From positions 1 to 64,000 of the forward strand of contig CANJQC010000012.1 in NCBI GenBank assembly GCA_947476295.1: a DNA stretch of 64,000 nt, in the 5' to 3' direction. The notes under the pieces were generated by a model. That model saw nothing but the letters and a program-made list of their open reading frames with translations, was not told the DNA's origin and did not search any database. The DNA is from Planctomycetaceae bacterium (lineage in GTDB: Bacteria; Planctomycetota; Planctomycetia; Planctomycetales; Planctomycetaceae). The position numbers were made by a program, and so were the translations under genes. This document shows positions 1-64,000 of the stretch, piece by piece. How positions within the stretch are numbered: position 1 is the first letter of the stretch; each line of letters starts with the position of its first letter.

Positions 1-248
1 ACTCGGCAATAGATCGGCACTGCTCCAAAAATCGTGACCAGCACCAGAAGAATTGTGGCGACTGGTGCCAGTCGCCCTGCGCTGGTGATGGCAATGGATG
101 GCTGATACGCCAGCGTGCTGAAATAATCAACTCCGGTCAGGCACAGCACCCAGAGCCAGAACGATTGGTGAGCCGGATTCACTGTCTGGGAGTCAGAAGA
201 GGACGGGCCATGTAGATCGTGCTGGCCCGACGAAGCAGGAGATGACAT
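1..248 (-). CDS. APC-superfamily amino-acid permease, N-terminal part (runs off window)
   Basis: Read on the minus strand from the ATG at 248, 82 codons lie in the window and the frame is open at base 1. The first ~28 residues are hydrophilic and rich in Ser, Pro and His. They are followed by [17 protein letters not shown] and a hydrophobic stretch around [12 protein letters not shown], which matches the first two membrane segments of APC-type amino-acid permeases as I remember them. It is divergent from the symporter gene starting near 511, so the 260 bases between them probably carry both promoters. Substrate cannot be inferred. The family call rests on this short segment only. Confidence 0.6.
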
Positions 249-510
249 TGAAGCTCTCAAAGAGTCGGCCGAATCCGTGACGCCTCCTGGCGGCACTTCG
301 CGGTTGCCCCAAATCATCCGTTCACTGCTTTGCGGATGCAATCGAAACCGGATTTCCCTATCGACAATGAGACGCAAAAGGACCTCTGTTGATTGATTCG
401 CTGGCTTTCAAGCTGTTACTCTTGACTAAACGAAGGCTGCCTGGTGGTTTGCCGGCAACCAATGAGTGGTGCTGCGAATTCCCCTCAACTCAAATCGTCG
501 AAAGTGCCGC

Positions 511-2235
511 ATGACTCGAACGACAAACCTCGTCAATGTAATTGTAGTCGCTACTCGCACCGCACCAGCTCCCCGGGATGGCCTGCAGTGGATCGATTTT
601 CTTGCAGTAGGAATCTATCTGCTGGTGACGATGGGAATAGTGATCTGGTCGTCGAGGCGACAGACCACCACCAACGAGTTCTTTCTCGGCGGTCGTCGAA
701 TGCCGTGGATGGCTGTGGGGCTGAGCGTGCTGGCAACGTTGATGTCCAGCATCTCGTACATGGGCGTTCCCGGAGAGATGATCAAGAATGGTGTCGCTAT
801 GTTCGCCCAGTACCTAGCACTTCCGTTCAGCATGTCCGTCGTGCTGTTCGTCTGGGTGCCATTTTTCATGCGTCTGAAGTTCACCAGTGCCTATGAATAT
901 CTGGAGCGGCGATTTGATGCTCAGACTCGGATCATCGGAAGCATGCTCTTTCTGCTGCTGCGACTCGGCTGGATGTCGATGGTCACATACGTCGGATCAC
1001 TAGCGCTGACACAGATGGTGGGAACCCTCATTCCCGCAGGCATGATTGATCCGATTGCCAATTGGCTCGATCCGACAGCAGCGACGCCGATCATGCTGCG
1101 AGCCTCATTCCTGTACTGGATTATTGTTGCAGTCGGGCTCTCCGCAACAGTCTACGGCAGCGTTGGTGGATTCCGGGCGGCAATCTGGAACGACGTTTTG
1201 CAGTCGCTGATGCTGTTTGGCGGAACAGTCGTGACGCTGGGTTACGTTGTCTGGACAACAGGAACCGGCCCCATGGAATGGTGGAGAATTGCGGCCGAGA
1301 ACTCATCATCGCATACGAAACCCATTTTGTTCAGTTTCGATCCCACCGTCCGGATGACAGTCTTTACCGCAGCAATGCTGAATTTCTTCTGGACCATCTG
1401 CACGCATGGATCGGATCAGGTCGTGCTGCAACGCTATTTTTCGACCGCATCGCTGAAACTGGCGAGAAGGAGCTACATCGTGGCTGCAGTCACAGATGTG
1501 ACCATCGGTGTGCTGCTCGCCCTCTGTGGCCTTGCCTTGCTGTCCTTCTATCTGCAGCATCCGACCTATCTTCCGGAGGGAACCTTCGTCACGGAGAGTG
1601 GGCAGACGGTGGTGAAACACGGGGACAAAGTTCTCCCTCACTTCTTTGCACACCAATTGCCAGCAGGGATCGGGGGAGTCATTTTGGCGGTGCTCCTGTG
1701 CGATGCGATGCAGACGCTGGTTTCCGGAGTGAACAGTATCAGCGCCGTGTTTGCGGGAGATCTCTACGGCCGCCTGCGTCCCCATCGAAAACCACTGTTG
1801 AGCGACGTTGGCTTCGCCCGTTTTCTGTCTGTCGTCGTGGGACTTATTGTGACGGCACTTGCGATAAGTGTCGCATATATGGCTCAGCACTCCGGCCGCA
1901 ATATCATCGACCTGATGGCTCCGGCGTTCAACATGTTCCTAGGACCATTGGCGTCGCTGTTCCTGATTGGAATGTTTCTCAAGTGTGACGGCCGTGTGGT
2001 GAAGATTGCCGTCGCATGCAGCGTGGTGATCTCATTCTTTTGGAGCTACTGGCAAATCCTTTTCGGAACCAGTTATCAGCCGACGATTACCCTGACGACC
2101 GCAGTTCCGTACCTCGCAAGTTTCATTATCGCAGCAGTCATCAGTCGCTTTGTTCGCTCCCCGGCAGATAATCCGGGATTGGAGTACACATGGGCGGTGG
2201 TAATGCGCAGGCCAATTCCAACGAACGCCGATTAG
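511..2235 (+). CDS. sodium:solute symporter (SSS/SLC5 family)
   Basis: About 574 residues with a dozen or more hydrophobic segments. The N-terminal part has the family layout: a first segment (DFLAVGIYLLVTMGIVIW), the polar turn SSRRQTTTNEFFLGGRRMPW, then SVLATLMSSISYMGVPGE. The GGRRMPW turn and the SSISYMG stretch in the second membrane segment are typical of sodium/solute symporters (LeuT fold). It should import a solute such as a sugar, carboxylate or amino acid with sodium; the substrate is not readable. The frame opens at a GTG at 466, but the ATG at 511 (MTRTTNLV) is a better start because the protein then begins shortly before the first membrane segment. The Nramp-like gene follows in the same direction after ~130 bases, so co-transcription is possible. 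Confidence 0.85.
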   Translation: MTRTTNLVNVIVVATRTAPAPRDGLQWIDFLAVGIYLLVTMGIVIWSSRRQTTTNEFFLGGRRMPWMAVGLSVLATLMSSISYMGVPGEMIKNGVAMFAQYLALPFSMSVVLFVWVPFFMRLKFTSAYEYLERRFDAQTRIIGSMLFLLLRLGWMSMVTYVGSLALTQMVGTLIPAGMIDPIANWLDPTAATPIMLRASFLYWIIVAVGLSATVYGSVGGFRAAIWNDVLQSLMLFGGTVVTLGYVVWTTGTGPMEWWRIAAENSSSHTKPILFSFDPTVRMTVFTAAMLNFFWTICTHGSDQVVLQRYFSTASLKLARRSYIVAAVTDVTIGVLLALCGLALLSFYLQHPTYLPEGTFVTESGQTVVKHGDKVLPHFFAHQLPAGIGGVILAVLLCDAMQTLVSGVNSISAVFAGDLYGRLRPHRKPLLSDVGFARFLSVVVGLIVTALAISVAYMAQHSGRNIIDLMAPAFNMFLGPLASLFLIGMFLKCDGRVVKIAVACSVVISFFWSYWQILFGTSYQPTITLTTAVPYLASFIIAAVISRFVRSPADNPGLEYTWAVVMRRPIPTNAD

Positions 2236-2363
2236 GTGGTATCTGACGGAATCGTTCTGGCACAGCTCAGGCCGGAAGCAACAAACTGCCATGAAGATGA
2301 ATGCCCGTTGCAGCAGATTTTCGGCCCCAACACTTTCTCCGGACACTTCAGAGGCCTGACCCA

Positions 2364-3833
2364 ATGTCGGATGTTGTCGAATATGATCCATACGCTCTTC
2401 CTCGGGATGCTGTTCAGGAACCTCCCGCTTCGCTGTGGTCAGCGTTAAAGATGATCGGCCCGGGAATCATTCTCGCGGGCACAATTGTCGGATCCGGGGA
2501 ATTGTTGCTGACAACATCACTCGGCGCGAAGCACGGTTTTGTGTTTCTCTGGCTGATTCTGTTCAGCTGCGTCATCAAAGTCTTCATCCAGGTGGAACTG
2601 GGCCGTTATGCGATTTCTTCTGGTAAACCAACTCTGGGAGCGATCAACGAACTGAGCGGTCCTCGACTTGGAGCGCACTGGATTGCCTGGTGGTGGCTGA
2701 TCATGATGTTATCAACGGTATTTCAACTGGGTGCCATGACGGGCACTGTTGGCCAAGCGTTGAATCTGGCGTTCCCATCTGTCGCGGCTGGCTTGTCAAA
2801 TATTCTGGACGGGATCTTTCCGTCACTCGCTGCAGTCACTCGCGAACGCCCAGAGTTTCCCTGGGCCGTGTTTACATGTCTTGCCGCGATGGCCCTGCTT
2901 TGGAGCGGCACGTATCGGCGAATCGAGATTGTGACGACCTTTCTTGTCGTTGGAATAACGTTGCTGACAGTTTCGGCGGCCTGTGCGCTGCCTGCGACTA
3001 GGTTTCCAATTCCATGGCCCGATGTCATGAAAGGGCTTACGTTTGGTATGCCTGCGGAAGGCATTGCAGTCGCGTTCGGAGTCTTTGGAATCACAGGCGT
3101 CGGTGCAACTGAGTTGTTCTTCTATCCATACTGGTGTCTCGAAAAAGGCTATGCTCGCTACACCGGGCGGGCGGAACCCGGCCCGGACTGGGCGCGGCGT
3201 GCGAAGGGCTGGATCCGTGTGATGTACCTCGATGCCTGGGTCAGTATGATCGTGTTTACGGTTTCAACAGTTGCCTTCTACTTCATGGGCGCCACGGTGC
3301 TTCATGCCCAAGGCCTCCATCCACAGGGCAAGGACATGATCCTGACCCTGTCACGCATGTTCGTCGATACGTTTGGCAACTGGACTCAACTCGTATTCCT
3401 GATCGGTGCCGCCGCTGTGCTGTTTAAGACGCTGTATCTGTCCAGTGCCGGAAATGCGAGACTGATTGCCGATTTTCTCAGCCTCGCCGGATTTGTTTCG
3501 TATCGTGAACCTGTTCAGCGAGGGAAGGTGATTCACTGGGTTTCGCTGACGATCCCCGTCTTGGCCCTGATGCTGTTTCTGGCATTCAAGGAACCCAAGT
3601 GGATGGTGGTTGTCGGTGGGTTCGGGCAGGCTCTGACATTGCCGATTATTGCAGCGGTAACCATTTATTTTCGCTACCGTAAACTCGATCGTCGCATCCC
3701 CCCGGCATTGTTTCTGGACATTTGTATGTGGATCGCCTTTGTGGCCATTACGCTGGTGGCGATCTATGCGATGCGGGATCAGTACGGAAAGTTCTTCCCG
3801 GAGGATTCCATTGCGGCAAGCGTGACCAAATAG
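2364..3833 (+). CDS. Nramp-like transporter with non-canonical first membrane segment
   Basis: About 489 residues with roughly eleven hydrophobic segments. The N-terminal GPGIILAGTIVGSGELL aligns by eye with the first membrane segment of Nramp (SLC11) metal transporters. Canonical Nramps have a DPGN metal-binding motif there, while this protein has VGSGE. It therefore belongs to the divergent Nramp-like group, and manganese or iron transport should not be assumed. The ATG at 2364 is preceded by an AGAGG box about nine bases upstream; an in-frame ATG at 2301 would add 21 residues without a clear ribosome site. The gene is convergent with the RND pump gene (3920-7057), with an 86-base gap in which no strong hairpin was seen. 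Confidence 0.75.
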   Translation: MSDVVEYDPYALPRDAVQEPPASLWSALKMIGPGIILAGTIVGSGELLLTTSLGAKHGFVFLWLILFSCVIKVFIQVELGRYAISSGKPTLGAINELSGPRLGAHWIAWWWLIMMLSTVFQLGAMTGTVGQALNLAFPSVAAGLSNILDGIFPSLAAVTRERPEFPWAVFTCLAAMALLWSGTYRRIEIVTTFLVVGITLLTVSAACALPATRFPIPWPDVMKGLTFGMPAEGIAVAFGVFGITGVGATELFFYPYWCLEKGYARYTGRAEPGPDWARRAKGWIRVMYLDAWVSMIVFTVSTVAFYFMGATVLHAQGLHPQGKDMILTLSRMFVDTFGNWTQLVFLIGAAAVLFKTLYLSSAGNARLIADFLSLAGFVSYREPVQRGKVIHWVSLTIPVLALMLFLAFKEPKWMVVVGGFGQALTLPIIAAVTIYFRYRKLDRRIPPALFLDICMWIAFVAITLVAIYAMRDQYGKFFPEDSIAASVTK

Positions 3834-3919
3834 CAAGGAATCACAAAGTCTGAACGACCGTGGTAAGTCTCGTACACGAATCAAATCGAAGTCTCACGGA
3901 CAGGCACTGGTCAAATTGG

Positions 3920-6900
3920 TCAGTTTGACTTTGGTTGACTCAACTCAGATGATTGACTCGTGGCCCTCACGGCACTGCGACGCCCCAGCCATGACGTGAA
4001 GGCGGAAAGGTGCCGACTGAAATCGTCCCACAGCGAATAGGCGACCGGTGTCACAAGCAGTGTCAAAAGCAGAGACAGGCCCTGCCCGCCGATAATCACT
4101 TTAGCCATGCTGGCCCGAGCACCCGCTCCGGGCCCTTGTCCCATCGCGATCGGAACCATAGCGGCGATCAACATCAGTGTGGTCATCAGAATGGGTCGCA
4201 AACGCGTCTTGTTCGCTTCCAGAATGGCGGCGTTGGTTTCCAATCCGCGCGACCGCAGAACGTTCGTGTAGTCGATCTGCAGGATTCCATTCTTCTTAAC
4301 GATCCCAAACAGCATGAAGAGTCCAAAAACGGCATAGATGTCAAAGTCTGTCTTCAACAGGAACAAGGAAAGAAAAGCAAACGGGAGTGTCAGCGGCAAC
4401 GCCAGCAGAATGGTGATCGGATGGACCAGACTTTCGAACTGTGCGGCCAGCACCATGTACATGAACAGGAAGCTCAGCAGGAACGCAATCACAAAGTTTG
4501 TATTTGACTCAGACAACAGCTTTGCGCGACCAATGAATTCGTGCCGGTAACCTGTCGGCAACTCCAGTGTCCGGACATAATCTCCAATGTCCGTGATCGC
4601 CTCGCCCAATGCGATTCCTTTGAGGTTAGCCAGAACCACGATCTGACGCTGCCTGCCGTATCGGTCGATGGCTGTCGGCCCAAGGGCTGGCTCCAGGCTT
4701 GCGACGTTGGACATGCGAACCAGTCCGCCGCGTGTTGTCGGAATGGTCATCGCTTCGACGGCGGCCGGATCATTGCGAAGCGACTGCTCCGCGCGGAGCC
4801 ACACATCAAACTGTTCGTCTCCCTCTTTGAATTTGCTGACCGGTTCACCACCAACCAGAATGCCGAGCGTAGACGCAACCGTCTGAACAGAAACCCCTAG
4901 GTCCGACGCACGGTCCCGATCGATTCTGACTCGCAACTCAGGCTTACTCAACGACAGGCTTGTATCGACATCCACATAGTGTCCGCGAGTTGCCATCCAT
5001 GTCGTAATCCTGCTGGCGTATTCCTGTAATTTCCCCAGATCCGGACCAACAAGATTCAGGTCGATGTCAACCTGCCGAAATCCGGTCGCCTGGAAAGCGG
5101 CAACCTCCTGAACCGCGACGCGAAGATCGACATAGTCACTCATGACATTGCGGGCATCCGACATGACGTCAAACTGCGAATAGTCGCGTTCAGTCAGGTC
5201 GATAAGTCGACAGTATACGCGAGCTTTAGTCACGTCGCCCTGACCTTTCGCAACTCGACCAGTTGTGTCGCCGATAATCGTGAAGACGTGTGTGACTCCT
5301 CGCAGCTGTTTGAGTCGACCTTCGATCTCCAGCAGCAGTTTATTGCCCCGATCCAGTGTGTAACCCTCCGGCAGAGTCATGACGACTTCAAAATCGCTCT
5401 GGTCATCTTTAGGGACAAAGTCTTTCCCGATCCAGCCGAAGATTACGGGCGTGGAAAAAAGCGTGGCAATCGACAGTAGAACAATCGCCCAGCGGTGCCG
5501 CAGGGAGATGCGGAGAATCCACAGATACGAGTTGTCGATCAATCTCGAAAAAAACCCGCTTTTACTCGTGTGATGTCCGGATTCCAGTTTTAGAAATCTT
5601 GAACACAGCATCGGCGTCATGGTGAACGAAACAAACATGCTCATCAGAATCGCAAAACCAACTGTGAACCCGAACGAGTTGAAGAAACGGCCAATGCGTC
5701 CCTGCATGAACGCCACGGGGATGAATATCACAAGAAGCGAGATCGTGGTTGCGACAACGGCAGAGGCAATTTCGGCAGTCGCTGTGTGGGCGGCCTCCAT
5801 TGCCGAACGACCATACTCCTCCATGTGCCGAAAGATGTTTTCATGCACAACCACGGCGTCGTCGATCACAATCCCGATTGCCAGAATGAGCCCCAGCATG
5901 GTGATGTTATTCAGCGAGAAGTCCATGTACGCCATAAAGGCAAATGTCGGCACCATCGACATGGGAATTGCAAGCGTTGCGATGATCGTCGTTCGCCAGT
6001 CGCGAATGAACAAAAGGATTGTGAGGCTTACCAGCACGGCCGCCAGCAACAGATGAAATTTCACTTCCTCGATCGACGCCTCGATGAATCGCGACTGATC
6101 ACGAATAATCACCGTCTTGATATCATTCGGAAGCAGTGGAGAAATCCTGCTTAACCGATCTTTAACAGCATGAACTACTTCGACCGTGTTTGTACCCGAT
6201 TGTTTCTGAACGATGAGGCTCACAGCGTTTTCACCATCCAGTCGGCTCAGCCCTCGCGGCTCTTCCACTCCGTCTTCAACCCGCCCGATGTCACGAATCC
6301 GGATCGGCTGATCATTTCGATTGGCGACGATCAGGTCGAGAAAATCCGATGATTTTTCGAGTCGTCCCATCGTTCGCAATACGAGTTCCTGAACGCCCTG
6401 GTCCACGCGCCCGCCCGGCAGCTCCAAATTCTGCCGAATCAGGGCCTGTCTGACGTTGTCAGCCGACAGCATGTAGGCTGCCAGCTTGTCGGTATCGACG
6501 TAGATATTGACCGCGCGGCGTTGACCACCGACGAGCGTCACCGCGCCGACACCCTGCACCGTTTCAAGATCTTCCTTGATCGACTTACGGGCAATTTCGG
6601 TGACTTCACGGAAATTCCTTCCTCCGGAAACGGCAATTGTTGCGACCGGCGCTGCGTCAATATCGAACTTGTCAACCAATGGTGGATCAGTCCCCACCGG
6701 CAGTCGGCTGAGGATTGTCGCGATCTTGTCCCTGACCTCCTGAGCCGCAACATCCCCATCCTTATAGAGATGGAAGTTGATGACGACCTGGGAAAATCCT
6801 TCTTTGGTGGTCGAGCGCAATTCGTCAATTCCGGAGATCGTGTTGACTACTTCTTCGACCTCCTTGGTGATGGAAGTTTCCATTTCTTCGACACTGGCAC

Positions 6901-7057
6901 CTTTGAGAGTCATGGTGATGACCACAACCGGAAGGTCCACGTTCGGAAAGAGATCCACGCCCAGCCGCGGATAAGCGGCCAAGCCGAGGACGACAGGAGC
7001 CATGACGATCATCAGCGTGAAAATCGGCCGCCGGATACAGATTTCCCAAATACTCAC
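3920..7057 (-). CDS. RND efflux pump, inner-membrane subunit (HAE1/AcrB-like)
   Basis: 1045 residues, the usual length for AcrB-type proton-driven drug exporters of the inner membrane. It starts MSIWEICIRRPIFTLMI, the standard RND opening (first cytoplasmic helix and TM1). Two large periplasmic halves follow, each ahead of a membrane block. The TM4 proton relay is visible as IGIVIDDAVVVHENI with the paired aspartates, and the TM10-11 region reads FGIVKKNGILQIDYTN. It lies 52 bases downstream of its adaptor gene and should form a tripartite pump with it; no TolC-like outer-membrane partner is in the window. Substrates are unknown. Regulation may be abnormal because the TetR gene upstream is truncated. 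Confidence 0.93.
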   Translation of the reverse strand: MSIWEICIRRPIFTLMIVMAPVVLGLAAYPRLGVDLFPNVDLPVVVITMTLKGASVEEMETSITKEVEEVVNTISGIDELRSTTKEGFSQVVINFHLYKDGDVAAQEVRDKIATILSRLPVGTDPPLVDKFDIDAAPVATIAVSGGRNFREVTEIARKSIKEDLETVQGVGAVTLVGGQRRAVNIYVDTDKLAAYMLSADNVRQALIRQNLELPGGRVDQGVQELVLRTMGRLEKSSDFLDLIVANRNDQPIRIRDIGRVEDGVEEPRGLSRLDGENAVSLIVQKQSGTNTVEVVHAVKDRLSRISPLLPNDIKTVIIRDQSRFIEASIEEVKFHLLLAAVLVSLTILLFIRDWRTTIIATLAIPMSMVPTFAFMAYMDFSLNNITMLGLILAIGIVIDDAVVVHENIFRHMEEYGRSAMEAAHTATAEIASAVVATTISLLVIFIPVAFMQGRIGRFFNSFGFTVGFAILMSMFVSFTMTPMLCSRFLKLESGHHTSKSGFFSRLIDNSYLWILRISLRHRWAIVLLSIATLFSTPVIFGWIGKDFVPKDDQSDFEVVMTLPEGYTLDRGNKLLLEIEGRLKQLRGVTHVFTIIGDTTGRVAKGQGDVTKARVYCRLIDLTERDYSQFDVMSDARNVMSDYVDLRVAVQEVAAFQATGFRQVDIDLNLVGPDLGKLQEYASRITTWMATRGHYVDVDTSLSLSKPELRVRIDRDRASDLGVSVQTVASTLGILVGGEPVSKFKEGDEQFDVWLRAEQSLRNDPAAVEAMTIPTTRGGLVRMSNVASLEPALGPTAIDRYGRQRQIVVLANLKGIALGEAITDIGDYVRTLELPTGYRHEFIGRAKLLSESNTNFVIAFLLSFLFMYMVLAAQFESLVHPITILLALPLTLPFAFLSLFLLKTDFDIYAVFGLFMLFGIVKKNGILQIDYTNVLRSRGLETNAAILEANKTRLRPILMTTLMLIAAMVPIAMGQGPGAGARASMAKVIIGGQGLSLLLTLLVTPVAYSLWDDFSRHLSAFTSWLGRRSAVRATSQSSELSQPKSN

Positions 7058-7109
7058 AATCTGACTCCATCGTCATACGCAATTCCGCGATGAACACACG
7101 TTTCATTTT

Positions 7110-8417
7110 TCATTGAGTTGGCGACGATTCACTCTTTGGTGCAGTCGTCATTGGCTCGCGTATTGTAACGCGCGTGCCGTTCGCCAGTTTGGATTGGCCG
7201 CTGGTCACTACGATGTCATTGGGGTCCAGTCCACCAGTCACTTCAACCCATCCGGAACCTTGTGTGCCGATCGCAATCTCCACTTCTTCCGCCTTGTCAT
7301 CCCGCACCCGAAAGACTTTGACGACGCCAGCAAATCGAGTGACGCACTCCAGTGGAACAGTCATGGCTTTGTCCGCCGTTCCCACGACGACTTCCGCTTT
7401 CACAAAACCGCCATGTCGCAGCCGATGTTCCTGATTTGGAACGTGGGCTTCCACATCGAAGGAGCGGCTTTGTGGATCGATGACGGGACTGATTCTGGCG
7501 ACCTTCCCGGGAAACACTTCATCCGGATACGCTTCAACTCGAACTTCCACATCCATGCCGAGATCCACTTGTGACAGATAGCGTTCCGGCACCATCACAT
7601 GCAGTTTCAGGACGTCGTCCACGATCAGCTCATAGACTGGTGTTGACGGAAACGCCCGAACCATTTCCCCGACCGATGTCATTCGCTGCGAAACGACAAA
7701 CTCGCTTACACCTGCTGGCGGGACTGGCGTGCTCAGCACAGGGGCTATAACCTTCGTTTCGCTGAGCTTCTGAAGGGCCAGTGACAACATTGTTTCACGA
7801 TGCTTGACCGCAGAGAGATTTGTCCTAGCGTTGATGCGAGCCTGTCGCAGAGCTGCGTCCGCGACCTTGAGATCCGTCTCAGCCTGTTCCAGCGACCGTT
7901 GGTCGCCGGCCTTTGCTTCCGAGAGTTTCTTTTGTCGTTCAAACTGCCGCTCAGCATTCTCCCACAGCAATCTCGCACTCTGCACCGACGGCAATTGCTC
8001 TATATCAAACTCACTGGTGGGTGGTTCAGTCAGGTCCAGTCGCGACAGTTCCTGTTCGAGCATCTGCTGAGCCTCATCGACCGACAGTTGGTAGTCGGTG
8101 TCATCAAGCTCAAGGAGCGTTGTCCCGGGAGGAATCCGATCACCCACATCGAAACCCGCAAAAACAACACGCCCTTCCACCTTTGGAGTCACCGTCACTT
8201 GCTCGAAGCCGCGGAGGGAACCTACCACTGAGACTCGACGCTGCACGTCACGCACTTCCACGGCAGCCACAGTCACTGGTACCGGAATCGCTTCTTCCTG
8301 AACAGTCTGTATCTTGACCTTCTTTGCGTTGCACCCTAGGCAACTGGCAATACAGACTCCACCAAGCCCCAGACAAGCGACGGCAAAATGCCTGAGGACC
8401 CAGCCACGCTTAAGCAT
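7110..8417 (-). CDS. RND efflux periplasmic adaptor (membrane fusion protein)
   Basis: 435 residues. The N-terminus has two basic residues, a hydrophobic stretch and cysteines in ASCLGCNAKK, consistent with a lipoprotein anchor, though the exact lipobox is ambiguous. A lipoyl-like half follows (GRVVFAGFDVGDRIPPG), then a coiled-coil hairpin at about residues 115-215, a second lipoyl half and beta-barrel (VEVRVEAYPDEVFPGKVARI) and a membrane-proximal domain. These are the features of HlyD/AcrA-type adaptors that link an RND pump to an outer-membrane channel. The start codon overlaps the end of the truncated TetR gene by eight bases, and the RND pump follows after 52 bases, so translation is probably coupled along the operon. 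Confidence 0.9.
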   Translation of the reverse strand: MLKRGWVLRHFAVACLGLGGVCIASCLGCNAKKVKIQTVQEEAIPVPVTVAAVEVRDVQRRVSVVGSLRGFEQVTVTPKVEGRVVFAGFDVGDRIPPGTTLLELDDTDYQLSVDEAQQMLEQELSRLDLTEPPTSEFDIEQLPSVQSARLLWENAERQFERQKKLSEAKAGDQRSLEQAETDLKVADAALRQARINARTNLSAVKHRETMLSLALQKLSETKVIAPVLSTPVPPAGVSEFVVSQRMTSVGEMVRAFPSTPVYELIVDDVLKLHVMVPERYLSQVDLGMDVEVRVEAYPDEVFPGKVARISPVIDPQSRSFDVEAHVPNQEHRLRHGGFVKAEVVVGTADKAMTVPLECVTRFAGVVKVFRVRDDKAEEVEIAIGTQGSGWVEVTGGLDPNDIVVTSGQSKLANGTRVTIREPMTTAPKSESSPTQ

Positions 8418-8928
8418 TGTTCCCTCGAATCTCAGCAGCAGCCAACACGCCGTGGAAGACTATGTCGCTGACATTCTTGCATTGAGCACACAGAGACTTT
8501 GTTCGTCCGGAAAAGTGGTTGGTAAAAATGGTGCCATAGAGCAAATCGGAAATGACTTCGATGATTCGATCCACAGGGACGTCCCGTACCTGCCGGTCGC
8601 TGATCATGTCGCGAAACAACTGCCTCCATGGCTCCATATTTGCGTCGCGATGGACGAAGTAGGTCGGCTTCACGCGATCACAAAAACTTGCTCGTTCCTG
8701 AATGATCAGCTCAATCGCGTCCGGGTGTTGATCAAAATATTTGAGGTAGGCCATGATCCCTAATTCGATCCGCTCAATGGATGTACATGCCGTGGACGTG
8801 GCCTCATCGACTGCCAGTCTCAGTTGCTGCATTCCTTCATCCACGGCCGCGAAAAACAATTCTTCCTTGGTGGAGTAATAGCGATACACAGTCCCTTTCG
8901 CCACCGGTTCCATGAAACGAGACTTCAC
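8410..8928 (-). pseudogene. TetR-family regulator lacking the N-terminal part of its HTH domain
   Basis: 172 residues from a GTG at 8928. The protein begins inside the TetR signature: PVAKGTVYRYYSTKEELFFA is the recognition-helix segment that normally lies 30-50 residues into a TetR protein. Helices 1 and 2 of the DNA-binding domain are missing; the rest looks like a complete ligand-binding domain ending in AAAEIRGNNA. The start overlaps the stop of the upstream gamma-synthase gene in a GTGA arrangement, and the missing segment was not found in the other frames just upstream. TetR-adaptor-pump is a common self-repressing layout, so a deletion probably removed the 5' end and promoter of the regulator. 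The remaining protein should not bind DNA normally; a dominant-negative or new role is possible but speculative. Confidence 0.75.
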
Positions 8929-10400
8929 GCATTACGGAGCGCACGTTCAAAGCGGGTTTGAAGCTCTTCGATTGGTTCGGTGCCGACGCTGATTCGCAGC
9001 AACCAGCGGGAGACTCCGCATTGTTCGACGAAATCCAGTTCTGTGAAGTGCGCCAGGATCGTATACGGACAACAGAGCGTAAAATTCGTTCCCAGATTCG
9101 GGCCTTTGCAGACTTCGAGGTGATCAAACACAAGGGGCGTCGCCACGGCCGGATTCTTCAACACGATGGATAAGAGTCCGCCGTTGTGATCGGCCGAATG
9201 TTGATTCATCCAGTCGAAGCGATGCGAATCCAGACTCGGATGATAAACCGCCGCAACCTGTGGTTGCTCAATGAGCCATCCGGCCAGCTGATTGGCATTG
9301 CGATTAATTGTTTCGACTCGAGCTCGCACGTCGCGGGAGTTCTTTTCCAGAACGTCCACGTCAACATCGACCAGCAATTCTTCGAAGTTGTCGGCGAGCG
9401 CAGTTCGCAGCCAGTCCGCATGGCGGCTTTCCGGATTAAGAGTCACTGCACCGGCCAGCACATCACCATAGCCACTGAAGTATTTTGTCAGACTCGTGAC
9501 GACGACATCGGCAAACGGCAATACATCGTGATTGATGCAGGCGGCGAGCGTGTCATCGATCACCAGCAGAAATCCGTGCTGATCCGCAAGCTGCCGAAGT
9601 GCGTGCAGGTCCAGCGAAGTCAGCAGCGGATTCGTTGTGGATTCACACAAGACAGCCGCGATCTTCTGCTTGCTGAGCAATTCTGTAAGCTGCTTGAGAT
9701 CGTCGCGACCGCCGACCGGATAGAACCGCACATCTGCTGGCGCGAAGCGTTGCTGGATCTTGAGCGTATCGACGTAGGGAAATCCAAACTGGACACTGGG
9801 ATTCGCTGAGTCGTGTTGTCGCAAGGCACGCCAAACGGCTGCGACCGCCGCCATGCCGCAGGGATACAGCCAGATTTCGGCCTCGGGGTTTGTTCGCAAC
9901 TCGCGCAATCGCTGCCGGACGGTTTGCCGAGCCGGCGTTTCAGAACATTCAACTGCCTGACCGTTCAGAATCAACTCCGCCGCGCGCGAGGTCAGTACTT
10001 CGCCGGCATGCTGCCAGTACTCACGCAGTCGTGAAAAATCGTCTGGATCAACCGCCACACCACAGGCAGTCTGTTTTGCCAATGCGACAAGTCGAGCGCT
10101 CCGCCCGCCGCGCCACACAACATAGGCCAGGGCTCGCTGAGCTGCCGCCGTGCTCGGGAAAATCAGACCTCCGTTTTCGCCACCAAAGACTTCGTGACAC
10201 AGTCGTCGCACATACGGATGCAGACAGAATCGCGGGTACGCAGCCTGAAGGCGACTGACTACTTCCGCCGCGCCTTCTTCATACTTGATGTTGTGTTCCC
10301 ACAGGGGCAAGGAGACCGAAACGGCATGTGGCGAATCAGGCATCGGCAGGCCAAGATGCTCGGCTTTCCAGTGAGGTGATTTCAACAGATCGATGGGCAT
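8925..10400 (-). CDS. cystathionine gamma-synthase, Str2-like (Cys/Met PLP enzyme)
   Basis: 491 residues, about 100 longer than bacterial MetB. The N-terminal extension carries LGLPMPDSPHAVSVSLPLW and YPRFCLHPYVRRL, which I recognise from the fungal Str2 type of cystathionine gamma-synthase. The C-terminal half is a fold-type I PLP enzyme; the probable Schiff-base lysine is in VVTSLTKYFSGYGD, near residue 305. The expected reaction joins an activated homoserine with cysteine to give cystathionine. It lies 64 bases downstream of cysE, which fits a cysteine-to-methionine route. The C-terminus (LLRISVGTEPIEELQTRFE) looks complete, and the stop overlaps the GTG of the truncated TetR gene. A gamma-lyase or another member of the family is an alternative. 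Confidence 0.8.
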   Translation of the reverse strand: MPIDLLKSPHWKAEHLGLPMPDSPHAVSVSLPLWEHNIKYEEGAAEVVSRLQAAYPRFCLHPYVRRLCHEVFGGENGGLIFPSTAAAQRALAYVVWRGGRSARLVALAKQTACGVAVDPDDFSRLREYWQHAGEVLTSRAAELILNGQAVECSETPARQTVRQRLRELRTNPEAEIWLYPCGMAAVAAVWRALRQHDSANPSVQFGFPYVDTLKIQQRFAPADVRFYPVGGRDDLKQLTELLSKQKIAAVLCESTTNPLLTSLDLHALRQLADQHGFLLVIDDTLAACINHDVLPFADVVVTSLTKYFSGYGDVLAGAVTLNPESRHADWLRTALADNFEELLVDVDVDVLEKNSRDVRARVETINRNANQLAGWLIEQPQVAAVYHPSLDSHRFDWMNQHSADHNGGLLSIVLKNPAVATPLVFDHLEVCKGPNLGTNFTLCCPYTILAHFTELDFVEQCGVSRWLLRISVGTEPIEELQTRFERALRNA

Positions 10401-10410
10401 GGCGAGGAAC

Positions 10411-10436
10411 GAGGAGTCAGGATTGAGGAGTCAGGA
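10411..10436. repeat. short direct repeat GAGGAGTCAGGA x2
   Basis: Two perfect 12-base copies of GAGGAGTCAGGA, at 10411-10422 and 10425-10436, lie in the gap between cysE and the gamma-synthase gene. On the transcribed strand they read TCCTGACTCCTC, just ahead of the gamma-synthase start. No function is evident. Confidence 0.6.
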
Positions 10437-10464
10437 AGCGGGACGGTAGTAAAATTCACGGCCT

Positions 10465-11274
10465 TCAGATCGAATCGCCCGCTGCGATTTCATGGTCCAT
10501 GTCGAGCGCCGGATTGTCTGAGCACGGTTTTCCGACAACGACGGCAGGGACACCTGCGACGGTGCAATGCGGCGGCACATGTCTCAGAACGACGCTGCCC
10601 GCGCCGATTTTGGCGCCTTCGCCGATTTCGACGTTGCCCAGAATTTTTGCGCCAGCACCGATGAGGACTCCTCGACGGACTTTAGGATGACGATCGCCTG
10701 ACGATTTTCCGGTACCGCCGAGAGTGACTTCATGGAGCAACGAAACATCGTCTTCAATGACGGCTGTTTCACCGATGACGATTGACGTTGCATGGTCCAT
10801 CAGAATGCCACGTCCGATTCTGGCCGCCGGATGAATATCGACGCCGAATATCTCGGACATTCTGTTCTGCAGGTAAAGCGCCAGCAGTTCACGTCCTTCT
10901 CTCCACAGCCAATGTGCGATGCGGTAGCCAATGAGGGCATGAACGCCTTTCAGAAACAACAGCGGCACGAGGTTACATGTCACGGCAGGGTCGCGTTCCC
11001 GGACGGCACGGATGTCTGCGCAAATAGCATCCGCAATCGTCGAGTCGTTGGTCATCGCGTCCAGCATGATTTCGCGGAGCTGCATTGCTGACAGCGTGCT
11101 GGAGGCCAGCTTGCCGGCCAGATGATAGCTGACGGCATCTTCGAAGCGTTCGTGGTTGAGCACCGTAGCGTGCAGGAAACTGGCGAGCATCGGTTCCGAA
11201 GCGGCTCGTTCAGACGCACGTTCCCGGATCGATGACCAGATGCAGGTTTCGGACTGATTCGTTTTGGAAGGCAT
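10465..11274 (-). CDS. cysE: serine O-acetyltransferase
   Basis: 269 residues. CysE makes O-acetylserine from serine and acetyl-CoA, the first step of cysteine synthesis, in the cytoplasm. The N-terminal helical domain runs through residues ~1-140 ([20 protein letters not shown]). It is followed by the left-handed beta-helix of hexapeptide repeats with the conserved [19 protein letters not shown] and [20 protein letters not shown], including the catalytic His/Asp region of the family. The length agrees with CysE (~270). The frame can be extended to a TTG at 11340, but the ATG at 11274 gives the normal N-terminus. It is the first gene of the minus-strand run that continues into the gamma-synthase, so O-acetylserine supply and transsulfuration appear to be expressed together. 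Confidence 0.93.
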
Positions 11275-11462
11275 GGTCTGCTGGCTGTGTATTACGGGGA
11301 TTTGGAAAGGAATAGTGACTGAAAGTGAAACGGCGGGCAAGTCCTGACAAGATCACTCGCCGCCAGTCTGGTCGTTCGGCAATCGTGAGAGTATGATGAT
11401 TCCAAGGGGCATCGTCACTGTATCTGATGCCAAGATATCCAGCAAAACGCAAAGGCGAGGTT

Positions 11463-11969
11463 ATGAAAAATCACATTCTGCGTTCCGCGATGATGTTTGC
11501 AGCCGGGGCATTTGTCATGGGTGCGTCGGCGTACTTCTGGCCTCAACCGGAAATGAAAGCCGCAGTTGCCAACGGAAATGACAAATTCACAATGTGCACC
11601 GTGCCGTTATCTGAAGTGGGCGAAGTGGAAGCTGTCTTTGTCCTGAATCATCTGACAGGCGTCATCACGGGTGGTGCTATTTACAACCAGACTGGCAAAT
11701 TTGGATACCGCTTTCTGCATAACGTGGCGGCGGATTTTCAGACGTCCGCCAAAACGCCGGAACCAAAATATGCCATTGTTTCCGGCACCGCAAATTTGCG
11801 GGACACGGGTGGTGTGCAGCCAGCGTACGGAGTGATCTATATCGGAGAACTGTCTTCTGGTGCAGTCATCGCTTATGGTTTTGCGCGTCCAAACTCGCGC
11901 AATGTCGGCACCGTAATGCCGCTGGTGAAGATGGACTACTTCAAGTTTTCTGAGTCTGTGGGCCAATAG
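11463..11969 (+). CDS. hypothetical secreted or membrane-anchored protein
   Basis: 168 residues from the ATG at 11463, which has a good ribosome site (GGCGAGG) directly upstream. The N-terminus MKNHILRSAMMFAAGAFVMG is a signal peptide or anchor. The rest has no membrane segment and is rich in Gly, Ala and aromatic residues (LTGVITGGAIYNQTGKFGYRF, shortened here, and AYGVIYIGELSSGAVIAYGF). I do not recognise a family; it resembles small exported proteins that planctomycetes carry. It stands alone, divergent from cysE, about 160 bases ahead of the TPR gene. A longer frame from 11427 lacks support. Confidence 0.7.
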   Translation: MKNHILRSAMMFAAGAFVMGASAYFWPQPEMKAAVANGNDKFTMCTVPLSEVGEVEAVFVLNHLTGVITGGAIYNQTGKFGYRFLHNVAADFQTSAKTPEPKYAIVSGTANLRDTGGVQPAYGVIYIGELSSGAVIAYGFARPNSRNVGTVMPLVKMDYFKFSESVGQ

Positions 11970-12128
11970 AGACTTTCCGGCAGAAACAACTAGTGGATCG
12001 ACGGAATCGTTGTTAGCACTTCAATCGGTCAAATATGCTGCGTCCCTGCGCTTGCGTCATTTGGTAAGCGTGTCCTATCGGTATTCGTTTTCTGACGACG
12101 TTGAATTCTGTTCGACAAAGGATCCTGC

Positions 12129-15100
12129 ATGGACGGCTTACAAATCTTCACCATGCTAACCCAAGGCCTGCCCCGCACGTTTATTTGGCGCGTCAGCGTG
12201 GTGAGTGCGGCGTTCGGCACGATAGCCGCAGCATTGGTTGCGGGGCTTTGGCTTCTGAATACTGGCTCGGCGGTCGCTGAAGAACCCGTTCTGGAATTCG
12301 TGGAGGGTCTGCGCGAACGACAGTATCTCGATACGGCTCTGGAGTACCTCGAAGTCGCTCAACAACGATCCGAACTGTCTGCCGCGATTCGCGATGTGAT
12401 CGATCTTGAGCGGGCAAAGACATTGCAGGCGATGGGGGCGACCTCGCGTGTTCCCGAAGACCGCGACTTATACCTTCAGCAGGCGAAAGATGCACTTCAG
12501 AAATTCACGAGTACACACAACAATCATCCGCAGGCGGCGTTTGCGAATTCGATGCTTGGTGAACTGTTACTGGAACGCGCTCGTACGCTGATCTGGCAGA
12601 TGGAAGGTGCCGATTCACCGGACAAGCGTACCGAATATCAACTGGCGGCTCGCAAACTGATCGATGAAGGTCAGGTGATTTATCAGACGGCGAACGATCA
12701 GTACAAAGCAGCCTTCGAAGCCTTCCCAAACTTCATCGATAAAACAAAAGACGAAGATCAGTTCAACGCACGGCAGGACGTTGAGGCAAAATATCTGCGC
12801 GCCTGGTTCTACCTGATTCGTTGTACTTATGAACGCGGGCAGACGTTTGATAAGGGCACCGAAGAACGCAAAAACACGCTCGTTACCGCTGCCAATCTTT
12901 ACGAAGAACTTCACACTCGCTATCGCACGAATCAGATCGGTCTTCATGCCCGTCTGATGATGGGGAAGTGCTATCAGGAGCAGGACGACCTCAGCCGCGC
13001 GCTGGGGATTTACAACGAAATGCTGGGGCATAAGTCTGAAAGTGAATCTGTCGAAATGCTTAAGGGCATCGCGCTGCATTACCGGCTGATTTGCCTGAAC
13101 GATCCACAGCGGAATGACCATCAACTTGTTCTGCAGGAAGCGACCGTGTGGCTGCAGGCGAACAAGGCAAAGGTCTCGACTCCGTACGGTTTGGGAATCT
13201 TGTGGGAACGAGCGATCGCGGCGGAAAAACTGGGTGAGGTACGTGAGCTTGCTGATAACGATCGCGAGACGACACTGCGATTGGCCCTGAACGATGCGGT
13301 GACGGTGGCCCGCTATCAGGGACCGTTTCGTGAACCGGCGAACGCAATGAGTCGCCGGATTAAGGCTGCGCTGGGCGACAAGGATAAAGAACCGAAGGAT
13401 TTTGCCTCTGCGTTCGAACGTGCCCGCAACATGATCGCTCAGATTCAGGCGTTGAGCGACGACGTGACCGCTGCGGCGGATGAGAACGAACGGGCTCAAA
13501 AGAAAGTCGCTCTCGAAACGCATCTGAGAGAAGTCGGTCGGCTGCTGCAGATGGCTTTAGACCTGCGGGATTCTGACAGCGATCTAAAAGCGGTGGCACA
13601 AGCGAGGTATCTGCAAAGTTTCGTGATGCTGAAACTTGGACGTCCGCTGGATTCGATGATTCTGGCCCGGCATTGCATGATTCATGACCGTGCGGCGGAC
13701 CCGGACACGGCGTTGAATGCGACAGAAATTGCGATGGCGGCAGCGGTGGCGGCGTGGAACATGGCTCCGGGGAGTGATCGCGATTTTGAAACCCGCGCGA
13801 TGAAAGATGTGTGTCAAAAGATTCTGGAACTGTACCCGCAATCCGCTCGCGGTGGCGAAGCGAGAATGCGGCTGGGCACGGTTTACCGCACCATGAACGA
13901 ACCCCTGGAAGCGGCTAAGTGGTATCTGGAAATCCCGGAAACCGATCCGCAGTATTCGTCGGCTCGCATGAGTGCCGGTCAGTCGTACTGGGCAGCATGG
14001 ACGCAGAAGGCAGCGGTCGCGGCTAAAAATCCAGAAGACGCTCAAACGCCGCCGGCAGAAATGCAGGCATGGAAATCTGAAGCGCGCAACCTGTTGACTC
14101 AGGGTATTCAGATCACGCGCGAGAGAGTGGGCCCGGATGCCAAACCGTCCGATGAACTGGTCGCAGCGGAGGTTTCGCTTGCGAGTATCATGAATCTGGA
14201 CGGTGATTTTCCGGGAACGATCGAGCGGCTTACCAGTGGCGATGCAAACTCGGTTGTTGCAGCGATTCAGGTCGCTGAAGGCGCTATTCGCCCCGATGAT
14301 GGTATCCAGACTAAGTCATTTGCCGGGCTGACCTATCGGTTGCTGCTGCGAGCTTACGTGGGGACTCAGCAGATTGATCCAGCTCTTGGTGTGATGAAGC
14401 AGCTTGAGAACGTCGGTGGTCAGGATATCCTGGCGGTGTACACCCAGTTAGGTATGGAATTGCAGGAAGAACTCAAGCGACTGAAACTATCCGGCGACAA
14501 TGAGCGTCTGGCCCAGACCCGCGATTCGTTCGAGAAGTTTCTGCAGAAAGTTTACGAATCGCGAAACAAGTCAGACTACAACTCATTGCTGTGGATCGGT
14601 GAAACGTACTTTGGCCTTGGTCAGGGCGTTGCCAGCGATCCCACCGCTGCGGCTGGCTACTATTCCAAAGCCGCCGATGCGTATAACGAAATCAACAGTG
14701 GTGGTCTGGCGACTGAAGGAAACCGCACGGCCGTGCAGTTGCGGTTGGCTCGCTGCCGTCGCCAGCAAAAACAGTTTGACGAAGCGTTCCGCATGTGCGA
14801 TGAGATCCTGAAATTGAATCCGAACGCGCTGGACGCTCAGTTTGAAGCGGCTCATGTGCTGAGTGATTGGGGATCAGAAGGCGAACCGGCGAAATTGCTT
14901 GATGCCATTCAAGGGGTCAGAACGCCGGAAGGTAAAGCCGGACACGTCTGGGGATGGTCACTTATGACGCGCAAGTTGCAGCAGACATTGCAACGCGATC
15001 CGACGCCGGAAATTCGAGACCGCTTTATAGACGCCCGATATCAATTGACTAACAGCCGCCGTCGATATGCGAAGACGAACGCTCCGGGCAGTGATAAGCA

Positions 15101-16007
15101 AATTCAATCCGCACTGGCAGAAATCACCAGTTTCGTCCAGGTGTATCGAGATCTGGATGATGCGTCGTTCGCGAAGTTTGATCGACTGTATCAGGACCTG
15201 CAGTCGGATCAGGGCAAGGCACCGGTCCCGCTCCAACGCACCTCTGTCGCCGAGGGTGCGGTCGCAGGATCTGGAGTTGTTCACGACATGGCGAATGAGA
15301 ATCCGGTGGTAAGTTCGGTATCCCCCGCGACGGAGTCGAAGCTGGAAGAATCCGGTGGCAACGGGCTGCTGCTTGGGGCGTTGATTACGTGTCTGTCGAT
15401 CGGGATCGCTGGTGTTTTTTTTGTCTTCATGCGGAAGCCGAACAGACGACCCAGAATTCCGGGATCCGACAAGACGCCAAAGTTTTCGGCTTTCACAACC
15501 AGCGAGCCGACGGCGATGTTTCCGGAGCCAGGAGACGATCCAGGACCGGGACTGGATTTTTCCAGACTTGCGACCGTGGCCACTGTACCGAAACGGACTT
15601 CTTCCCGGCCAGCAAACGCTTCAACCGCTACTCGCGCTGCGAGTGCCGCAGGGGTAAGTCCAGCGAATGTTCCGCGAACCAGACCGGTAGCGCCGCCCGC
15701 ACCCACAGCTGACGCGGCAGATCGTCAGGCAGTTCCAAAACCACGATCACGACCTGCGCCAGCGGCAGATGGAGGCGGAGCATCCTCCGCTGCGCCTGCT
15801 GAGGCCTCGCGTCCAGCAGCTCCGCGTCCGCCCGCAGCGCGACCTGCCGCACCAGCCGAAGGTCCAACGCCATCAGGAATTCAACGACCGCCTGCCAATA
15901 AACCAGCGGCTCCACGTCCGCCCACTCAACAACCACCGCCCACACCTAAACCACCAGCGGCGCGAACACCGCAACGAAAACCACCAGCGCCACCGGATAG
16001 CAAATAA
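12129..16007 (+). CDS. large TPR-like exported protein with C-terminal membrane anchor and Pro/Ala tail
   Basis: 1292 residues. The N-terminal hydrophobic segment (residues ~20-50) ends in TGSAVAEEP, a probable signal-peptidase site. From ~50 to ~1040 the chain is helical with repeated TPR-like motifs, for example ALEYLEVAQQ, AANLYEELHTRY, ALGIYNEML and AFRMCDEILKLNPNALDA. A single membrane segment (LLLGALITCLSIGIAGVFFV) lies near residue 1080. The remaining ~190 residues become a low-complexity Pro/Ala/Arg tail. The likely topology is a long extracytoplasmic TPR arm with a tail on the cytoplasmic side. It heads an operon with a second repeat protein, ExbB, two ExbD and a small protein, which suggests a scaffold for a proton-driven envelope complex. 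The function is inferred from context only. Confidence 0.85.
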   Translation: MDGLQIFTMLTQGLPRTFIWRVSVVSAAFGTIAAALVAGLWLLNTGSAVAEEPVLEFVEGLRERQYLDTALEYLEVAQQRSELSAAIRDVIDLERAKTLQAMGATSRVPEDRDLYLQQAKDALQKFTSTHNNHPQAAFANSMLGELLLERARTLIWQMEGADSPDKRTEYQLAARKLIDEGQVIYQTANDQYKAAFEAFPNFIDKTKDEDQFNARQDVEAKYLRAWFYLIRCTYERGQTFDKGTEERKNTLVTAANLYEELHTRYRTNQIGLHARLMMGKCYQEQDDLSRALGIYNEMLGHKSESESVEMLKGIALHYRLICLNDPQRNDHQLVLQEATVWLQANKAKVSTPYGLGILWERAIAAEKLGEVRELADNDRETTLRLALNDAVTVARYQGPFREPANAMSRRIKAALGDKDKEPKDFASAFERARNMIAQIQALSDDVTAAADENERAQKKVALETHLREVGRLLQMALDLRDSDSDLKAVAQARYLQSFVMLKLGRPLDSMILARHCMIHDRAADPDTALNATEIAMAAAVAAWNMAPGSDRDFETRAMKDVCQKILELYPQSARGGEARMRLGTVYRTMNEPLEAAKWYLEIPETDPQYSSARMSAGQSYWAAWTQKAAVAAKNPEDAQTPPAEMQAWKSEARNLLTQGIQITRERVGPDAKPSDELVAAEVSLASIMNLDGDFPGTIERLTSGDANSVVAAIQVAEGAIRPDDGIQTKSFAGLTYRLLLRAYVGTQQIDPALGVMKQLENVGGQDILAVYTQLGMELQEELKRLKLSGDNERLAQTRDSFEKFLQKVYESRNKSDYNSLLWIGETYFGLGQGVASDPTAAAGYYSKAADAYNEINSGGLATEGNRTAVQLRLARCRRQQKQFDEAFRMCDEILKLNPNALDAQFEAAHVLSDWGSEGEPAKLLDAIQGVRTPEGKAGHVWGWSLMTRKLQQTLQRDPTPEIRDRFIDARYQLTNSRRRYAKTNAPGSDKQIQSALAEITSFVQVYRDLDDASFAKFDRLYQDLQSDQGKAPVPLQRTSVAEGAVAGSGVVHDMANENPVVSSVSPATESKLEESGGNGLLLGALITCLSIGIAGVFFVFMRKPNRRPRIPGSDKTPKFSAFTTSEPTAMFPEPGDDPGPGLDFSRLATVATVPKRTSSRPANASTATRAASAAGVSPANVPRTRPVAPPAPTADAADRQAVPKPRSRPAPAADGGGASSAAPAEASRPAAPRPPAARPAAPAEGPTPSGIQRPPANKPAAPRPPTQQPPPTPKPPAARTPQRKPPAPPDSK

Positions 16008-16137
16008 AATGTGGAACGACGCCTCCCCGGTGGCTAACCGTGAAGGATTTTGGAATGGAGAACGTGGATGCAGCGAAAGTTCGCCTATCACACTAAAACC
16101 AACATCGATCTGGATTCTGCAAAAAGGTTATCAGCCT

Positions 16138-17223
16138 ATGACTTCTCAGTATAAACGGTTCCACAATCTGGTCGGTCCTGTGCTGCTCGCCGCTCTGACG
16201 GTTGCGACCGGCAGTGCGGGGACAGTGTTCGCCGTCGATCAGGTGACGAAACGCAGTGATCGAGTCACGTTTCGGGGTGAGATCACGGCGATGACGATCG
16301 AATCGGTAACGATTACGCTGTCAAACGGGCAGACTCAAGTTATCCCCGTTTCGGATATTTACAGCGTGCGATTTGATATGGAGCCGTCGCTGCTTGCTCA
16401 GGCGCAGTCCAACGAACATAGTGGTGCCTTGGATGTCGCGCTGGAAAAACTCCAAACGATGCAGAAGGAATACAGAGGAGACGACAAGCGTGTCCTGGCG
16501 GATGTCAAGTTTCTGATCGCTCGCACGATGGTGAAACAGGCGCTGGCAGATCCGGCGAGAGTGCCGGATGCCATAGCGGCGATTCATAAATTCCGCGAAG
16601 AAAACAGAACCAACTTTCGTTATTTCGAAGCCTTGTTGCTGGAATCCTCGCTTGCCACCGGCGAAGACGCTCAGACGCTGCTCAAAGAAGTTCAGGCGGC
16701 GCCTGCCAAGGGATATCAACTGCAGGCGGGCGTGCAGTTGGGGCAATTGTTGCTGGCCGGCAACGACGCCGCAGGAGCCTTCGTGGCATTCCAGCAGGTC
16801 ATCGAACAAAGTACGGGAGATCCGGCGTCCTCGACGGCTCATTTCGACGGTCTGTTGGGAAAGGCAAAGTGTCAGCAAAAGCAGGGGCAGATTGATGACG
16901 CCATTGCCACGCTGGATGACGTCATCAACAAGGCGTCGGAATCCGAATCGCGGACTCTGGCGCAGGCGTGGGTTCTGAAAGGCGACTGTTTCCGGGCTAA
17001 GAGTCTGCCAAAAGACGCCCTGATGGCTTACCTGCATGTGGATGTCCTGTATCCTTCGGAACCAGCATTGCACGCGGAAGCACTGTTCCATCTCGTGTCT
17101 TTGTGGGCTCCGGCAGGGCATCAGGACCGCTCAGACGAAGCAATGGCTAGGCTTTCAACCAGGTATCCCAACAGCCCGTGGGCAAAACAGGCGGGCACGA
17201 TTCCTCAGGCAGCGGTCAATTAA
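16138..17223 (+). CDS. exported tetratricopeptide-like protein
   Basis: 361 residues from the ATG at 16138, preceded by an AAAAAGG box. The frame is open back to 15769, but that part overlaps the TPR gene upstream and reads as low-complexity sequence, so it is not coding. The protein has a signal peptide (LVGPVLLAALTVATGSAGTV) ending near VFAVDQ. A short beta-rich segment follows (VTITLSNGQTQVIPVSDIYS), then TPR-like helices (ALDVALEKLQTMQKEY, AFVAFQQVIEQSTGDPASS, ALMAYLHVDVLYPSEPAL). It sits between the large TPR protein and ExbB and probably acts in the same periplasmic assembly. No enzyme motif was seen. Confidence 0.82.
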   Translation: MTSQYKRFHNLVGPVLLAALTVATGSAGTVFAVDQVTKRSDRVTFRGEITAMTIESVTITLSNGQTQVIPVSDIYSVRFDMEPSLLAQAQSNEHSGALDVALEKLQTMQKEYRGDDKRVLADVKFLIARTMVKQALADPARVPDAIAAIHKFREENRTNFRYFEALLLESSLATGEDAQTLLKEVQAAPAKGYQLQAGVQLGQLLLAGNDAAGAFVAFQQVIEQSTGDPASSTAHFDGLLGKAKCQQKQGQIDDAIATLDDVINKASESESRTLAQAWVLKGDCFRAKSLPKDALMAYLHVDVLYPSEPALHAEALFHLVSLWAPAGHQDRSDEAMARLSTRYPNSPWAKQAGTIPQAAVN

Positions 17224-17376
17224 CGGCTTTTCACAAATCCAAATTTCTCGCGTCTTGTGCTACCCTTTGATGAGTGACGAGACGCCTTGAAGTCTCTACA
17301 GTCCCTATTCTCAACTTCCTGACATTTCTCACTGGACACGTTTGCCCCTTCGAGGACATCCCGGAGATTTTTCGAA

Positions 17377-18216
17377 ATGCGTAATGTCTCTGCATCACAC
17401 GCCCGATATGTTGGACGCAATTCCGTTCTGTTTCTGCTTCTCGCACTGACCGCTGCGTTGATCTGGCCGGCGTTTGGCAGTTCCGCTCGCCTGTTGGCCG
17501 ATGAAGCCGATGCAGCAGCGGCACCTGCGGCCGACGCCGCCGCCCCCGCCGCAGAGGGTGCAGCCGTGACACCGGTGCAGTCCCGCAGCTTTTTGGCGTA
17601 TATCGCCCGAGCCTGTGGCTGGTTTTGGGGACCGGCGTTCCTGCTGGTGTCGTTCATTCTGGTCGCGTTGATCATGATGAATTTGCTTCAGGTGCGCCGC
17701 GATGTGCTCCTGCCGTCGCAGTTCGTCGAAGAATTCGAGCAGAAGCTCAATGCGAAAGACTTTCAGGGGGCGTACGAATTCGCCCGCAGCGATAGCTCCT
17801 TTGTCGCTCGCGTCCTTGCCGCAGGCATGGGCCGCCTGAGTCGTGGTTATGAAGAAGCCGTCGAAGGAATGCAGGAAGCCGGTGAAGATGAAAACATGGC
17901 GCTGGAACATCGCTTAAGTTACGTGGCTCTGATCGGCACGATTGCTCCGATGATGGGGCTGATGGGAACGGTGCAGGGCATGATCTCAAGCTTCGACGTG
18001 ATCGCTCAGTCGACGGTGTCTCCGAAGCCGTCCCAGTTGGCTGACGGGATTTCTACGGCTCTGGTGACAACGCTGATTGGTCTGGTACTGGCCATTCCGG
18101 CGATGGTATTTTACGGCATTCTGAAGAACAGAATTCAGCGACTGGTGCTGGAAATAGGCATGGTTAGCGAAGGCCTGATGGGGCGATTTGCCACCGTGGG
18201 CAAGAACAAGACCTAA
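17377..18216 (+). CDS. MotA/TolQ/ExbB proton-channel protein
   Basis: 279 residues. After a signal-like first segment and an Ala/Pro-rich linker, a membrane segment lies near residues 75-98 (FWGPAFLLVSFILVALIMMN). Two more C-terminal segments follow with the family signature (LIGTIAPMMGLMGTVQGMI and ALVTTLIGLVLAIPAMVFYG). This is the TolQ/ExbB layout with an N-terminal extracytoplasmic extension, common in planctomycetes. ExbB pentamers carry the proton path that drives ExbD. Two ExbD genes follow at once, and the two repeat-protein genes lie upstream, so the channel probably energises an envelope complex containing them. Iron transport by TonB is not indicated because no TonB or receptor gene is present. 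Confidence 0.92.
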   Translation: MRNVSASHARYVGRNSVLFLLLALTAALIWPAFGSSARLLADEADAAAAPAADAAAPAAEGAAVTPVQSRSFLAYIARACGWFWGPAFLLVSFILVALIMMNLLQVRRDVLLPSQFVEEFEQKLNAKDFQGAYEFARSDSSFVARVLAAGMGRLSRGYEEAVEGMQEAGEDENMALEHRLSYVALIGTIAPMMGLMGTVQGMISSFDVIAQSTVSPKPSQLADGISTALVTTLIGLVLAIPAMVFYGILKNRIQRLVLEIGMVSEGLMGRFATVGKNKT

Positions 18217-18251
18217 TCTCGGACACGACTCTTTGTCACCAGAACCATCTC

Positions 18252-18734
18252 ATGAAATTCAAACAGACCAATGTCACTCCGATTGAACTTGACATGACGC
18301 CGATGATCGACGTCGTGTTTCAGTTGATTACGTTTTTCATGCTGATCAACAAGTTCGAGCAGGCTGAAGCTGATGAACGCGTGACCCTGCCGAAGGATCA
18401 GCTGGCTTCACCGCCAGCCGTGCATAGGCAAAACGCATTCCTGCTCAACTTCGGCTATATGCGAGACAAGGACGGGAAAATTCTGGACACCACGCCATAT
18501 TTTTTCTTTGGTGATGAGAAGATCGAACTTGCAGCGCTCCGGCCTAGGCTTCGTCAGGAATCGCAGTATTTTGAAACAATCGGGACCGACTTTGCCGAAA
18601 TCACCGTAGAGATCCGCGCGGATGCCGACGTTCCCACTGGGTTGGTTCAGGAGCTGATTCAGATGTGTCAGGAAGAAGGAATTGCATTTCAGCGGTTTGC
18701 TCTGAAGGCGACGCAAAAGGCGACAGAGTACTGA
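18252..18734 (+). CDS. ExbD/TolR family protein (first copy)
   Basis: 160 residues. The N-terminus carries the ExbD hallmark LDMTPMIDVVFQLITFFML, a single membrane helix with the conserved aspartate (TPMID) that takes part in proton-driven rotation within the ExbB pentamer. The C-terminal periplasmic domain has the expected alpha/beta character (EITVEIRADADVPTGLVQEL, then GIAFQRFALKA). It lies 35 bases after ExbB and 51 bases before a second ExbD. Two different ExbD proteins per ExbB suggests a heterodimer of ExbD subunits, as is found in other planctomycete and proteobacterial systems. Confidence 0.93.
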   Translation: MKFKQTNVTPIELDMTPMIDVVFQLITFFMLINKFEQAEADERVTLPKDQLASPPAVHRQNAFLLNFGYMRDKDGKILDTTPYFFFGDEKIELAALRPRLRQESQYFETIGTDFAEITVEIRADADVPTGLVQELIQMCQEEGIAFQRFALKATQKATEY

Positions 18735-18785
18735 TTCTGGCTGGTGGTGCGGGGTTGTATTTTTCGGTGATTGGCTGCACTCGAC

Positions 18786-19289
18786 ATGAAGTTCCGTAAT
18801 CGATCGAATCTCAGCAAGATCCAGCTCGACATGACGCCGATGATTGACGTCGTGTTTCAGCTGATCATTTTCTTCATGTGTACTCTTAAGGTTGTTGAGC
18901 CCGAAGGCGACTTTGACATCAGCATGCCGCTGGGAGCACCCACGGCGGGTGCCGTGACGGACGCTGAACTGCCTCCATTCAAAGTTCGAATGGAGTCAAA
19001 CGAGAATGGTGAATTGGTCGCGCTCAGCTTCAACGGAGAGCCCCTCGGCGGCGGTGAAGCAGCGATTGGCAAGCTGAATTCCAGCGTCTTCCGCAGTATT
19101 ACGGCCCTGAAGGCGGTCGGCGACGATCAGTTGGAAAAGCAGGAAGTCGAAATCGATCCGGATTACGACCTGAACTATCGCTACATCATCAATGCGATCG
19201 GCGCATGTTCCGGACGTCTGGGGCCAGGCGGGATTCGTATTTCCTATCTGCAACGCATCAAATTCGCTCCGATCCGGAAGAAACAGTGA
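18786..19289 (+). CDS. ExbD/TolR family protein (second copy)
   Basis: 167 residues from the ATG at 18786; a TTG at 18771 would add five residues. The N-terminus repeats the membrane signature LDMTPMIDVVFQLIIFFMC, with the conserved aspartate. The periplasmic part is longer and different from the first copy, ending with RYIINAIGACSGRLGPGGIR. The two proteins are related only in the membrane helix, which argues for distinct roles rather than a recent duplication. The stop overlaps the GTG start of the next gene (GTGA at 19286-19289), so the small downstream protein is translationally coupled. Confidence 0.92.
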   Translation: MKFRNRSNLSKIQLDMTPMIDVVFQLIIFFMCTLKVVEPEGDFDISMPLGAPTAGAVTDAELPPFKVRMESNENGELVALSFNGEPLGGGEAAIGKLNSSVFRSITALKAVGDDQLEKQEVEIDPDYDLNYRYIINAIGACSGRLGPGGIRISYLQRIKFAPIRKKQ

Positions 19290-19684
19290 GTGACTCAACG
19301 CAGATCACCTTACCACAAATCGAATCAGGATCGGCTCCAAATGTCGTGCTTTGTTCCACGGACCTGATGCTCATCAGTTCTGTTGGCGGTGCTGCGGAAG
19401 CTCGCGGTTTCACGTTTACGTCGGTCAATACTCTCCAGGCAGCCATCGACAATGCCACAACGGCGGAAAGTATTGTCTGCCTAGATCTCTCCGCTCCCTT
19501 CAGCGACCCACACGGCTTTGCGACATCTGCCTCCCCCGAATTGCTGGCTCGCTCAATCGCATTTGGTCCGCATGTTCATACCGCCAAACTCGAAGCCGCA
19601 CGCGATGCCGGCATCGGTCGAGTGATGAGTCGCGGACAATTCGTCTCCGGCCTCGCGACCCATTTCGGATCGTCAGACAGATAG
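19286..19684 (+). CDS. small receiver-like protein coupled to exbD
   Basis: 132 residues from a GTG at 19286, which overlaps the exbD stop by four bases. The fold reads like a response-regulator receiver: beta-strand NVVLCSTDLMLISSV, a helix, then SIVCLDLSAPF (the position of the phospho-acceptor aspartate), then SIAFGPHVHTAKLEAARDAG and VMSRGQFVSGL. The acidic pair normally found after the first strand is absent, so phosphorylation is doubtful. I recall similar short proteins in planctomycetes but no known function. Its place at the end of the ExbB/ExbD operon suggests a cytoplasmic accessory or regulatory role. Confidence 0.7.
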   Translation: MSDSTQITLPQIESGSAPNVVLCSTDLMLISSVGGAAEARGFTFTSVNTLQAAIDNATTAESIVCLDLSAPFSDPHGFATSASPELLARSIAFGPHVHTAKLEAARDAGIGRVMSRGQFVSGLATHFGSSDR

Positions 19685-19783
19685 CAGCTCTCCCGCCGGA
19701 TGGATATTCACGCCCGCGTGACGAGCAGGTGTGCCCGATGCAAACGATTATGGGTCGCTCGGCGTTGTTCAGATGCCTGCGTT

Positions 19784-19913
19784 CTTAATCATAATCTTCA
19801 TCTTAATCATAATCGATTCCGAGCAAACCTGGCGACCGGGTCTGCCGTCCTCCGCACGACTCTGTCTGCAGAACGGGATTAAGATTAAGAGTAGGATTAA
19901 GATTATGAATTAG
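19784..19913. repeat. imperfect inverted repeat of TTAATCATAATC-type units
   Basis: Left arm 19784-19821 is built of CTTAATCATAATCTTCAT-like units; right arm 19873-19913 is built of GATTAAGATTAAGAGTAGG-like units. The arms are about 40 bases long, roughly complementary and separated by ~50 GC-rich bases. The element fills the gap between the convergent receiver-like gene and aroA, touching the aroA stop region. It could form a large stem and act as a bidirectional terminator, or be an interspersed repeat; I have seen similar AT-rich units in other planctomycetes. Confidence 0.6.
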
Positions 19914-21209
19914 TCACGACAAACTTCCGGCACACAGCGCGGCGAGGTCTTCGAAGTAGCGTGGATACGTCTTCGCGGTGCAGCCGGGGTCAAGAATCTT
20001 AATGCCCGGCACTTTCAGTCCGAGCAGTGAAAAACTCATCGCCATTCTGTGATCGTCATACGTCTGAATTTCAGCGGGCCGGGGAGTTCCCGGATGAATC
20101 CGCAATCCGCCGGCCAGTTCATCGGCCTGAATTCCGGCGCGTGTCAGTTCCGCCACTACGGCTGCGATGCGGTCCGTTTCCTTGTGACGCATATGACCTA
20201 CGTTCCGTATCGTGGTGGGAGAATCTGCGAAAACCGCGACGACGGATAATGTCTGAGCCGTATCGCTGATCGCATTCATGTCAATGTCGATGCCGTGCAG
20301 TGGACGACCGGTCACCGTGATGCGATCACTTTCCCATGACACTTCGCACCCCATTTGTTCCAATGCTGCCGCGAATCCAACGTCGCCCTGCAACGCATGT
20401 CGGGACAACCCAGTGACGGTCACAGAACCGCCGGTCACAGCTGCCGCTCCGAAGAAATAGCTGGCGGCGGAGGCATCCGGTTCGATGTCGTAGGTTCCTC
20501 CGCAATACGGCCGTGGCTCGATAAGGAAGGACGACAGATCGTCGGGATACTGCACGCTGGCACCAAACGCCTGCATCATCTGCAGCGTCATTATGACGTA
20601 TGGTTTGGAGACGAGATCACCTTCAACGGTGACATGCACTGGTTTACCACATGCGGGTGCGGCCATGATCAGGCTGCTGAGAAACTGACTGCTGATTTCA
20701 CCGTGGATTGACGTGGCACCGCCCTGCAACGTACCGCCTCGGCCGTCCACGACAATCGGAGGACAGTCACTGTTGGGCTTTTCGAATCGAATGTTCGCGC
20801 CGAGTGGTTTGAGAGAACGTACAAGATCACCGATCGGACGTTGTCGCATGCGTTCGACACCGTCCAGTCGGTACGTCCCGCGCCCCAGCGCACAGAGAGA
20901 GGTCAGAAATCGGATGCTGGTACCGCTGTTTTCCAGCCACAAGTCGGCAGACTCAGCGGGAATACGACCACCCTGACCATGCACGGTGCAGCGACAGGTG
21001 GCGAGATCCTGATCAACGGTGAACCCCAGCCGTCGCAGACTTTCAACCATCACACGGGTATCGTGACTGTCGAGGACACCGGTCATTGACAATGGACCAT
21101 CCGCCAACGCCGCCATCACCATCGCGCGATTTGTGATGCTCTTGGAACCCGGCGGTCGGATCACTCCGCGAACCGGCGTGGTCACGGGTTGCAGTTCAAT
21201 AAACGTCAT
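19914..21209 (-). CDS. aroA: 3-phosphoshikimate 1-carboxyvinyltransferase (EPSP synthase)
   Basis: 431 residues from the ATG at 21209 ([15 protein letters not shown]). The enzyme joins shikimate 3-phosphate and phosphoenolpyruvate in the shikimate pathway to aromatic amino acids. Family motifs visible: [20 protein letters not shown] near the N-terminus, [18 protein letters not shown] (the glycine-rich PEP-binding region), [16 protein letters not shown], and MRHKETDRI with the conserved Lys/Glu/Asp/Arg near the C-terminus. The length is normal. The frame extends to a TTG at 21248, which is less likely. The upstream neighbour on the same strand is ftsH, 84 bases away. Confidence 0.94.
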
Positions 21210-21292
21210 GAGTTTCGTGGGTTGGACAATAGGAATAACTTGCTGCAATCGGTTGCTAGGTACTACGAGTTCTACAACAACGGAAGTCGAAT

Positions 21293-23347
21293 CTACCCCT
21301 CAGCGGCTTCCAAACCGGGAGCCGGGATGGCGGTTACCTCAAGCGCTTCGCTCTGATCGGATGGCAATGTGTCCGCTGCGATCGTGCCTGCTCCTGCCAT
21401 AAGTTTCGGACCTTTGCGGTTGGCGTCGATGATCTGGTGCATGTGCTCAGCTGACATCGTTTCCATTTCGATCAGATCTGCCGTGATCTTTTCCAGCGTC
21501 GTCCGCTGAGAAGTCAGAGTGTCCATGGCTGTGCGATAGGCTTCATCGACCATGCGTTTCACTTCGATATCAATCTCACGCAATGTAGCTTCGGCATGGA
21601 TTGATTCTGAAACGATTCCGCCACTGCCGCGAAGAAACGGTGAACGCTGGGATTCGCTGTAGTACATACGGCCCATGCGGGGGCTCATGCCGAACTCCGT
21701 GACCATTCTGCGAGCCAGATCGGTTGCGCGCTGCAGGTCGTTCTGAGCTCCGGTCGATGTTTCGTTGTAAATAATCTGCTCGGCAGAAATTCCGCCGAGC
21801 AGCACGGCAATGCGACTCTGCAGTTCGGACTGGGTCAGCAATTCACGGTCATCTTCGGGCAACTGCAGCATGTAACCCAGTGCGCCCATGCCGCGGGGAA
21901 TGATGGAAATCTTATGCACGGGATCAGTATGCGGCAGACTGGCAGCCACCAGAGCGTGTCCGGATTCGTGGCAGGCGACGCGGCGTTTGACGTCTTCCAC
22001 GATAATGCGCGACGTCTTTTCCAGACCTGCAATCACGCGTTCGATCCCGTCTTCGAAGGCCTTCATTGTGACACGCTTGTCCTCACGGCGAGCTGACAAC
22101 AGAGCCGCCTCGTTGACAAGATTTGCAAGGTCTGCACCGACGAAGCCAGGCGTGAGTTTCGCCAAACGCCTCATATCGACGTTGTCCGACATTTTGATTC
22201 GTTTGGAATGCACGTTCAGGATCGCCTCACGCCCTTTGATGTCCGGTCGATCGACAAGGACGTGGCGGTCAAAGCGGCCTGGCCGCATCAACGCCGGGTC
22301 CAGTGTTTCAGGACGATTCGTGGCACCCATTACGATCACACTGTGATCTGTGCTGAAACCGTCCATTTCAACCAACAATGCATTCAACGTTTGTTCGCGT
22401 TCGTCGTGGCCACCGGGAGCACCGCTGCCGCGAACTTTACCCAGCGCATCCAGTTCGTCGATAAAGATAATCGCCGGGGCTCGCTGCAGAGCCTGTTGAA
22501 ACATGTCGCGTACACGCGCTGCGCCGACGCCGACATACATTTCCACGAAGTCCGAACCGGACAGTCCAAAGAACGGCACACCCGCTTCACCGGCAACCGC
22601 CTTGGCCAGCATCGTCTTCCCGGTACCCGGAGGACCAACGAGCAGCACGCCGCGGGGAATGCGGCCACCGAGTGCCTGATACTTTTGAGGCGTTCGCAGG
22701 AATTCAACAACTTCTTTCAGCTCTTCGACGGCTTCGTCAATGCCCGCTACGTCGTTAAACGTGACATGCACGTCTTCCTGAGCGTACAAACGACCGCGAC
22801 TGCGCCCAAACGACATCGCCGAACCGGTCCCGCCGACACGACGCAAAACGAAAATGAATGCTGTCAGTAACATGGCTGTGATGAGCAGCAGGGGAAGCAT
22901 CGCGATCCAGTCGGACTGAAGCTCAGTGCCATAGAAGCGGATGCCCATGTCGTCGAGTCGGCTTTCCAGTTTTGCGCGACCCACATCGCTGATGCCAATC
23001 AGTGGAACATAGAAGTGTTTGAACTCACCGCCTTTGCCCGCCAGCGCATCTTCGCGGGATGGATATTGCCATGTCAGGGCCGTCTGAGACAGCGAGACTT
23101 CATACATCTGGCTGGCGTTCAGTGTCTTCTTGTCCTCAGACAGCCTCTCCATGACTTCGCTGTAGGACATGCGTTCGGTGCTGCGACCACGCGCGACAAA
23201 GGAGATCAAGACCGCTACGATGAGGCCAACAGCGATCAAATACCACATTCCGTTATTAGACTGATTGCGGTCTTTCCTCGGCGAGCGACCGGGTTTTGCG
23301 GAATTCCCTGAATCATTTCCTGACGACTGATCCTGCTGACCTGACAT
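21293..23347 (-). CDS. ftsH: ATP-dependent zinc metalloprotease FtsH
   Basis: 684 residues. FtsH is a hexameric inner-membrane protease that degrades misassembled membrane proteins and short-lived regulators. The order is: a hydrophilic N-terminus, TM1 at ~34-50, a periplasmic domain, TM2 at ~148-167, and an AAA+ domain with Walker A GPPGTGKT at ~239-245. Walker [12 protein letters not shown] follows near 293-303, then the SRH region [20 protein letters not shown]. The zinc site HESGH is at 460-464. The C-terminal ~25 residues are Ala/Pro-rich. All catalytic motifs are intact. aroA follows on the same strand. Confidence 0.97.
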
Positions 23348-23764
23348 TCTGCACTTTACTCGCGGAAAAACCCGGCTGACCCTGACTGTTGCGAACTCAC
23401 AGATTCCACGGCGACCGGAATGGAAGTGTTCTAACGATAAAACGGACGTTCCCGACCCGTAACTCTAGACCTGCTTATTGTAGCGGTCAACCACTATTGG
23501 AAGGCGATCGACAGGAAAAATTTGCCAGCGACACCCTCAAATTGCAGGAGTGGGGGCGATTAGTCCGAATCCGCCAGTTTGAAGCAGGGGCATTCGTATC
23601 TGCAACGTCTGGCAGACCGGAATACAAAAAACACGGGTAGAATCGAATCGCAGGATTCTTTTTTGCAGCTATCATTCGGCCGAATTCCTTGACTTTCAGA
23701 AAACCTAACGGCTGAACCGTTCGCCGATCGCGAATCGTTCAAATGCCTGCTCGATGGAGGACGC
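23348..23764. other. intergenic region between divergent ftsH and HD gene
   Basis: 417 bases without a convincing gene. The short open frames here look like noise. The region should hold the promoters of ftsH and the HD phosphohydrolase; no box good enough to call was seen. The last bases carry ATGGAGGACGC, the ribosome site of the HD gene. Confidence 0.5.
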
Positions 23765-25174
23765 ATGGTTCGCGATTTTACAACTGAGAGTCTGTCTCAC
23801 GATCCGATTCATGGTTACATCCCCTTTATTTCCCGCAGCGGCCTGCCATTGGGTGAAGCCGCCGAGCAGGATCTGATCGACCATCCGTGGGTGCAGCGGA
23901 TGCGACAGATTCACCAGCTGCAGACCGCATGGTGGGTATTTCCATCCGCCGAACACATGCGGTTTCAGCATGTGCTGGGAGTCATGCATCTTGGCTCCGT
24001 GACCGTCAATGCGTGGTACGATTCGCTCGTCGATGCGTGCCGGAATGTTCCGTCGAAAGCCTGCGTTGAAAGCATGGTGCGGATTGCCGGCCTGCTGCAC
24101 GACGTCGGACATGGTCCGTTTGGCCATTTCTTCGACGATCATTATCTGGCTCAGTTCGATCTGACACATGAAGATATCGGCGGGCATATTATCGAACACG
24201 AATTAGGCGATATCATTCGCCGCATTCGCCGCAATCCCAATGGCAGGCTTCAGCCACTGGAAGAAATTGATCCCAGGCAAATCGGCTGGCTCATTCGTCG
24301 TCCGTCCGGCCGTGAGGAAGACAGGGAAGGCCATCCGGACTGGCTGCGGAAACTCAGATCGTTGTTCAGCGGAATTTACACTGTGGATAATATGGACTTC
24401 GTGCTTCGTGATGCATACATGTCCGGCTACAACACCAAGGCGTTCGATATCTCCCGCCTGATTCACTACAGCTTCTTCACCGAAAACGGCCTGACGATTC
24501 ATGCACGTGGCCTGCCGACACTGATCAACTTTATCGAAACCCGGGCCAATCTGTTCCGTACGATCTACTTCCATCGCACGGTCCGCGGCATTGACATCGC
24601 GCTCGAGGACTATTTTGCGGAGACGATGCAGCGGATATTTCCGGGCAATCCAATGCAGCATCTGAAAGCATATCAAGGGCTGACGGAAACATCGTTCCTT
24701 GTCGATGTTGTACGCTGGGCCGACAGCGGCGAGCCAAAACTTCAGGAGCTGGGCAAACACTGGAAGGCGGTCATCAACCGCGAAGAAATTTGGCGGATGG
24801 CATGCGAACGCACGATGCACTTCCACAGTGGTCAAGCAGAAAGTACGACCATTTTTTCCGAACCGGATCTGGTAGAGCGTCGAGTTCGAGACTACCTGCC
24901 GAAAGCGATCAGTGATATTCCGCTGCGAATCGACGTGGCAAAACACTATCACCGCCCCAGCGCCAGGAAACCGGTCGGCAAACAGAATTATTGGTATGAC
25001 CCGGCGAGCGGCTTGTCACATGAGCTGGACGATGACGAACTGTTCCGCAGCCTGCCCACCAGTTTCATCATCTTCCGCATCTACAGTCGCGACCACAGCC
25101 ACGATCGCGAACTCAACGACGCACTTCAAAAAGTCGCCAGCGGCGCAGGCGGTGATACAAAGACGAATATGTAG
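23765..25174 (+). CDS. HD-domain phosphohydrolase (SAMHD1/dGTPase-like)
   Basis: 469 residues, with a strong GGAGGA ribosome site. The N-terminal part reads like the SAMHD1/YwfO group of HD proteins: DPIHGYIPF, WVQRMRQIHQLQTAWWVFPS, then FQHVLGVMHLGS and LLHDVGHGPFGHFFDDHYL. The metal-binding H...HD...D set is present (His near 69, HD near 112). The stretch DNMDFVLRDAYMSGYNTKAF is also typical. Such enzymes hydrolyse dNTPs or related phosphates; the true substrate is not readable. It stands alone, divergent from ftsH, and is followed by a region of gene remnants. Confidence 0.88.
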   Translation: MVRDFTTESLSHDPIHGYIPFISRSGLPLGEAAEQDLIDHPWVQRMRQIHQLQTAWWVFPSAEHMRFQHVLGVMHLGSVTVNAWYDSLVDACRNVPSKACVESMVRIAGLLHDVGHGPFGHFFDDHYLAQFDLTHEDIGGHIIEHELGDIIRRIRRNPNGRLQPLEEIDPRQIGWLIRRPSGREEDREGHPDWLRKLRSLFSGIYTVDNMDFVLRDAYMSGYNTKAFDISRLIHYSFFTENGLTIHARGLPTLINFIETRANLFRTIYFHRTVRGIDIALEDYFAETMQRIFPGNPMQHLKAYQGLTETSFLVDVVRWADSGEPKLQELGKHWKAVINREEIWRMACERTMHFHSGQAESTTIFSEPDLVERRVRDYLPKAISDIPLRIDVAKHYHRPSARKPVGKQNYWYDPASGLSHELDDDELFRSLPTSFIIFRIYSRDHSHDRELNDALQKVASGAGGDTKTNM

Positions 25175-25231
25175 TGCCTAGTGCCATCGATCACATCACG
25201 AGAATGCTGTTCGACGAAACTATGACGCAGC

Positions 25232-25411
25232 CTCGGCGTCAGCATGAAGTTGATCTCAGAAGAAGGACTGAACTTTATTGTTGCTGGTGCATTGCTCTCT
25301 ATCAGCTTGAACCCGCTGGCGTTCAATGTTGTTGGGCGCTGGATTAAGACAAAGCAGTTAAATGAAACACGAACAGGGACAGCAATTGAGAGTAAAAACT
25401 CACATTCGTGA
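25232..25411 (+). pseudogene. C-terminal remnant of a CPA2-type cation:proton antiporter
   Basis: The frame reads LGVSMKLISEEGLNFIVAGA and continues LLSISLNPLAFNVVGRWIK before a hydrophilic tail and a TGA at 25409-25411. This matches the last membrane segments of KefB/YbaL-type antiporters as I remember them. A TGA just upstream (25221-25223) closes the frame, and nothing recognisable precedes it. It is therefore a tail fragment of about 55 codons. Its end overlaps the start of the chimeric ORF at 25362 in another frame. Confidence 0.5.
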
Positions 25412-26261
25412 TTATTGGAATTCATTTTCTTTCGTTGGTCTTGTGGTCGCAGCACTGTTCTTCGCTGCGTCGGTCACGCCATCTTTGTTGCCAAGAACGT
25501 ACTACGCTCAATGTATCCTGTCGGGGTTTGCGATCGCAGTCGGCTATAGTCTCGGGGTAGCTTCAGTCCTGCTGTATCAGTTTCTTGAGCTTCCCAATCC
25601 GTCGGATTGGCTTGAACGCATTTCCAAAGTGCTCGCGTCCGTTGGTGTTGCGGCCATTGTCGCTGCCTTCCTGCGACAGATGGCTTTTTGGCAGGATTCG
25701 ATTCGCGAATTGATGGAAATGCCTGCGTTGGAAACGACCTACCTTTACCGAACCGCATTGATTGCAATGGTTTCAGGAGCAGCATTGATCGGCGGAACTC
25801 GGTTGTTCATTCGAGCATGCGGAATGGTCTCGGAATGGCTACGTTGTATCGTTCCACGGCGAGTTTCGATTGCCCTGAGTACCATACCGATTCGAAACGT
25901 TTACATTCAATACGCAAGTGACCCCATGGTCTTTTTTTCACCATCGCTACTTTATAAGAGGCCCGTATGGCTAAGTGATCCTCGCGTCGTCCGGCCGGAA
26001 GCCTTTGTGCTGATTAAAGCGTTTGCGATGGACGAGCGGCTTAAGGCCAAAGATGCGTATGATGTGTACTTTGTTGTCTCGCAGTATCCAGGCGGTCCGA
26101 AGGAATTAGGCATTCGGATTTCCTCGATGCTTCCAAATGGACTGGTCGAAGATGCGGTCCAAATACTGCGGAACAAGTTTGCTCAACTCGAGTCCATCGG
26201 CCCTGTTCGTTCATCAATCGGCACCCCATATTTTGCACAGATCCGACGAAACTCATCCTGA
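25362..26261 (+). pseudogene. chimeric ORF: Abhydrolase_9 ends fused to an AbiEii-like nucleotidyltransferase tail
   Basis: 299 residues in one open frame with three parts. Residues ~20-172 are a four-helix membrane domain with SVTPSLLPRTYYAQ, typical of the N-terminus of the alpha/beta-hydrolase family 9 (PF15420). Residues ~175-207 (IRNVYIQYASDPMVFFSPS, then YKRPVWLSDPR) match the C-terminal end of the same family, so the catalytic middle is gone. Residues ~209-299 (RPEAFVLIKAFAMDERLKAK, DAYDVYFVVSQYPGG, then AVQILRNKFAQLESIGP) match the C-terminus of AbiEii-type nucleotidyltransferases, without their catalytic N-terminus. The fusion is most likely debris that happens to stay open. It may still be expressed as a membrane protein, but no activity is expected. 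Confidence 0.6.
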
Positions 26262-26345
26262 AACGATTCTCGGCTGTGGTGTTGCTCCTGGTCGCGGATG
26301 TACCGAGTCAACGCCAGCTCAGCTGCCAGTCAGATCGGCAACATT

Positions 26346-26477
26346 TCAGTCGTGGTCGACCATCGCGAGAATCGCCTTTCGAGAGTACACCAATGCTCGA
26401 ATGTACCTGAGCGTCGCTATTACGCCCCAAAGCAGCACCACGATCGGAAGCAGCAACCCGAACGGCCCCAACTGCAT
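26346..26477 (-). CDS. possible 43-residue membrane peptide
   Basis: An ATG at 26477 opens a 43-codon frame whose product starts MQLGPFGLLLPIVVLLWGVI, followed by a short basic part and ending in VDHD. It has one convincing membrane helix. It lies just downstream of the broken DUF1501 gene on the same strand. It could be a small gene, a tail fragment of another gene, or chance. No ribosome site was recognised. Confidence 0.25.
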   Translation of the reverse strand: MQLGPFGLLLPIVVLLWGVIATLRYIRALVYSRKAILAMVDHD

Positions 26478-26479
26478 AG

Positions 26480-26845
26480 TCACCGTTCTGAAATAGACAG
26501 TCTGACGTATGAACGAACAATGGACACTTTATCTGCAAGGGCAGACAGCCTGGGAAACGTGCCGCCAAATGTGACTCCGGGGATTGTTGTCTGTAACTCG
26601 CCAGTAGCACTCTGAATACCAACCGGAGCGGTCATTTTGGGATCAAACGTTTCCGTCTGGCTGGGGCCTCCATGAAGAAACAGGAAGATAACAGCCTTAT
26701 CTTTGACGATCGGCGACGACAGCGTCGCGGCATCCGCTTTTGACTGTAAGAGGCCGGTAAGCTGCAGTCCACCAAGTCCCAGTCCACCCACTTGCAGGAA
26801 CTCTCGTCGATGACGACGCGAATCGTGATCCCACAAGCGAAGCAT
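26480..26845 (-). pseudogene. DUF1501 gene, 5' fragment only
   Basis: From the ATG at 26845 the product starts MLRLWDHDSRRHRREFLQVG, with a twin-arginine-like signal region. It continues with KAVIFLFLHGGPSQTETFDP and GVTFGGTFPRLSALADKVS, which is the standard opening of planctomycete DUF1501 (sulfatase-like) proteins. The family is about 430-480 residues long, but here the frame stops after ~121, shortly after SIVRSY. The metal-binding middle and the C-terminus are absent from the sequence downstream. The usual DUF1549/DUF1553 partner is also missing. This is a decayed gene. Confidence 0.75.
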
Positions 26846-27297
26846 CGGGAATCCTGCAGTCAATTGTGGGAATTTGAGCGGAGGGATATGTCCAGTATGG
26901 CCCTTCAGTGTGACAATTTTCTGTACTGGGCGGAAGTTAATCTTCCGAAAGTTCGGAATCCGTGTGTAAACTTCCCGAGGAAATAAGGGGAAATGCGAAC
27001 CGACGGCAAGCGGCCTGATGATCATCCCTTGAAAACATTTGAATTCGCGTCAAAACGTGAGAAACAGTTCTCCCCTGTCGGTGCTGACCTGCTGCAGTCG
27101 TGGCCACAACTTCAAAGAGGCACAGCCCTGCGGCAGTGACACTCTTCAAGTAGCCCGACGCATCAGCGATGCGGTCTTGGCAGTTCATCTTTCGGGAAAC
27201 TCCTCGCTGACAGTTGAGTTGGTGAGGCTAGAATCAACCCGGGTACAGCTACCACCCACAGGATTTTGCGAAAACAACGATTCAGGAATTATCTTTA

Positions 27298-29394
27298 ATG
27301 AGTATTCGGCGATTCTTAAAATTCTTCGTGGGTTCAGTGTCGGTCTTGTGTGCTGCCGCAGGGGTGCTGCAGTTTCTCTGCGATGAAGCAACGGCAAATG
27401 ATCCGGAAACAGCAACCGCTTCCTCAGCGCCCGCAGATCTTCGGCAGCGAGCCAAACTGCTGCGTCCCGTCGATCATGGAGTCGGGCGTCTTGTCGCGGA
27501 CATGACATTTTCGGATCTTGAAAGCAAGCAACGATCGCTTGGAGAATTTAAGAACCGCAAACTGGTGGTTGTTGCGATGACCAGCACAAGCTGTCCGTTG
27601 AGCAAAAAATATCTGCCCACGCTGACCGAGCTGGCAAAGAATTATGCAGCAAAAGACGTGCAGTTCATTGCGGTCAACTGTATACCAACGGACAAGCCGG
27701 AGGATATGAAGGCTGCTGCTCAGGCATTCGGCGATACAGCTTTGTACGTTCACGACTCAGACGAGGAACTGGCTCGCCACCTTGGAGCGATGACAACAAC
27801 CGACGTACTCGTGCTCGATCCGGCGCGAACCGTTGTGTATCACGGAGCCATCGATGATCAGTATGGCATCGGCTATGCTCTGGATGCACCGCGTCACACG
27901 TTCCTTGCGACAGCGCTCGATTCACTGCTGGCCGGGCACTCGCCTGAGGTTACGGCCACGGCTGCTCCTGGTTGTTCGCTGGATCACGAATCATCGAACA
28001 CAGCGGCCACAGACAGCACGTATCACAATCGCATCTCCCGCATCATGCAGCAGAACTGCATTGAATGTCACCGTACTGGCGGCGTTGGTCCATTCGCCCT
28101 CGATTCCTACGCTGATGTCGTCGCGCATGCTCCGATGATTCGGGACGTCATTGAACGCGGAGCGATGCCACCGTGGTTTGCGGCGAAGCCCGAAGGCGGT
28201 CACGAGAGTGTCTGGGCGAACGATCGTTCTCTGTCCGATCCGGATCGAAACGATCTGACGGCATGGATCAAAGGCAGCCGCACGGAGGGCAACCCGGCCG
28301 ATGCTCCTGTTCCGCGAACGTTTGCAGAAGAATGGACCATTGGTGAGCCGGACTACGTTGTTCAGATTCCGAAGCCTATCGAAATCAAGGCGACCGGAAC
28401 CATGCGGTATCAGAATGTGAAGACTCAGACGACTCTGGATGAGGATAAGTGGGTTCAGGGATACGAAATCCTTCCGACTGACCGCAGTGTCGTGCATCAC
28501 GTCCTCGTCAACGTTTATGAGAAGGGAGCTGAGCGAGCCCGGGATCGTGAAGAAGGAGTTGGCGGATACTGGGCAGCCTATGTTCCGGGAAACTCGGGGC
28601 AACTGTATCCGGACGGCTTTGCAAAGAAACTTCCGGCCGGTGCGACGGTGACTTTTCAGATTCACTACACACCCAGTGGAGTAGCGACACAGGATCAGCT
28701 GAAGATGGGTTTGATCTTTGCGAAGGCTGAGCCGAAATACGTGGTCACAACAATTCCCCTGGCAGATGTCGATCTCAACATTCCTCCGCACGCGGCAAAC
28801 CACGTGGAAACGATTACTCGGCCTGTTCCCGCCGACATCAACGTGATGGCCTACATGGCTCACATGCATGTGCGAGGCAAGTCATTCAACTTCGAACTTA
28901 CGACGCCCGACGGAAAAACTGAAAGGCTGCTGGATATTCCACGCTACGATTTCAACTGGCAGGTGCGATACGATTATCGTGAACCCAGAGTCATTCCTAA
29001 AGGCAGCCGCCTGAAGGTGACGGCGGCCTTCGATAACAGCGAAGGCAATCCGGCAAATCCTGATCCCACAGAAACGGTGCATTGGGGCGAACAGACCTAC
29101 GAGGAAATGCTGATTGGTTATGTCGAGACTTATGCTCCAGTCGGCGCACCGCGCCCAACGATGAATACTCGCACGGGTGCAGGCGGCGGGTTATTCACGT
29201 TGCTCGATTCAGATGGTGACGATAACCTCAGCAAGGACGAAGCAATGAAAGCGATTGATCGAGTGCCTGCGTTGAAGGATAATCCTATTGCTGTGGATCT
29301 CCTGTTCAACCGCATTGATCTGGATAAAGATGGCAAACTGAGCATGGAGGAATTCGGAAAACTGCGAGAGGAACTCGGAGGCCGCAAGAAGTAA
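27298..29394 (+). CDS. redoxin / c-type haem / copper-monooxygenase-like / EF-hand protein
   Basis: 698 residues, exported (hydrophobic N-terminus, residues ~5-28). Domains in order: a redoxin domain (~60-200) with a single-cysteine active region TSTSCPLSKKYLP near residue 98 instead of CxxC; a haem c motif CIECH at ~253-257 followed by the cytochrome-like GGVGPFALDSYADV; then a region resembling PHM-type copper ascorbate monooxygenases. In that region the probable metal ligands are SVVHHVLVNVYE, FQIHYTPSG and MAHMHVRGKSFNFEL. Two EF-hand loops close the protein (DSDGDDNLSKDE near 637 and DLDKDGKLSMEE near 673). The combination suggests a periplasmic electron-transfer or oxidation enzyme; the substrate is unknown. 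Confidence 0.8.
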   Translation: MSIRRFLKFFVGSVSVLCAAAGVLQFLCDEATANDPETATASSAPADLRQRAKLLRPVDHGVGRLVADMTFSDLESKQRSLGEFKNRKLVVVAMTSTSCPLSKKYLPTLTELAKNYAAKDVQFIAVNCIPTDKPEDMKAAAQAFGDTALYVHDSDEELARHLGAMTTTDVLVLDPARTVVYHGAIDDQYGIGYALDAPRHTFLATALDSLLAGHSPEVTATAAPGCSLDHESSNTAATDSTYHNRISRIMQQNCIECHRTGGVGPFALDSYADVVAHAPMIRDVIERGAMPPWFAAKPEGGHESVWANDRSLSDPDRNDLTAWIKGSRTEGNPADAPVPRTFAEEWTIGEPDYVVQIPKPIEIKATGTMRYQNVKTQTTLDEDKWVQGYEILPTDRSVVHHVLVNVYEKGAERARDREEGVGGYWAAYVPGNSGQLYPDGFAKKLPAGATVTFQIHYTPSGVATQDQLKMGLIFAKAEPKYVVTTIPLADVDLNIPPHAANHVETITRPVPADINVMAYMAHMHVRGKSFNFELTTPDGKTERLLDIPRYDFNWQVRYDYREPRVIPKGSRLKVTAAFDNSEGNPANPDPTETVHWGEQTYEEMLIGYVETYAPVGAPRPTMNTRTGAGGGLFTLLDSDGDDNLSKDEAMKAIDRVPALKDNPIAVDLLFNRIDLDKDGKLSMEEFGKLREELGGRKK

Positions 29395-29481
29395 GGATGG
29401 AACTCACGTTGCGGCGTTTATGAAGATCCGATTACGATTCAACGTCCTTCGTCGAAACGGAACACCTCACGGAAATTCTGC

Positions 29482-30366
29482 GTGCAGTTCAGGCTGGTCA
29501 ATTCATTCACATGGATTTTCAATGTCGCGACTGCCGGTTTGCTGACTCTGCCCGGCTGCGCGACGACACCGTACACTTTGGGATCAGCTCAGACGTATCA
29601 TACGTCACCGCAACTGGCGGCACGAACGCAGACTCAAATCGAACGTGGCCAGCCTAATGTCGTTGTGGATTCTATCGGCTGGGTGTGGGGAATTCCGGCA
29701 AAGATCACGCTCTTCGATCGGCGTGTTGAAAATCATCGGATCGATTCTCAGACGGAAGCGGAGATCGCGGCCTATCTGAACGACAACGAACTTTCAACAG
29801 TGAAAGTTCGACTCAATCAGTATCGTCCTCTTGATGACTGGAAACGTCTTGCTGCCAACACATCCGTCGGCGCCGGCTGGCGTTACACATTCGGCGCATT
29901 CATTGTGCTGGGTGAAACAATTTTCCCGGGACGAGTGTTCGGAAGTGATCACTACAATCCGTACACGAACACGATTCATCTGTATTCCAACGTGCCCGCG
30001 CTGGCCCTGCACGAAGCAAGTCACTCAAAAGACTACGCGCGTCGGAAATGGAAAGGCACATACGCTGCGGCCTACTTTCTGCCTAGCGTTCCTCTTTATC
30101 AGGAAGCCATCGCGACAAACGACGCACTCGGTTACGTAATGACGACGGGCGATCTTCAATCGCGGCAGGAAGCATACGAAATCCTGTACCCGGCGTACGG
30201 CACATACGTCGGCGACGCGATCTCCGGGGCCGTTCCAGGCGGTTACTTTGTCGGACTGATCGGTGGCCACATTGCGGGCCGCTGGAAATCATGGGATCTC
30301 GCCAGAACCTATGACGCAGACAACGATGCGTTTCTGCACAGTCGCCAGCCCGCAGAAATCGATTAG
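29482..30366 (+). CDS. putative lipoprotein with HExxH metalloprotease-like motif
   Basis: 294 residues from a GTG at 29482. The N-terminus is a lipoprotein signal (VATAGLLTLPGCATTPYT, cysteine near residue 26). The middle contains ALALHEASHSKDYARRKW, an HExxH zinc motif at ~176-180. The glutamate in SVPLYQEAIATNDALGY lies ~30 residues further and could be the third ligand, as in gluzincins. No named family was recognised, so activity is a hypothesis. The stop codon overlaps that of the convergent YugP-type peptidase gene by a few bases (30363-30366). Confidence 0.65.
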   Translation: MQFRLVNSFTWIFNVATAGLLTLPGCATTPYTLGSAQTYHTSPQLAARTQTQIERGQPNVVVDSIGWVWGIPAKITLFDRRVENHRIDSQTEAEIAAYLNDNELSTVKVRLNQYRPLDDWKRLAANTSVGAGWRYTFGAFIVLGETIFPGRVFGSDHYNPYTNTIHLYSNVPALALHEASHSKDYARRKWKGTYAAAYFLPSVPLYQEAIATNDALGYVMTTGDLQSRQEAYEILYPAYGTYVGDAISGAVPGGYFVGLIGGHIAGRWKSWDLARTYDADNDAFLHSRQPAEID

Positions 30367-31058
30367 TCGCGCCGACCGCCGAGCAGTCCGGACCGCCAAA
30401 GGTAGTAAAGCAGTGTCAGCAGACTGCTGACAAAGGCCGCGATGTATGTTAGCGCTGCGGCGTTCAGTACGCGATCGACACCGACTCGTTCATCATCCCC
30501 AATGATCCCGGCCTCCACGCAGAGGCGCTTTGCGCGCGAGCTGGCGTTGAATTCAACCGGCAGCGTGATGAGCTGAAAAACAACGATCAGCGAAAATGCG
30601 ATAATGCCAAGAATCAGCAGCGGCTGCAGATGCAGGAACAGCCCCAGCATCAACAGGCTATTTGAAAATGGTGCCCCGAAACTTACGACCGGGACAATTG
30701 CAGATCTTAGTCCCAGCGGGACATATCCACGAGCATCCTGAATCGCATGTCCCGCCTCATGACACGCGACACCGATTGCCGCCACTGACTGACTGCCATA
30801 AACCTGCTCGGACAATGCCAGCGTCTTTGTCGATGGGTTGTAGTGGTCGCTGAGAAATCCATTCGTAGGCACGACTTGCACATCGTGAATCCCGGCGTTT
30901 TCCATAAGAATCTTTGCGGCCTGGGCCCCCGTATAGCCTCGTCGGGTGCCAACTTTTGAGTATTTGCTGAATGCTGATTTAACCAGCATGCTCGCAATCC
31001 CGGACATGATCAGACCGGGAATCAGGACAATCAGTATGTAATTCATGTCAAAAAACAT
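30363..31058 (-). CDS. YugP-type membrane zinc metallopeptidase (PF04298)
   Basis: 231 residues. A hydrophobic N-terminus (residues ~5-27) is followed by SKVGTRRGYTGAQAAKILME and the zinc motif HEAGH at 100-104 (VACHEAGHAIQDARGYVPLG). Several membrane helices come next, and the C-terminus is LTLLYYLWRSG. This is the YugP/neutral zinc metallopeptidase 2 family at its normal length (~230). It is an inner-membrane protease with unknown targets. It is convergent with the HExxH lipoprotein, with overlapping stops. Confidence 0.92.
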   Translation of the reverse strand: MFFDMNYILIVLIPGLIMSGIASMLVKSAFSKYSKVGTRRGYTGAQAAKILMENAGIHDVQVVPTNGFLSDHYNPSTKTLALSEQVYGSQSVAAIGVACHEAGHAIQDARGYVPLGLRSAIVPVVSFGAPFSNSLLMLGLFLHLQPLLILGIIAFSLIVVFQLITLPVEFNASSRAKRLCVEAGIIGDDERVGVDRVLNAAALTYIAAFVSSLLTLLYYLWRSGLLGGRRD

Positions 31059-31279
31059 TGTGATACCTCACATTCTGGATTTGGCTCGCTGCCCAAACGG
31101 CAGCATTGTGATCTAGTAGTTGATATGCAAGTGACGTGCCAGTCACATACGGAGCGGGGTGTACGGATCGATTTTCAAAACCGAAACGGTCACTTCAAGG
31201 CTCCCCTCGAGTGGGAGAGGTGCAAAGACATTGATCAAACCGGCGCAGCACGAGCCATGTCTTCCCTTTGAACAGACTG

Positions 31280-31585
31280 TCAATTCTCGATCACGTCCAG
31301 CTTTGCCCCAAACAACCGGAGAGCGTTGTCTCTGAGAATTTTCCGCTTAGCGTCGAGGGACAAATCCGCGTGATCAATGCGGGCGCGTTGTATTGCGGTG
31401 TGGTAGAGCGGCGTGTCGGTGCCGAACAGCACTCGGTCGATGCCGACCTCGCGCACGGCCCACTCGATCAGACCCGGCGTGATCGAACGGGCGCTTGACG
31501 TGTCGGCGAGGACGTTGCCGTGTCGGCTTTGCTGGATTGCCCTAACCTGATGAGTCGCCATGATGCCACTGGGGTATCGTTTCAT
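31280..31585 (-). pseudogene. amidohydrolase (TIM-barrel, PF04909-like), C-terminal remnant
   Basis: About 100 codons. NVLADTSSARSITPGLIEWA and VGIDRVLFGTDTPLYHTAIQ, followed by LRDNALRLFGAKL, are the last strands of amidohydrolase-2 type barrels; the GTD carries the final metal-binding aspartate in this family. The family has ~280-350 residues, so the N-terminal two thirds are missing, and upstream (31586-31683) nothing recognisable continues it. It is a decayed gene between the zinc peptidase and the sialidase-fusion gene. Confidence 0.65.
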
Positions 31586-31683
31586 CAGATGTTCTCACTT
31601 TCTCAATGACCAAAACTCGGAAGGGGAGCCTGCCATCCAGATTATAAAAGGTCTAGGTCCATGGGACATCCGGGATTTCGATG

Positions 31684-34053
31684 TCAGTCGTTTGGTAGCA
31701 ACAGTTTTGATTTTGGATGATTGGCAAACGGCCAGTTGGTACTCGGATACGTGATCGTAAGTTCGGGTGTTTCGTATCGCTCACCGTTGTTGGCTAGGCT
31801 GTGCATGACGCGGTCAAGAATGCCGGTTGTGAGCAGTGTCCGTTCAACCGGGTAGGGGGCCTTGCCGGTATGCACCATCTCTTCAAATGCCCGAACGAGA
31901 TACGCGAAGTGTCCGTACGGCCGGCCCTCCTGCAGCTTGAACCAGGTTGCCACGGGCTCCTCTCGACCTTTCAGTTTGAAGGCGCATGCGAAATGTCCGG
32001 CTAGGCCATTGGCCATCACCACTGAGGAGCGAAGTCCATCGCGATGCTCCAGCAGAAATACGGCGGATTCAGAACCCGGCTGCCATTGAGCGGTGTCCTC
32101 CGGCGCGCCGGGCATCTGCCGTCGAGCGGCGGCGAACAATCGACTCGACCACTGGCCAGCCGTCTCCGTCTCTCGAATCTGATTTCCTGAAACGGCGCGG
32201 ACAGCCACCACTCCCGTCTCACCACCCAGACGTCGTTCCAGCATGCACTGGTGTGCCTCGAGTGCGTGAAAGCCGTAGTCTTCCAATCCGCCGTAGCCGA
32301 TTGTGAGTGCCTCTTCGATCTCGCAGTCATGTGGCAGTTCAAGGGGCGGCATTCGCCACGCGACGGGCAGCGAAGAGCCTGCCAGAAACGGAAACGGCAT
32401 CTCTCGCGCGGTATCGACCATTGCCTGGGCATCATCCCGCCGATACGAGAGATGCTTGTCGTTGAAGACGGGAACCACCTGACCGCAACGACGAAACGTC
32501 GCCGTGATCTCGTCGAAGAAACGCCGCCGCGGATACATCTTCTGTTGAGTCTCCGCCAGTCGGGGATAATCACCATGCTCCCCGATACTCAGTACGCCTG
32601 CGACCTGCAGCTGATTCGTACCTGACGTCAGGGCATCGTCGATTGTGGGTGAAATACGAAAACCATACTCTCTGGCCTTGTCGCGACTGATGTCGTTTCC
32701 AGGTACCTGATCAGTGTAAACGGACACAATTTGTAAGTCTGGCCCCGGACCACCGTCCTGCTGAAAGCCGCTCAGAATCTTCCCGACCACCACATCCGCA
32801 TGGCTGTTATTGAGATAAGCCGTAACAATCGCAGCGACGGGCAACTTCTGCCGCGACGTCGGTCGCTCTTCATCGCGCCCTGCCGCGTTGATGACACCAG
32901 CTAGTCGAAATGAGTCGATCACGATCGACTGATCGCTGTCACCGTAAGCATCGTCACCTCCGACATGACCGAAGACAAGAATCCGTCCGTCCTTTGTCTG
33001 CACCGAGCGAGGGTAATAGGCGGAGCCCGGGAGGTCGAGCTTGTGCCAATTCTCTCCAGCGTCACTCGTCCAGTGAATGCCGTTGGTGGCAACGTGCAGA
33101 ATCGGACCCTCGCGCGTCCCAAGCAGTTCCGGCTGGCCACTGTGTGGAAGTGCCGACGGGCGAGCCTCCTGCGCGGTCCAGGTGTCGCCGGATTTCCTGA
33201 GAGTACTCTGCCAGCGTTGAGTGTGATCGGCACGGCGGAAGACGGCCAGCAAGTCGCCGTTGGCGAGTTCCGCGATGTCAAATTCCTCGGTCCAGCCTCC
33301 ACGTTGTTCGGCAAGAGTCGCGGGCAGCGGGCCTTTCCAGGTGCGGCCCTGATCAGACGAAACCAGCAGTGCCGGTTCGACTTCTTTGCTGAATTCCGCC
33401 CGCGTCTGGCTGCCAGCCGGAGCCTGCGTGACACCAGCCAGAAAGACGATCCGACCATCTCGTAACACACGAAGGCGTCGTGGCCAGGTCGAAAACTTTG
33501 CAGCGTCAATCGGTACTTCGGGCTTGCCCCATGTCTTCGCGCCGTCGCTGGACCGCTGCAGGAAACCAGTCTGCGGCAAATCCGGATCGTACGGAAGATA
33601 GAACCCGAAGACGCCGCGCAAGACAGTGCCATCGGCCAGCGCAGTCTGAGCCTCATTGGTGACACCGTTCATGCACGACTTGAAGGAGTCGGCACTGACT
33701 TGCACCCAAGTCTCTCCTGCGTCAGCAGAGCGGAGATGGACATTGCGCATGTCGAGGCCGGTCATGTCGTAGCCGGGGTGACCATCAGGAGGCCATGCTA
33801 ATTTATACTGCACTTCTTTGGGTGCCCGCGGCCGCCCTTCGACCGGCCCGGTCGCCTGCGCGAAACTCACCATCAGACTGTCGTCCGGCATCGTCCAGGC
33901 ACCGACCCAGCTTGTGAACCCCGGCGTCTGTGGCGAATGATAGATCGTCTGCCGCTGGTGTTCGATGGCCGAGTACTCATCCGCTCGACCCGTCGCCATC
34001 ATCGCAGCAATCAGGAATACAGCCACCTTCGAGATCGAGAGTCGTTTTTTCAT
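31684..34053 (-). CDS. sialidase-type BNR protein fused to a planctomycete-specific C-terminal domain
   Basis: 789 residues with a signal peptide (VAVFLIAAMMATGRA). Residues ~25-390 form a sialidase-like propeller with Asp-box motifs: SADAGETW, SSDGAKTW, SSDQGRTW and SDAGENW. A second domain follows from ~405: LPVAAIVTAYLNNSHADVVV, then VAGVLSIGEHGDYP, MYPRRRFFDEI, VPVFNDKHLSYR and GYGGLEDYGFHALEAHQCML. I know this second part as a stand-alone exported protein in planctomycetes, without a named function. The fusion of the two in one frame looks unusual. Expected location is outside the inner membrane, perhaps acting on glycans, but catalytic residues were not verified. Confidence 0.72.
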   Translation of the reverse strand: MKKRLSISKVAVFLIAAMMATGRADEYSAIEHQRQTIYHSPQTPGFTSWVGAWTMPDDSLMVSFAQATGPVEGRPRAPKEVQYKLAWPPDGHPGYDMTGLDMRNVHLRSADAGETWVQVSADSFKSCMNGVTNEAQTALADGTVLRGVFGFYLPYDPDLPQTGFLQRSSDGAKTWGKPEVPIDAAKFSTWPRRLRVLRDGRIVFLAGVTQAPAGSQTRAEFSKEVEPALLVSSDQGRTWKGPLPATLAEQRGGWTEEFDIAELANGDLLAVFRRADHTQRWQSTLRKSGDTWTAQEARPSALPHSGQPELLGTREGPILHVATNGIHWTSDAGENWHKLDLPGSAYYPRSVQTKDGRILVFGHVGGDDAYGDSDQSIVIDSFRLAGVINAAGRDEERPTSRQKLPVAAIVTAYLNNSHADVVVGKILSGFQQDGGPGPDLQIVSVYTDQVPGNDISRDKAREYGFRISPTIDDALTSGTNQLQVAGVLSIGEHGDYPRLAETQQKMYPRRRFFDEITATFRRCGQVVPVFNDKHLSYRRDDAQAMVDTAREMPFPFLAGSSLPVAWRMPPLELPHDCEIEEALTIGYGGLEDYGFHALEAHQCMLERRLGGETGVVAVRAVSGNQIRETETAGQWSSRLFAAARRQMPGAPEDTAQWQPGSESAVFLLEHRDGLRSSVVMANGLAGHFACAFKLKGREEPVATWFKLQEGRPYGHFAYLVRAFEEMVHTGKAPYPVERTLLTTGILDRVMHSLANNGERYETPELTITYPSTNWPFANHPKSKLLLPND

Positions 34054-34120
34054 GTCGTTGATTCCTCATCAAGGTCATGCGAGCTGTGTTCATTACGATA
34101 TTCGCTGGTCACAGAATGTT

Positions 34121-36157
34121 TCAGCCAAGTCGACCAAATTGTTGATCCAATGTGCCTCGACTTAATGTCAGGGCCGTTGGGCGACCGTGAGGGCAGTGGT
34201 GAGAATCGTCAACGAGATGGCGTTGCCGCAATAGCTCCTGCATTTCCTCGAGCGTTAATCGCTGGCCTGACTTGATGGCGGCTCGGCATGACATCGTGTG
34301 CAGCATATGATCAAGCAGATCGCGACGGTTCATCTTGCCGTCGTTCTGAATCAACTGCTCGGCAAAGTCCTTAACGATGCGTATCAAATTGCCCCTCGGA
34401 ATCAGCGTCGGATGCGACATGAGCAGAATCGTCGTGCCACCGAACTCCTGAAGTTCAAAGCCGATCTCCCTGAGCAGGTCCAGTGATTCCAGCAACGCGA
34501 CACATTCCGTCGCAGAACATTCGATCGTTTCCGGAATCAGCAGACGCTGGCGTTCGACGCCGCCGGACAGAATCCGTTTGCGAAGATGTTCATACAGAAT
34601 TCTTTCGTGCAATGCGTGCTGGTCGATGACTTCCAGACCCGCCTCACTGGCCACGACAAGGTAGCAATCGTGAATCTGAAAGGCACGGAATTCGTCGTTG
34701 CTCGGACGCGCAGCCACGTTGATCGCCTGCTCGATGTCGGCAGCGGACGGAATCGGTAGAGCAGCGACGTCCGGTTCAGCATTGACGACTCCGACCGGCA
34801 TACTTGTCGATCCGGCGGACGACTCAGGAATATCTCGGAGGGCTGACGCCCTGCCGCTCGCCTGATCGGTGAAGTCCGTTATTCCGGGAGCATGTGAGTC
34901 GAATACGGAATCTTGTGATCCGCGTCGCTGATGCGGCTCCACGGCCAGCGCCGCAATCACGTCGGGATTTGTGAAAACAGCACGATCGTTGGACGACGAT
35001 CGTGAAAACTCACCAATCCGAGGCGGAGAGCTGACCGTCGCGTGCGACGCCCACAGATCGAGTTCCTTTTGAGGCTGCGAAGCGGTCACGGGGCGATCAA
35101 ATCGCAATTCATTCGAACGCCCGGAACCGGGAACTTCGATGTTTGAGCGAAACTCCAGCGTCAGAAATTTGTCACGCAGCGTTTTGAGCATCTGACGATA
35201 CAGAAGCTGGCTGTCCTGAAAACGAACTTCGCTCTTGGTCGGATGCACATTCACGTCCACCAGCGCCGGCGGAAGTTCAAGGAATAGAAAACTCACGGGA
35301 TGCCGCCCGACCATCAACAGGCCGCGATACGCTTCCGCCAAAGCATGTTGTAGGCTGCGGTCCTGAATCCAGCGCCCGTTGAGGAACAAAAACTGGTCTT
35401 TCCTCGTTGATCGACTGAGCGATGGCGAACCGACATAACCCCACAATCGAATTTTTCCGCCGGTCGGCAGCTCCGCTTCGGACGAAACGGCGATCAGATG
35501 ATCGGCCACCTCGCTGCCAAAGAAACGACGAATACGTTCGAGCGGCTCCGCAGCGGCAGGCAATTCGTACACGAGTTTTTCATTGTGCCGCAGTACCAGG
35601 TGCAGACGCGGATTGGCGAGTGCAATGCGGGAAAAGTGTTCGGCAATGTGTCCGAATTCTGTCGTGGCCTTCTTGAGAAATCGACGCCGAGCCGGCGTGT
35701 TGAAGAACAGATTTTGAACTTCCATCACAGTGCCGGACGGACACCCGCAATCGCGATTGATCACAATCTGTCCGCCGTGACTGTCCAGTTCACGACCGAC
35801 AGGACATTCTTCGGGGCGAGTACGAATTCGAAATTTTGCGACCGAGGCGATTGATGCCAGTGCTTCGCCGCGAAACCCCAGCGTGCTGACATGATCCAGA
35901 TCAGCGTCCGAGCGAATCTTGCTGGTCGCATGACTGGTGACGGCCAGTAGAATGTCGTCCGGATGAATACCTTCGCCGTTGTCGGAAATGCGAATCAAAT
36001 CCATACCGCCGTTGACGATATCGACTTCGATTCGAGTCGATAACGCATCGACGCTGTTTTCCAGCAGTTCCTTCACCACGCTGGCCGGACGTTCAATTAC
36101 TTCCCCGGCAGCAATGCGGTTGACAACGTGAGCATCCAGTTGCTGAATTCGAGTCAT
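34121..36157 (-). CDS. mutL: DNA mismatch repair protein MutL
   Basis: 678 residues from the ATG at 36157 (MTRIQQLDAHVVNRIAAGEV); the frame extends to 36328, but the extra 57 residues do not resemble MutL. The GHKL ATPase motifs are intact: NRIAAGEVIERPASVVKELL, DNGEGIHPDD, TLGFRGEALASI and the GTVMEVQNLFFNTPARRRFL region. The C-terminal half carries DQHALHERILYE, the DQHA(x2)E(x4)E endonuclease motif near residue 511, and CPHGRPT near the end. It is therefore a nicking-type MutL, as in bacteria that lack MutH. It acts with MutS in strand-directed mismatch repair. Confidence 0.95.
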   Translation of the reverse strand: MTRIQQLDAHVVNRIAAGEVIERPASVVKELLENSVDALSTRIEVDIVNGGMDLIRISDNGEGIHPDDILLAVTSHATSKIRSDADLDHVSTLGFRGEALASIASVAKFRIRTRPEECPVGRELDSHGGQIVINRDCGCPSGTVMEVQNLFFNTPARRRFLKKATTEFGHIAEHFSRIALANPRLHLVLRHNEKLVYELPAAAEPLERIRRFFGSEVADHLIAVSSEAELPTGGKIRLWGYVGSPSLSRSTRKDQFLFLNGRWIQDRSLQHALAEAYRGLLMVGRHPVSFLFLELPPALVDVNVHPTKSEVRFQDSQLLYRQMLKTLRDKFLTLEFRSNIEVPGSGRSNELRFDRPVTASQPQKELDLWASHATVSSPPRIGEFSRSSSNDRAVFTNPDVIAALAVEPHQRRGSQDSVFDSHAPGITDFTDQASGRASALRDIPESSAGSTSMPVGVVNAEPDVAALPIPSAADIEQAINVAARPSNDEFRAFQIHDCYLVVASEAGLEVIDQHALHERILYEHLRKRILSGGVERQRLLIPETIECSATECVALLESLDLLREIGFELQEFGGTTILLMSHPTLIPRGNLIRIVKDFAEQLIQNDGKMNRRDLLDHMLHTMSCRAAIKSGQRLTLEEMQELLRQRHLVDDSHHCPHGRPTALTLSRGTLDQQFGRLG

Positions 36158-36349
36158 GTCGGAGCGTAACCAATTCACTGGTCGAAAGAACGGTCCATGC
36201 GTGATCGTGAAGTATAACGGATGGCGATTCAGATTTCGCGTGTGATCATAAACCAGGTTCTGCCGGCGCGTGCGTCTGAAAAGTAGGCAGGGAATCCTCT
36301 GGAGAGAGCGGTCGCGAATGAATCGCACGGCGACGTCACAGTGTCGAAA

Positions 36350-36432
36350 TCATTAGTGTTCGATTAGCGAAGATTAGTGTTCCGCGCAGCGAAAGAGAGA
36401 ACACTCATCAGCACTGATCGCCACTAATCACA
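36350..36432. repeat. inverted repeat with ATTAGTG/CACTAAT units
   Basis: GATTAGTGTTC at 36372-36382 pairs with GAACACTCATC at 36399-36409 (10 of 11 complementary). Outer copies of ATTAGTG (36352) and CACTAATC (36422) add a second level. The region lies upstream of mutL and downstream of the membrane-protein gene, both on the minus strand. It may work as a terminator for neither (no T-run seen), or be a dispersed repeat. Confidence 0.45.
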
Positions 36433-36620
36433 ACCCAGCAAACTCGATGACTCTGTGTCGTCCCAAGGAAATTTTGTCGATGCCGTTCGCGAGAGACGCG
36501 AGAAGTATGGCATACATCGAGGTTTCTTTACCTACTTTCCTGATGCATACACGTCCTGCCGTCCTGCCGGGCAGGACTTTCGCCGTAAGGCAAACCGCTT
36601 TGGTACGGAATGGCATACAT

Positions 36621-37568
36621 CTACGGTACCCGTTCGCCGTCAGGCTTTTCCGAGACACGTTCTCTCGGAGGTTGCTCCGGAATCGGTGGTGGTGCCTCGA
36701 AATCGACCGGCAAATTTCCCTCTTCCACAAATTCCTCGACCAGTTCTTTCCGTCGATTTGCAACGGCGCGATCGAATTCGTTGAGCATATCTAGGGCCTT
36801 ATCACGGCGCGTTACGAGGCCAATGATCAGATACTGTGTGATCGCCAGCAGATAGCAGACCCAGCCAACCATCCAGCGTTCCCGACGACGTTCAAACTGA
36901 TCGACTTGACGTTTCATTTCGGCGATTTCGGGCATCACCCGGCGGACCTGTTCGGCAGACGCCAGACTCTGGAGTGGGAGCGCCATGCTGCACTGCTCGC
37001 AATACGACCATGCAATGACAAAATCGTGGCGCGCGATGTCTGCGCGATGCTCCTCCATCGAAGGTAATTGCGCACCAATAATGGCACACATCATTGCCAG
37101 AACCGGCGACGAACGGCTCAGATGCCGGCAGGCGATGCCTTTGAGAAACTTCTTTTTTTTCCGCCAGACCTGACGGAAGAAGTTTTCGCCCTTCTGCAGT
37201 TTTGGGGGACCAGGATGCATCACGGCAAACAGTTCCTGATCGGGCATTGCTTCGATCACGCCGATTGCCAGCATGAGCCGCAGCCCCATCGTGAGCCAAT
37301 CTGCGCGATCCAGCCAGTCCACGTTCTGCACCCACCAGAAGAGCAGGTGTTCCATGTTGGCCGTCGCCGCCAGCAGCAGCAGAGCTCCGCGAAACCATTC
37401 TTCCAGATCTTTCTCCAGCTCCTTGTCCAGAGTGTGCAGGCGGAATACACGCTTCAGGATAAAGCGAAAGATGGGGATGGCGATCAAACCCACCAACAGG
37501 CGAGTGAAAGGCTTCAGCACTCCGCGCAGGATCGGCAGATCCAGAATGATTCGAAACAGACTTCCCAA
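36621..37568 (-). CDS. hypothetical membrane protein
   Basis: 315 residues. Start is a TTG at 37568 with an AAGGAAA box ~9 bases upstream. The N-terminal segment (VLKPFTRLLVGLIAIPIFRF) is hydrophobic, then KELEKDLEEWFRGALLLLAA and DWLTMGLRLMLAIGVIEAMP. A second membrane region lies near residue 240 (VGWVCYLLAITQYLIIGLVT). The C-terminus is a charged helix with a Pro-rich end. I recall such proteins only as conserved hypotheticals in planctomycetes. It stands between mutL (same strand) and a site-2 protease gene (divergent). Confidence 0.7.
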   Translation of the reverse strand: MGSLFRIILDLPILRGVLKPFTRLLVGLIAIPIFRFILKRVFRLHTLDKELEKDLEEWFRGALLLLAATANMEHLLFWWVQNVDWLDRADWLTMGLRLMLAIGVIEAMPDQELFAVMHPGPPKLQKGENFFRQVWRKKKKFLKGIACRHLSRSSPVLAMMCAIIGAQLPSMEEHRADIARHDFVIAWSYCEQCSMALPLQSLASAEQVRRVMPEIAEMKRQVDQFERRRERWMVGWVCYLLAITQYLIIGLVTRRDKALDMLNEFDRAVANRRKELVEEFVEEGNLPVDFEAPPPIPEQPPRERVSEKPDGERVP

Positions 37569-37857
37569 CGCACAGATTTCCTTGAACGACTGACGGCCGG
37601 ATCAAGATCCCGATTCAGACACAAATGCAAAAATGAACTGAGTCGCCTGGCAGGATTCGACTTTGTGGCTCAACACTGTATCTTGTGCGACACTCATCGA
37701 CCACAGAGGTCAGTTTTCAGGGATTTTCGCGATGGTTCGGCAGAAACCGGATCCACATCGAGAGTTCAAAACGATTCTGTGCCCCTGACATTCAATATCT
37801 TTGCACGGCGCGCAATCCCCTCGCCACGACGCAATCTGGACGCCGAAAGATGTGCTT

Positions 37858-38658
37858 ATGATTGGTACTGGCAATGAAACGGAATTCGATCTTCGATTCC
37901 GATTGTTCGATGTTCCGGTCCGTGTCCATCCGTTGTTCTGGCTGTCGTCCGCGATGGTTACCTGGCGGGGCGAGGATATGGCGCTGACACTGATTGGAAT
38001 TGTGTGCGTCTTTGTTTCAGTACTCGTCCATGAACTGGGACACGCTCTGGTGGCCAGACGCTATGGATTTCCGTCCGAGATTGTTCTCGTATTCCTGTTT
38101 GGTCTGGCCACATCGACACGGATGTCACCCGGTCGAAACCTCAGAATCTCAGCAGCCGGACCACTGGCTGGCCTTGCACTTGCAGCCATCGTCTACCTCG
38201 TATTGCTGGTCACCACAAAGGATCCGCTGGATTTCCTGAGAGACTACGACTCGCCGAAAGTCTTCGCCGTTTCGCCGAAAGTCTTCGCCGTTCACATGAT
38301 GCTGTTCTTCGGAGTCTTTGGAAATCTGGTGAACTTCGTGCCCTGTCTTCCACTCGACGGAGGCAACATCACGGAGAACCTGCTGGAGCTCTATGGGCCG
38401 CGAAGGAGGAACATCAAGGAAATTGTCCTGCAGATTTCTGTGGTCTCATCTGCCCTCCTTGCGGTTCGAGGCGCCTGGTGTCTGAACAGTGAAATGCATC
38501 TTCCGTTTATTCCCTACGGATTGTTTGTATGGCTCCCGGAGCCTCACGGCACAATACTTAAATCGCTTCAGCCAGACCCCAAAGGCATGATGATTTTGTT
38601 CGGGATCCTTTGCGCTTTTGGTATTAATAATCTGAACAAACTGAAACAATGGCGATAA
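37858..38658 (+). CDS. site-2 protease family membrane metallopeptidase (M50)
   Basis: 266 residues from the ATG at 37858; a frame from a TTG at 37801 is longer but begins with unconvincing sequence. M50 proteases cut membrane-embedded substrates. The zinc motif VHELGHALVARRYG is in a hydrophobic helix near residue 58. The second zinc ligand region is FVPCLPLDGGNITENLLELY. SAAGPLAGLALAAIV lies between them, as expected. A 21-base tandem duplication (38251-38292) gives SPKVFAV twice in a loop between the two conserved regions. Substrate unknown; no anti-sigma factor gene is near. Confidence 0.88.
   Translation: MIGTGNETEFDLRFRLFDVPVRVHPLFWLSSAMVTWRGEDMALTLIGIVCVFVSVLVHELGHALVARRYGFPSEIVLVFLFGLATSTRMSPGRNLRISAAGPLAGLALAAIVYLVLLVTTKDPLDFLRDYDSPKVFAVSPKVFAVHMMLFFGVFGNLVNFVPCLPLDGGNITENLLELYGPRRRNIKEIVLQISVVSSALLAVRGAWCLNSEMHLPFIPYGLFVWLPEPHGTILKSLQPDPKGMMILFGILCAFGINNLNKLKQWR
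38251..38292 (+). repeat. perfect 21-bp tandem duplication inside the M50 gene
   Basis: TCGCCGAAAGTCTTCGCCGT plus a final T occurs twice without a mismatch, at 38251-38271 and 38272-38292. It keeps the frame and repeats SPKVFAV. The perfect identity indicates a recent slippage event. Confidence 0.9.
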
Positions 38659-38691
38659 GAGTCTGGACATATTCCGCGCGCAGCTGAGGCT

Positions 38692-38805
38692 GGCACATTC
38701 GTTTAACCGCGTGGGCAACGCCCCGCGCGTGGGAATCGATCCAGTGGGATGGTGCTCGCGCGGCCCGCTGGGCCCGCGCTTAAACGAGCCAATGCCAACC
38801 GCGTG
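38692..38805. repeat. GC-rich interspersed inverted repeat between convergent genes
   Basis: The left end reads TGGCACATTCGTTTAACCGC and the right end GCGCTTAAACGAGCCAATGC followed by CA, which are complementary over TTCGTTTAA and TGGCA with small gaps. The interior holds further self-complementary GC-rich stretches such as CGCGTGGGC next to GCCCCGCGCG. The element fills the space between the M50 gene (+) and sthA (-). CGTTTAACCGCG-type repeats are, to my memory, frequent in planctomycete genomes. A bidirectional terminator role is possible. Confidence 0.6.
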
Positions 38806-38812
38806 TGGCATA

Positions 38813-40276
38813 TCACGCATTCGGGACAGGCTGCAATCGGAACACATGTCGGCCGTCCGCATCGTCCGGACCGGCTTTCCAGTCGCGTGCGTGGATAATC
38901 TCCAAAGCGGCGATGCGGTAGGCTTCGGCCATCGTGGGAAAGTTGAACGTGGCATTTGCGAACGTATCAACAGACATTTTTCCGATGATCGCCATCTGTC
39001 CCAGATGAACGAGTTCCGTGGCACCGTCACCTGCAACCTGCACACCCAGCAACTTGTCACCTCGTTCATCCGCGACCAGCTTCAGCAGACCGGAGGTGGA
39101 CGCCATGATGTGGGCTCGCGCAATCTGATCGAAGTGAACTCGAGCCACCATTGGACTGCCGACCTTCTGAATGGCCTGGTGCTCGGTCAGACCCACGGTC
39201 GCAATTTCCGGGATGGTATAGATGCCTGCCGGCAGCGATCCCTGTCCGGTATGCATCTTGCCCGACAGGGCATGGCAGGCGGCTCGACGGCCCTGTTCCA
39301 TCGACGCCGATGCAAGTGCCGGCGGACCGATCGTGTCACCGGTGGCGTAGATGTGGGGGATATTGGTTTGACAAAATTCATTCACAACCAGCAGACCGCG
39401 ATCTGAGACCTGCAGTCCGGCTTTTTCGATCGCCAGCGTGTCGAGATTCGCGACTCGGCCGAGGGCAACAAACGCCTTGTCGGCCTTGATCACTTCGCCG
39501 GTCTTCAGCGTCGCCCTGACAGAGCTGATATTGTCCCAGTCCACTGATTCGATTTCACTATGTCCGCGAAACTCGCCGCCGTTCGCTTTCAACTGCATGA
39601 CAAAGAAATCGACCAGTTCTGGATCGAGGAATCCCAACGGCATCGGCGCTTTGTCGAGCAGCGTGACTTTGACTCCGAGCGACGCAAACGTCGAAGCGTA
39701 CTCACACGCAATCACACCGCCACCCAGAATAATGATCGAACGCGGTAAGTACGTCATTGAAAGGATGGAATCGCTGTCGAGAATGTTCTCGTGATCGACT
39801 GCGACATTTTCCGGATTGCGTGGCCTTGAACCCGTGGCCACGATGACTTTTTCTGCGGTGACGAGCGATCGTCCTCCCTTGACGTTCGATATGGCGATGT
39901 CATTGGGCGACACAAACGCCGCGCGCCCGTAAGCGCGTTCTACGTTTGCCTGTTCAAGAAACCTGCGCGTCGTTTCCTGATGCGCATGGACGACTTCGTT
40001 CAGGCGCTTCATCAGACTGGAAATACTGAGCTCTGCATCGCGGCTGATCTTGTAGACATCCCCGCTGCGGCGCTGAAAGGCTGTGAGCGTCAAAGCCGTT
40101 TCACGCAGCGTTTTGCTGGGAATGGTGCCGTACTGTACGCAGGCTCCGCCGACCTGCGGTTCCTGCTCGACAATCAGCACACGCGCACCGCGTTCGGCAG
40201 CTTCCATCGCGGCATTTTGCCCCGCAGGACCGCTGCCGATGACGATCACATCAAAGCGATTACTGGCTGCAATCAT
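38813..40276 (-). CDS. sthA: Si-specific NAD(P)+ transhydrogenase (soluble)
   Basis: 487 residues from the ATG at 40276, which overlaps the stop of the HDOD gene (ATGA). The enzyme is an FAD flavoprotein moving hydride between NADPH and NAD+. FAD motif VIVIGSGPAGQNAAMEAAER is at the N-terminus. The segment GGACVQYGTIPSKTLRE has threonine in place of the second redox cysteine of lipoamide dehydrogenases, which is the mark of SthA. The NAD motif is IILGGGVIACEYASTFASLG, and the C-terminal dimer domain has YTIPEIATVGLTE. An upstream ATG at 40294 in frame is possible. Coupling to an HDOD gene is not usual. Confidence 0.9.
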   Translation of the reverse strand: MIAASNRFDVIVIGSGPAGQNAAMEAAERGARVLIVEQEPQVGGACVQYGTIPSKTLRETALTLTAFQRRSGDVYKISRDAELSISSLMKRLNEVVHAHQETTRRFLEQANVERAYGRAAFVSPNDIAISNVKGGRSLVTAEKVIVATGSRPRNPENVAVDHENILDSDSILSMTYLPRSIIILGGGVIACEYASTFASLGVKVTLLDKAPMPLGFLDPELVDFFVMQLKANGGEFRGHSEIESVDWDNISSVRATLKTGEVIKADKAFVALGRVANLDTLAIEKAGLQVSDRGLLVVNEFCQTNIPHIYATGDTIGPPALASASMEQGRRAACHALSGKMHTGQGSLPAGIYTIPEIATVGLTEHQAIQKVGSPMVARVHFDQIARAHIMASTSGLLKLVADERGDKLLGVQVAGDGATELVHLGQMAIIGKMSVDTFANATFNFPTMAEAYRIAALEIIHARDWKAGPDDADGRHVFRLQPVPNA

Positions 40277-41136
40277 ATTGTTGAATCTACCCATTCGAGA
40301 ATTTGGTTGCTGTTTTTTTGAATCGCGGCAAACTGTTCGGGATAGATGCTGAGGACCTCCAGCATCGGATGCGGCTCATCGTCTGCTCGCGGTGTGGCGT
40401 TCGGATTCAGAATACCGTTCGCCAGATCCATCGCCAGATTCAGAGAAGCTGCCTGCAAGGCACAAGCAGGAGCCTCCAGCGGCGACAATTGGTACTGCAC
40501 CGCCTCAGCCACGCGTTCCGACAGTTCCCATTGAAGAATCAGCTTTGCGGCGAATGAAATCCGATGCTCTCCGGCGACCTGCAGCACCTCGGCTTCAGTT
40601 GCCAAAAGTCCATGACTTTGTCGGCGGTCGGCGAGCGCCTGAAAAAGAATGGGGCGACCAACGTCGTGCAGCAATCCAGTCAGAAACGCTTCTTCGACGT
40701 TCATTCTGCGCACACGCGCGATTTCCTGAGCAAACGCGGCCGTCGCCAGTGAATGCCGAAACGACTGGCGGACGTGCGATTCGAACTCCGGCACATCAAA
40801 CACGCGGCACTTGCACGAGATGAGGACGACAATCTCGCGGATCGCCAGAAGTCCCAAACGAGCCGCAGCCTGCTGCACGGACGAAACAGTGACTCCCGTG
40901 TTGTATCGCAACGAATTCGCAATTCGCAGCAGGTGACTGGTCAGTGACTGGTCTCGTTTGATCAGGGGCACAACATCGCTGATGTTGCAATCGACATCGC
41001 TGGTCAGCTTCAATAATTGTGCCACAACTTCCGGCAGCACGGGCAGTTCGCAATTCTCACCACCCTGCAGCGCAAGCATGGCATTGTCGAGTGATTCCGA
41101 CTGAACAGCCGATTTCTGTCTGAGAGTCGCACGCAT
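40273..41136 (-). CDS. HDOD-domain signalling protein
   Basis: 287 residues from the ATG at 41136 (a TTG at 41163 is less likely). The HDOD family is related to HD phosphohydrolases but usually lacks the full metal site. Here ELPVLPEVVAQLLKLTSD, DVVPLIKRDQSLTSHLLRIA and SVQQAAARLGLLAIREIVVL are the classic first half. FLTGLLHDVGRPILFQAL retains an HD pair, and HRISFAAKLILQWELSERVA follows. HDOD proteins often act in two-component or nucleotide-signalling networks. Its stop overlaps the start of sthA by four bases, so both are co-translated; the link between them is unexplained. Confidence 0.9.
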   Translation of the reverse strand: MRATLRQKSAVQSESLDNAMLALQGGENCELPVLPEVVAQLLKLTSDVDCNISDVVPLIKRDQSLTSHLLRIANSLRYNTGVTVSSVQQAAARLGLLAIREIVVLISCKCRVFDVPEFESHVRQSFRHSLATAAFAQEIARVRRMNVEEAFLTGLLHDVGRPILFQALADRRQSHGLLATEAEVLQVAGEHRISFAAKLILQWELSERVAEAVQYQLSPLEAPACALQAASLNLAMDLANGILNPNATPRADDEPHPMLEVLSIYPEQFAAIQKNSNQILEWVDSTI

Positions 41137-41282
41137 GCTTCGCAATCCCGGTAATACACGCAACGGACCACGGACGGCCTATCGATGCGAACTGCGGGAA
41201 GTTGCCCCAATTCCAAAACCTTGCAGAATAAAGGCGATACGACACTCCGGGCCGTGCCGAATTTCCGGAACATGCGGGCTGA

Positions 41283-43217
41283 TTATTCCTGATCCACATT
41301 CGCACAGCACTTCTTGTATTTCTTCCCGCTGCCGCAGGGGCAGGGATCGTTGCGGCCAATTTTTGCGTCAGCGTTACGGATCGTGGCGGGGCGGTACGAG
41401 CTGCCGCCGTACGACGGTGGAACCAGACGATTCAGATCGCCGCTGTCGCCATTCTCTTCGTAATCGCTGCCGTCGAATTCGCCTTCTCCGTCCTCGAATG
41501 ATTTGACCCCCATTGCCTGCATCATCGGAACAAGTTCTTCGGCGCTGTAATTCTGCGGCAGGCGAGGAATGAGATTGCCGAAGGACGGCAGATTCTCTCC
41601 ATCAAAGTCCGGTGCATCTGAATACTCGTCGTCTTCCAATTCGTCGTCTTCGCCACTCCAGTCCCAGGCTTGCAGTTCCACGACCGTGTGTTCGATGCGG
41701 TCGGATCGACAACTTGACATGGTTTCGGCAAACGTCCTGTCCGGGTTGTCCATCGCTTCGATAATATCGTGTTTCTCAATGAACACGTCTTCCAGCTCAC
41801 CGGCTTCCCACGCTTCCAGCAACTCATGCCGAGCTTCCGTTGCGCCAAGCTGCAGCAGGGCCGAGGCAGCGTATCCGGGACCATCGTTGTCTTCGTCGTC
41901 GCTGCGACGCTCCTCAAGCCATTGCTGCAGAATTTTATTCGCTTCGCTTCGTTCAAGTTTGCCCTCGGTCACCATCCACACAACGGCTGTCGCCATGTCG
42001 CCCCGCACGTCCATTTCAACGTCGAGGTCATCAAAGATCGGCTTGAGCTGATCAGGACTGTCGGCAAGACGCCCCAGCATCTGCGCAAGGTCGTAATTAA
42101 TGATGTCGATCAGCAGATCAGACACGTCCCGGTTGTGGTCACCGACAGCACGCAGGATCGCCGGTAGAGCTTCTTTCGCGTTGAACTCTGTCAGCAAATA
42201 CATCGCAACGTTGTAGCCGTTGGTGTTGATTTCCGATTCGTCATCATCATCATCGTCATCATCATCGCTATAATAGTCTTCATCGTTGTCGTCTTCGTCT
42301 GAATGATTCCCCCCGTAATTTTCCCGCGTATCGCCCGGCATGCCTTCGATGATGCGGATCAGGTGCGGCGTGATTTCGGCAGGGTGTTTCCGAGCCCAGC
42401 GAATTGCCGCGACAGGCAGTTCCGTAAACGGCTCACAGATCGCCTGCAGAACCTGGTCGAGGTCCATTTCATCGTCACTGTGATCATTGAACCACGGCAG
42501 CGTGCGTAACCCTTCGATAGTTGTTTCACTGCTGCGTTTTTTGTAGTCATCGCGATGCTTCAAAAACGTCGCTTCGCCCCCGGCAAGCTGTTCCTCAAAA
42601 TAGTCGAGACTGATGATGTCCGTATCCAGTAGATCTCCCTCCAGAACCACTTTGACGTCGTCCTGAGCTTCTTTGGCTACCAGTTTCGCCAGGATCTCCA
42701 CGCACCTGGTCGCTAGTGGACTATCATCCCCTGAACACGCCACGCTCAAGCGATCCCGCACATATTCTGTCGCCGTTTCTCGCGTAATTCGGTCGTCGCA
42801 CACCATGCCGAATACAGCATTCAGGAGTGCGCCGCGCACATCGTCATCGGCGTCGGCGATAATATCTTCGAAGTCTTCCGGACTGTCAGCCAGCCGAGCG
42901 GCCACATGCGGCAGCGAATCCGTGATGAAATCGCCGTACAGGCCTTTCACTTCGGAAATGCACAGAGAACTCAGAATTGCAGGAAGCGATTTTTTCTCAT
43001 CAAACTCAGTGAGCAGAAATATCGCGCCAATATGGCCCCATGTAGTCACTCGTTCGTCGTATTCCGCGCGTTCGGCGGCGTCTTCAATAAGCTCAATCAA
43101 TCGTGGAACAATCTCATCCCGCTGTTCCCGAGCTGCCTGAAATGCGGCTTCCGGATATTCACCGTCACAGTAATTCAGATCCCGCAAAATCTGCTCGATT
43201 GTCATGCTTGAGGCCAT
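41283..43217 (-). CDS. DUF1186 repeat protein with C-terminal SEC-C zinc motif
   Basis: 644 residues. Two related HEAT-like blocks can be seen: one at ~5-240 ([40 protein letters not shown]) and one at ~260-480 ([20 protein letters not shown]). The repeated LLTEF(D/N) phrase suggests an internal duplication. They are separated by a very acidic loop (a run of eleven Asp/Glu-rich residues) near 315-335. The C-terminus is the SEC-C motif [18 protein letters not shown], a zinc knuckle first known from SecA. The function is unknown; SEC-C proteins often bind other proteins or ribosomes. It precedes no obvious partner. Confidence 0.85.
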
Positions 43218-43240
43218 GTTCGGTTCCGTCCTTCTAAAGA

Positions 43241-44023
43241 TTAATCAAACTTTACCTGGAATCCTGAGATCATCATGCCGGCATCGACGGTGAGAGTCTG
43301 ACCGGTGACAAGACTGCTGCCAGTGATCAGGCTCACGATGCCGTCCGCGATGTCTTCCGGCTGACAGACACGACCAAGTGGCAACGTCTTTTCGTACGCT
43401 TGTTTGATGCTGTTAAATCTAGATCCAAGACCGGCTTGCGTCCAGCGTCCATCGATAAAGCCGGGCGCGATTCCGTTCACGCGGATCTGAGGTGCCAGCG
43501 TGCGGGCCAGCGAAACCGTCAAATTGTCCAGCGCCGCCTTCGTGCAACAATACGGGATCGAACTGCCCTGCCCCAGTTGTGCGGCCACGCTGGAAACATT
43601 GATAATCACGCCGCCGCCCGCAGCCAGCATCGCCTGTCGTACCGCTCGAGCACAATGAAAGGCTCCGACGACGTTGACTTTGTAAAGACGCTCCCACGAT
43701 TCGTCCGAGACTGCATCCAGGTTGTGGAACGGAATAAAATCCGTCGTGCCGGCACAGTTCACCAGCACGTCCACGCGTCCCAGCGACTCGATCGCGCACG
43801 CGGCCATCGCCCGGCAGGCTGCGTCATCCGCTACGTCAGCCTGAAAAGGCAGCGCCTTGACACCCAGTTTTGCTATTTCTGCCACCGTCGCGAGCGCCTC
43901 GTCACAAGAACGTGAATAGTTGACAATCACGTTATACCCTAGGCGAGCCATCGCCAACGACGTTGCCCGCCCGACCCCGGTTCCTCCACCCGTGACGATG
44001 ATGACTTTGTTCAGCGATTGCAT
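43241..44023 (-). CDS. short-chain dehydrogenase/reductase (SDR, FabG-like)
   Basis: 260 residues. The NAD(P) motif TGGGTGVG is at 11-18, NAG-like [11 protein letters not shown] near 87-97, the catalytic serine in [10 protein letters not shown] (~144), and YxxxK as YCCTKAA (Tyr 158, Lys 162). The C-terminus [20 protein letters not shown] and [15 protein letters not shown] is typical of classical SDRs. NADP is more likely because the loop after strand 2 is NYSRSCDEA. The substrate is not readable; 3-oxoacyl or small alcohol reduction are both possible. It lies just upstream of the DUF1186 gene on the same strand. Confidence 0.88.
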
Positions 44024-44129
44024 TGCATGTTTTCAGATGAGTTTTTTGGGTGGATTCTGTGAGCCGTGACACAGAGAGTCTGGCGAGTGATGGGCTTGCC
44101 ATTTGCACGCTTTGAACGAACGGTGCCAT

Positions 44130-44340
44130 CTACTTTACGGGTAACACAGCCTCTGCAGGCGATTCCTTTTCACTTTCACCCTGCAATTCCTCCTGAAGAA
44201 ACGCATACGCTTTGTCAAGTGCCTCTGGATTCATCGCGGCCAGCAAGTGCCCTGCCCCTTCGATTCTGTGCATCTCCGTCTTCACTCCATTTGCCGGTTA
44301 TGACAAGCAGAACAGGCAGTAACAACAGGGCATCGTCCCA
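44130..44340 (-). pseudogene. alpha/beta hydrolase, C-terminal remnant
   Basis: On the minus strand one frame reads DDALLLLPVLLVITG and, after a shift, another continues NGVKTEMHRIEGAGHLLAAM, then NPEALDKAYAFLQEELQG up to a TAG at 44130-44132. This is the last strand and the catalytic-histidine region (GAGH) of dienelactone-hydrolase/esterase-like proteins. The rest of the family is absent and the two parts are out of frame, so it is a remnant. Confidence 0.45.
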
Positions 44341-44443
44341 CTAAGGAACAGCGATTCAAGTTGCAGGATCGTAACGTGAGCGGTCTGGCGCTGACAAGCC
44401 ATCGCATGGACTTGTCGGTACAGCGGCGGCTGCGATCGCATTT

Positions 44444-45653
44444 GTGAACAAGTCGATGCGTGGGCCTGGAGTTATGGTGCTGACGATTCCGATGGGCACT
44501 GCCGCGTTCGCAATTGCGGCAATTCTCTATGGTCGTATGTTGTCATTCCGCCGCACGATGATTGCCATTCTGCTGGCGGGATGCGGATTTGGATTTTCTA
44601 CATTGCTGAAGAGCGACGGTCTGTGGGGAGATTTTGCTGTCGATTTAAAATGGCGGTGGAAGGAATCAAGCGAATCTCAGGTCCTTGCGAATCGCAATCA
44701 ACAACCGTCGGTGGAGCTGACGGACTTTGCGCCATCTGACGTTGAACGGTGGCCTGTTCGTTCTGGGAGCCAGCGGTCACCTGCTGCGGCTTGATCCCAG
44801 GACCGGCGACGTCGTGTGGCAGACAGATCTGAGAAAAGTTGCCGCGCGCAACCCGCCAATGTGGGGATTCTGTTCATCGCCGCTCGTGACGAATTCACTT
44901 GTGATCGTGCATGCCGGCGGCGGTGGCGACAAGGGGACACTTGCGTTTGATGCTGCGACCGGAGAATTCAAGTGGTCGATGGCATCTGGCGATCATTCTT
45001 ACAGTTCGCCGCAATTGAGTACCGTCAGCGGCGAACCGCTGGTGTTGATGCTGACGAACAACGGCATCGAATTGCTCGACCCCCAGACAGGAAAACTGCG
45101 TCTGAACTACGAGTGGAAACACAATGGCTATTGAGACTTGCAGCCGCAGGTCATTAACGGCGATTCGATTCTGCTTCCCACCGGGACGGGATCAGGCACG
45201 CGATGCATTCGCGTGGTGAAAAGCGGTGAGCAGTATTTGGCAGAAGAACTCTGGACATCGCGTGACCTGAAGCCGGATTTCAACGACTTCGTTATATTTG
45301 AGGACCATGGGTACGGCTTTGACAGCGCGATCTTCACCTGTATCGATCTGAAAACCGGAAAACGCGAATGGAAGGGTGGCCGCTACGGCAAGGGACAGGT
45401 GTTGCTGCTGGAGGATTCCCGGCTGCTGTTGGTGGCCGGTGAGTATGGTGACGTCGTGCTTCTGAAAGCGGACCCGTCATCGCATTCTGAACTGGCCACG
45501 TTCAGGGCGATCGAAGGCAAGACCTAGAATCATCCTGTCGTGATCGGTGATCGTCTTTACATCCGCAACGCTGAGCAAGCCGCCTGCTATCGACTGCCGC
45601 TTGCTGCTCCGGCGCAAGCGAATGCGGTGATCGACGAATCGCCGTCAGAATGA
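44444..45653 (+). pseudogene. PQQ-type beta-propeller membrane protein, deleted and interrupted
   Basis: The first part (44444 to ~44735) encodes an N-terminal membrane region and GLWGDFAVDLKWRWKESSES, the opening of planctomycete PQQ-binding-like propeller proteins. The frame then shifts by one and most of the front half of the propeller is missing. From ~44745 the other frame continues: FVLGASGHLLRLDPRTGDVV, MWGFCSSPLV, then LKPDFNDFVIFEDHGYGFDS. Two stops break it: TGA at 45132-45134 (Y-stop-DLQPQV, probably once CGA) and TAG at 45525-45527 (GKT-stop-NHPVV, probably once TGG). After the second stop the family sequence continues to a TGA at 45651. Frameshift, deletion and two nonsense codons together make it a pseudogene. 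Confidence 0.8.
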
Positions 45654-45718
45654 TTTTCGGACCGATGTACGCGAACGTCACGAGATAGAAGTCGCGTCAA
45701 AGTTTCAGCAATTCCATA

Positions 45719-47971
45719 CTATGGCGTTACGACTTCGTAGAGCTCCACAACTGAAAACGACGAGTTGTTGGGGACGAGTTGCTCATAGCCACTCCAGGAT
45801 GCAACTATCCTGCATTCGGTGTCCGAAAAATCCTGCCACGGTCTTACAAGCAGCGATCTTGAACGTTTCAAAACGTTCTGATTCACAAGCTCAGCGAATC
45901 GCGACGGTTGAACATAACCTGTAAATCCGTAGGACCCAGGCATGCGATAACGCAGAATCTCGCCCCAATTCACGACGATGTGAGTAATCCTGCGCATTCT
46001 GAGAGCGGCACGGATCTTCTCAGGCGGCAACATGCGTCGTTCGGTAACAGGGCGTTGATTGTCTCTAGGGAGTGTTGTCCATTCTTCGAACAGGCAGTCA
46101 TCGAAGACCGTGTTATAAACCAAAGGGAACGTCGCGTCGAAGACCTCGGCTTCTCCGACCATCAGAACTTTTGCGCTGGCCGGCAGAGACTCATTCAGCA
46201 ACCTGATATCGGAACGAATTGTCTGCTGTCGAGCGGCATCAAGATCCATCAGCCCAACGTGATAACCGACCAACGCAAGTCCGCAGAAGCGCACGTTGAA
46301 CATCGTGACAACGACGATTACCGTCAAAAGGAAGGACTTCCAGACCCTCGAAGTGGAAATGAGCCATGTAGCTCCAGCCGCGAGGCTCAGCAGCGGTATC
46401 AACGGAATCCAGAAGCGATCGATTCGATGCGTAAACGCCCACCAGGTCGCGAATCCCCAGACGATGAGGCACAGGATCACCGGCAGCGCCTTATTCCGGC
46501 GCCACAGGAGTACAGCCGGAACGGCCAGTGCGAAGAGCAGACCGCTGGTCCACTTGTTGTAAACGGCGGCACCAAGAATATGTTCCGGGATGCGACTGAG
46601 GTTATGTTCGGATGCTGCGTGGGCAGGTTTCCACCGCGCATCCATTTCGGGCGACCATTCGCTGCCGCCAAAAACACTGTATGCCAGCGGATAGACAGGA
46701 TTGCCGGTCTCGGCGAAGTTCTTCACCAGCCATGGCGCGGTCATCGCGGCAACTCCGAGACTGAACGCCGCTGCCGGAAGCAGCAACGGCCGCCAGCCAT
46801 TGGCAGCGCGCTGCCGCAGCTCAGCATCAGTCCTGGATGCGTTCCGTGACTTGATGAACTGGACGGCGATCACGGCAGCGGTCGGCAGGATCACGGAGAT
46901 GAGTCCGGTATATTTTGACGCCATTGAAGCGCCGGCCATCAGGCCGGTGATGATCGATAAACCGATCGTTCTCCCCGGAATCTGCCAAACGAGCAGCGCA
47001 CACATCGAGGCGGCGATCAGATAAAATGTCAGGGCACCTTCGGCGTAGGCAATCAGTGAAATTCGCAGCGTCCAGGGAGTCGTCATAAAGATCAGTGCGG
47101 CCAGCCACGCGCCGTCTTTGCTGATCCAGCGATGGGCGATACTGAAGACGCTCAACGTACTGAGGATCTGAAAGCTGGATAAGACAACCTGTCCGACCAG
47201 CGCGCCGTGCCACCAGTCTGCGGCAAAAATCATACCGGTGAGGCTGAGCATCTCCGTGAGAAACGGGAAACTGGTGTAGACGTTGTGCGGCAGAAAGACG
47301 ATCTGACCCTGCTGAAACCATTCCTTTGGGCCCTGCAGATGATATTCGCGGACATCAAAGTCAGTCGGTGGCGAGACGGCTCCGAGGAGCACGTAGACGC
47401 AGAACGGCAGAATGAAGAGGAGTGCAAGTATCGTGATGATGCGCGAGGACTGTTGTTCTCTGGGAAGAGTAGTGAGCTGAACCGGTGTTTCCCTTTTCGA
47501 CTTCCAGCGGATGAAGCAGGACACCGTGACGCTGGCAAGTGCCGGAACAATCATGGTCCGTCGGTTGAGTTGTCCGGCAAGGCCACCGCACAGGGTTACA
47601 GTGGAAAGGATTCCCAGCCCGATGCCAAGGCGAATGACAATCTGTTCCGTCCAAAACAAGCGGCATCGGTGGAGCAGAAGGACGTAGACTGCGTCGCCGT
47701 GAGCCGCAGCGAGAACGAGCATCACTGCGGCCCAGCCAAACAACGGCAGTCGCTGGGACAAGAACCTGATCCCGGACGGCGGCGTGGGGCGTGGAGGATC
47801 TGACGTTGCGCCGCCGATCCCGAGGACTTCGTCTGCCATCATGGACCAGAGTTCAGAGCGCAGCAGATTGGGATCTTCGATCAACCTTGTAAAGAAGAAC
47901 CACAAGAAGCCGCTGATCCACACGGCGGCGGTTATGGCCAATATGAGTGAGATGTCTGCCTTCCGCGGCAT
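45719..47971 (-). CDS. multi-spanning glycosyltransferase-like protein (GT39/ArnT type)
   Basis: 750 residues from the ATG at 47971 (a TTG at 48004 is also in frame). There are ten or more membrane helices. The loop after an early helix reads SPPTDFDVREYHLQGPKEW, which has the acidic Asp/Glu pattern of the first periplasmic loop of polyprenol-phosphate-dependent GT-C enzymes. MASKYTGLISVILP and TAPWLVKNFAETGNPVYPLA are also common in this group. The C-terminal ~180 residues are soluble. The enzyme would transfer a sugar from a lipid carrier on the outer face of the membrane; donor and acceptor are unknown. No cluster of sugar genes surrounds it. Confidence 0.78.
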   Translation of the reverse strand: MPRKADISLILAITAAVWISGFLWFFFTRLIEDPNLLRSELWSMMADEVLGIGGATSDPPRPTPPSGIRFLSQRLPLFGWAAVMLVLAAAHGDAVYVLLLHRCRLFWTEQIVIRLGIGLGILSTVTLCGGLAGQLNRRTMIVPALASVTVSCFIRWKSKRETPVQLTTLPREQQSSRIITILALLFILPFCVYVLLGAVSPPTDFDVREYHLQGPKEWFQQGQIVFLPHNVYTSFPFLTEMLSLTGMIFAADWWHGALVGQVVLSSFQILSTLSVFSIAHRWISKDGAWLAALIFMTTPWTLRISLIAYAEGALTFYLIAASMCALLVWQIPGRTIGLSIITGLMAGASMASKYTGLISVILPTAAVIAVQFIKSRNASRTDAELRQRAANGWRPLLLPAAAFSLGVAAMTAPWLVKNFAETGNPVYPLAYSVFGGSEWSPEMDARWKPAHAASEHNLSRIPEHILGAAVYNKWTSGLLFALAVPAVLLWRRNKALPVILCLIVWGFATWWAFTHRIDRFWIPLIPLLSLAAGATWLISTSRVWKSFLLTVIVVVTMFNVRFCGLALVGYHVGLMDLDAARQQTIRSDIRLLNESLPASAKVLMVGEAEVFDATFPLVYNTVFDDCLFEEWTTLPRDNQRPVTERRMLPPEKIRAALRMRRITHIVVNWGEILRYRMPGSYGFTGYVQPSRFAELVNQNVLKRSRSLLVRPWQDFSDTECRIVASWSGYEQLVPNNSSFSVVELYEVVTP

Positions 47972-48216
47972 TGTCGGGAGCTTGTTGGATGGGCTTTGAG
48001 TCAAAACTTGTCACCGCCGCTGACTGGTCCAAAGCTGCGATTCCTGTAGCTTGGACATTTATGTCCGAGAACTCGCCAAGAGAATCCCCTGGCGAAAGAC
48101 TTTTGAGCCACGAAACTCAATTCGACAGCGTTGCTCAGCCATGTGACGGAAAAAATTCATCCGACAAAACGGTAACACGGGCTACGCAGATTTTACTTCT
48201 CGGCATCAAAACGAAA

Positions 48217-48247
48217 GCGGCTTCCGGGAAAAATTCCCGGAAGCCGC
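48217..48247 (-). terminator. perfect 14-bp hairpin downstream of the cysteine-rich gene
   Basis: GCGGCTTCCGGGAA (48217-48230), a three-base spacer, then TTCCCGGAAGCCGC (48234-48247). On the minus strand the stem is followed by TTTCGTTTTG. It lies 70 bases past the stop of the gene at 48317-49525, in the right orientation for a factor-independent terminator. Confidence 0.75.
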
Positions 48248-48316
48248 GAAGTTCTGAGTTAGAGCAAGGAGGTTACAGAACAGTAAGCAGCTCTTTCCCA
48301 CCTCAAGTCGACGTGA

Positions 48317-49525
48317 CTATCGGACCATACCAAACAGGCCGGCCAGGCTGCTCTTCTTCGACTGATTGCTGTGCAATCGTGAAGGGAAGAATGCCTGAGG
48401 ATCAGCTGGTGGGGCTGGAGCTGGCACTGCTTCCGGAGCAGGAGTTGGCTGTGGCTGTACTGAAGCAGGAGCTGAAACCGGTGTTGCAGTGCAACCCGTG
48501 CTTCCGCAACCACTGTTACCACATCCAGTTTCGCAGCAACCCGTTTCGCAGCAACCACCACAGCATCCGTCAACCACTTCGTATCCACATGCTTTCAGAG
48601 CCTGTGTTGCTTCACGGCGGACCCATCGGTCGCAGTCAGCCAGTGAGCAGGTCAGGGCAGAAACCACGGATGGGCTGCAGCAGCATCGGTTACGGCGAAC
48701 CTGGTCACCAATTTCGTCAGCAGCTTCTCGGCGAACTCGTTCGTCCGTGTCATTCAGACCGTAGACGAATGCGTTCATGATTTCTGGATGGCAGCAGCAA
48801 TCGTATCTGCGGCCCAGTGTGTCCAAGGCTGACTTGCGATCTTTCGCATAGCAAGCAGTCATAGACTTGTAGATCAACTTGGCAATCTCACAGCAGTCAT
48901 CGTTGCAGCAGTCGCAGCTTTCGCCGCAGCAAGCGTCGTCGCCACAGCCGTCATGGCATGCAGTTGGAGCACAGCAGCCGGGGTCTGCATTGCAGCCGTT
49001 GCCGCAACCAGTACCACATGCAGCTGGAGCACAGCAGCTCGGGTCTGCATTGCAGCCGTTGCCGCAACCAGTACCACATGCAGCTGGAGCACAGCAGCTT
49101 GGGTCTGCATTGCAGCCGTTGCCGCAACCAGTACCACATGCAGCCGGAGCACAGCAAGCTGGGCCTGCAGTGCAGGCGTTGCCGTTGCCATTACCACAAC
49201 CGTTGCCATTACCACAACCGTTGCCATTACCACAACCGTTGCCATTACCACAACCGTTGCCATTACCACAACCAGCTGGAGCACAGCATGACTCTGGTGC
49301 GCAGCAGTTGTCGCAGCACGGCGGTTTAATGTCCGAACATTTACGCTGATACGTGTACACGTTAGTGCAGCACGGACGAGCAATCGTAGGTTTACAGCAC
49401 GCTGGCTGACAATCTTCAGCACAGCCGCAGCTCTTGCAACCACCAGAACCGAAAAGCCCGGCGTGAGTCGAGGCCATCATTCCAGCCAGTGCGAATGCTG
49501 CACTAAACATCCTGATCCATTTCAT
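48317..49525 (-). CDS. exported cysteine-rich protein with tandem repeats and HEAT-like domain
   Basis: 402 residues from the ATG at 49525 (MKWIRMFSAAFALAGMMAST), behind an AGAAGGAGA ribosome site. After the signal peptide the chain is extremely rich in Cys, Gly and Asn. Residues ~85-120 are a five-fold GNGCGN-type array and ~120-190 are three 20-residue units containing CGTGCGNGCNADPSCCAPAA. A helical HEAT-like part follows at ~220-330 (SALDTLGRRYDCCCHPEIMN, DERVRREAADEIGDQVRR, DRWVRREATQALKACGY). The tail is Cys then Pro/Ala-rich. With dozens of cysteines it is a candidate cell-wall or surface protein cross-linked by disulfides, as proposed for planctomycete walls. No enzyme motif was seen. 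Confidence 0.85.
   Translation of the reverse strand: MKWIRMFSAAFALAGMMASTHAGLFGSGGCKSCGCAEDCQPACCKPTIARPCCTNVYTYQRKCSDIKPPCCDNCCAPESCCAPAGCGNGNGCGNGNGCGNGNGCGNGNGCGNGNGNACTAGPACCAPAACGTGCGNGCNADPSCCAPAACGTGCGNGCNADPSCCAPAACGTGCGNGCNADPGCCAPTACHDGCGDDACCGESCDCCNDDCCEIAKLIYKSMTACYAKDRKSALDTLGRRYDCCCHPEIMNAFVYGLNDTDERVRREAADEIGDQVRRNRCCCSPSVVSALTCSLADCDRWVRREATQALKACGYEVVDGCCGGCCETGCCETGCGNSGCGSTGCTATPVSAPASVQPQPTPAPEAVPAPAPPADPQAFFPSRLHSNQSKKSSLAGLFGMVR
48961..49140 (-). repeat. three 60-bp tandem repeats in the cysteine-rich gene
   Basis: Three units of exactly 60 bases (48961-49020, 49021-49080, 49081-49140), differing at about two or three positions each, and a partial fourth unit after 49141. 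They encode 20-residue CGTGCGNGCNADP-type units. They are coding repeats without spacers, so not CRISPR. Confidence 0.92.
49186..49276 (-). repeat. 18-bp tandem repeats in the cysteine-rich gene
   Basis: About five copies of an 18-base unit, CCGTTGCCATTACCACAA on the plus strand, nearly perfect, encoding the six-residue unit GNGCGN on the minus strand. The near identity suggests recent expansion. Confidence 0.9.
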
Positions 49526-50192
49526 CTTCGCATGTCTCCTTCTCAAGGAAATCGTTCCGTCAACCACCCTGATTGCCAGATGTCCGTCCATTTACCTTCG
49601 GCAAACCGTTACCGAATCCCTCGACCTGCGGCGGGATCGAATTCTCACCTCTTAGCACGTCGCTGCTACTCAGAGTTCCGGACATTTGGGCAGGCGTTAC
49701 AGTCGCTGATTTCGCTCATGTATCGTTTGGTCGCCATGATCTCCGTGATCCTGGCAGACCTCTGCAGTCCGAGGGCTGAATGTGCTATCGTCGAAGGAAA
49801 ATCCAGGTCTTGAGTTTCCAGAGATGATTGCCAGCCAAATAGTTACGGCGTTTTTCGCGTCTAGCGTATCGATCGTAGCGGCTGGGAAATCTGCATTGAA
49901 AGAAATCGCCGGAAAACTCAGCCAGCATTCCCAGGTCACTTCACTTTGGCGAATCCTCGCAGAAGTTTTCCAGTGTCGCCGGTTCTCTGGTCTTTGAGGG
50001 CGCACGTCCGGAATCGTTCATCTGAGCCTTGGGAAACGGCACTTCCCGGTTGCCAAATGAGCAGCGGTGGTTCTGACTGGACCGCAACAGGTCATATGGG
50101 ACTCATTGGAATTATGACTCGTCGCCGGCCGGAAAACATGATTCGGCCAGGATGGTGGACTTTCATGTCAGTCGAATCGCCACGATGCTCAG
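49526..50192. other. intergenic region upstream of the cysteine-rich gene
   Basis: About 670 bases without a gene I can support. Short open frames on both strands (for example 49782-49997 plus, 49697-50005 minus) show no family pattern and no good ribosome site. The part next to 49525 should carry the promoter of the cysteine-rich gene. A small GGGAA...TTCCC stem lies near 50030. Confidence 0.45.
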
Positions 50193-51332
50193 TCAACCGT
50201 GATCATGGTCATGATCGTGCGTCCCGTCGCAGACATGCTCAGCATCCCATGAACCAAACGGGTCTTCCAGATTTTCCCACGACGATGGGCCGGACTGCAT
50301 TTCGCTGTCCGTCAGCAGGCATGCGTTCAGAGCTTCGCGTACCACCGCGGCCTCCAAATCCTGAACAATGATCATCAACTCCTGACGCCGGTCCCCCCAG
50401 ACTTCGTCCCAGACAGAATTCACTTCAGCGAGCAGTTCCGGATCGTCGGTCGGCCATTCTGCACGGGGAGTCTCCGCCCACCAGGCTCCGCCGGGTTCCG
50501 CCGCCAGAACCTGCCCGACATGTGACCAGAATCCGGAAATCGCATTTCTGGTCGCCAGCCAGAAGTAGCCCTTCGAACGCAGAATGTTTGGAGCGTGATC
50601 GCCGTCCATCCAGAAGTCCCAGAACCGCTGCGGATGAAATGGCCGACGTGCTCGATACACAAAACTGGAAACCCCGTACACATCGGATTCGCCAAAGTCA
50701 TTGCCAGCCATCGCATTCTGCCACGAATCAGCTCCCGCCGCCCATTCCAACTGGTAACGTCCCGTATTGACGACTTCTTCAATCGGTACCTGACCATGCT
50801 CCGTGGCCAAAACGCGAGCATCCGGATTGAGCTTACTCAGCACTGCCAGAAGTTGCCGACTTTCCTCTTCTGAAACAAGATCCGTTTTATTGAGCAGGAT
50901 GACATTGGCAAATTCGATCTGCTCGATCAACACTCGCGCTACGTCGCGGTTGTCTTCGTCGTCGATTCCGATCCCCCGATCCCGAAGTTCTTCCACGCTT
51001 TGAAAGTCGTCGAGAAACCACTTCGCGTCCACGACGGTGACCATCGTGTCGATGCTTGCGACGTCGCACAACGCTACGTTGTGTTCATCTGCAAAAGAGA
51101 ATGCCTCCGCTATGGACATCGGTTCCGAAATGCCTGTCGATTCAATCAACAAATAGTCGAACGGCCCTGCCCCGGCAATCTTTGTAACTTCCTTCAGCAG
51201 GTCCTCACCTATTGTGTCATTCGCAATTACGGCGACTTTCAGCCCTTGCAGGTTTTTCAGCACATGCTGAAGAACGGCCGTTTTTCCAGCACCCGCAAAT
51301 CCAGAGAAGATCGTGACAGGAAGAGTTTTCAT
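50193..51332 (-). CDS. COG0523-family P-loop GTPase lacking the CxCC region
   Basis: 379 residues. The family (CobW/YeiR/ZNG1) consists of GTP-driven metal chaperones, mostly for zinc. Walker A FSGFAGAGKTAVLQHVL is at 8-24, then LKVAVIANDTIGEDLLKEVT. In normal members about 40-45 residues stand between VAVIxND and EDLLxEV, including the switch I part and the CICC metal motif; here they are reduced to three residues, in frame. Downstream motifs are intact: FDYLLIESTGISEP, VTVVDAKWFL, NVILLNKTDLVS and the C-terminal domain ending in a His/Asp tail (DGTHDHDHDHG). The protein may no longer handle metal through the CxCC site, although the His tail remains. Absence of stops suggests it is still translated. 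Confidence 0.85.
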   Translation of the reverse strand: MKTLPVTIFSGFAGAGKTAVLQHVLKNLQGLKVAVIANDTIGEDLLKEVTKIAGAGPFDYLLIESTGISEPMSIAEAFSFADEHNVALCDVASIDTMVTVVDAKWFLDDFQSVEELRDRGIGIDDEDNRDVARVLIEQIEFANVILLNKTDLVSEEESRQLLAVLSKLNPDARVLATEHGQVPIEEVVNTGRYQLEWAAGADSWQNAMAGNDFGESDVYGVSSFVYRARRPFHPQRFWDFWMDGDHAPNILRSKGYFWLATRNAISGFWSHVGQVLAAEPGGAWWAETPRAEWPTDDPELLAEVNSVWDEVWGDRRQELMIIVQDLEAAVVREALNACLLTDSEMQSGPSSWENLEDPFGSWDAEHVCDGTHDHDHDHG

Positions 51333-51666
51333 GGTGACCCAACTACAAAATACGGAAACGGATTTCTTCGCAAAACGACGCAGAGTCTACCAGCGGGCAA
51401 TCCAGTGCGGCACAATTGGCTGCGGCAATCGGCTATGAAGTCTCACGACTGCGAAGGCGAAAAAAACGTCAGACGGATCCGCCTGATAGATCTGATCCGT
51501 CCGATCTGGCCCGCAGTATGCAATACTGAACAAATGCTCTGCTCCTCTTGAGGCGTTTTCAGGAACCGGCCTAGACTCCGGGGGTTCCAGTCTTAACAGA
51601 ACAGTACCCGGCGATCACCTCATTCAGTGCTGGCTACCGGCGTTCGATCACTTTGCGCAGATTTGA
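51333..51666. other. intergenic region with a short inverted repeat
   Basis: 334 bases between the divergent COG0523 gene and the SGNH gene. No gene was seen. GACGGATC (51472-51479) and GATCCGTC (51494-51501) form an 8-base inverted repeat with a 14-base spacer, which could be an operator or a weak hairpin. A zinc-responsive control of the COG0523 gene would be expected in other bacteria, but no Zur-type box was recognised. Confidence 0.4.
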
Positions 51667-52827
51667 ATGGCGTCTCGTCCAATGATAACCATGCGAAACG
51701 CAGCAACAGCCATCGTGCTGTTAGTAGTCGCATTGGTTGGCTTTGAATTCTGGCTGAAAGGAAAATCGCTGCTGGCGATGCAAGGCGTCGCTGGACAGGC
51801 CCCCCTCGCCGATCAGACACTTCTTGTTCCTTCCGCTGTCTGCCATCACGAACTTCAACGGATGCTGAAGACGAATCATCAGGCCAGTGCGCGCAGTGGC
51901 AGCCATGCCTTCCGAGTCAACTCATTCGGCTGCCGCGGCGGCGAACCAGAAATTCCCGCGCCTGATGGAACAATTCGCATTCTGGTCCTTGGCGACGACA
52001 GTATCTGTGGCACAGCGGTCAGCGAAAATGAAACCGTTTCGGCTCATCTTCAACAATTTCTCGCGAAGCAGACGCAGGCCAGACTGGAATTGATCAATTG
52101 CGGTATTCCCGGATTCTGTCCTCTGTTATCGTGGCTAAAGTTCGAGCAGGATCTCGCGAGGCTCAAGCCAAAGATCGTCATTTTGCATGTCGATATGACA
52201 GATATCGCGGACGACCTGTGTTATCGCAGTCTGCTTTTGAGCGAAAACAACCATTCAGTTTGTTCACATCCTTCGTTGCGGCTTAAACCGAAACCGGAAA
52301 ATGCCGTTTCCCATTTCGTCAGGCAATCCGCCACGGCTAGTTGGCTGTTCGCAAAGGCACGTGAACAGGGACCGGAGATGTTATCAATTTCTCCAGTATC
52401 GTCGAACGCGAGTTTATTCGACTGGATCACTGATGATCCGCCGGACATCCGTCTGCAGGTACGTCACGCCCTAGAGCCGATTACTCGACTGAAAGAATCG
52501 GTCGAAGCGTCTGGCGGTCGTTTGCTGGTCACGACGGCACCGGTGCTGTGGCAGGTCGTCGCCGCAGACAACGCGCCGCAATTAAGTCGCCGTTGCGGGA
52601 TTCGTGGCACGACGCCGTATCGCCACCGGTTTCCGTTCGAAATCCTGCAGGCGTTCTGCAACCACGCTCAGGTTCGATTCTGTGATACATCACCGACCTT
52701 TGAAAACGGTCCGGATGGCCAGAAACTGTTCTCAACGGAAGCTCCCATACTGTCACGAATCGGAATGGCTCTTTACGCCCGCGAAATTGCCCGTTACATC
52801 ATCACAAACCCTCCGTCTGACTGGTGA
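51667..52827 (+). CDS. SGNH/GDSL-type hydrolase-like protein, membrane-anchored
   Basis: 386 residues. An N-terminal helix ([19 protein letters not shown]) anchors or exports the protein. [20 protein letters not shown] is the GDS-type nucleophile block of SGNH hydrolases, followed by the block-III-like [20 protein letters not shown] and [14 protein letters not shown], where the usual asparagine of GxND is replaced. The end ([16 protein letters not shown]) corresponds to the region of the catalytic Asp-x-x-His, but DxxH itself is not obvious ([12 protein letters not shown]). Activity is therefore uncertain. Its stop overlaps the possible GTG start of the dehydrogenase gene. Confidence 0.68.
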
Positions 52828-52934
52828 GTCGCACGGCGGAAAATGCCAACTTCAATTGGAATGAACCCGCTGAAAGCGTATATCTCGTTCATTTGATCCT
52901 TTCCACGCCATTCAGCACACTAGGCCCAAAGAAT

Positions 52935-54167
52935 ATGAAGAGTGCTTTTGAAGCCGCCGAGCAGTACTTTGAAGAAGCGGCATCGGTGCTGGATCTGTCG
53001 TCCAGTATGAGGACACTGTTGATGACTCCGGAGCGGGAAATCAAAGTCCAGGTTCCCATCAAACGCGACAACGGTGAAATTGCCACGTTCGTCGGCTATC
53101 GCATGCAGCACAACAGCGCGCGAGGCCCCATGAAAGGTGGCTTACGCTATCATCATGAAGTCAACGCCGATGAAGTGCTGGCACTGGCTTCGCTGATGAC
53201 ATGGAAAACGGCTGTCGTCGATATTCCCTACGGCGGTGCCAAAGGCGGGATCAGCGTCAACATTAAGGAAATGTCGATCGACGAATTGGAACGACTCACT
53301 CGCCGCTTTGTCGATGAACTGCACGATCTGTTCGGTCCCGATAAAGATATCCCCGCGCCAGACATGGGCACCAATGCACAGACGATGGCGTGGATCATGA
53401 ATCAGTACGAGAAATTTCACGGCTTCAGTCCGGCGTGCGTCACAGGAAAACCGGTCGAACTTTACGGAGCCGAAGGACGTGAAGAAGCCACCGGCCGCGG
53501 CGTCGGCACACTGACGCTGGCCACACTCCGCAAAACCAAACGCTCGATCGAATCCGCTTCGATTGCAATCCAGGGATTTGGGAACGTCGGAACTTACACG
53601 GCAGCTTATCTCGAAAAAGCAGGCGGCAAGGTTGTCGCCATTTCCGATGTGAGCGGTGGTTTGCTCAATCGAGATGGGCTTAACATATCCGCCGCCATCG
53701 ACTGGGTCAAAGATAAAGGCAGCCTGGCGGAATTTCCGGGGGGAGAGCGAATTTCAAATGAGGAACTTCTTGTGCTGGATGTCGATGTCCTCATTCCCGC
53801 CGCTTTAGGAGGTGTCCTGACAGAAGACAACGCAAAGGAAGTGCGAGCGAAAATGATTATAGAAGCGGCGAACGGACCGACGACGCCTGAGGCCGACGCA
53901 ATTTTTCGCAAACGGGAAATCCTCGTGCTTCCCGATATCCTTGCGAATGCTGGCGGTGTCACTGTGAGTTACTTTGAATGGGTTCAGAACCAGCAGTATT
54001 TTCGCTGGGATCTGGGGCGTGTGCGTGAGGAACTGGAAAAGACTCTCACGCGCGGCTTTGATCGCGTCTGGGCAACGGCAGAAGAGAAAAAAGTCCCGCT
54101 GCGTACAGCCGCCTATCTGCTGGCGATCGGTCGCGTCGGTCGCGCCGAGATCCTTGGCGGTATTTGA
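52935..54167 (+). CDS. gdhA: glutamate dehydrogenase (Glu/Leu/Phe/Val dehydrogenase family)
   Basis: 410 residues from the ATG at 52935; the frame goes back to a GTG at 52824, but the added 37 residues do not look like the family. The enzyme interconverts glutamate and 2-oxoglutarate with ammonia. Motifs: [20 protein letters not shown], the catalytic-lysine region [36 protein letters not shown], and the Rossmann glycines [15 protein letters not shown]. The C-terminal [12 protein letters not shown] and [17 protein letters not shown] are also standard. Leucine dehydrogenase is less likely given the length. It is followed by proA after 19 bases, so glutamate and proline metabolism are linked here. 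Confidence 0.9.
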
Positions 54168-54186
54168 AGAGGACCGCAGAGCCCCG

Positions 54187-55464
54187 ATGACTGATTCACT
54201 TTCGTATTCCCAACACCTCGCTCAAAACGCCCGCGCCGCAGCGTCTGAACTTGCTCCAGTTGCCGCAGGTCGCAAAAACGCTTGGCTGCAACGTATCGCT
54301 CATGCGCTGCGCGAAGACTCGGCCACAATCGTCGCAGCTAACGCAAAGGACCTCGCGGCTGGCGTGCAGGCCGGTCTGAGCAGCGCGATGCTCGATCGAC
54401 TGCAGCTAACGCCCGATCGGATTGAATCGCTCGCCAAAGCCGTCGAACATATTGTCGCACTGCCCGATCCTGTGGGCGAAGTCATCGAAGGGCAACGACG
54501 TCCGAACGGATTGTTCGTGACTCGCGTGCGAGTTCCCCTCGGCGTTGTCTTCTTCATCTATGAATCGCGGCCCAACGTCACGATCGATGCCGCAGCACTG
54601 TGCGTCAAGAGCGGTAACGCCGTCATTCTGCGCGGCGGCAGTGAAGCGATTCACAGCAACAAAGCATTGCAGGCGGTGCTCAAAAAAACACTCGGTGCCG
54701 AAGGACTGCCCCAGCATGCTGTGCAGCTCGTGGAATCAACAGATCGCGATATCGTCGGTCACCTGTTGTCGATGGGCAATCTGATTGATGTCACGATTCC
54801 GCGCGGTGGTAAGTCGCTGATTGAACGGGTCGCACGCGAAGCCACGATGCCCGTAATCAAGCACTTCGAGGGCATCTGTCACGTCTATGTGGATGCGACT
54901 GCCGACGAACAGATGGCCATTGATATTACGATCAATAGTAAATGTCATCGACCGGGCGTCTGCAACGCTGCCGAAACATTACTGATCCACCGCGATGCCG
55001 CACCAGTGATATGGCCCCGACTTGCAAAGGAATTACAAAGCAGGGGTGTTGAACTGCGATGTTGTCCGACGAGTCTTGTTTTAATGGGGTCTGACCCCAT
55101 TAAATCAACCTGCAAAGCCGCAACGGAAGAGGACTATGCCACCGAACATCTGGATCTGATTCTGTCGGTGCGAATCGTGGACTCGATTGAGCAGGCGATT
55201 GAACACATTCGCAATTTTGGATCGGCTCACACAGATGCGATCGTCACCAATTGCGTTGCGTCCTCGATGAAGTTCGAAGCGGAAGTGGATTCTGCCGCCG
55301 TCGTGATCAACGCCAGCACGCGGTTCAATGACGGCGGCGAACTGGGGATGGGTGCCGAAATTGGCATCAGTACCGACCGCTTCCACGCCCGCGGCCCCTG
55401 CGGCCTCCGCGAACTCACCAGCTACAAATTCATCGTACGCGGTGAAGGTCAAATCCGAACGTGA
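54187..55464 (+). CDS. proA: glutamate-5-semialdehyde dehydrogenase with inserted palindrome
   Basis: 425 residues from the ATG at 54187; the longer frame from 53974 overlaps gdhA and is rejected. ProA reduces glutamyl phosphate to the semialdehyde in proline synthesis with NADPH. Motifs: VPLGVVFFIYESRPNVTIDA, VILRGGSEAIHSNKALQAVL, IPRGGKSLIERV, and the catalytic cysteine in RPGVCNAAETLL (~residue 258). TEHLDLILSVRIVDS and NASTRFNDGGELGMGAEIGI follow. Between ELRCCPTS and ATEEDYATEHLD an insertion reads LVLMGSDPIKSTC, encoded partly by a perfect palindrome (55080-55104). The frame is kept and the insertion is in a surface loop near the end of the catalytic domain in the family, so activity may persist. 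Confidence 0.92.
   Translation: MTDSLSYSQHLAQNARAAASELAPVAAGRKNAWLQRIAHALREDSATIVAANAKDLAAGVQAGLSSAMLDRLQLTPDRIESLAKAVEHIVALPDPVGEVIEGQRRPNGLFVTRVRVPLGVVFFIYESRPNVTIDAAALCVKSGNAVILRGGSEAIHSNKALQAVLKKTLGAEGLPQHAVQLVESTDRDIVGHLLSMGNLIDVTIPRGGKSLIERVAREATMPVIKHFEGICHVYVDATADEQMAIDITINSKCHRPGVCNAAETLLIHRDAAPVIWPRLAKELQSRGVELRCCPTSLVLMGSDPIKSTCKAATEEDYATEHLDLILSVRIVDSIEQAIEHIRNFGSAHTDAIVTNCVASSMKFEAEVDSAAVVINASTRFNDGGELGMGAEIGISTDRFHARGPCGLRELTSYKFIVRGEGQIRT
55080..55104. repeat. perfect 12-bp palindrome TTTAATGGGGTC / GACCCCATTAAA within proA
   Basis: TTTAATGGGGTC (55080-55091), one spacer base, then GACCCCATTAAA (55093-55104). The sequence resembles the AATGGGGTCAGACCCCATT palindrome that I know from REP-like elements associated with IS200-type (RAYT) transposases in many bacteria. 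Here it sits inside a coding region in frame. Confidence 0.88.
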
Positions 55465-55769
55465 GTATCCTTTCGAGTACCCAAGCAATAATATGCTCCC
55501 CTGATTCCCATACAACACACTACACTGGCAGGTATTGAAGATTTCCTCGCGAAACACGCCTCGTTCAGCCGATACACCCCCGATTGATCCCCGGTAAATT
55601 CGGCTCACTTTTCTCAGCAGGAAAATTGTTCCTGAACCACTGGTATGCTGCTTTACAAGCCGGAGTCCAAGTCGTTATACTACCCGGCTCTTTACATGGA
55701 AAATCTATACAAACGTCCAGTTTCTTAGCCGACACGACTTCGTTTGGCTGACGTTGCGGAGATTGAAAA
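55465..55769. other. intergenic region upstream of rpmI
   Basis: 305 bases without a gene. The second half carries a promoter candidate (55652-55681) and the leader of the ribosomal-protein operon. No clear L20 leader fold, Rho-independent terminator or T-box was recognised. Confidence 0.5.
55652..55681 (+). promoter_or_regulatory. sigma-70-like promoter for rpmI-rplT-pheS
   Basis: TTTACA (55652-55657), an 18-base spacer and TATACT (55676-55681). Transcription would start near 55688, leaving an ~80-base leader before rpmI. One-box matches are common by chance, so this is only a candidate. Confidence 0.4.
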
Positions 55770-55970
55770 ATGCCAAAACAAAAGACCCATAAGGGAATGA
55801 AGCGCCGGTTCAAGGTTACAGCGTCAGGTAAGGTGACGCATCGTAACGCGAATCGCGGTCACTTCCTCAGCCACAAGGGTGGCAAGCGAACGCGTCAAAT
55901 GCGAAATGACAACATCATCTGCAATGCAGAAGCGAAACTGATCGCGGCCGCGATGGCCCCGGGATTGTGA
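55770..55970 (+). CDS. rpmI: 50S ribosomal protein L35
   Basis: 66 residues, the normal length. It begins MPKQKTHKGMKRRFKVTASG and contains NRGHFLSHKGGKRTRQMR, both typical of bL35, a very basic protein of the large subunit. The gene is followed by rplT after 97 bases and then pheS, the standard order. infC, which usually precedes rpmI, is not here; proA stands upstream instead. Confidence 0.96.
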   Translation: MPKQKTHKGMKRRFKVTASGKVTHRNANRGHFLSHKGGKRTRQMRNDNIICNAEAKLIAAAMAPGL

Positions 55971-56067
55971 AGCGACGTTGATCGTCGCCAACTGATTGCC
56001 ATGTGAGCGGTCAGTCGGAAAAGTATTTAGGTTTAGTTCTGATAGTTTGGTCTGAAGGTCCGGTCAA

Positions 56068-56436
56068 ATGCGTGTTCGCCTCGGGAAAGCCCGTCACCGT
56101 TCAAAAAAGCGTCTGTTCAAGGAGGCACGCGGCAATGTGGGAGGTCGCAGCAAGTTGCTGCGTACCGTCAAGGAGACTCTCGTCCGAGCTCGCGCGTTTG
56201 CGACTCGCGACCGTCGCACTCGCAAGCGTGAATTCCGTGCTCTATGGATCACGCGCATCTCCGCGGCTGTTCGTGAACAGGGAATGTCATATTCCGTATT
56301 TATCAATGGCCTGTTGTTGGCCAACGTAGGACTGAATCGCAAACAGTTGAGTGAACTGGCGATCTCCAATCCTGAAGTTTTCAGTGAGATCGTCGAAATC
56401 TCCAGGAAGGCTCGCAGCGCAGCATCTGCTGCCTGA
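56068..56436 (+). CDS. rplT: 50S ribosomal protein L20
   Basis: 122 residues. [20 protein letters not shown] replaces the usual N-terminal basic extension; then RERFRALWI-like [40 protein letters not shown] and [20 protein letters not shown] fit bL20, which binds 23S rRNA and is needed for early assembly. In some bacteria L20 represses its own operon through the mRNA; no such site was recognised here. pheS follows after 98 bases. Confidence 0.96.
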
Positions 56437-56534
56437 TCAAACAAAAGACAATTGAATTCTTGAATCGGGCGGGTTTGCTTTCTGGCAGGCTTCGCCCGTT
56501 TTCATTGATCCACTTATGCCGCGTGGAGTAGACC

Positions 56535-57539
56535 ATGGATATCCTGAACGCATTCAACGACTTTGAAACTGCTGCATTGCATGCAGTTGCCGCTACAACC
56601 GATCCAGACACACTGGAAAAGGTCCGCGTCGAATTCATGGGTCAGAAGAACGGTCGAGTTCGCGATCTGCAGAAGCTCGTCGGAACTGCGACGCCCGAAC
56701 AGAAGCCTGCTGTCGGCAAACGCTTCAACGAAGTCCGCACCCGTGTTTCAGCGGCACTGGATGAGCGGGCTGAACAACTGAAGGCGCAGACTACAAAAGC
56801 TGGGTCAGATTTCGACGTGACTCTGCCGGGGGAACGACCTCGGATCGGGTACCTGCATCCAATCACGCAAGTGATGACAGAATTTCGTGAATTGATGGGA
56901 CGATTTGGATTCACCGTCGTCGATGGTCCTGAGATCGAAGACGAACGTCACAATTTTGAAGCTTTGAATATCCCGGAAGATCATCCGGCCCGCGACCCGC
57001 TGGACAATTTCTACGTGGCCTGTGCATCTGTTGCTTCCGGCGGACCAGTGCTGCTGCGAAGCCAGACTTCAACCGTGCAGATCCGGACGATGGAGAATAC
57101 AAAGCCGCCTGTGCGGATCGTGTCACTTGGTCGCGTTTACCGCCCGGACACCATCGATGCAACTCATTCGTGCATGTTTCACCAGATGGAAGGTCTGATG
57201 GTTGATCGCCATGTCACCATGGCGCAACTCAAGACGGTCCTCAGTCTGTTCGCCCGCAGCTTCCTTGGGCCTGACGTTGAAATCCGATTCCGTCCGTCGT
57301 TCTTCCCTTTCACGGAGCCATCGGTCGAAGTCGATATGAAATGGGGTGATAGCTGGATGGAAATCGGCGGAGCTGGAATGGTTGATCCCAACGTGTTCGC
57401 AGCGGTTGGCTACGATCCCGAACAATACACCGGCTTTGCCTTTGGTCTCGGCATCGAACGTTTCTGCATGAAACATTATGGCGTAGATGACATCCGCCGC
57501 TTCTACGAGAACGATATGCGGTTCCTGGCGCAGTTCTGA
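56535..57539 (+). CDS. pheS: phenylalanyl-tRNA synthetase alpha subunit
   Basis: 334 residues. The N-terminal coiled-coil region (~1-90: [20 protein letters not shown]) binds tRNA. The class II core follows: motif 1 near [19 protein letters not shown], then [36 protein letters not shown], motif 2 [20 protein letters not shown] and the [10 protein letters not shown] region, and motif 3 [19 protein letters not shown]. All main motifs are intact. The beta subunit gene pheT, often next, is absent; the downstream region holds remnants, so pheT must lie elsewhere. Confidence 0.96.
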
Positions 57540-57929
57540 ACCAGGTTCCGATTGGAAACCGAAGTTTGGGTGCGTAGGGTGTTACAAACGGCTGAAAAGC
57601 CGTGCAGGCACACCATCTTGCAATGTGACTCATGGTGTGCCTGCGCGCTCGCTGCTGGCTGGTCACGCGCTGTCAAACTCGCGAAGCTACTTTGAATAAT
57701 ATCCGGAAAATTGTGCCGTGAGCATAGACCGTCGCAGGGCGACTGCCAGCGTCGCAGCCGTGCAAGTCGCTCGTGGCCCGGTACTCGATGTTTCTGAGAA
57801 AGCCGCCGATGCTCGACAATCCTTTAATTTCGCAACCCAAGCTCCCAAGCATTAGGCTGCTGGCCATGAGCGGCACGACGCTAGCGCAATGGCAAGGGAT
57901 TTTCTTCAAAAGTAGCAGGCACACTCCGA
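57540..57929. other. intergenic region after pheS with hairpin
   Basis: 390 bases without a supported gene. It starts with the hairpin at 57604-57644 and later frames show no convincing family match. Faint traces of the acyltransferase-like remnant may begin near 57870. Confidence 0.45.
57604..57644 (+). terminator. 13-bp hairpin downstream of pheS
   Basis: GCAGGCACACCAT (57604-57616) is perfectly complementary to ATGGTGTGCCTGC (57632-57644), with a 15-base loop. It lies ~65 bases after the pheS stop. There is no clear T-run afterwards, so it may be a dispersed repeat rather than a true terminator. Confidence 0.5.
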
Positions 57930-58274
57930 GTGCCATCCGCCAATTCTCCAGTATCCAGTTGCTACTGTTTAGCGACAATTGCTTTTCCCGCACTTCCAAT
58001 TGTCGCCGAACAGCAGTTGATAGTTGCTGTGGTAATTCTCATGAATTACGGGCTGTCATTTGACGTATTTCCAATGTCGAGTCCAGTGAATACATCCCGG
58101 GAGAACCTTCCGCAGGCGATCGATCCATATTCCGTCGAATACAATGTTGCCGCCCAAATCGATAAGGCGTGGTTGCCAGGTCGAAAGTATCAAGGCAACT
58201 GGGATGCTCAAGGGCTCTTGACCACACTTCCAGCGTTCGTAATCACATTGTTGGGAGCCACCCTCATTCACTGA
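57930..58274 (+). pseudogene. membrane acyltransferase remnant (DUF5009/HGSNAT-like)
   Basis: The frame from ~58010 reads QQLIVAVVILMNYGLSFDVF, then an AQIDKAWLPGRKYQGNWDAQ stretch and GLLTTLPAFVITLLGATLI before a stop. The phrase WDAQGLLTTLPA corresponds to the WDPEGLLSTLPA block of planctomycete DUF5009/heparan-glucosaminide-acetyltransferase-like membrane proteins. The family has ~370-480 residues and ten or so helices, but only about 90 residues fit here. Both ends are missing, so it is a remnant. Confidence 0.45.
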
Positions 58275-58367
58275 TTGCAATTTGGGCTGCAGTGATCCTG
58301 TGGTTTTTCGCTCGTTTCCTGGTGCGTGCAAACTGTCAGGTGATACGGTCAAAGATATCTTGGATCA

Positions 58368-58721
58368 GTGTCTATTCTCTTGTTGGCCGCGTTTCTTCCG
58401 CGACTCTCTGGAATGTTCATGAGCCAGACGAAAGCTCACGAGATTCTGTTGCAGGTTTGGGAAGAGGGAAAGAAGAAGCTATCTGACAAGGTGGATGCCG
58501 ACGACTTGTCCGCGTTTCAGTCACGATCCAGCGAACAACTCAAAAGGCTGGTGCCCATTCTTCAGAAGAAGGCGGACATCAACGACCAAGTTTCGATGTC
58601 GCTGCTCTGGATTGCAAGAGATTATTTGCCATCAGTCTTAACAGGTTCGGGGCAGATCTCAGACGAAATGGAAAAGAAAATCGATGCCCATTTTTCCGAC
58701 ATTGCAAGGTTATCAGGCTAG
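58368..58721 (+). CDS. hypothetical helical protein, possibly cut by a nonsense codon
   Basis: 117 residues from a GTG at 58368, or about 100 from the ATGs at 58413/58419. The chain is helical and charged: HEILLQVWEEGKKKLSDKVD, then FQSRSSEQLKRLVPILQKK. After the TAG at 58719-58721 the same frame stays open for 39 more codons and encodes DWWMPLVIGLDVILLLGGVW, a good membrane helix, up to a TGA at 58839-58841. The likely original product was a ~157-residue tail-anchored protein, with TAG perhaps from CAG. No family was recognised. It may be a recent pseudogene. Confidence 0.4.
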   Translation: MSILLLAAFLPRLSGMFMSQTKAHEILLQVWEEGKKKLSDKVDADDLSAFQSRSSEQLKRLVPILQKKADINDQVSMSLLWIARDYLPSVLTGSGQISDEMEKKIDAHFSDIARLSG

Positions 58722-58863
58722 CATGCGACGTCGAGTCAGTCGTCTGACTGGTGGATGCCACTCGTGATCGGTCTTGATGTGATACTACTGTTGGGCGGCG
58801 TCTGGTATTTTGTCGCTACGCATCGTCATACAGTCGGCTGAAACCCGACCAATTGTGAGACGA

Positions 58864-59817
58864 TTACTTCTCTGCCACCGGCTTCTGCGGACGTGGAACC
58901 GGAGTGGTGGCGGGTGCTGTCGCAGCCTCGGCTGTCTTAACTCTCGGTGTCACCGCGACGGCTCGTTCACGGAGAGCCTCGGCGGAAACGAGATGCACCA
59001 GTTCCTGGCCGAGGCGGTCCATTTCCATGACGATCGAATCGATGCGACCTGCCAGATATAAATAGGCTGCCATGGCCGGGATTGCGATCAGAAGCCCGAC
59101 GGCCGTCGTGAGCAGTGCCAGCGCAATGCCGTTGGCGAGGGTTTGAGTCTGGCCCATGGCTCCGGCGGTTGCGATGTCGTTGAACGACTGAATCATGCCC
59201 ACAACGGTTCCAAGCAGTCCGATGAGCGGACTGAGAGTTGAAACGCCGTTCAAAACTCGCAGGCCTTTTTTCAATTGCGACACCTGCCGTTCACCGCCGT
59301 CGAGCACGGCCTGTTCGACCTCCACGCTCGGTCGGCCCCATTTTCGGACTCCGTGCATGAAGACCTCAGCCATTGGACTTTGGTTTTGATGGCAGATCGC
59401 GATTGCTTCATTCTTATCCATGCGGCCCGCGCGCAAATGCATCAGAAAACGTTCGACAAATGCCCTGGGGATCACCCGCCGCCGCCGCAGGATGACAAGC
59501 CGTTCAACGACCGACCAGACACCGATCACGGATGCAATGATAAAGGCCAATGTGAACGGTCGTCCCATCGCATCTGCGATTCCCAGCGGGTCCATCGGAA
59601 TACCAGAGCGAGTTGCCGGTGCGGCATCTCCTGCACCATTTGCCGATGTCGCTGCGGCTGGTGCTGCAGAACTCGTCGGTGCAATACCCGAGTTATCCTG
59701 CGCCATCGACTGACAGGTGAGGAGCAGAGCGACAGTCGTGATGGCCATGACGTATATACGAGTCGTCAAAATAGACCGTTCTCTGGATTTCAAAGTGTTC
59801 GCAGATTGATGATTCAC
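58864..59817 (-). CDS. MotA/TolQ/ExbB proton-channel protein (second locus)
   Basis: 317 residues from a GTG at 59817. A signal peptide ([18 protein letters not shown]) and a Ser/Ala-rich linker precede TM1 ([20 protein letters not shown]). The conserved C-terminal pair is [20 protein letters not shown] and [20 protein letters not shown]. The C-terminus is an Ala/Pro/Thr tail. It lies 66 bases after the large TPR gene on the same strand, repeating the TPR-ExbB pairing of the first locus. No exbD follows; the genes beyond are remnants on the other strand, so it must share an ExbD encoded elsewhere or have lost its partner. Confidence 0.92.
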
Positions 59818-59883
59818 GTTGTTTGTTTATTTGAAGTAGTGTTCGGTTAGAGAAGTTGTTGATGTTTCGGATTGCCACTCTCG

Positions 59884-62800
59884 TTACAGCCCGGCTGTTT
59901 CAAGTTTCTTCAGTTCTTCTTTCGCCCTGTTGACCAGTTCTGACGTTGGAAACTCTTTGATCAGTTCCTCAAAGTCTCGAATGGCAAGCTCCGTTTTCTC
60001 CAGCGTGGCTTGGCAGGATGCTCCCTGGAACAACGCCTGAGCCCGGAGTTCATCATGACCCGAGTAGTTCAGATAGACCTTGAAATATTCCTTTGCTGCA
60101 GTTTCATGATTTGATTCTAGCAAGTACGTTTCTGCCAGCAGAAACTGACAGCGTGCTGAGGTTTCCGTGCCTTCTGCGTGCGGATCTCCGGTCACGAGCT
60201 GAAAATATTGCCGCGCCTTAGCGAAGTCCGGCGGGGCCTGTTGTTTCCACCTTCTGCCCTGAATGTCGTTGAGTTGAAACGCAAACAGAGATTCCGAACT
60301 GCGCTGTTTTAAGTCCGCCTGAAGCGTATCAATCTGTTGATAATCCAGTTTTGCCAACGCTGCTTCAGCCAACACGATCCAGATGCGATCGACCCAGTCT
60401 TCTTTTTGCACTTTTCCACTGATGATGTCTTCGCGAAGGACGTTCAGAACTTGTATGGCTTCATCCGGTTTTCCCTGCTGCAAGAGGGCATCGCCTGCGA
60501 ACTGTCGAACCTGTGGCGCGAGCGGGCTGGCAGAAAAATCGGCAAGAAAAGTCTTTGTGGCAACGATCGTTGGCTGCCACTCTTTCGCCATCGCCTGAAT
60601 TTCGATGACGTGAAAAAGGGCTCGTTCCTTCTCCGTCTCACCATACCGTGCGTCGGCAACAATCGCTTCCATTTCTTTCAGCGACAATTCGAGTTGACCG
60701 GCATCCAGCAGACTTTCCGCCAGTGACAGTCGCGCCTGTCCAGCAAACGGGCTGTCGGGAAACTGTTCCAGCAACTGTCGATGGATGGCGTCGGACCTTT
60801 CATAATCCTGAGCCGAAAAGTGCAACCACGCCCATTCGTCCAGCAGTGAATCTAGGTCCTTGGCATCTGGAAACAACGTCGTTAGTTTCTTCCACGCATT
60901 GTCAGCGTCGCCGATGCGTTTCAGCTTCGCCAAAGAGCGCGCCGCCTGTTTTCCAGCATCGTAGGCATACTGCATGGGCGGCATGGTTTCGCTTCCTGCA
61001 GGAACCGAAGCCACATCTTTCGTCAGTTGGTCAAACACAATTCCATACGCAGCAGCAGTGCGTTCTGCGTCACCCTGTTCTTCGACACAGCGTGCCTGCA
61101 TGAAAATGGCCACCGCGGCTTCCTTTGCACCGGGAAACTCCAGCGCCAGCGCCGCAAACGATTTTTCGGCCTCCGGATACTTTTGCGCCTTGAACTGACT
61201 CCAGGCAATCCCGGAAAGGCCCGCTTCGCGCGACTTCGAGTTTTCCGGGCCTGAAGCCGCCAGCCTGAATAGCGCCTCAGCATTCTCCGGTGACTTCAGT
61301 TCCAGAGCGGTTTCAGCAGCCTGCAACACTGCTGTCCAGGTTTGTGGCTGATCGGCGTTCGTTGCAGAAAGGGATGTCAGGCTTTCGATCGCCTCCGGGA
61401 ATCGATTGAGGTGGCTCAATGCGACCGCTCGCGTGCCGATGATGTCGGCTTTTTTGGTTGCATCTTTCGCAAGCGGCAAGAATTCATCTGCGAACTTCAG
61501 TACGTTCTCATATTGTTTCAGTTCCAGACTGCTGATCGCTGCCAATGCGAGGGCGCCTCGCATTTCAGAAAGCGAATCCGACTTCAGCGCTTCAGTCATC
61601 AGCGACACTTGCTGCACGACCTGATCATGTTTGTCGCCGTCAAATAAGGCTCGCACAAGGTAATAACGACCAACGGCCCCAACGCGATCAGTTGGATCTG
61701 TTATCGTTTCGGTCGCCCGCAGCAAAGTGATGGTCGCTTTTTCAAGATCACCGCGAGTCAGAAAAAGGCGACCCAGCAGGATCTGTTCGCGCGGCTTCTG
61801 TGCAGCATCCGGAAACTCCTTGCTGAGACGACTGAAGAGGTGTTCGGCACGATCCGCGTTATTCAATTCCAGATGCAGTTCTGAAGCATTAAACAGGCAT
61901 TCTGCCGTGCGCACGGACTGCGGCCAGCGATCGGCGATGTCTTCGAACATTTGAGCTGCCATTTGGAGTTCCGTCTCTGTGCGTTCCATCTGCGCCTGCT
62001 GAAACAGAATGTCCGCAGCGAACGGCGAATCTCCGGCGGCTTTGAGAGCATCTGCAAACTCCTGACGCGATTCTTCCACGCGGCCAAGATCCCGAAGCGA
62101 CATCGCCGTCATCAGAATCGCCTGCGCCGCTGAAGGTGAATCCTTCGGAACAGCACGAAATCGCTGCAGTGCCGTTTCGAACTCGTTCGTTCGATACCAC
62201 GCCATGCCTGCACCAAGGTTCGCAGACGCGACCTGCGGACACGATGGAAATGTCTTGAGCAGATCGTCGTAAGTTGCAGCGGCCTCCTTGTACTGTTCCG
62301 CCGCGAACTGAATTGCTCCGATCCGAATGATGGCTCGCGGTGCAACCGCCGGATTTTTCCCCGCCACGATTGTGTGATACTGCTGCAGGGCTTCAGGAAC
62401 CTGCTGCAGGGCTTCCAGAGCGATTCCCAGACTCAACCTTGCATCGACCGCGACGGATGGATTGGTAGCTTCTGATTCCACCAGGGGTCTCAGAATCTCT
62501 TCGCCATTCACCCACTGTTCGGAGGCAACATACGAATCGCCAAGGAACAGCTTTGCCCAATCATTGCGGCTGTGAACCGGATGTTTTTCCAGATACACAG
62601 ACAGATGCTCAATGGCTGCCGGATAGTCCCGCAGATAGTAGCTGCATTCACCAATGCGATATCGTGCTTCTGCTGCATTCCTGTCGTCCGGTTCCGCTTG
62701 CAGGAACAACGCGAACTGTTCGCGGGCAGGTGCGTATTTCTCCAGAGAATCGAGTGACAACGCGAAGTACAATCGAGCCAAGTTGGTGCGGGGATGTTCG

Positions 62801-62976
62801 GGGAAATCCTTGAGGAACTGAGTGAAAGTGTCGATCGCCAGCTCGTACCGCTGGCTGCGATACAGACCAACGCCTAGGTTGAAGTCATCACTGGCTTTGT
62901 CGGCAGTCGCGGACGCTGGAGACAGCACACAGGCCAGCAGAAAAGCACCGACGAATTTCGCAACTCGGCTTATCAC
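59884..62976 (-). CDS. large exported TPR protein paired with ExbB
   Basis: About 1030 residues from a GTG at 62976 (coding for VISRVAKFVGAFLLACVLSP), which gives a clean signal peptide with SPASATADK cleavage. The frame continues upstream to an ATG at 63162 and to 63237, but a dispersed repeat (63055-63109) lies in that stretch. The mature part is a chain of TPR units from residue ~30 on: LGVGLYRSQRYELAIDTFTQ, ARYRIGECSYYLRDYPAAIE, ALAKLDYQQIDTLQADL and, near the end, LAIRDFEELIKEFPTSELV. The pattern resembles YbgF/BamD-like repeats. It probably acts in the periplasm together with the ExbB gene that follows, as a scaffold; no enzyme motif was seen. Confidence 0.85.
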   Translation of the reverse strand: MISRVAKFVGAFLLACVLSPASATADKASDDFNLGVGLYRSQRYELAIDTFTQFLKDFPEHPRTNLARLYFALSLDSLEKYAPAREQFALFLQAEPDDRNAAEARYRIGECSYYLRDYPAAIEHLSVYLEKHPVHSRNDWAKLFLGDSYVASEQWVNGEEILRPLVESEATNPSVAVDARLSLGIALEALQQVPEALQQYHTIVAGKNPAVAPRAIIRIGAIQFAAEQYKEAAATYDDLLKTFPSCPQVASANLGAGMAWYRTNEFETALQRFRAVPKDSPSAAQAILMTAMSLRDLGRVEESRQEFADALKAAGDSPFAADILFQQAQMERTETELQMAAQMFEDIADRWPQSVRTAECLFNASELHLELNNADRAEHLFSRLSKEFPDAAQKPREQILLGRLFLTRGDLEKATITLLRATETITDPTDRVGAVGRYYLVRALFDGDKHDQVVQQVSLMTEALKSDSLSEMRGALALAAISSLELKQYENVLKFADEFLPLAKDATKKADIIGTRAVALSHLNRFPEAIESLTSLSATNADQPQTWTAVLQAAETALELKSPENAEALFRLAASGPENSKSREAGLSGIAWSQFKAQKYPEAEKSFAALALEFPGAKEAAVAIFMQARCVEEQGDAERTAAAYGIVFDQLTKDVASVPAGSETMPPMQYAYDAGKQAARSLAKLKRIGDADNAWKKLTTLFPDAKDLDSLLDEWAWLHFSAQDYERSDAIHRQLLEQFPDSPFAGQARLSLAESLLDAGQLELSLKEMEAIVADARYGETEKERALFHVIEIQAMAKEWQPTIVATKTFLADFSASPLAPQVRQFAGDALLQQGKPDEAIQVLNVLREDIISGKVQKEDWVDRIWIVLAEAALAKLDYQQIDTLQADLKQRSSESLFAFQLNDIQGRRWKQQAPPDFAKARQYFQLVTGDPHAEGTETSARCQFLLAETYLLESNHETAAKEYFKVYLNYSGHDELRAQALFQGASCQATLEKTELAIRDFEELIKEFPTSELVNRAKEELKKLETAGL

Positions 62977-63054
62977 CCGACATTCTGGCTGGTGCGAGAA
63001 CTGTCTAGCCTTCACGCCGGGCACCGACGGCCAGTTGGATCCGTCAACTCCACT

Positions 63055-63109
63055 AACCCGAAGCGCCAGCGAGGTTGCTGGGATCCCGGCCTCGCTCGCG
63101 CGTCGGGTT
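63055..63109. repeat. planctomycete-type interspersed inverted repeat
   Basis: AACCCGAAGCGCCAGCGAGG at 63055-63074 and CCTCGCTCGCGCGTCGGGTT at 63090-63109 are inverted copies (17 of 20 positions) around a 15-base spacer. I remember this AACCCG(A)...GCGAGG unit as a dispersed repeat in planctomycete genomes. It lies at the 5' end of the TPR gene and reads in frame as PTRRASEAGIPATSLALRVS. Confidence 0.75.
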
Positions 63110-63545
63110 GGTATATCTTTGACTGCCGCTCGCCTTAGTGTCGTCAAAAGTTGTTTCCGCATGACTGATGGCTGTAAGAAGTTCTCGAAGCAGATTGTCC
63201 AGAAAATCCGTGGACCAACATCCGGAATCGTCGCCAACGACTGAATTCCTCAGAATCCTTCACGCACACCATGGTACGCACGGCGTTCGCATTTCCGAAG
63301 TCCGCACTTCGTCATTTTGATATTCCAGTAGATCCTTGTCTGCCGGAAAGGATTTCGCCGGATGATCACGACGAGTCGCGCATGTTGTGCCTCGCGGGAA
63401 TATAATGGTGGATTTTTCCGTTGAAATTTGACTCCCGCTCGTCACGCAAGGTATCCTTATCCGTTGTCGATTGCGGCGAAATGCTGGTTTTCGATGATCG
63501 ACATCCCCCCGAATTTTCCCGCCTTCTTTCCTCAGGATCATCGTC
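63110..63545. other. intergenic region between divergent TPR and DUF1501 genes
   Basis: About 430 bases without a supported gene. It contains the weak N-terminal extensions of the TPR frame (63110-63237) and the promoter of the DUF1501 gene. No hairpin was seen. A TCAGGA box lies ~10 bases before the DUF1501 start. Confidence 0.5.
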
Positions 63546-64000
63546 ATGCTTCGCATCAATTCAGGCCGTTCGTCGGCCTATTGTGACGGGCACACTCGTC
63601 GGAGTTTCGTGCAGATCGGTGTGGCCGGAATGGCGTCGCTGGGACTGTCGCAGATTCTGGCGGCTAAAGAACAGGCTGCAGAGCAGGGCCGTGCAAGGCG
63701 CGATACGTCCGTGATTCTCCTGTGGCTGGATGGCGGTCCGGGCCACATGGACACTTATGACATGAAGCCGGAAGCTCCTGCTGAATATCGTGGAATCTGG
63801 AGACCGATTCCAACCAATGTGCCCGGCATGGAAGTCACCGAATTATTTCCGCTACAGGCAAAGATCGCGGACAAATTTTCTGTCGTTCGGTCGCTGCATC
63901 ACGACAGTGGCGACCACTTCACAGGTGGCCATTGGATGCTGACCGGTCATGGCGAAGGCGTCAGCGGAGCCAGCACGAAGGGTAAATATCCATTCTTTGG
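63546..64000 (+). CDS. DUF1501 protein, N-terminal part (runs off window)
   Basis: 151 codons from the ATG at 63546 to the window edge, with a CAGGA box upstream. A twin-arginine signal (HTRRSFVQIGVAGMASLGLS) is followed by TSVILLWLDGGPGHMDTYDM, which carries the GGP and first metal-binding aspartate expected of the sulfatase/alkaline-phosphatase-like fold. VTELFPLQAKIADKFSVVRS, HHDSGDHFTGGHWMLTGHGE and a glycine-rich end also fit. DUF1501 proteins are very numerous in planctomycetes and exported by Tat; no substrate is known. This copy appears intact, in contrast to the fragment at 26480-26845. Confidence 0.88.
   Translation, partial: MLRINSGRSSAYCDGHTRRSFVQIGVAGMASLGLSQILAAKEQAAEQGRARRDTSVILLWLDGGPGHMDTYDMKPEAPAEYRGIWRPIPTNVPGMEVTELFPLQAKIADKFSVVRSLHHDSGDHFTGGHWMLTGHGEGVSGASTKGKYPFF

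Follow-up and report, generated by a model that had tools for sequence, protein, structure and literature searches.

A TetR-type regulator without helices 1-2 between a cysE-PLP gene pair and an RND efflux pump in a planctomycete genome

Results

Gene content of the locus

The window, a stretch of 64,000 nucleotides from a draft planctomycete genome (252 contigs, 99% complete), carries five same-strand genes in the order cysE, a gene for a PLP-dependent enzyme, a TetR-type ORF, an RND adaptor gene and an RND permease gene, and the successive gaps between them are 64, -4, -8 and 52 bases (Table 1). Elsewhere in the window (48957-49198), a DNA repeat of about 122 bp is present in two head-to-tail copies that are 89% alike.

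Table 1. Features of the pump locus and its flanks in the window
Feature	Position	Strand	Remarks
Left flank: sodium:solute symporter and NRAMP-like transporter	466..3833	+	Pair kept in genus relatives, with other next neighbours there
RND efflux permease, 1045 aa	3920..7057	-	Intact
RND periplasmic adaptor (MFP), 435 aa	7110..8417	-	Intact
Truncated TetR-family regulator, 172 aa	8410..8928	-	Part of the recognition helix and the effector/dimerisation domain; without helices 1-2
Rearrangement junction	8896..8925	-	Homology to relatives from V9-K11 of the TetR-type ORF (8904-8896); PLP gene ends at 8925
PLP-dependent Cys/Met-metabolism-family enzyme, 491 aa	8925..10400	-	BesB/CndF are the nearest curated models; putative new gene upstream of the pump operon
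cysE, serine O-acetyltransferase	10465..11340	-	Start at codon 23 (ATG) possible
Right flank: 180-aa protein, TPR protein, TPR2, ExbB, ExbD, ExbD, small protein, aroA, ftsH	11427..23347	.	

Both the permease and the adaptor of a tripartite RND system are present. The permease is full length and of the HAE type (ACR_tran, 891 bits, residues 5-1009), with RND_permease_2 as its best NCBIfam model (848 bits, below the subfamily cutoff of 1250), and the adaptor matches RND_mfp (TIGR01730) at 182.7 bits, above the cutoff of 94.9. No outer-membrane factor gene is adjacent; a TolC-type gene on contig C5 is 50% identical to the gene beside the pump copy in G006, a genome of the same genus.

The first-pass annotation named the overlapped upstream gene a cystathionine gamma-synthase, which holds at the superfamily level but not below it, as the protein scores 105 bits against TIGR02080, for which the cutoff is 504.6. 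Its best curated model is BesB (230 bits, below the cutoff of 800), CndF is also among the best, and from its sequence the enzyme appears nearer BesB/CndF than the standard gamma-synthase. Its N-terminus is extended by about 150 aa, and the closest relatives in the genus likewise keep its gene beside cysE. A tie of the pump to sulfur metabolism had also been proposed. This idea found no backing, since what connects the two is adjacency, Rfam detects no riboswitch or other known RNA regulator near cysE, and the PLP gene is no clear gamma-synthase.

The TetR-type ORF lacks the first half of its DNA-binding domain

The N-terminus of the 172-aa product reads MKSRFMEPVAKGTVYRYY (first codons GTG AAG TCT CGT TTC ATG GAA CCG GTG GCG AAA GGG), and TetR homology starts at V9-A10-K11. 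Pfam TetR_N is matched only over profile positions 28-47 of 47, at residues 9-28, with 22.1 bits against a cutoff of 24, and the complete helix-turn-helix (HTH; helices 1-3) of the TetR family is absent. The earlier reading that the regulator begins inside the HTH signature was therefore correct, as was the observation that its GTG (8928-8926) overlaps the TGA of the PLP gene (8927-8925) as GTGA. Helices 1-2 are not encoded upstream of the ORF in any of the three minus-strand frames, and no orphan or displaced TetR N-terminus was found elsewhere in the 99%-complete genome. An alternative start further upstream, which might have restored a full HTH, was rejected because an in-frame stop lies just upstream and the preceding sequence is the PLP gene. 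MAFFT aligned MKSRFMEP to helix 1, and this alignment was judged spurious. The regulator GTG has no Shine-Dalgarno-like sequence; such sequences are present at the adaptor ATG and the RND GTG.

The AlphaFold model of the product (pLDDT 85, core >90) is disordered up to residue 11, from which point it is helical, and its best Foldseek matches among solved structures are TetR-family proteins (TM about 0.7). The predicted structure contains the all-helical TetR-like C-terminal effector/dimerisation domain. The model suggests that this effector domain could still fold and that the DNA-binding domain could not; from the missing parts we infer that the remnant is unable to act as a normal DNA-binding repressor.

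Most related regulators are full length

Among 170 genomes of the family, 50 related places were found in 38 genomes, and because 47 of the 50 regulators keep the whole HTH (match beginning at residues 1-22), the short form represents a real loss and is not normal for the family. The three exceptions are the window gene (match from residue 54) and one gene each in G204 and G215, which by coordinates match the Schlesneria MAG contigs L078 and L079. In the nearest relatives (G006, G028, L066 (G106), L067, G126 and G087) the regulator has 216-235 aa and a complete HTH. These full-length relatives, together with the failure to find the missing half in any frame or elsewhere in the genome, bear out the earlier statement that the usual promoter and helices 1-2 have been lost.

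The operon with a full-length TetR gene is seen in L066, G126 and G087 and partly in G006. Where the contig is long enough, the usual order is TetR, adaptor, RND, and an outer-membrane factor gene often precedes TetR; for more distant members, 13 of the 19 upstream regions read have a recognisable TetR gene before the adaptor. The first-pass annotation had advised a search in relatives for a full-length TetR gene between the PLP gene and the adaptor. Such a gene does precede the adaptor, but the genus relatives were not seen with the pump behind the PLP gene. No other genome searched has the same short regulator kept in frame or the TetR/PLP junction of the window. Near the intact pump operon of G106, a tyrosine-recombinase-like gene and a gene like that of a DUF932-type plasmid protein (L066:2644-7779) suggest that this copy lies on a mobile element.

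The pump lies between reshuffled flanks

From the PLP gene onward, the right flank is collinear with the same-genus genomes G012 and G001. Both share cysE and the genes for the 180-aa protein, the TPR proteins, ExbB, the two ExbD proteins and the small protein, where the G001 contig stops; in G012 the collinearity reaches aroA and ftsH. A simple inversion model, built on the gene order of G004, was dropped because these two genomes showed the right flank to be collinear. In genus relatives with a readable 3' side of the PLP gene, no TetR, adaptor or RND gene of this kind lies beside it. The gene that usually adjoins the PLP gene is larC, which in G012 lies directly behind it and points towards it. 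The larC gene of the window genome (90% identical to that of G012) is on contig C131, where DNA homology to G012 reaches the larC stop (its 3' end) and then ends, and the contig end beyond is a fragment of a Tn5-type transposase gene (L166:1-650). On the left, the symporter/NRAMP-like pair is common to the window, G017 and G004/G015, and the gene next to it differs among the three.

The pump thus lies between two reshuffled flanks, and its joining to the PLP gene broke the TetR gene. That the joining was a regulator-breaking rearrangement is argued by the collinear right flank, by the location of larC elsewhere beside a transposase fragment, and by genus relatives not having been seen with the pump here. 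The loss of the TetR N-terminus claimed in the first-pass annotation is consequently upheld by the full-length relatives and the lineage-specific breakpoint behind the PLP gene. However, it was not a deletion in place at a shared locus, since the genus relatives were not seen with the pump there; the pump moved to this position. The transposase fragment suggests, but does not prove, that a mobile element had a part in the rearrangement.

The TetR/PLP junction is known from one assembly, and it might be an assembly chimera that fuses, inside the TetR gene, two unlinked stretches from a single genome or from two. The draft state of the assembly and the uniqueness of the junction among the genomes searched are compatible with such an error, and contigs L078 and L079 show that contexts can differ at mobile-element ends in this group. 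Yet the window junction contains no repeat or mobile-element end, nor the IS66-type terminal repeats of those contigs, GC is even across it, gene content and identity place both flanks in this genus, and the end of larC independently marks a rearrangement behind the PLP gene. A chimera is thus distinctly unlikely. RNA folding at the junction is ordinary (z 0.83).

A second truncated regulator in Schlesneria

Contigs L078 and L079 carry the same pump family; the RND of L078 is 89% identical, and the L079 contig stops inside the adaptor. Homology of their regulator to that of L066 begins at the same lysine codon as the window breakpoint, the breakpoints being within about 5 bp of each other, and the reading frame is shifted further on. 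The truncated regulator is directly abutted by a 191-bp IS66-type mini-element (L078:1044-1234, L079:4822-5012) with the ends GTAACCGTTCACACC and GGTGTGAACGATTAC, and nearly the same ends bound an IS66-type transposase gene in L079 (2301-3895). To the left of the mini-element the two contigs have different DNA, which means that the element moved or that the contigs are misjoined there. Because L066, which has 94.6% DNA identity to L078, retains an intact regulator, the Schlesneria loss is separate from that in the window.

The closeness of the two breakpoints may be chance. A more far-reaching idea is that the recognition-helix codons of TetR are a recurrent breakpoint, that two lineages lost the regulator independently while keeping the pump, and that the cysE-PLP operon of the window lineage has gained the pump as a stable third module. 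We regard this idea as unlikely; if true, it would mean a hot spot for mobile-element targeting and repeated selection for an unregulated pump.

Constraint on the remnant and the pump

In a codon model, omega was 0.24 on the remnant branch compared with 0.064 in the background (LRT 6.7), and omega = 1 was not rejected for the remnant (LRT 2.4). The raised value is treated as suggestive, since synonymous sites are near saturation and the branch of the L066 regulator is also raised (0.20). On the same lineage, omega is 0.05 for the adaptor and 0.014 for the RND permease, so that adaptor and pump are under strong purifying selection while the remnant looks relaxed. The remnant still has an open frame of about 160 codons, and no more than three otherwise invariant positions carry a private change, a number that is not exceptional; the remnant is therefore either young or partly kept.

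One possibility is that the short protein has a function of its own as a new regulator or ligand-binding protein, for instance one that heterodimerises with, and titrates, a full-length TetR paralogue of about 45% identity encoded on contig C68 of the same genome. The open frame, the intact and confidently modelled effector domain, the presence of the paralogue and the translational overlap with the PLP gene would all fit such a role. Relaxed constraint on the remnant branch, a GTG that has no ribosome-binding site and a short form that is kept in frame in no genome searched make it very unlikely. Most likely, the remnant is a decaying gene.

Transcription of the pump genes

From cysE to the adaptor, the minus strand contains no terminator-like site. 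Three promoter-like matches fall in the same interval, no clear excess over shuffled sequence (mean 1.8). The likeliest outcome is that the upstream operon captured the pump, because the five genes share a strand and are closely spaced and this terminator-like signal is missing; the simplest consequence, which we consider likely from the gene arrangement, is read-through transcription of the pump from cysE and the PLP gene. One promoter-like match lies inside the PLP gene and may be a local promoter, which would count against this explanation.

Conversely, since the original operon has lost its upstream region, the pump might be silent, hardly expressed without a promoter of its own and bound to decay. 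That outcome is very improbable indeed, given that adaptor and RND genes are intact with their own ribosome-binding sites, that both have low omega values on this very branch, and that an operon on the same strand lies upstream with no terminator-like site before the adaptor.

Discussion

We consider it probable (roughly 0.7) that a rearrangement cut the TetR gene and joined the pump operon behind the PLP gene, that the pump is read by read-through from cysE-PLP, and that the remnant is decaying. The ancestral operon presumably had the order (outer-membrane factor), TetR, adaptor, RND. Comparison with relatives shows that the break fell inside the recognition-helix codons of TetR and that what remained was fused directly to the final codon of the PLP gene in the cysE-PLP operon. 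It also shows that HTH helices 1-2 and the promoter/operator region upstream were lost, with the PLP gene in their place. Adaptor and pump, having kept their own ribosome-binding sites, would then be read from cysE-PLP without their original local control.

We found no description of this locus in the literature, although well-studied systems offer parallels. As in the window, a TetR repressor gene lies beside adaptor and RND genes in mexZ-mexXY, acrR-acrAB and the amrR and mtrR systems; in the planctomycete relatives, however, the regulator gene is upstream on the same strand and not divergent. When a TetR repressor such as MexZ is inactivated, the neighbouring pump is expressed more strongly, and substitutions in the HTH of MexZ reduce or abolish DNA binding (PMC12057347), so loss of the HTH in the window would likewise be expected to free the pump, although here the regulator was cut by a rearrangement and not by point mutation. 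Loss of NfxB leads to overproduction of MexCD-OprJ (PMC7064769). Recombination of an IS upstream of acrEF raises acrEF expression (PMC4462101), a case in which, as in the window, a rearrangement related to mobile elements gives a pump a new upstream context; at the window junction no IS is left, and what now lies upstream is a metabolic operon. The Schlesneria contigs share with the window the pump family and a regulator cut at nearly the same codon, but differ in the mini-element at the cut, the frameshifted remnant and the unrelated upstream sequence.

What distinguishes the window from known repressor losses is only that a single rearrangement took away the HTH and also placed a metabolic operon next to the pump. 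The principle is not new, since freeing of efflux pumps through loss of a local repressor is well known from pathogens, and the window pump operon with its decapitated TetR regulator is a clean example of this known phenomenon. It is also a comparatively well-documented natural case of regulator decapitation and operon fusion, in which relatives reveal the flanks, the neighbour that was lost and how strongly each gene is constrained. That another genus seems to have lost the regulator independently suggests that this planctomycete pump can do without local control.
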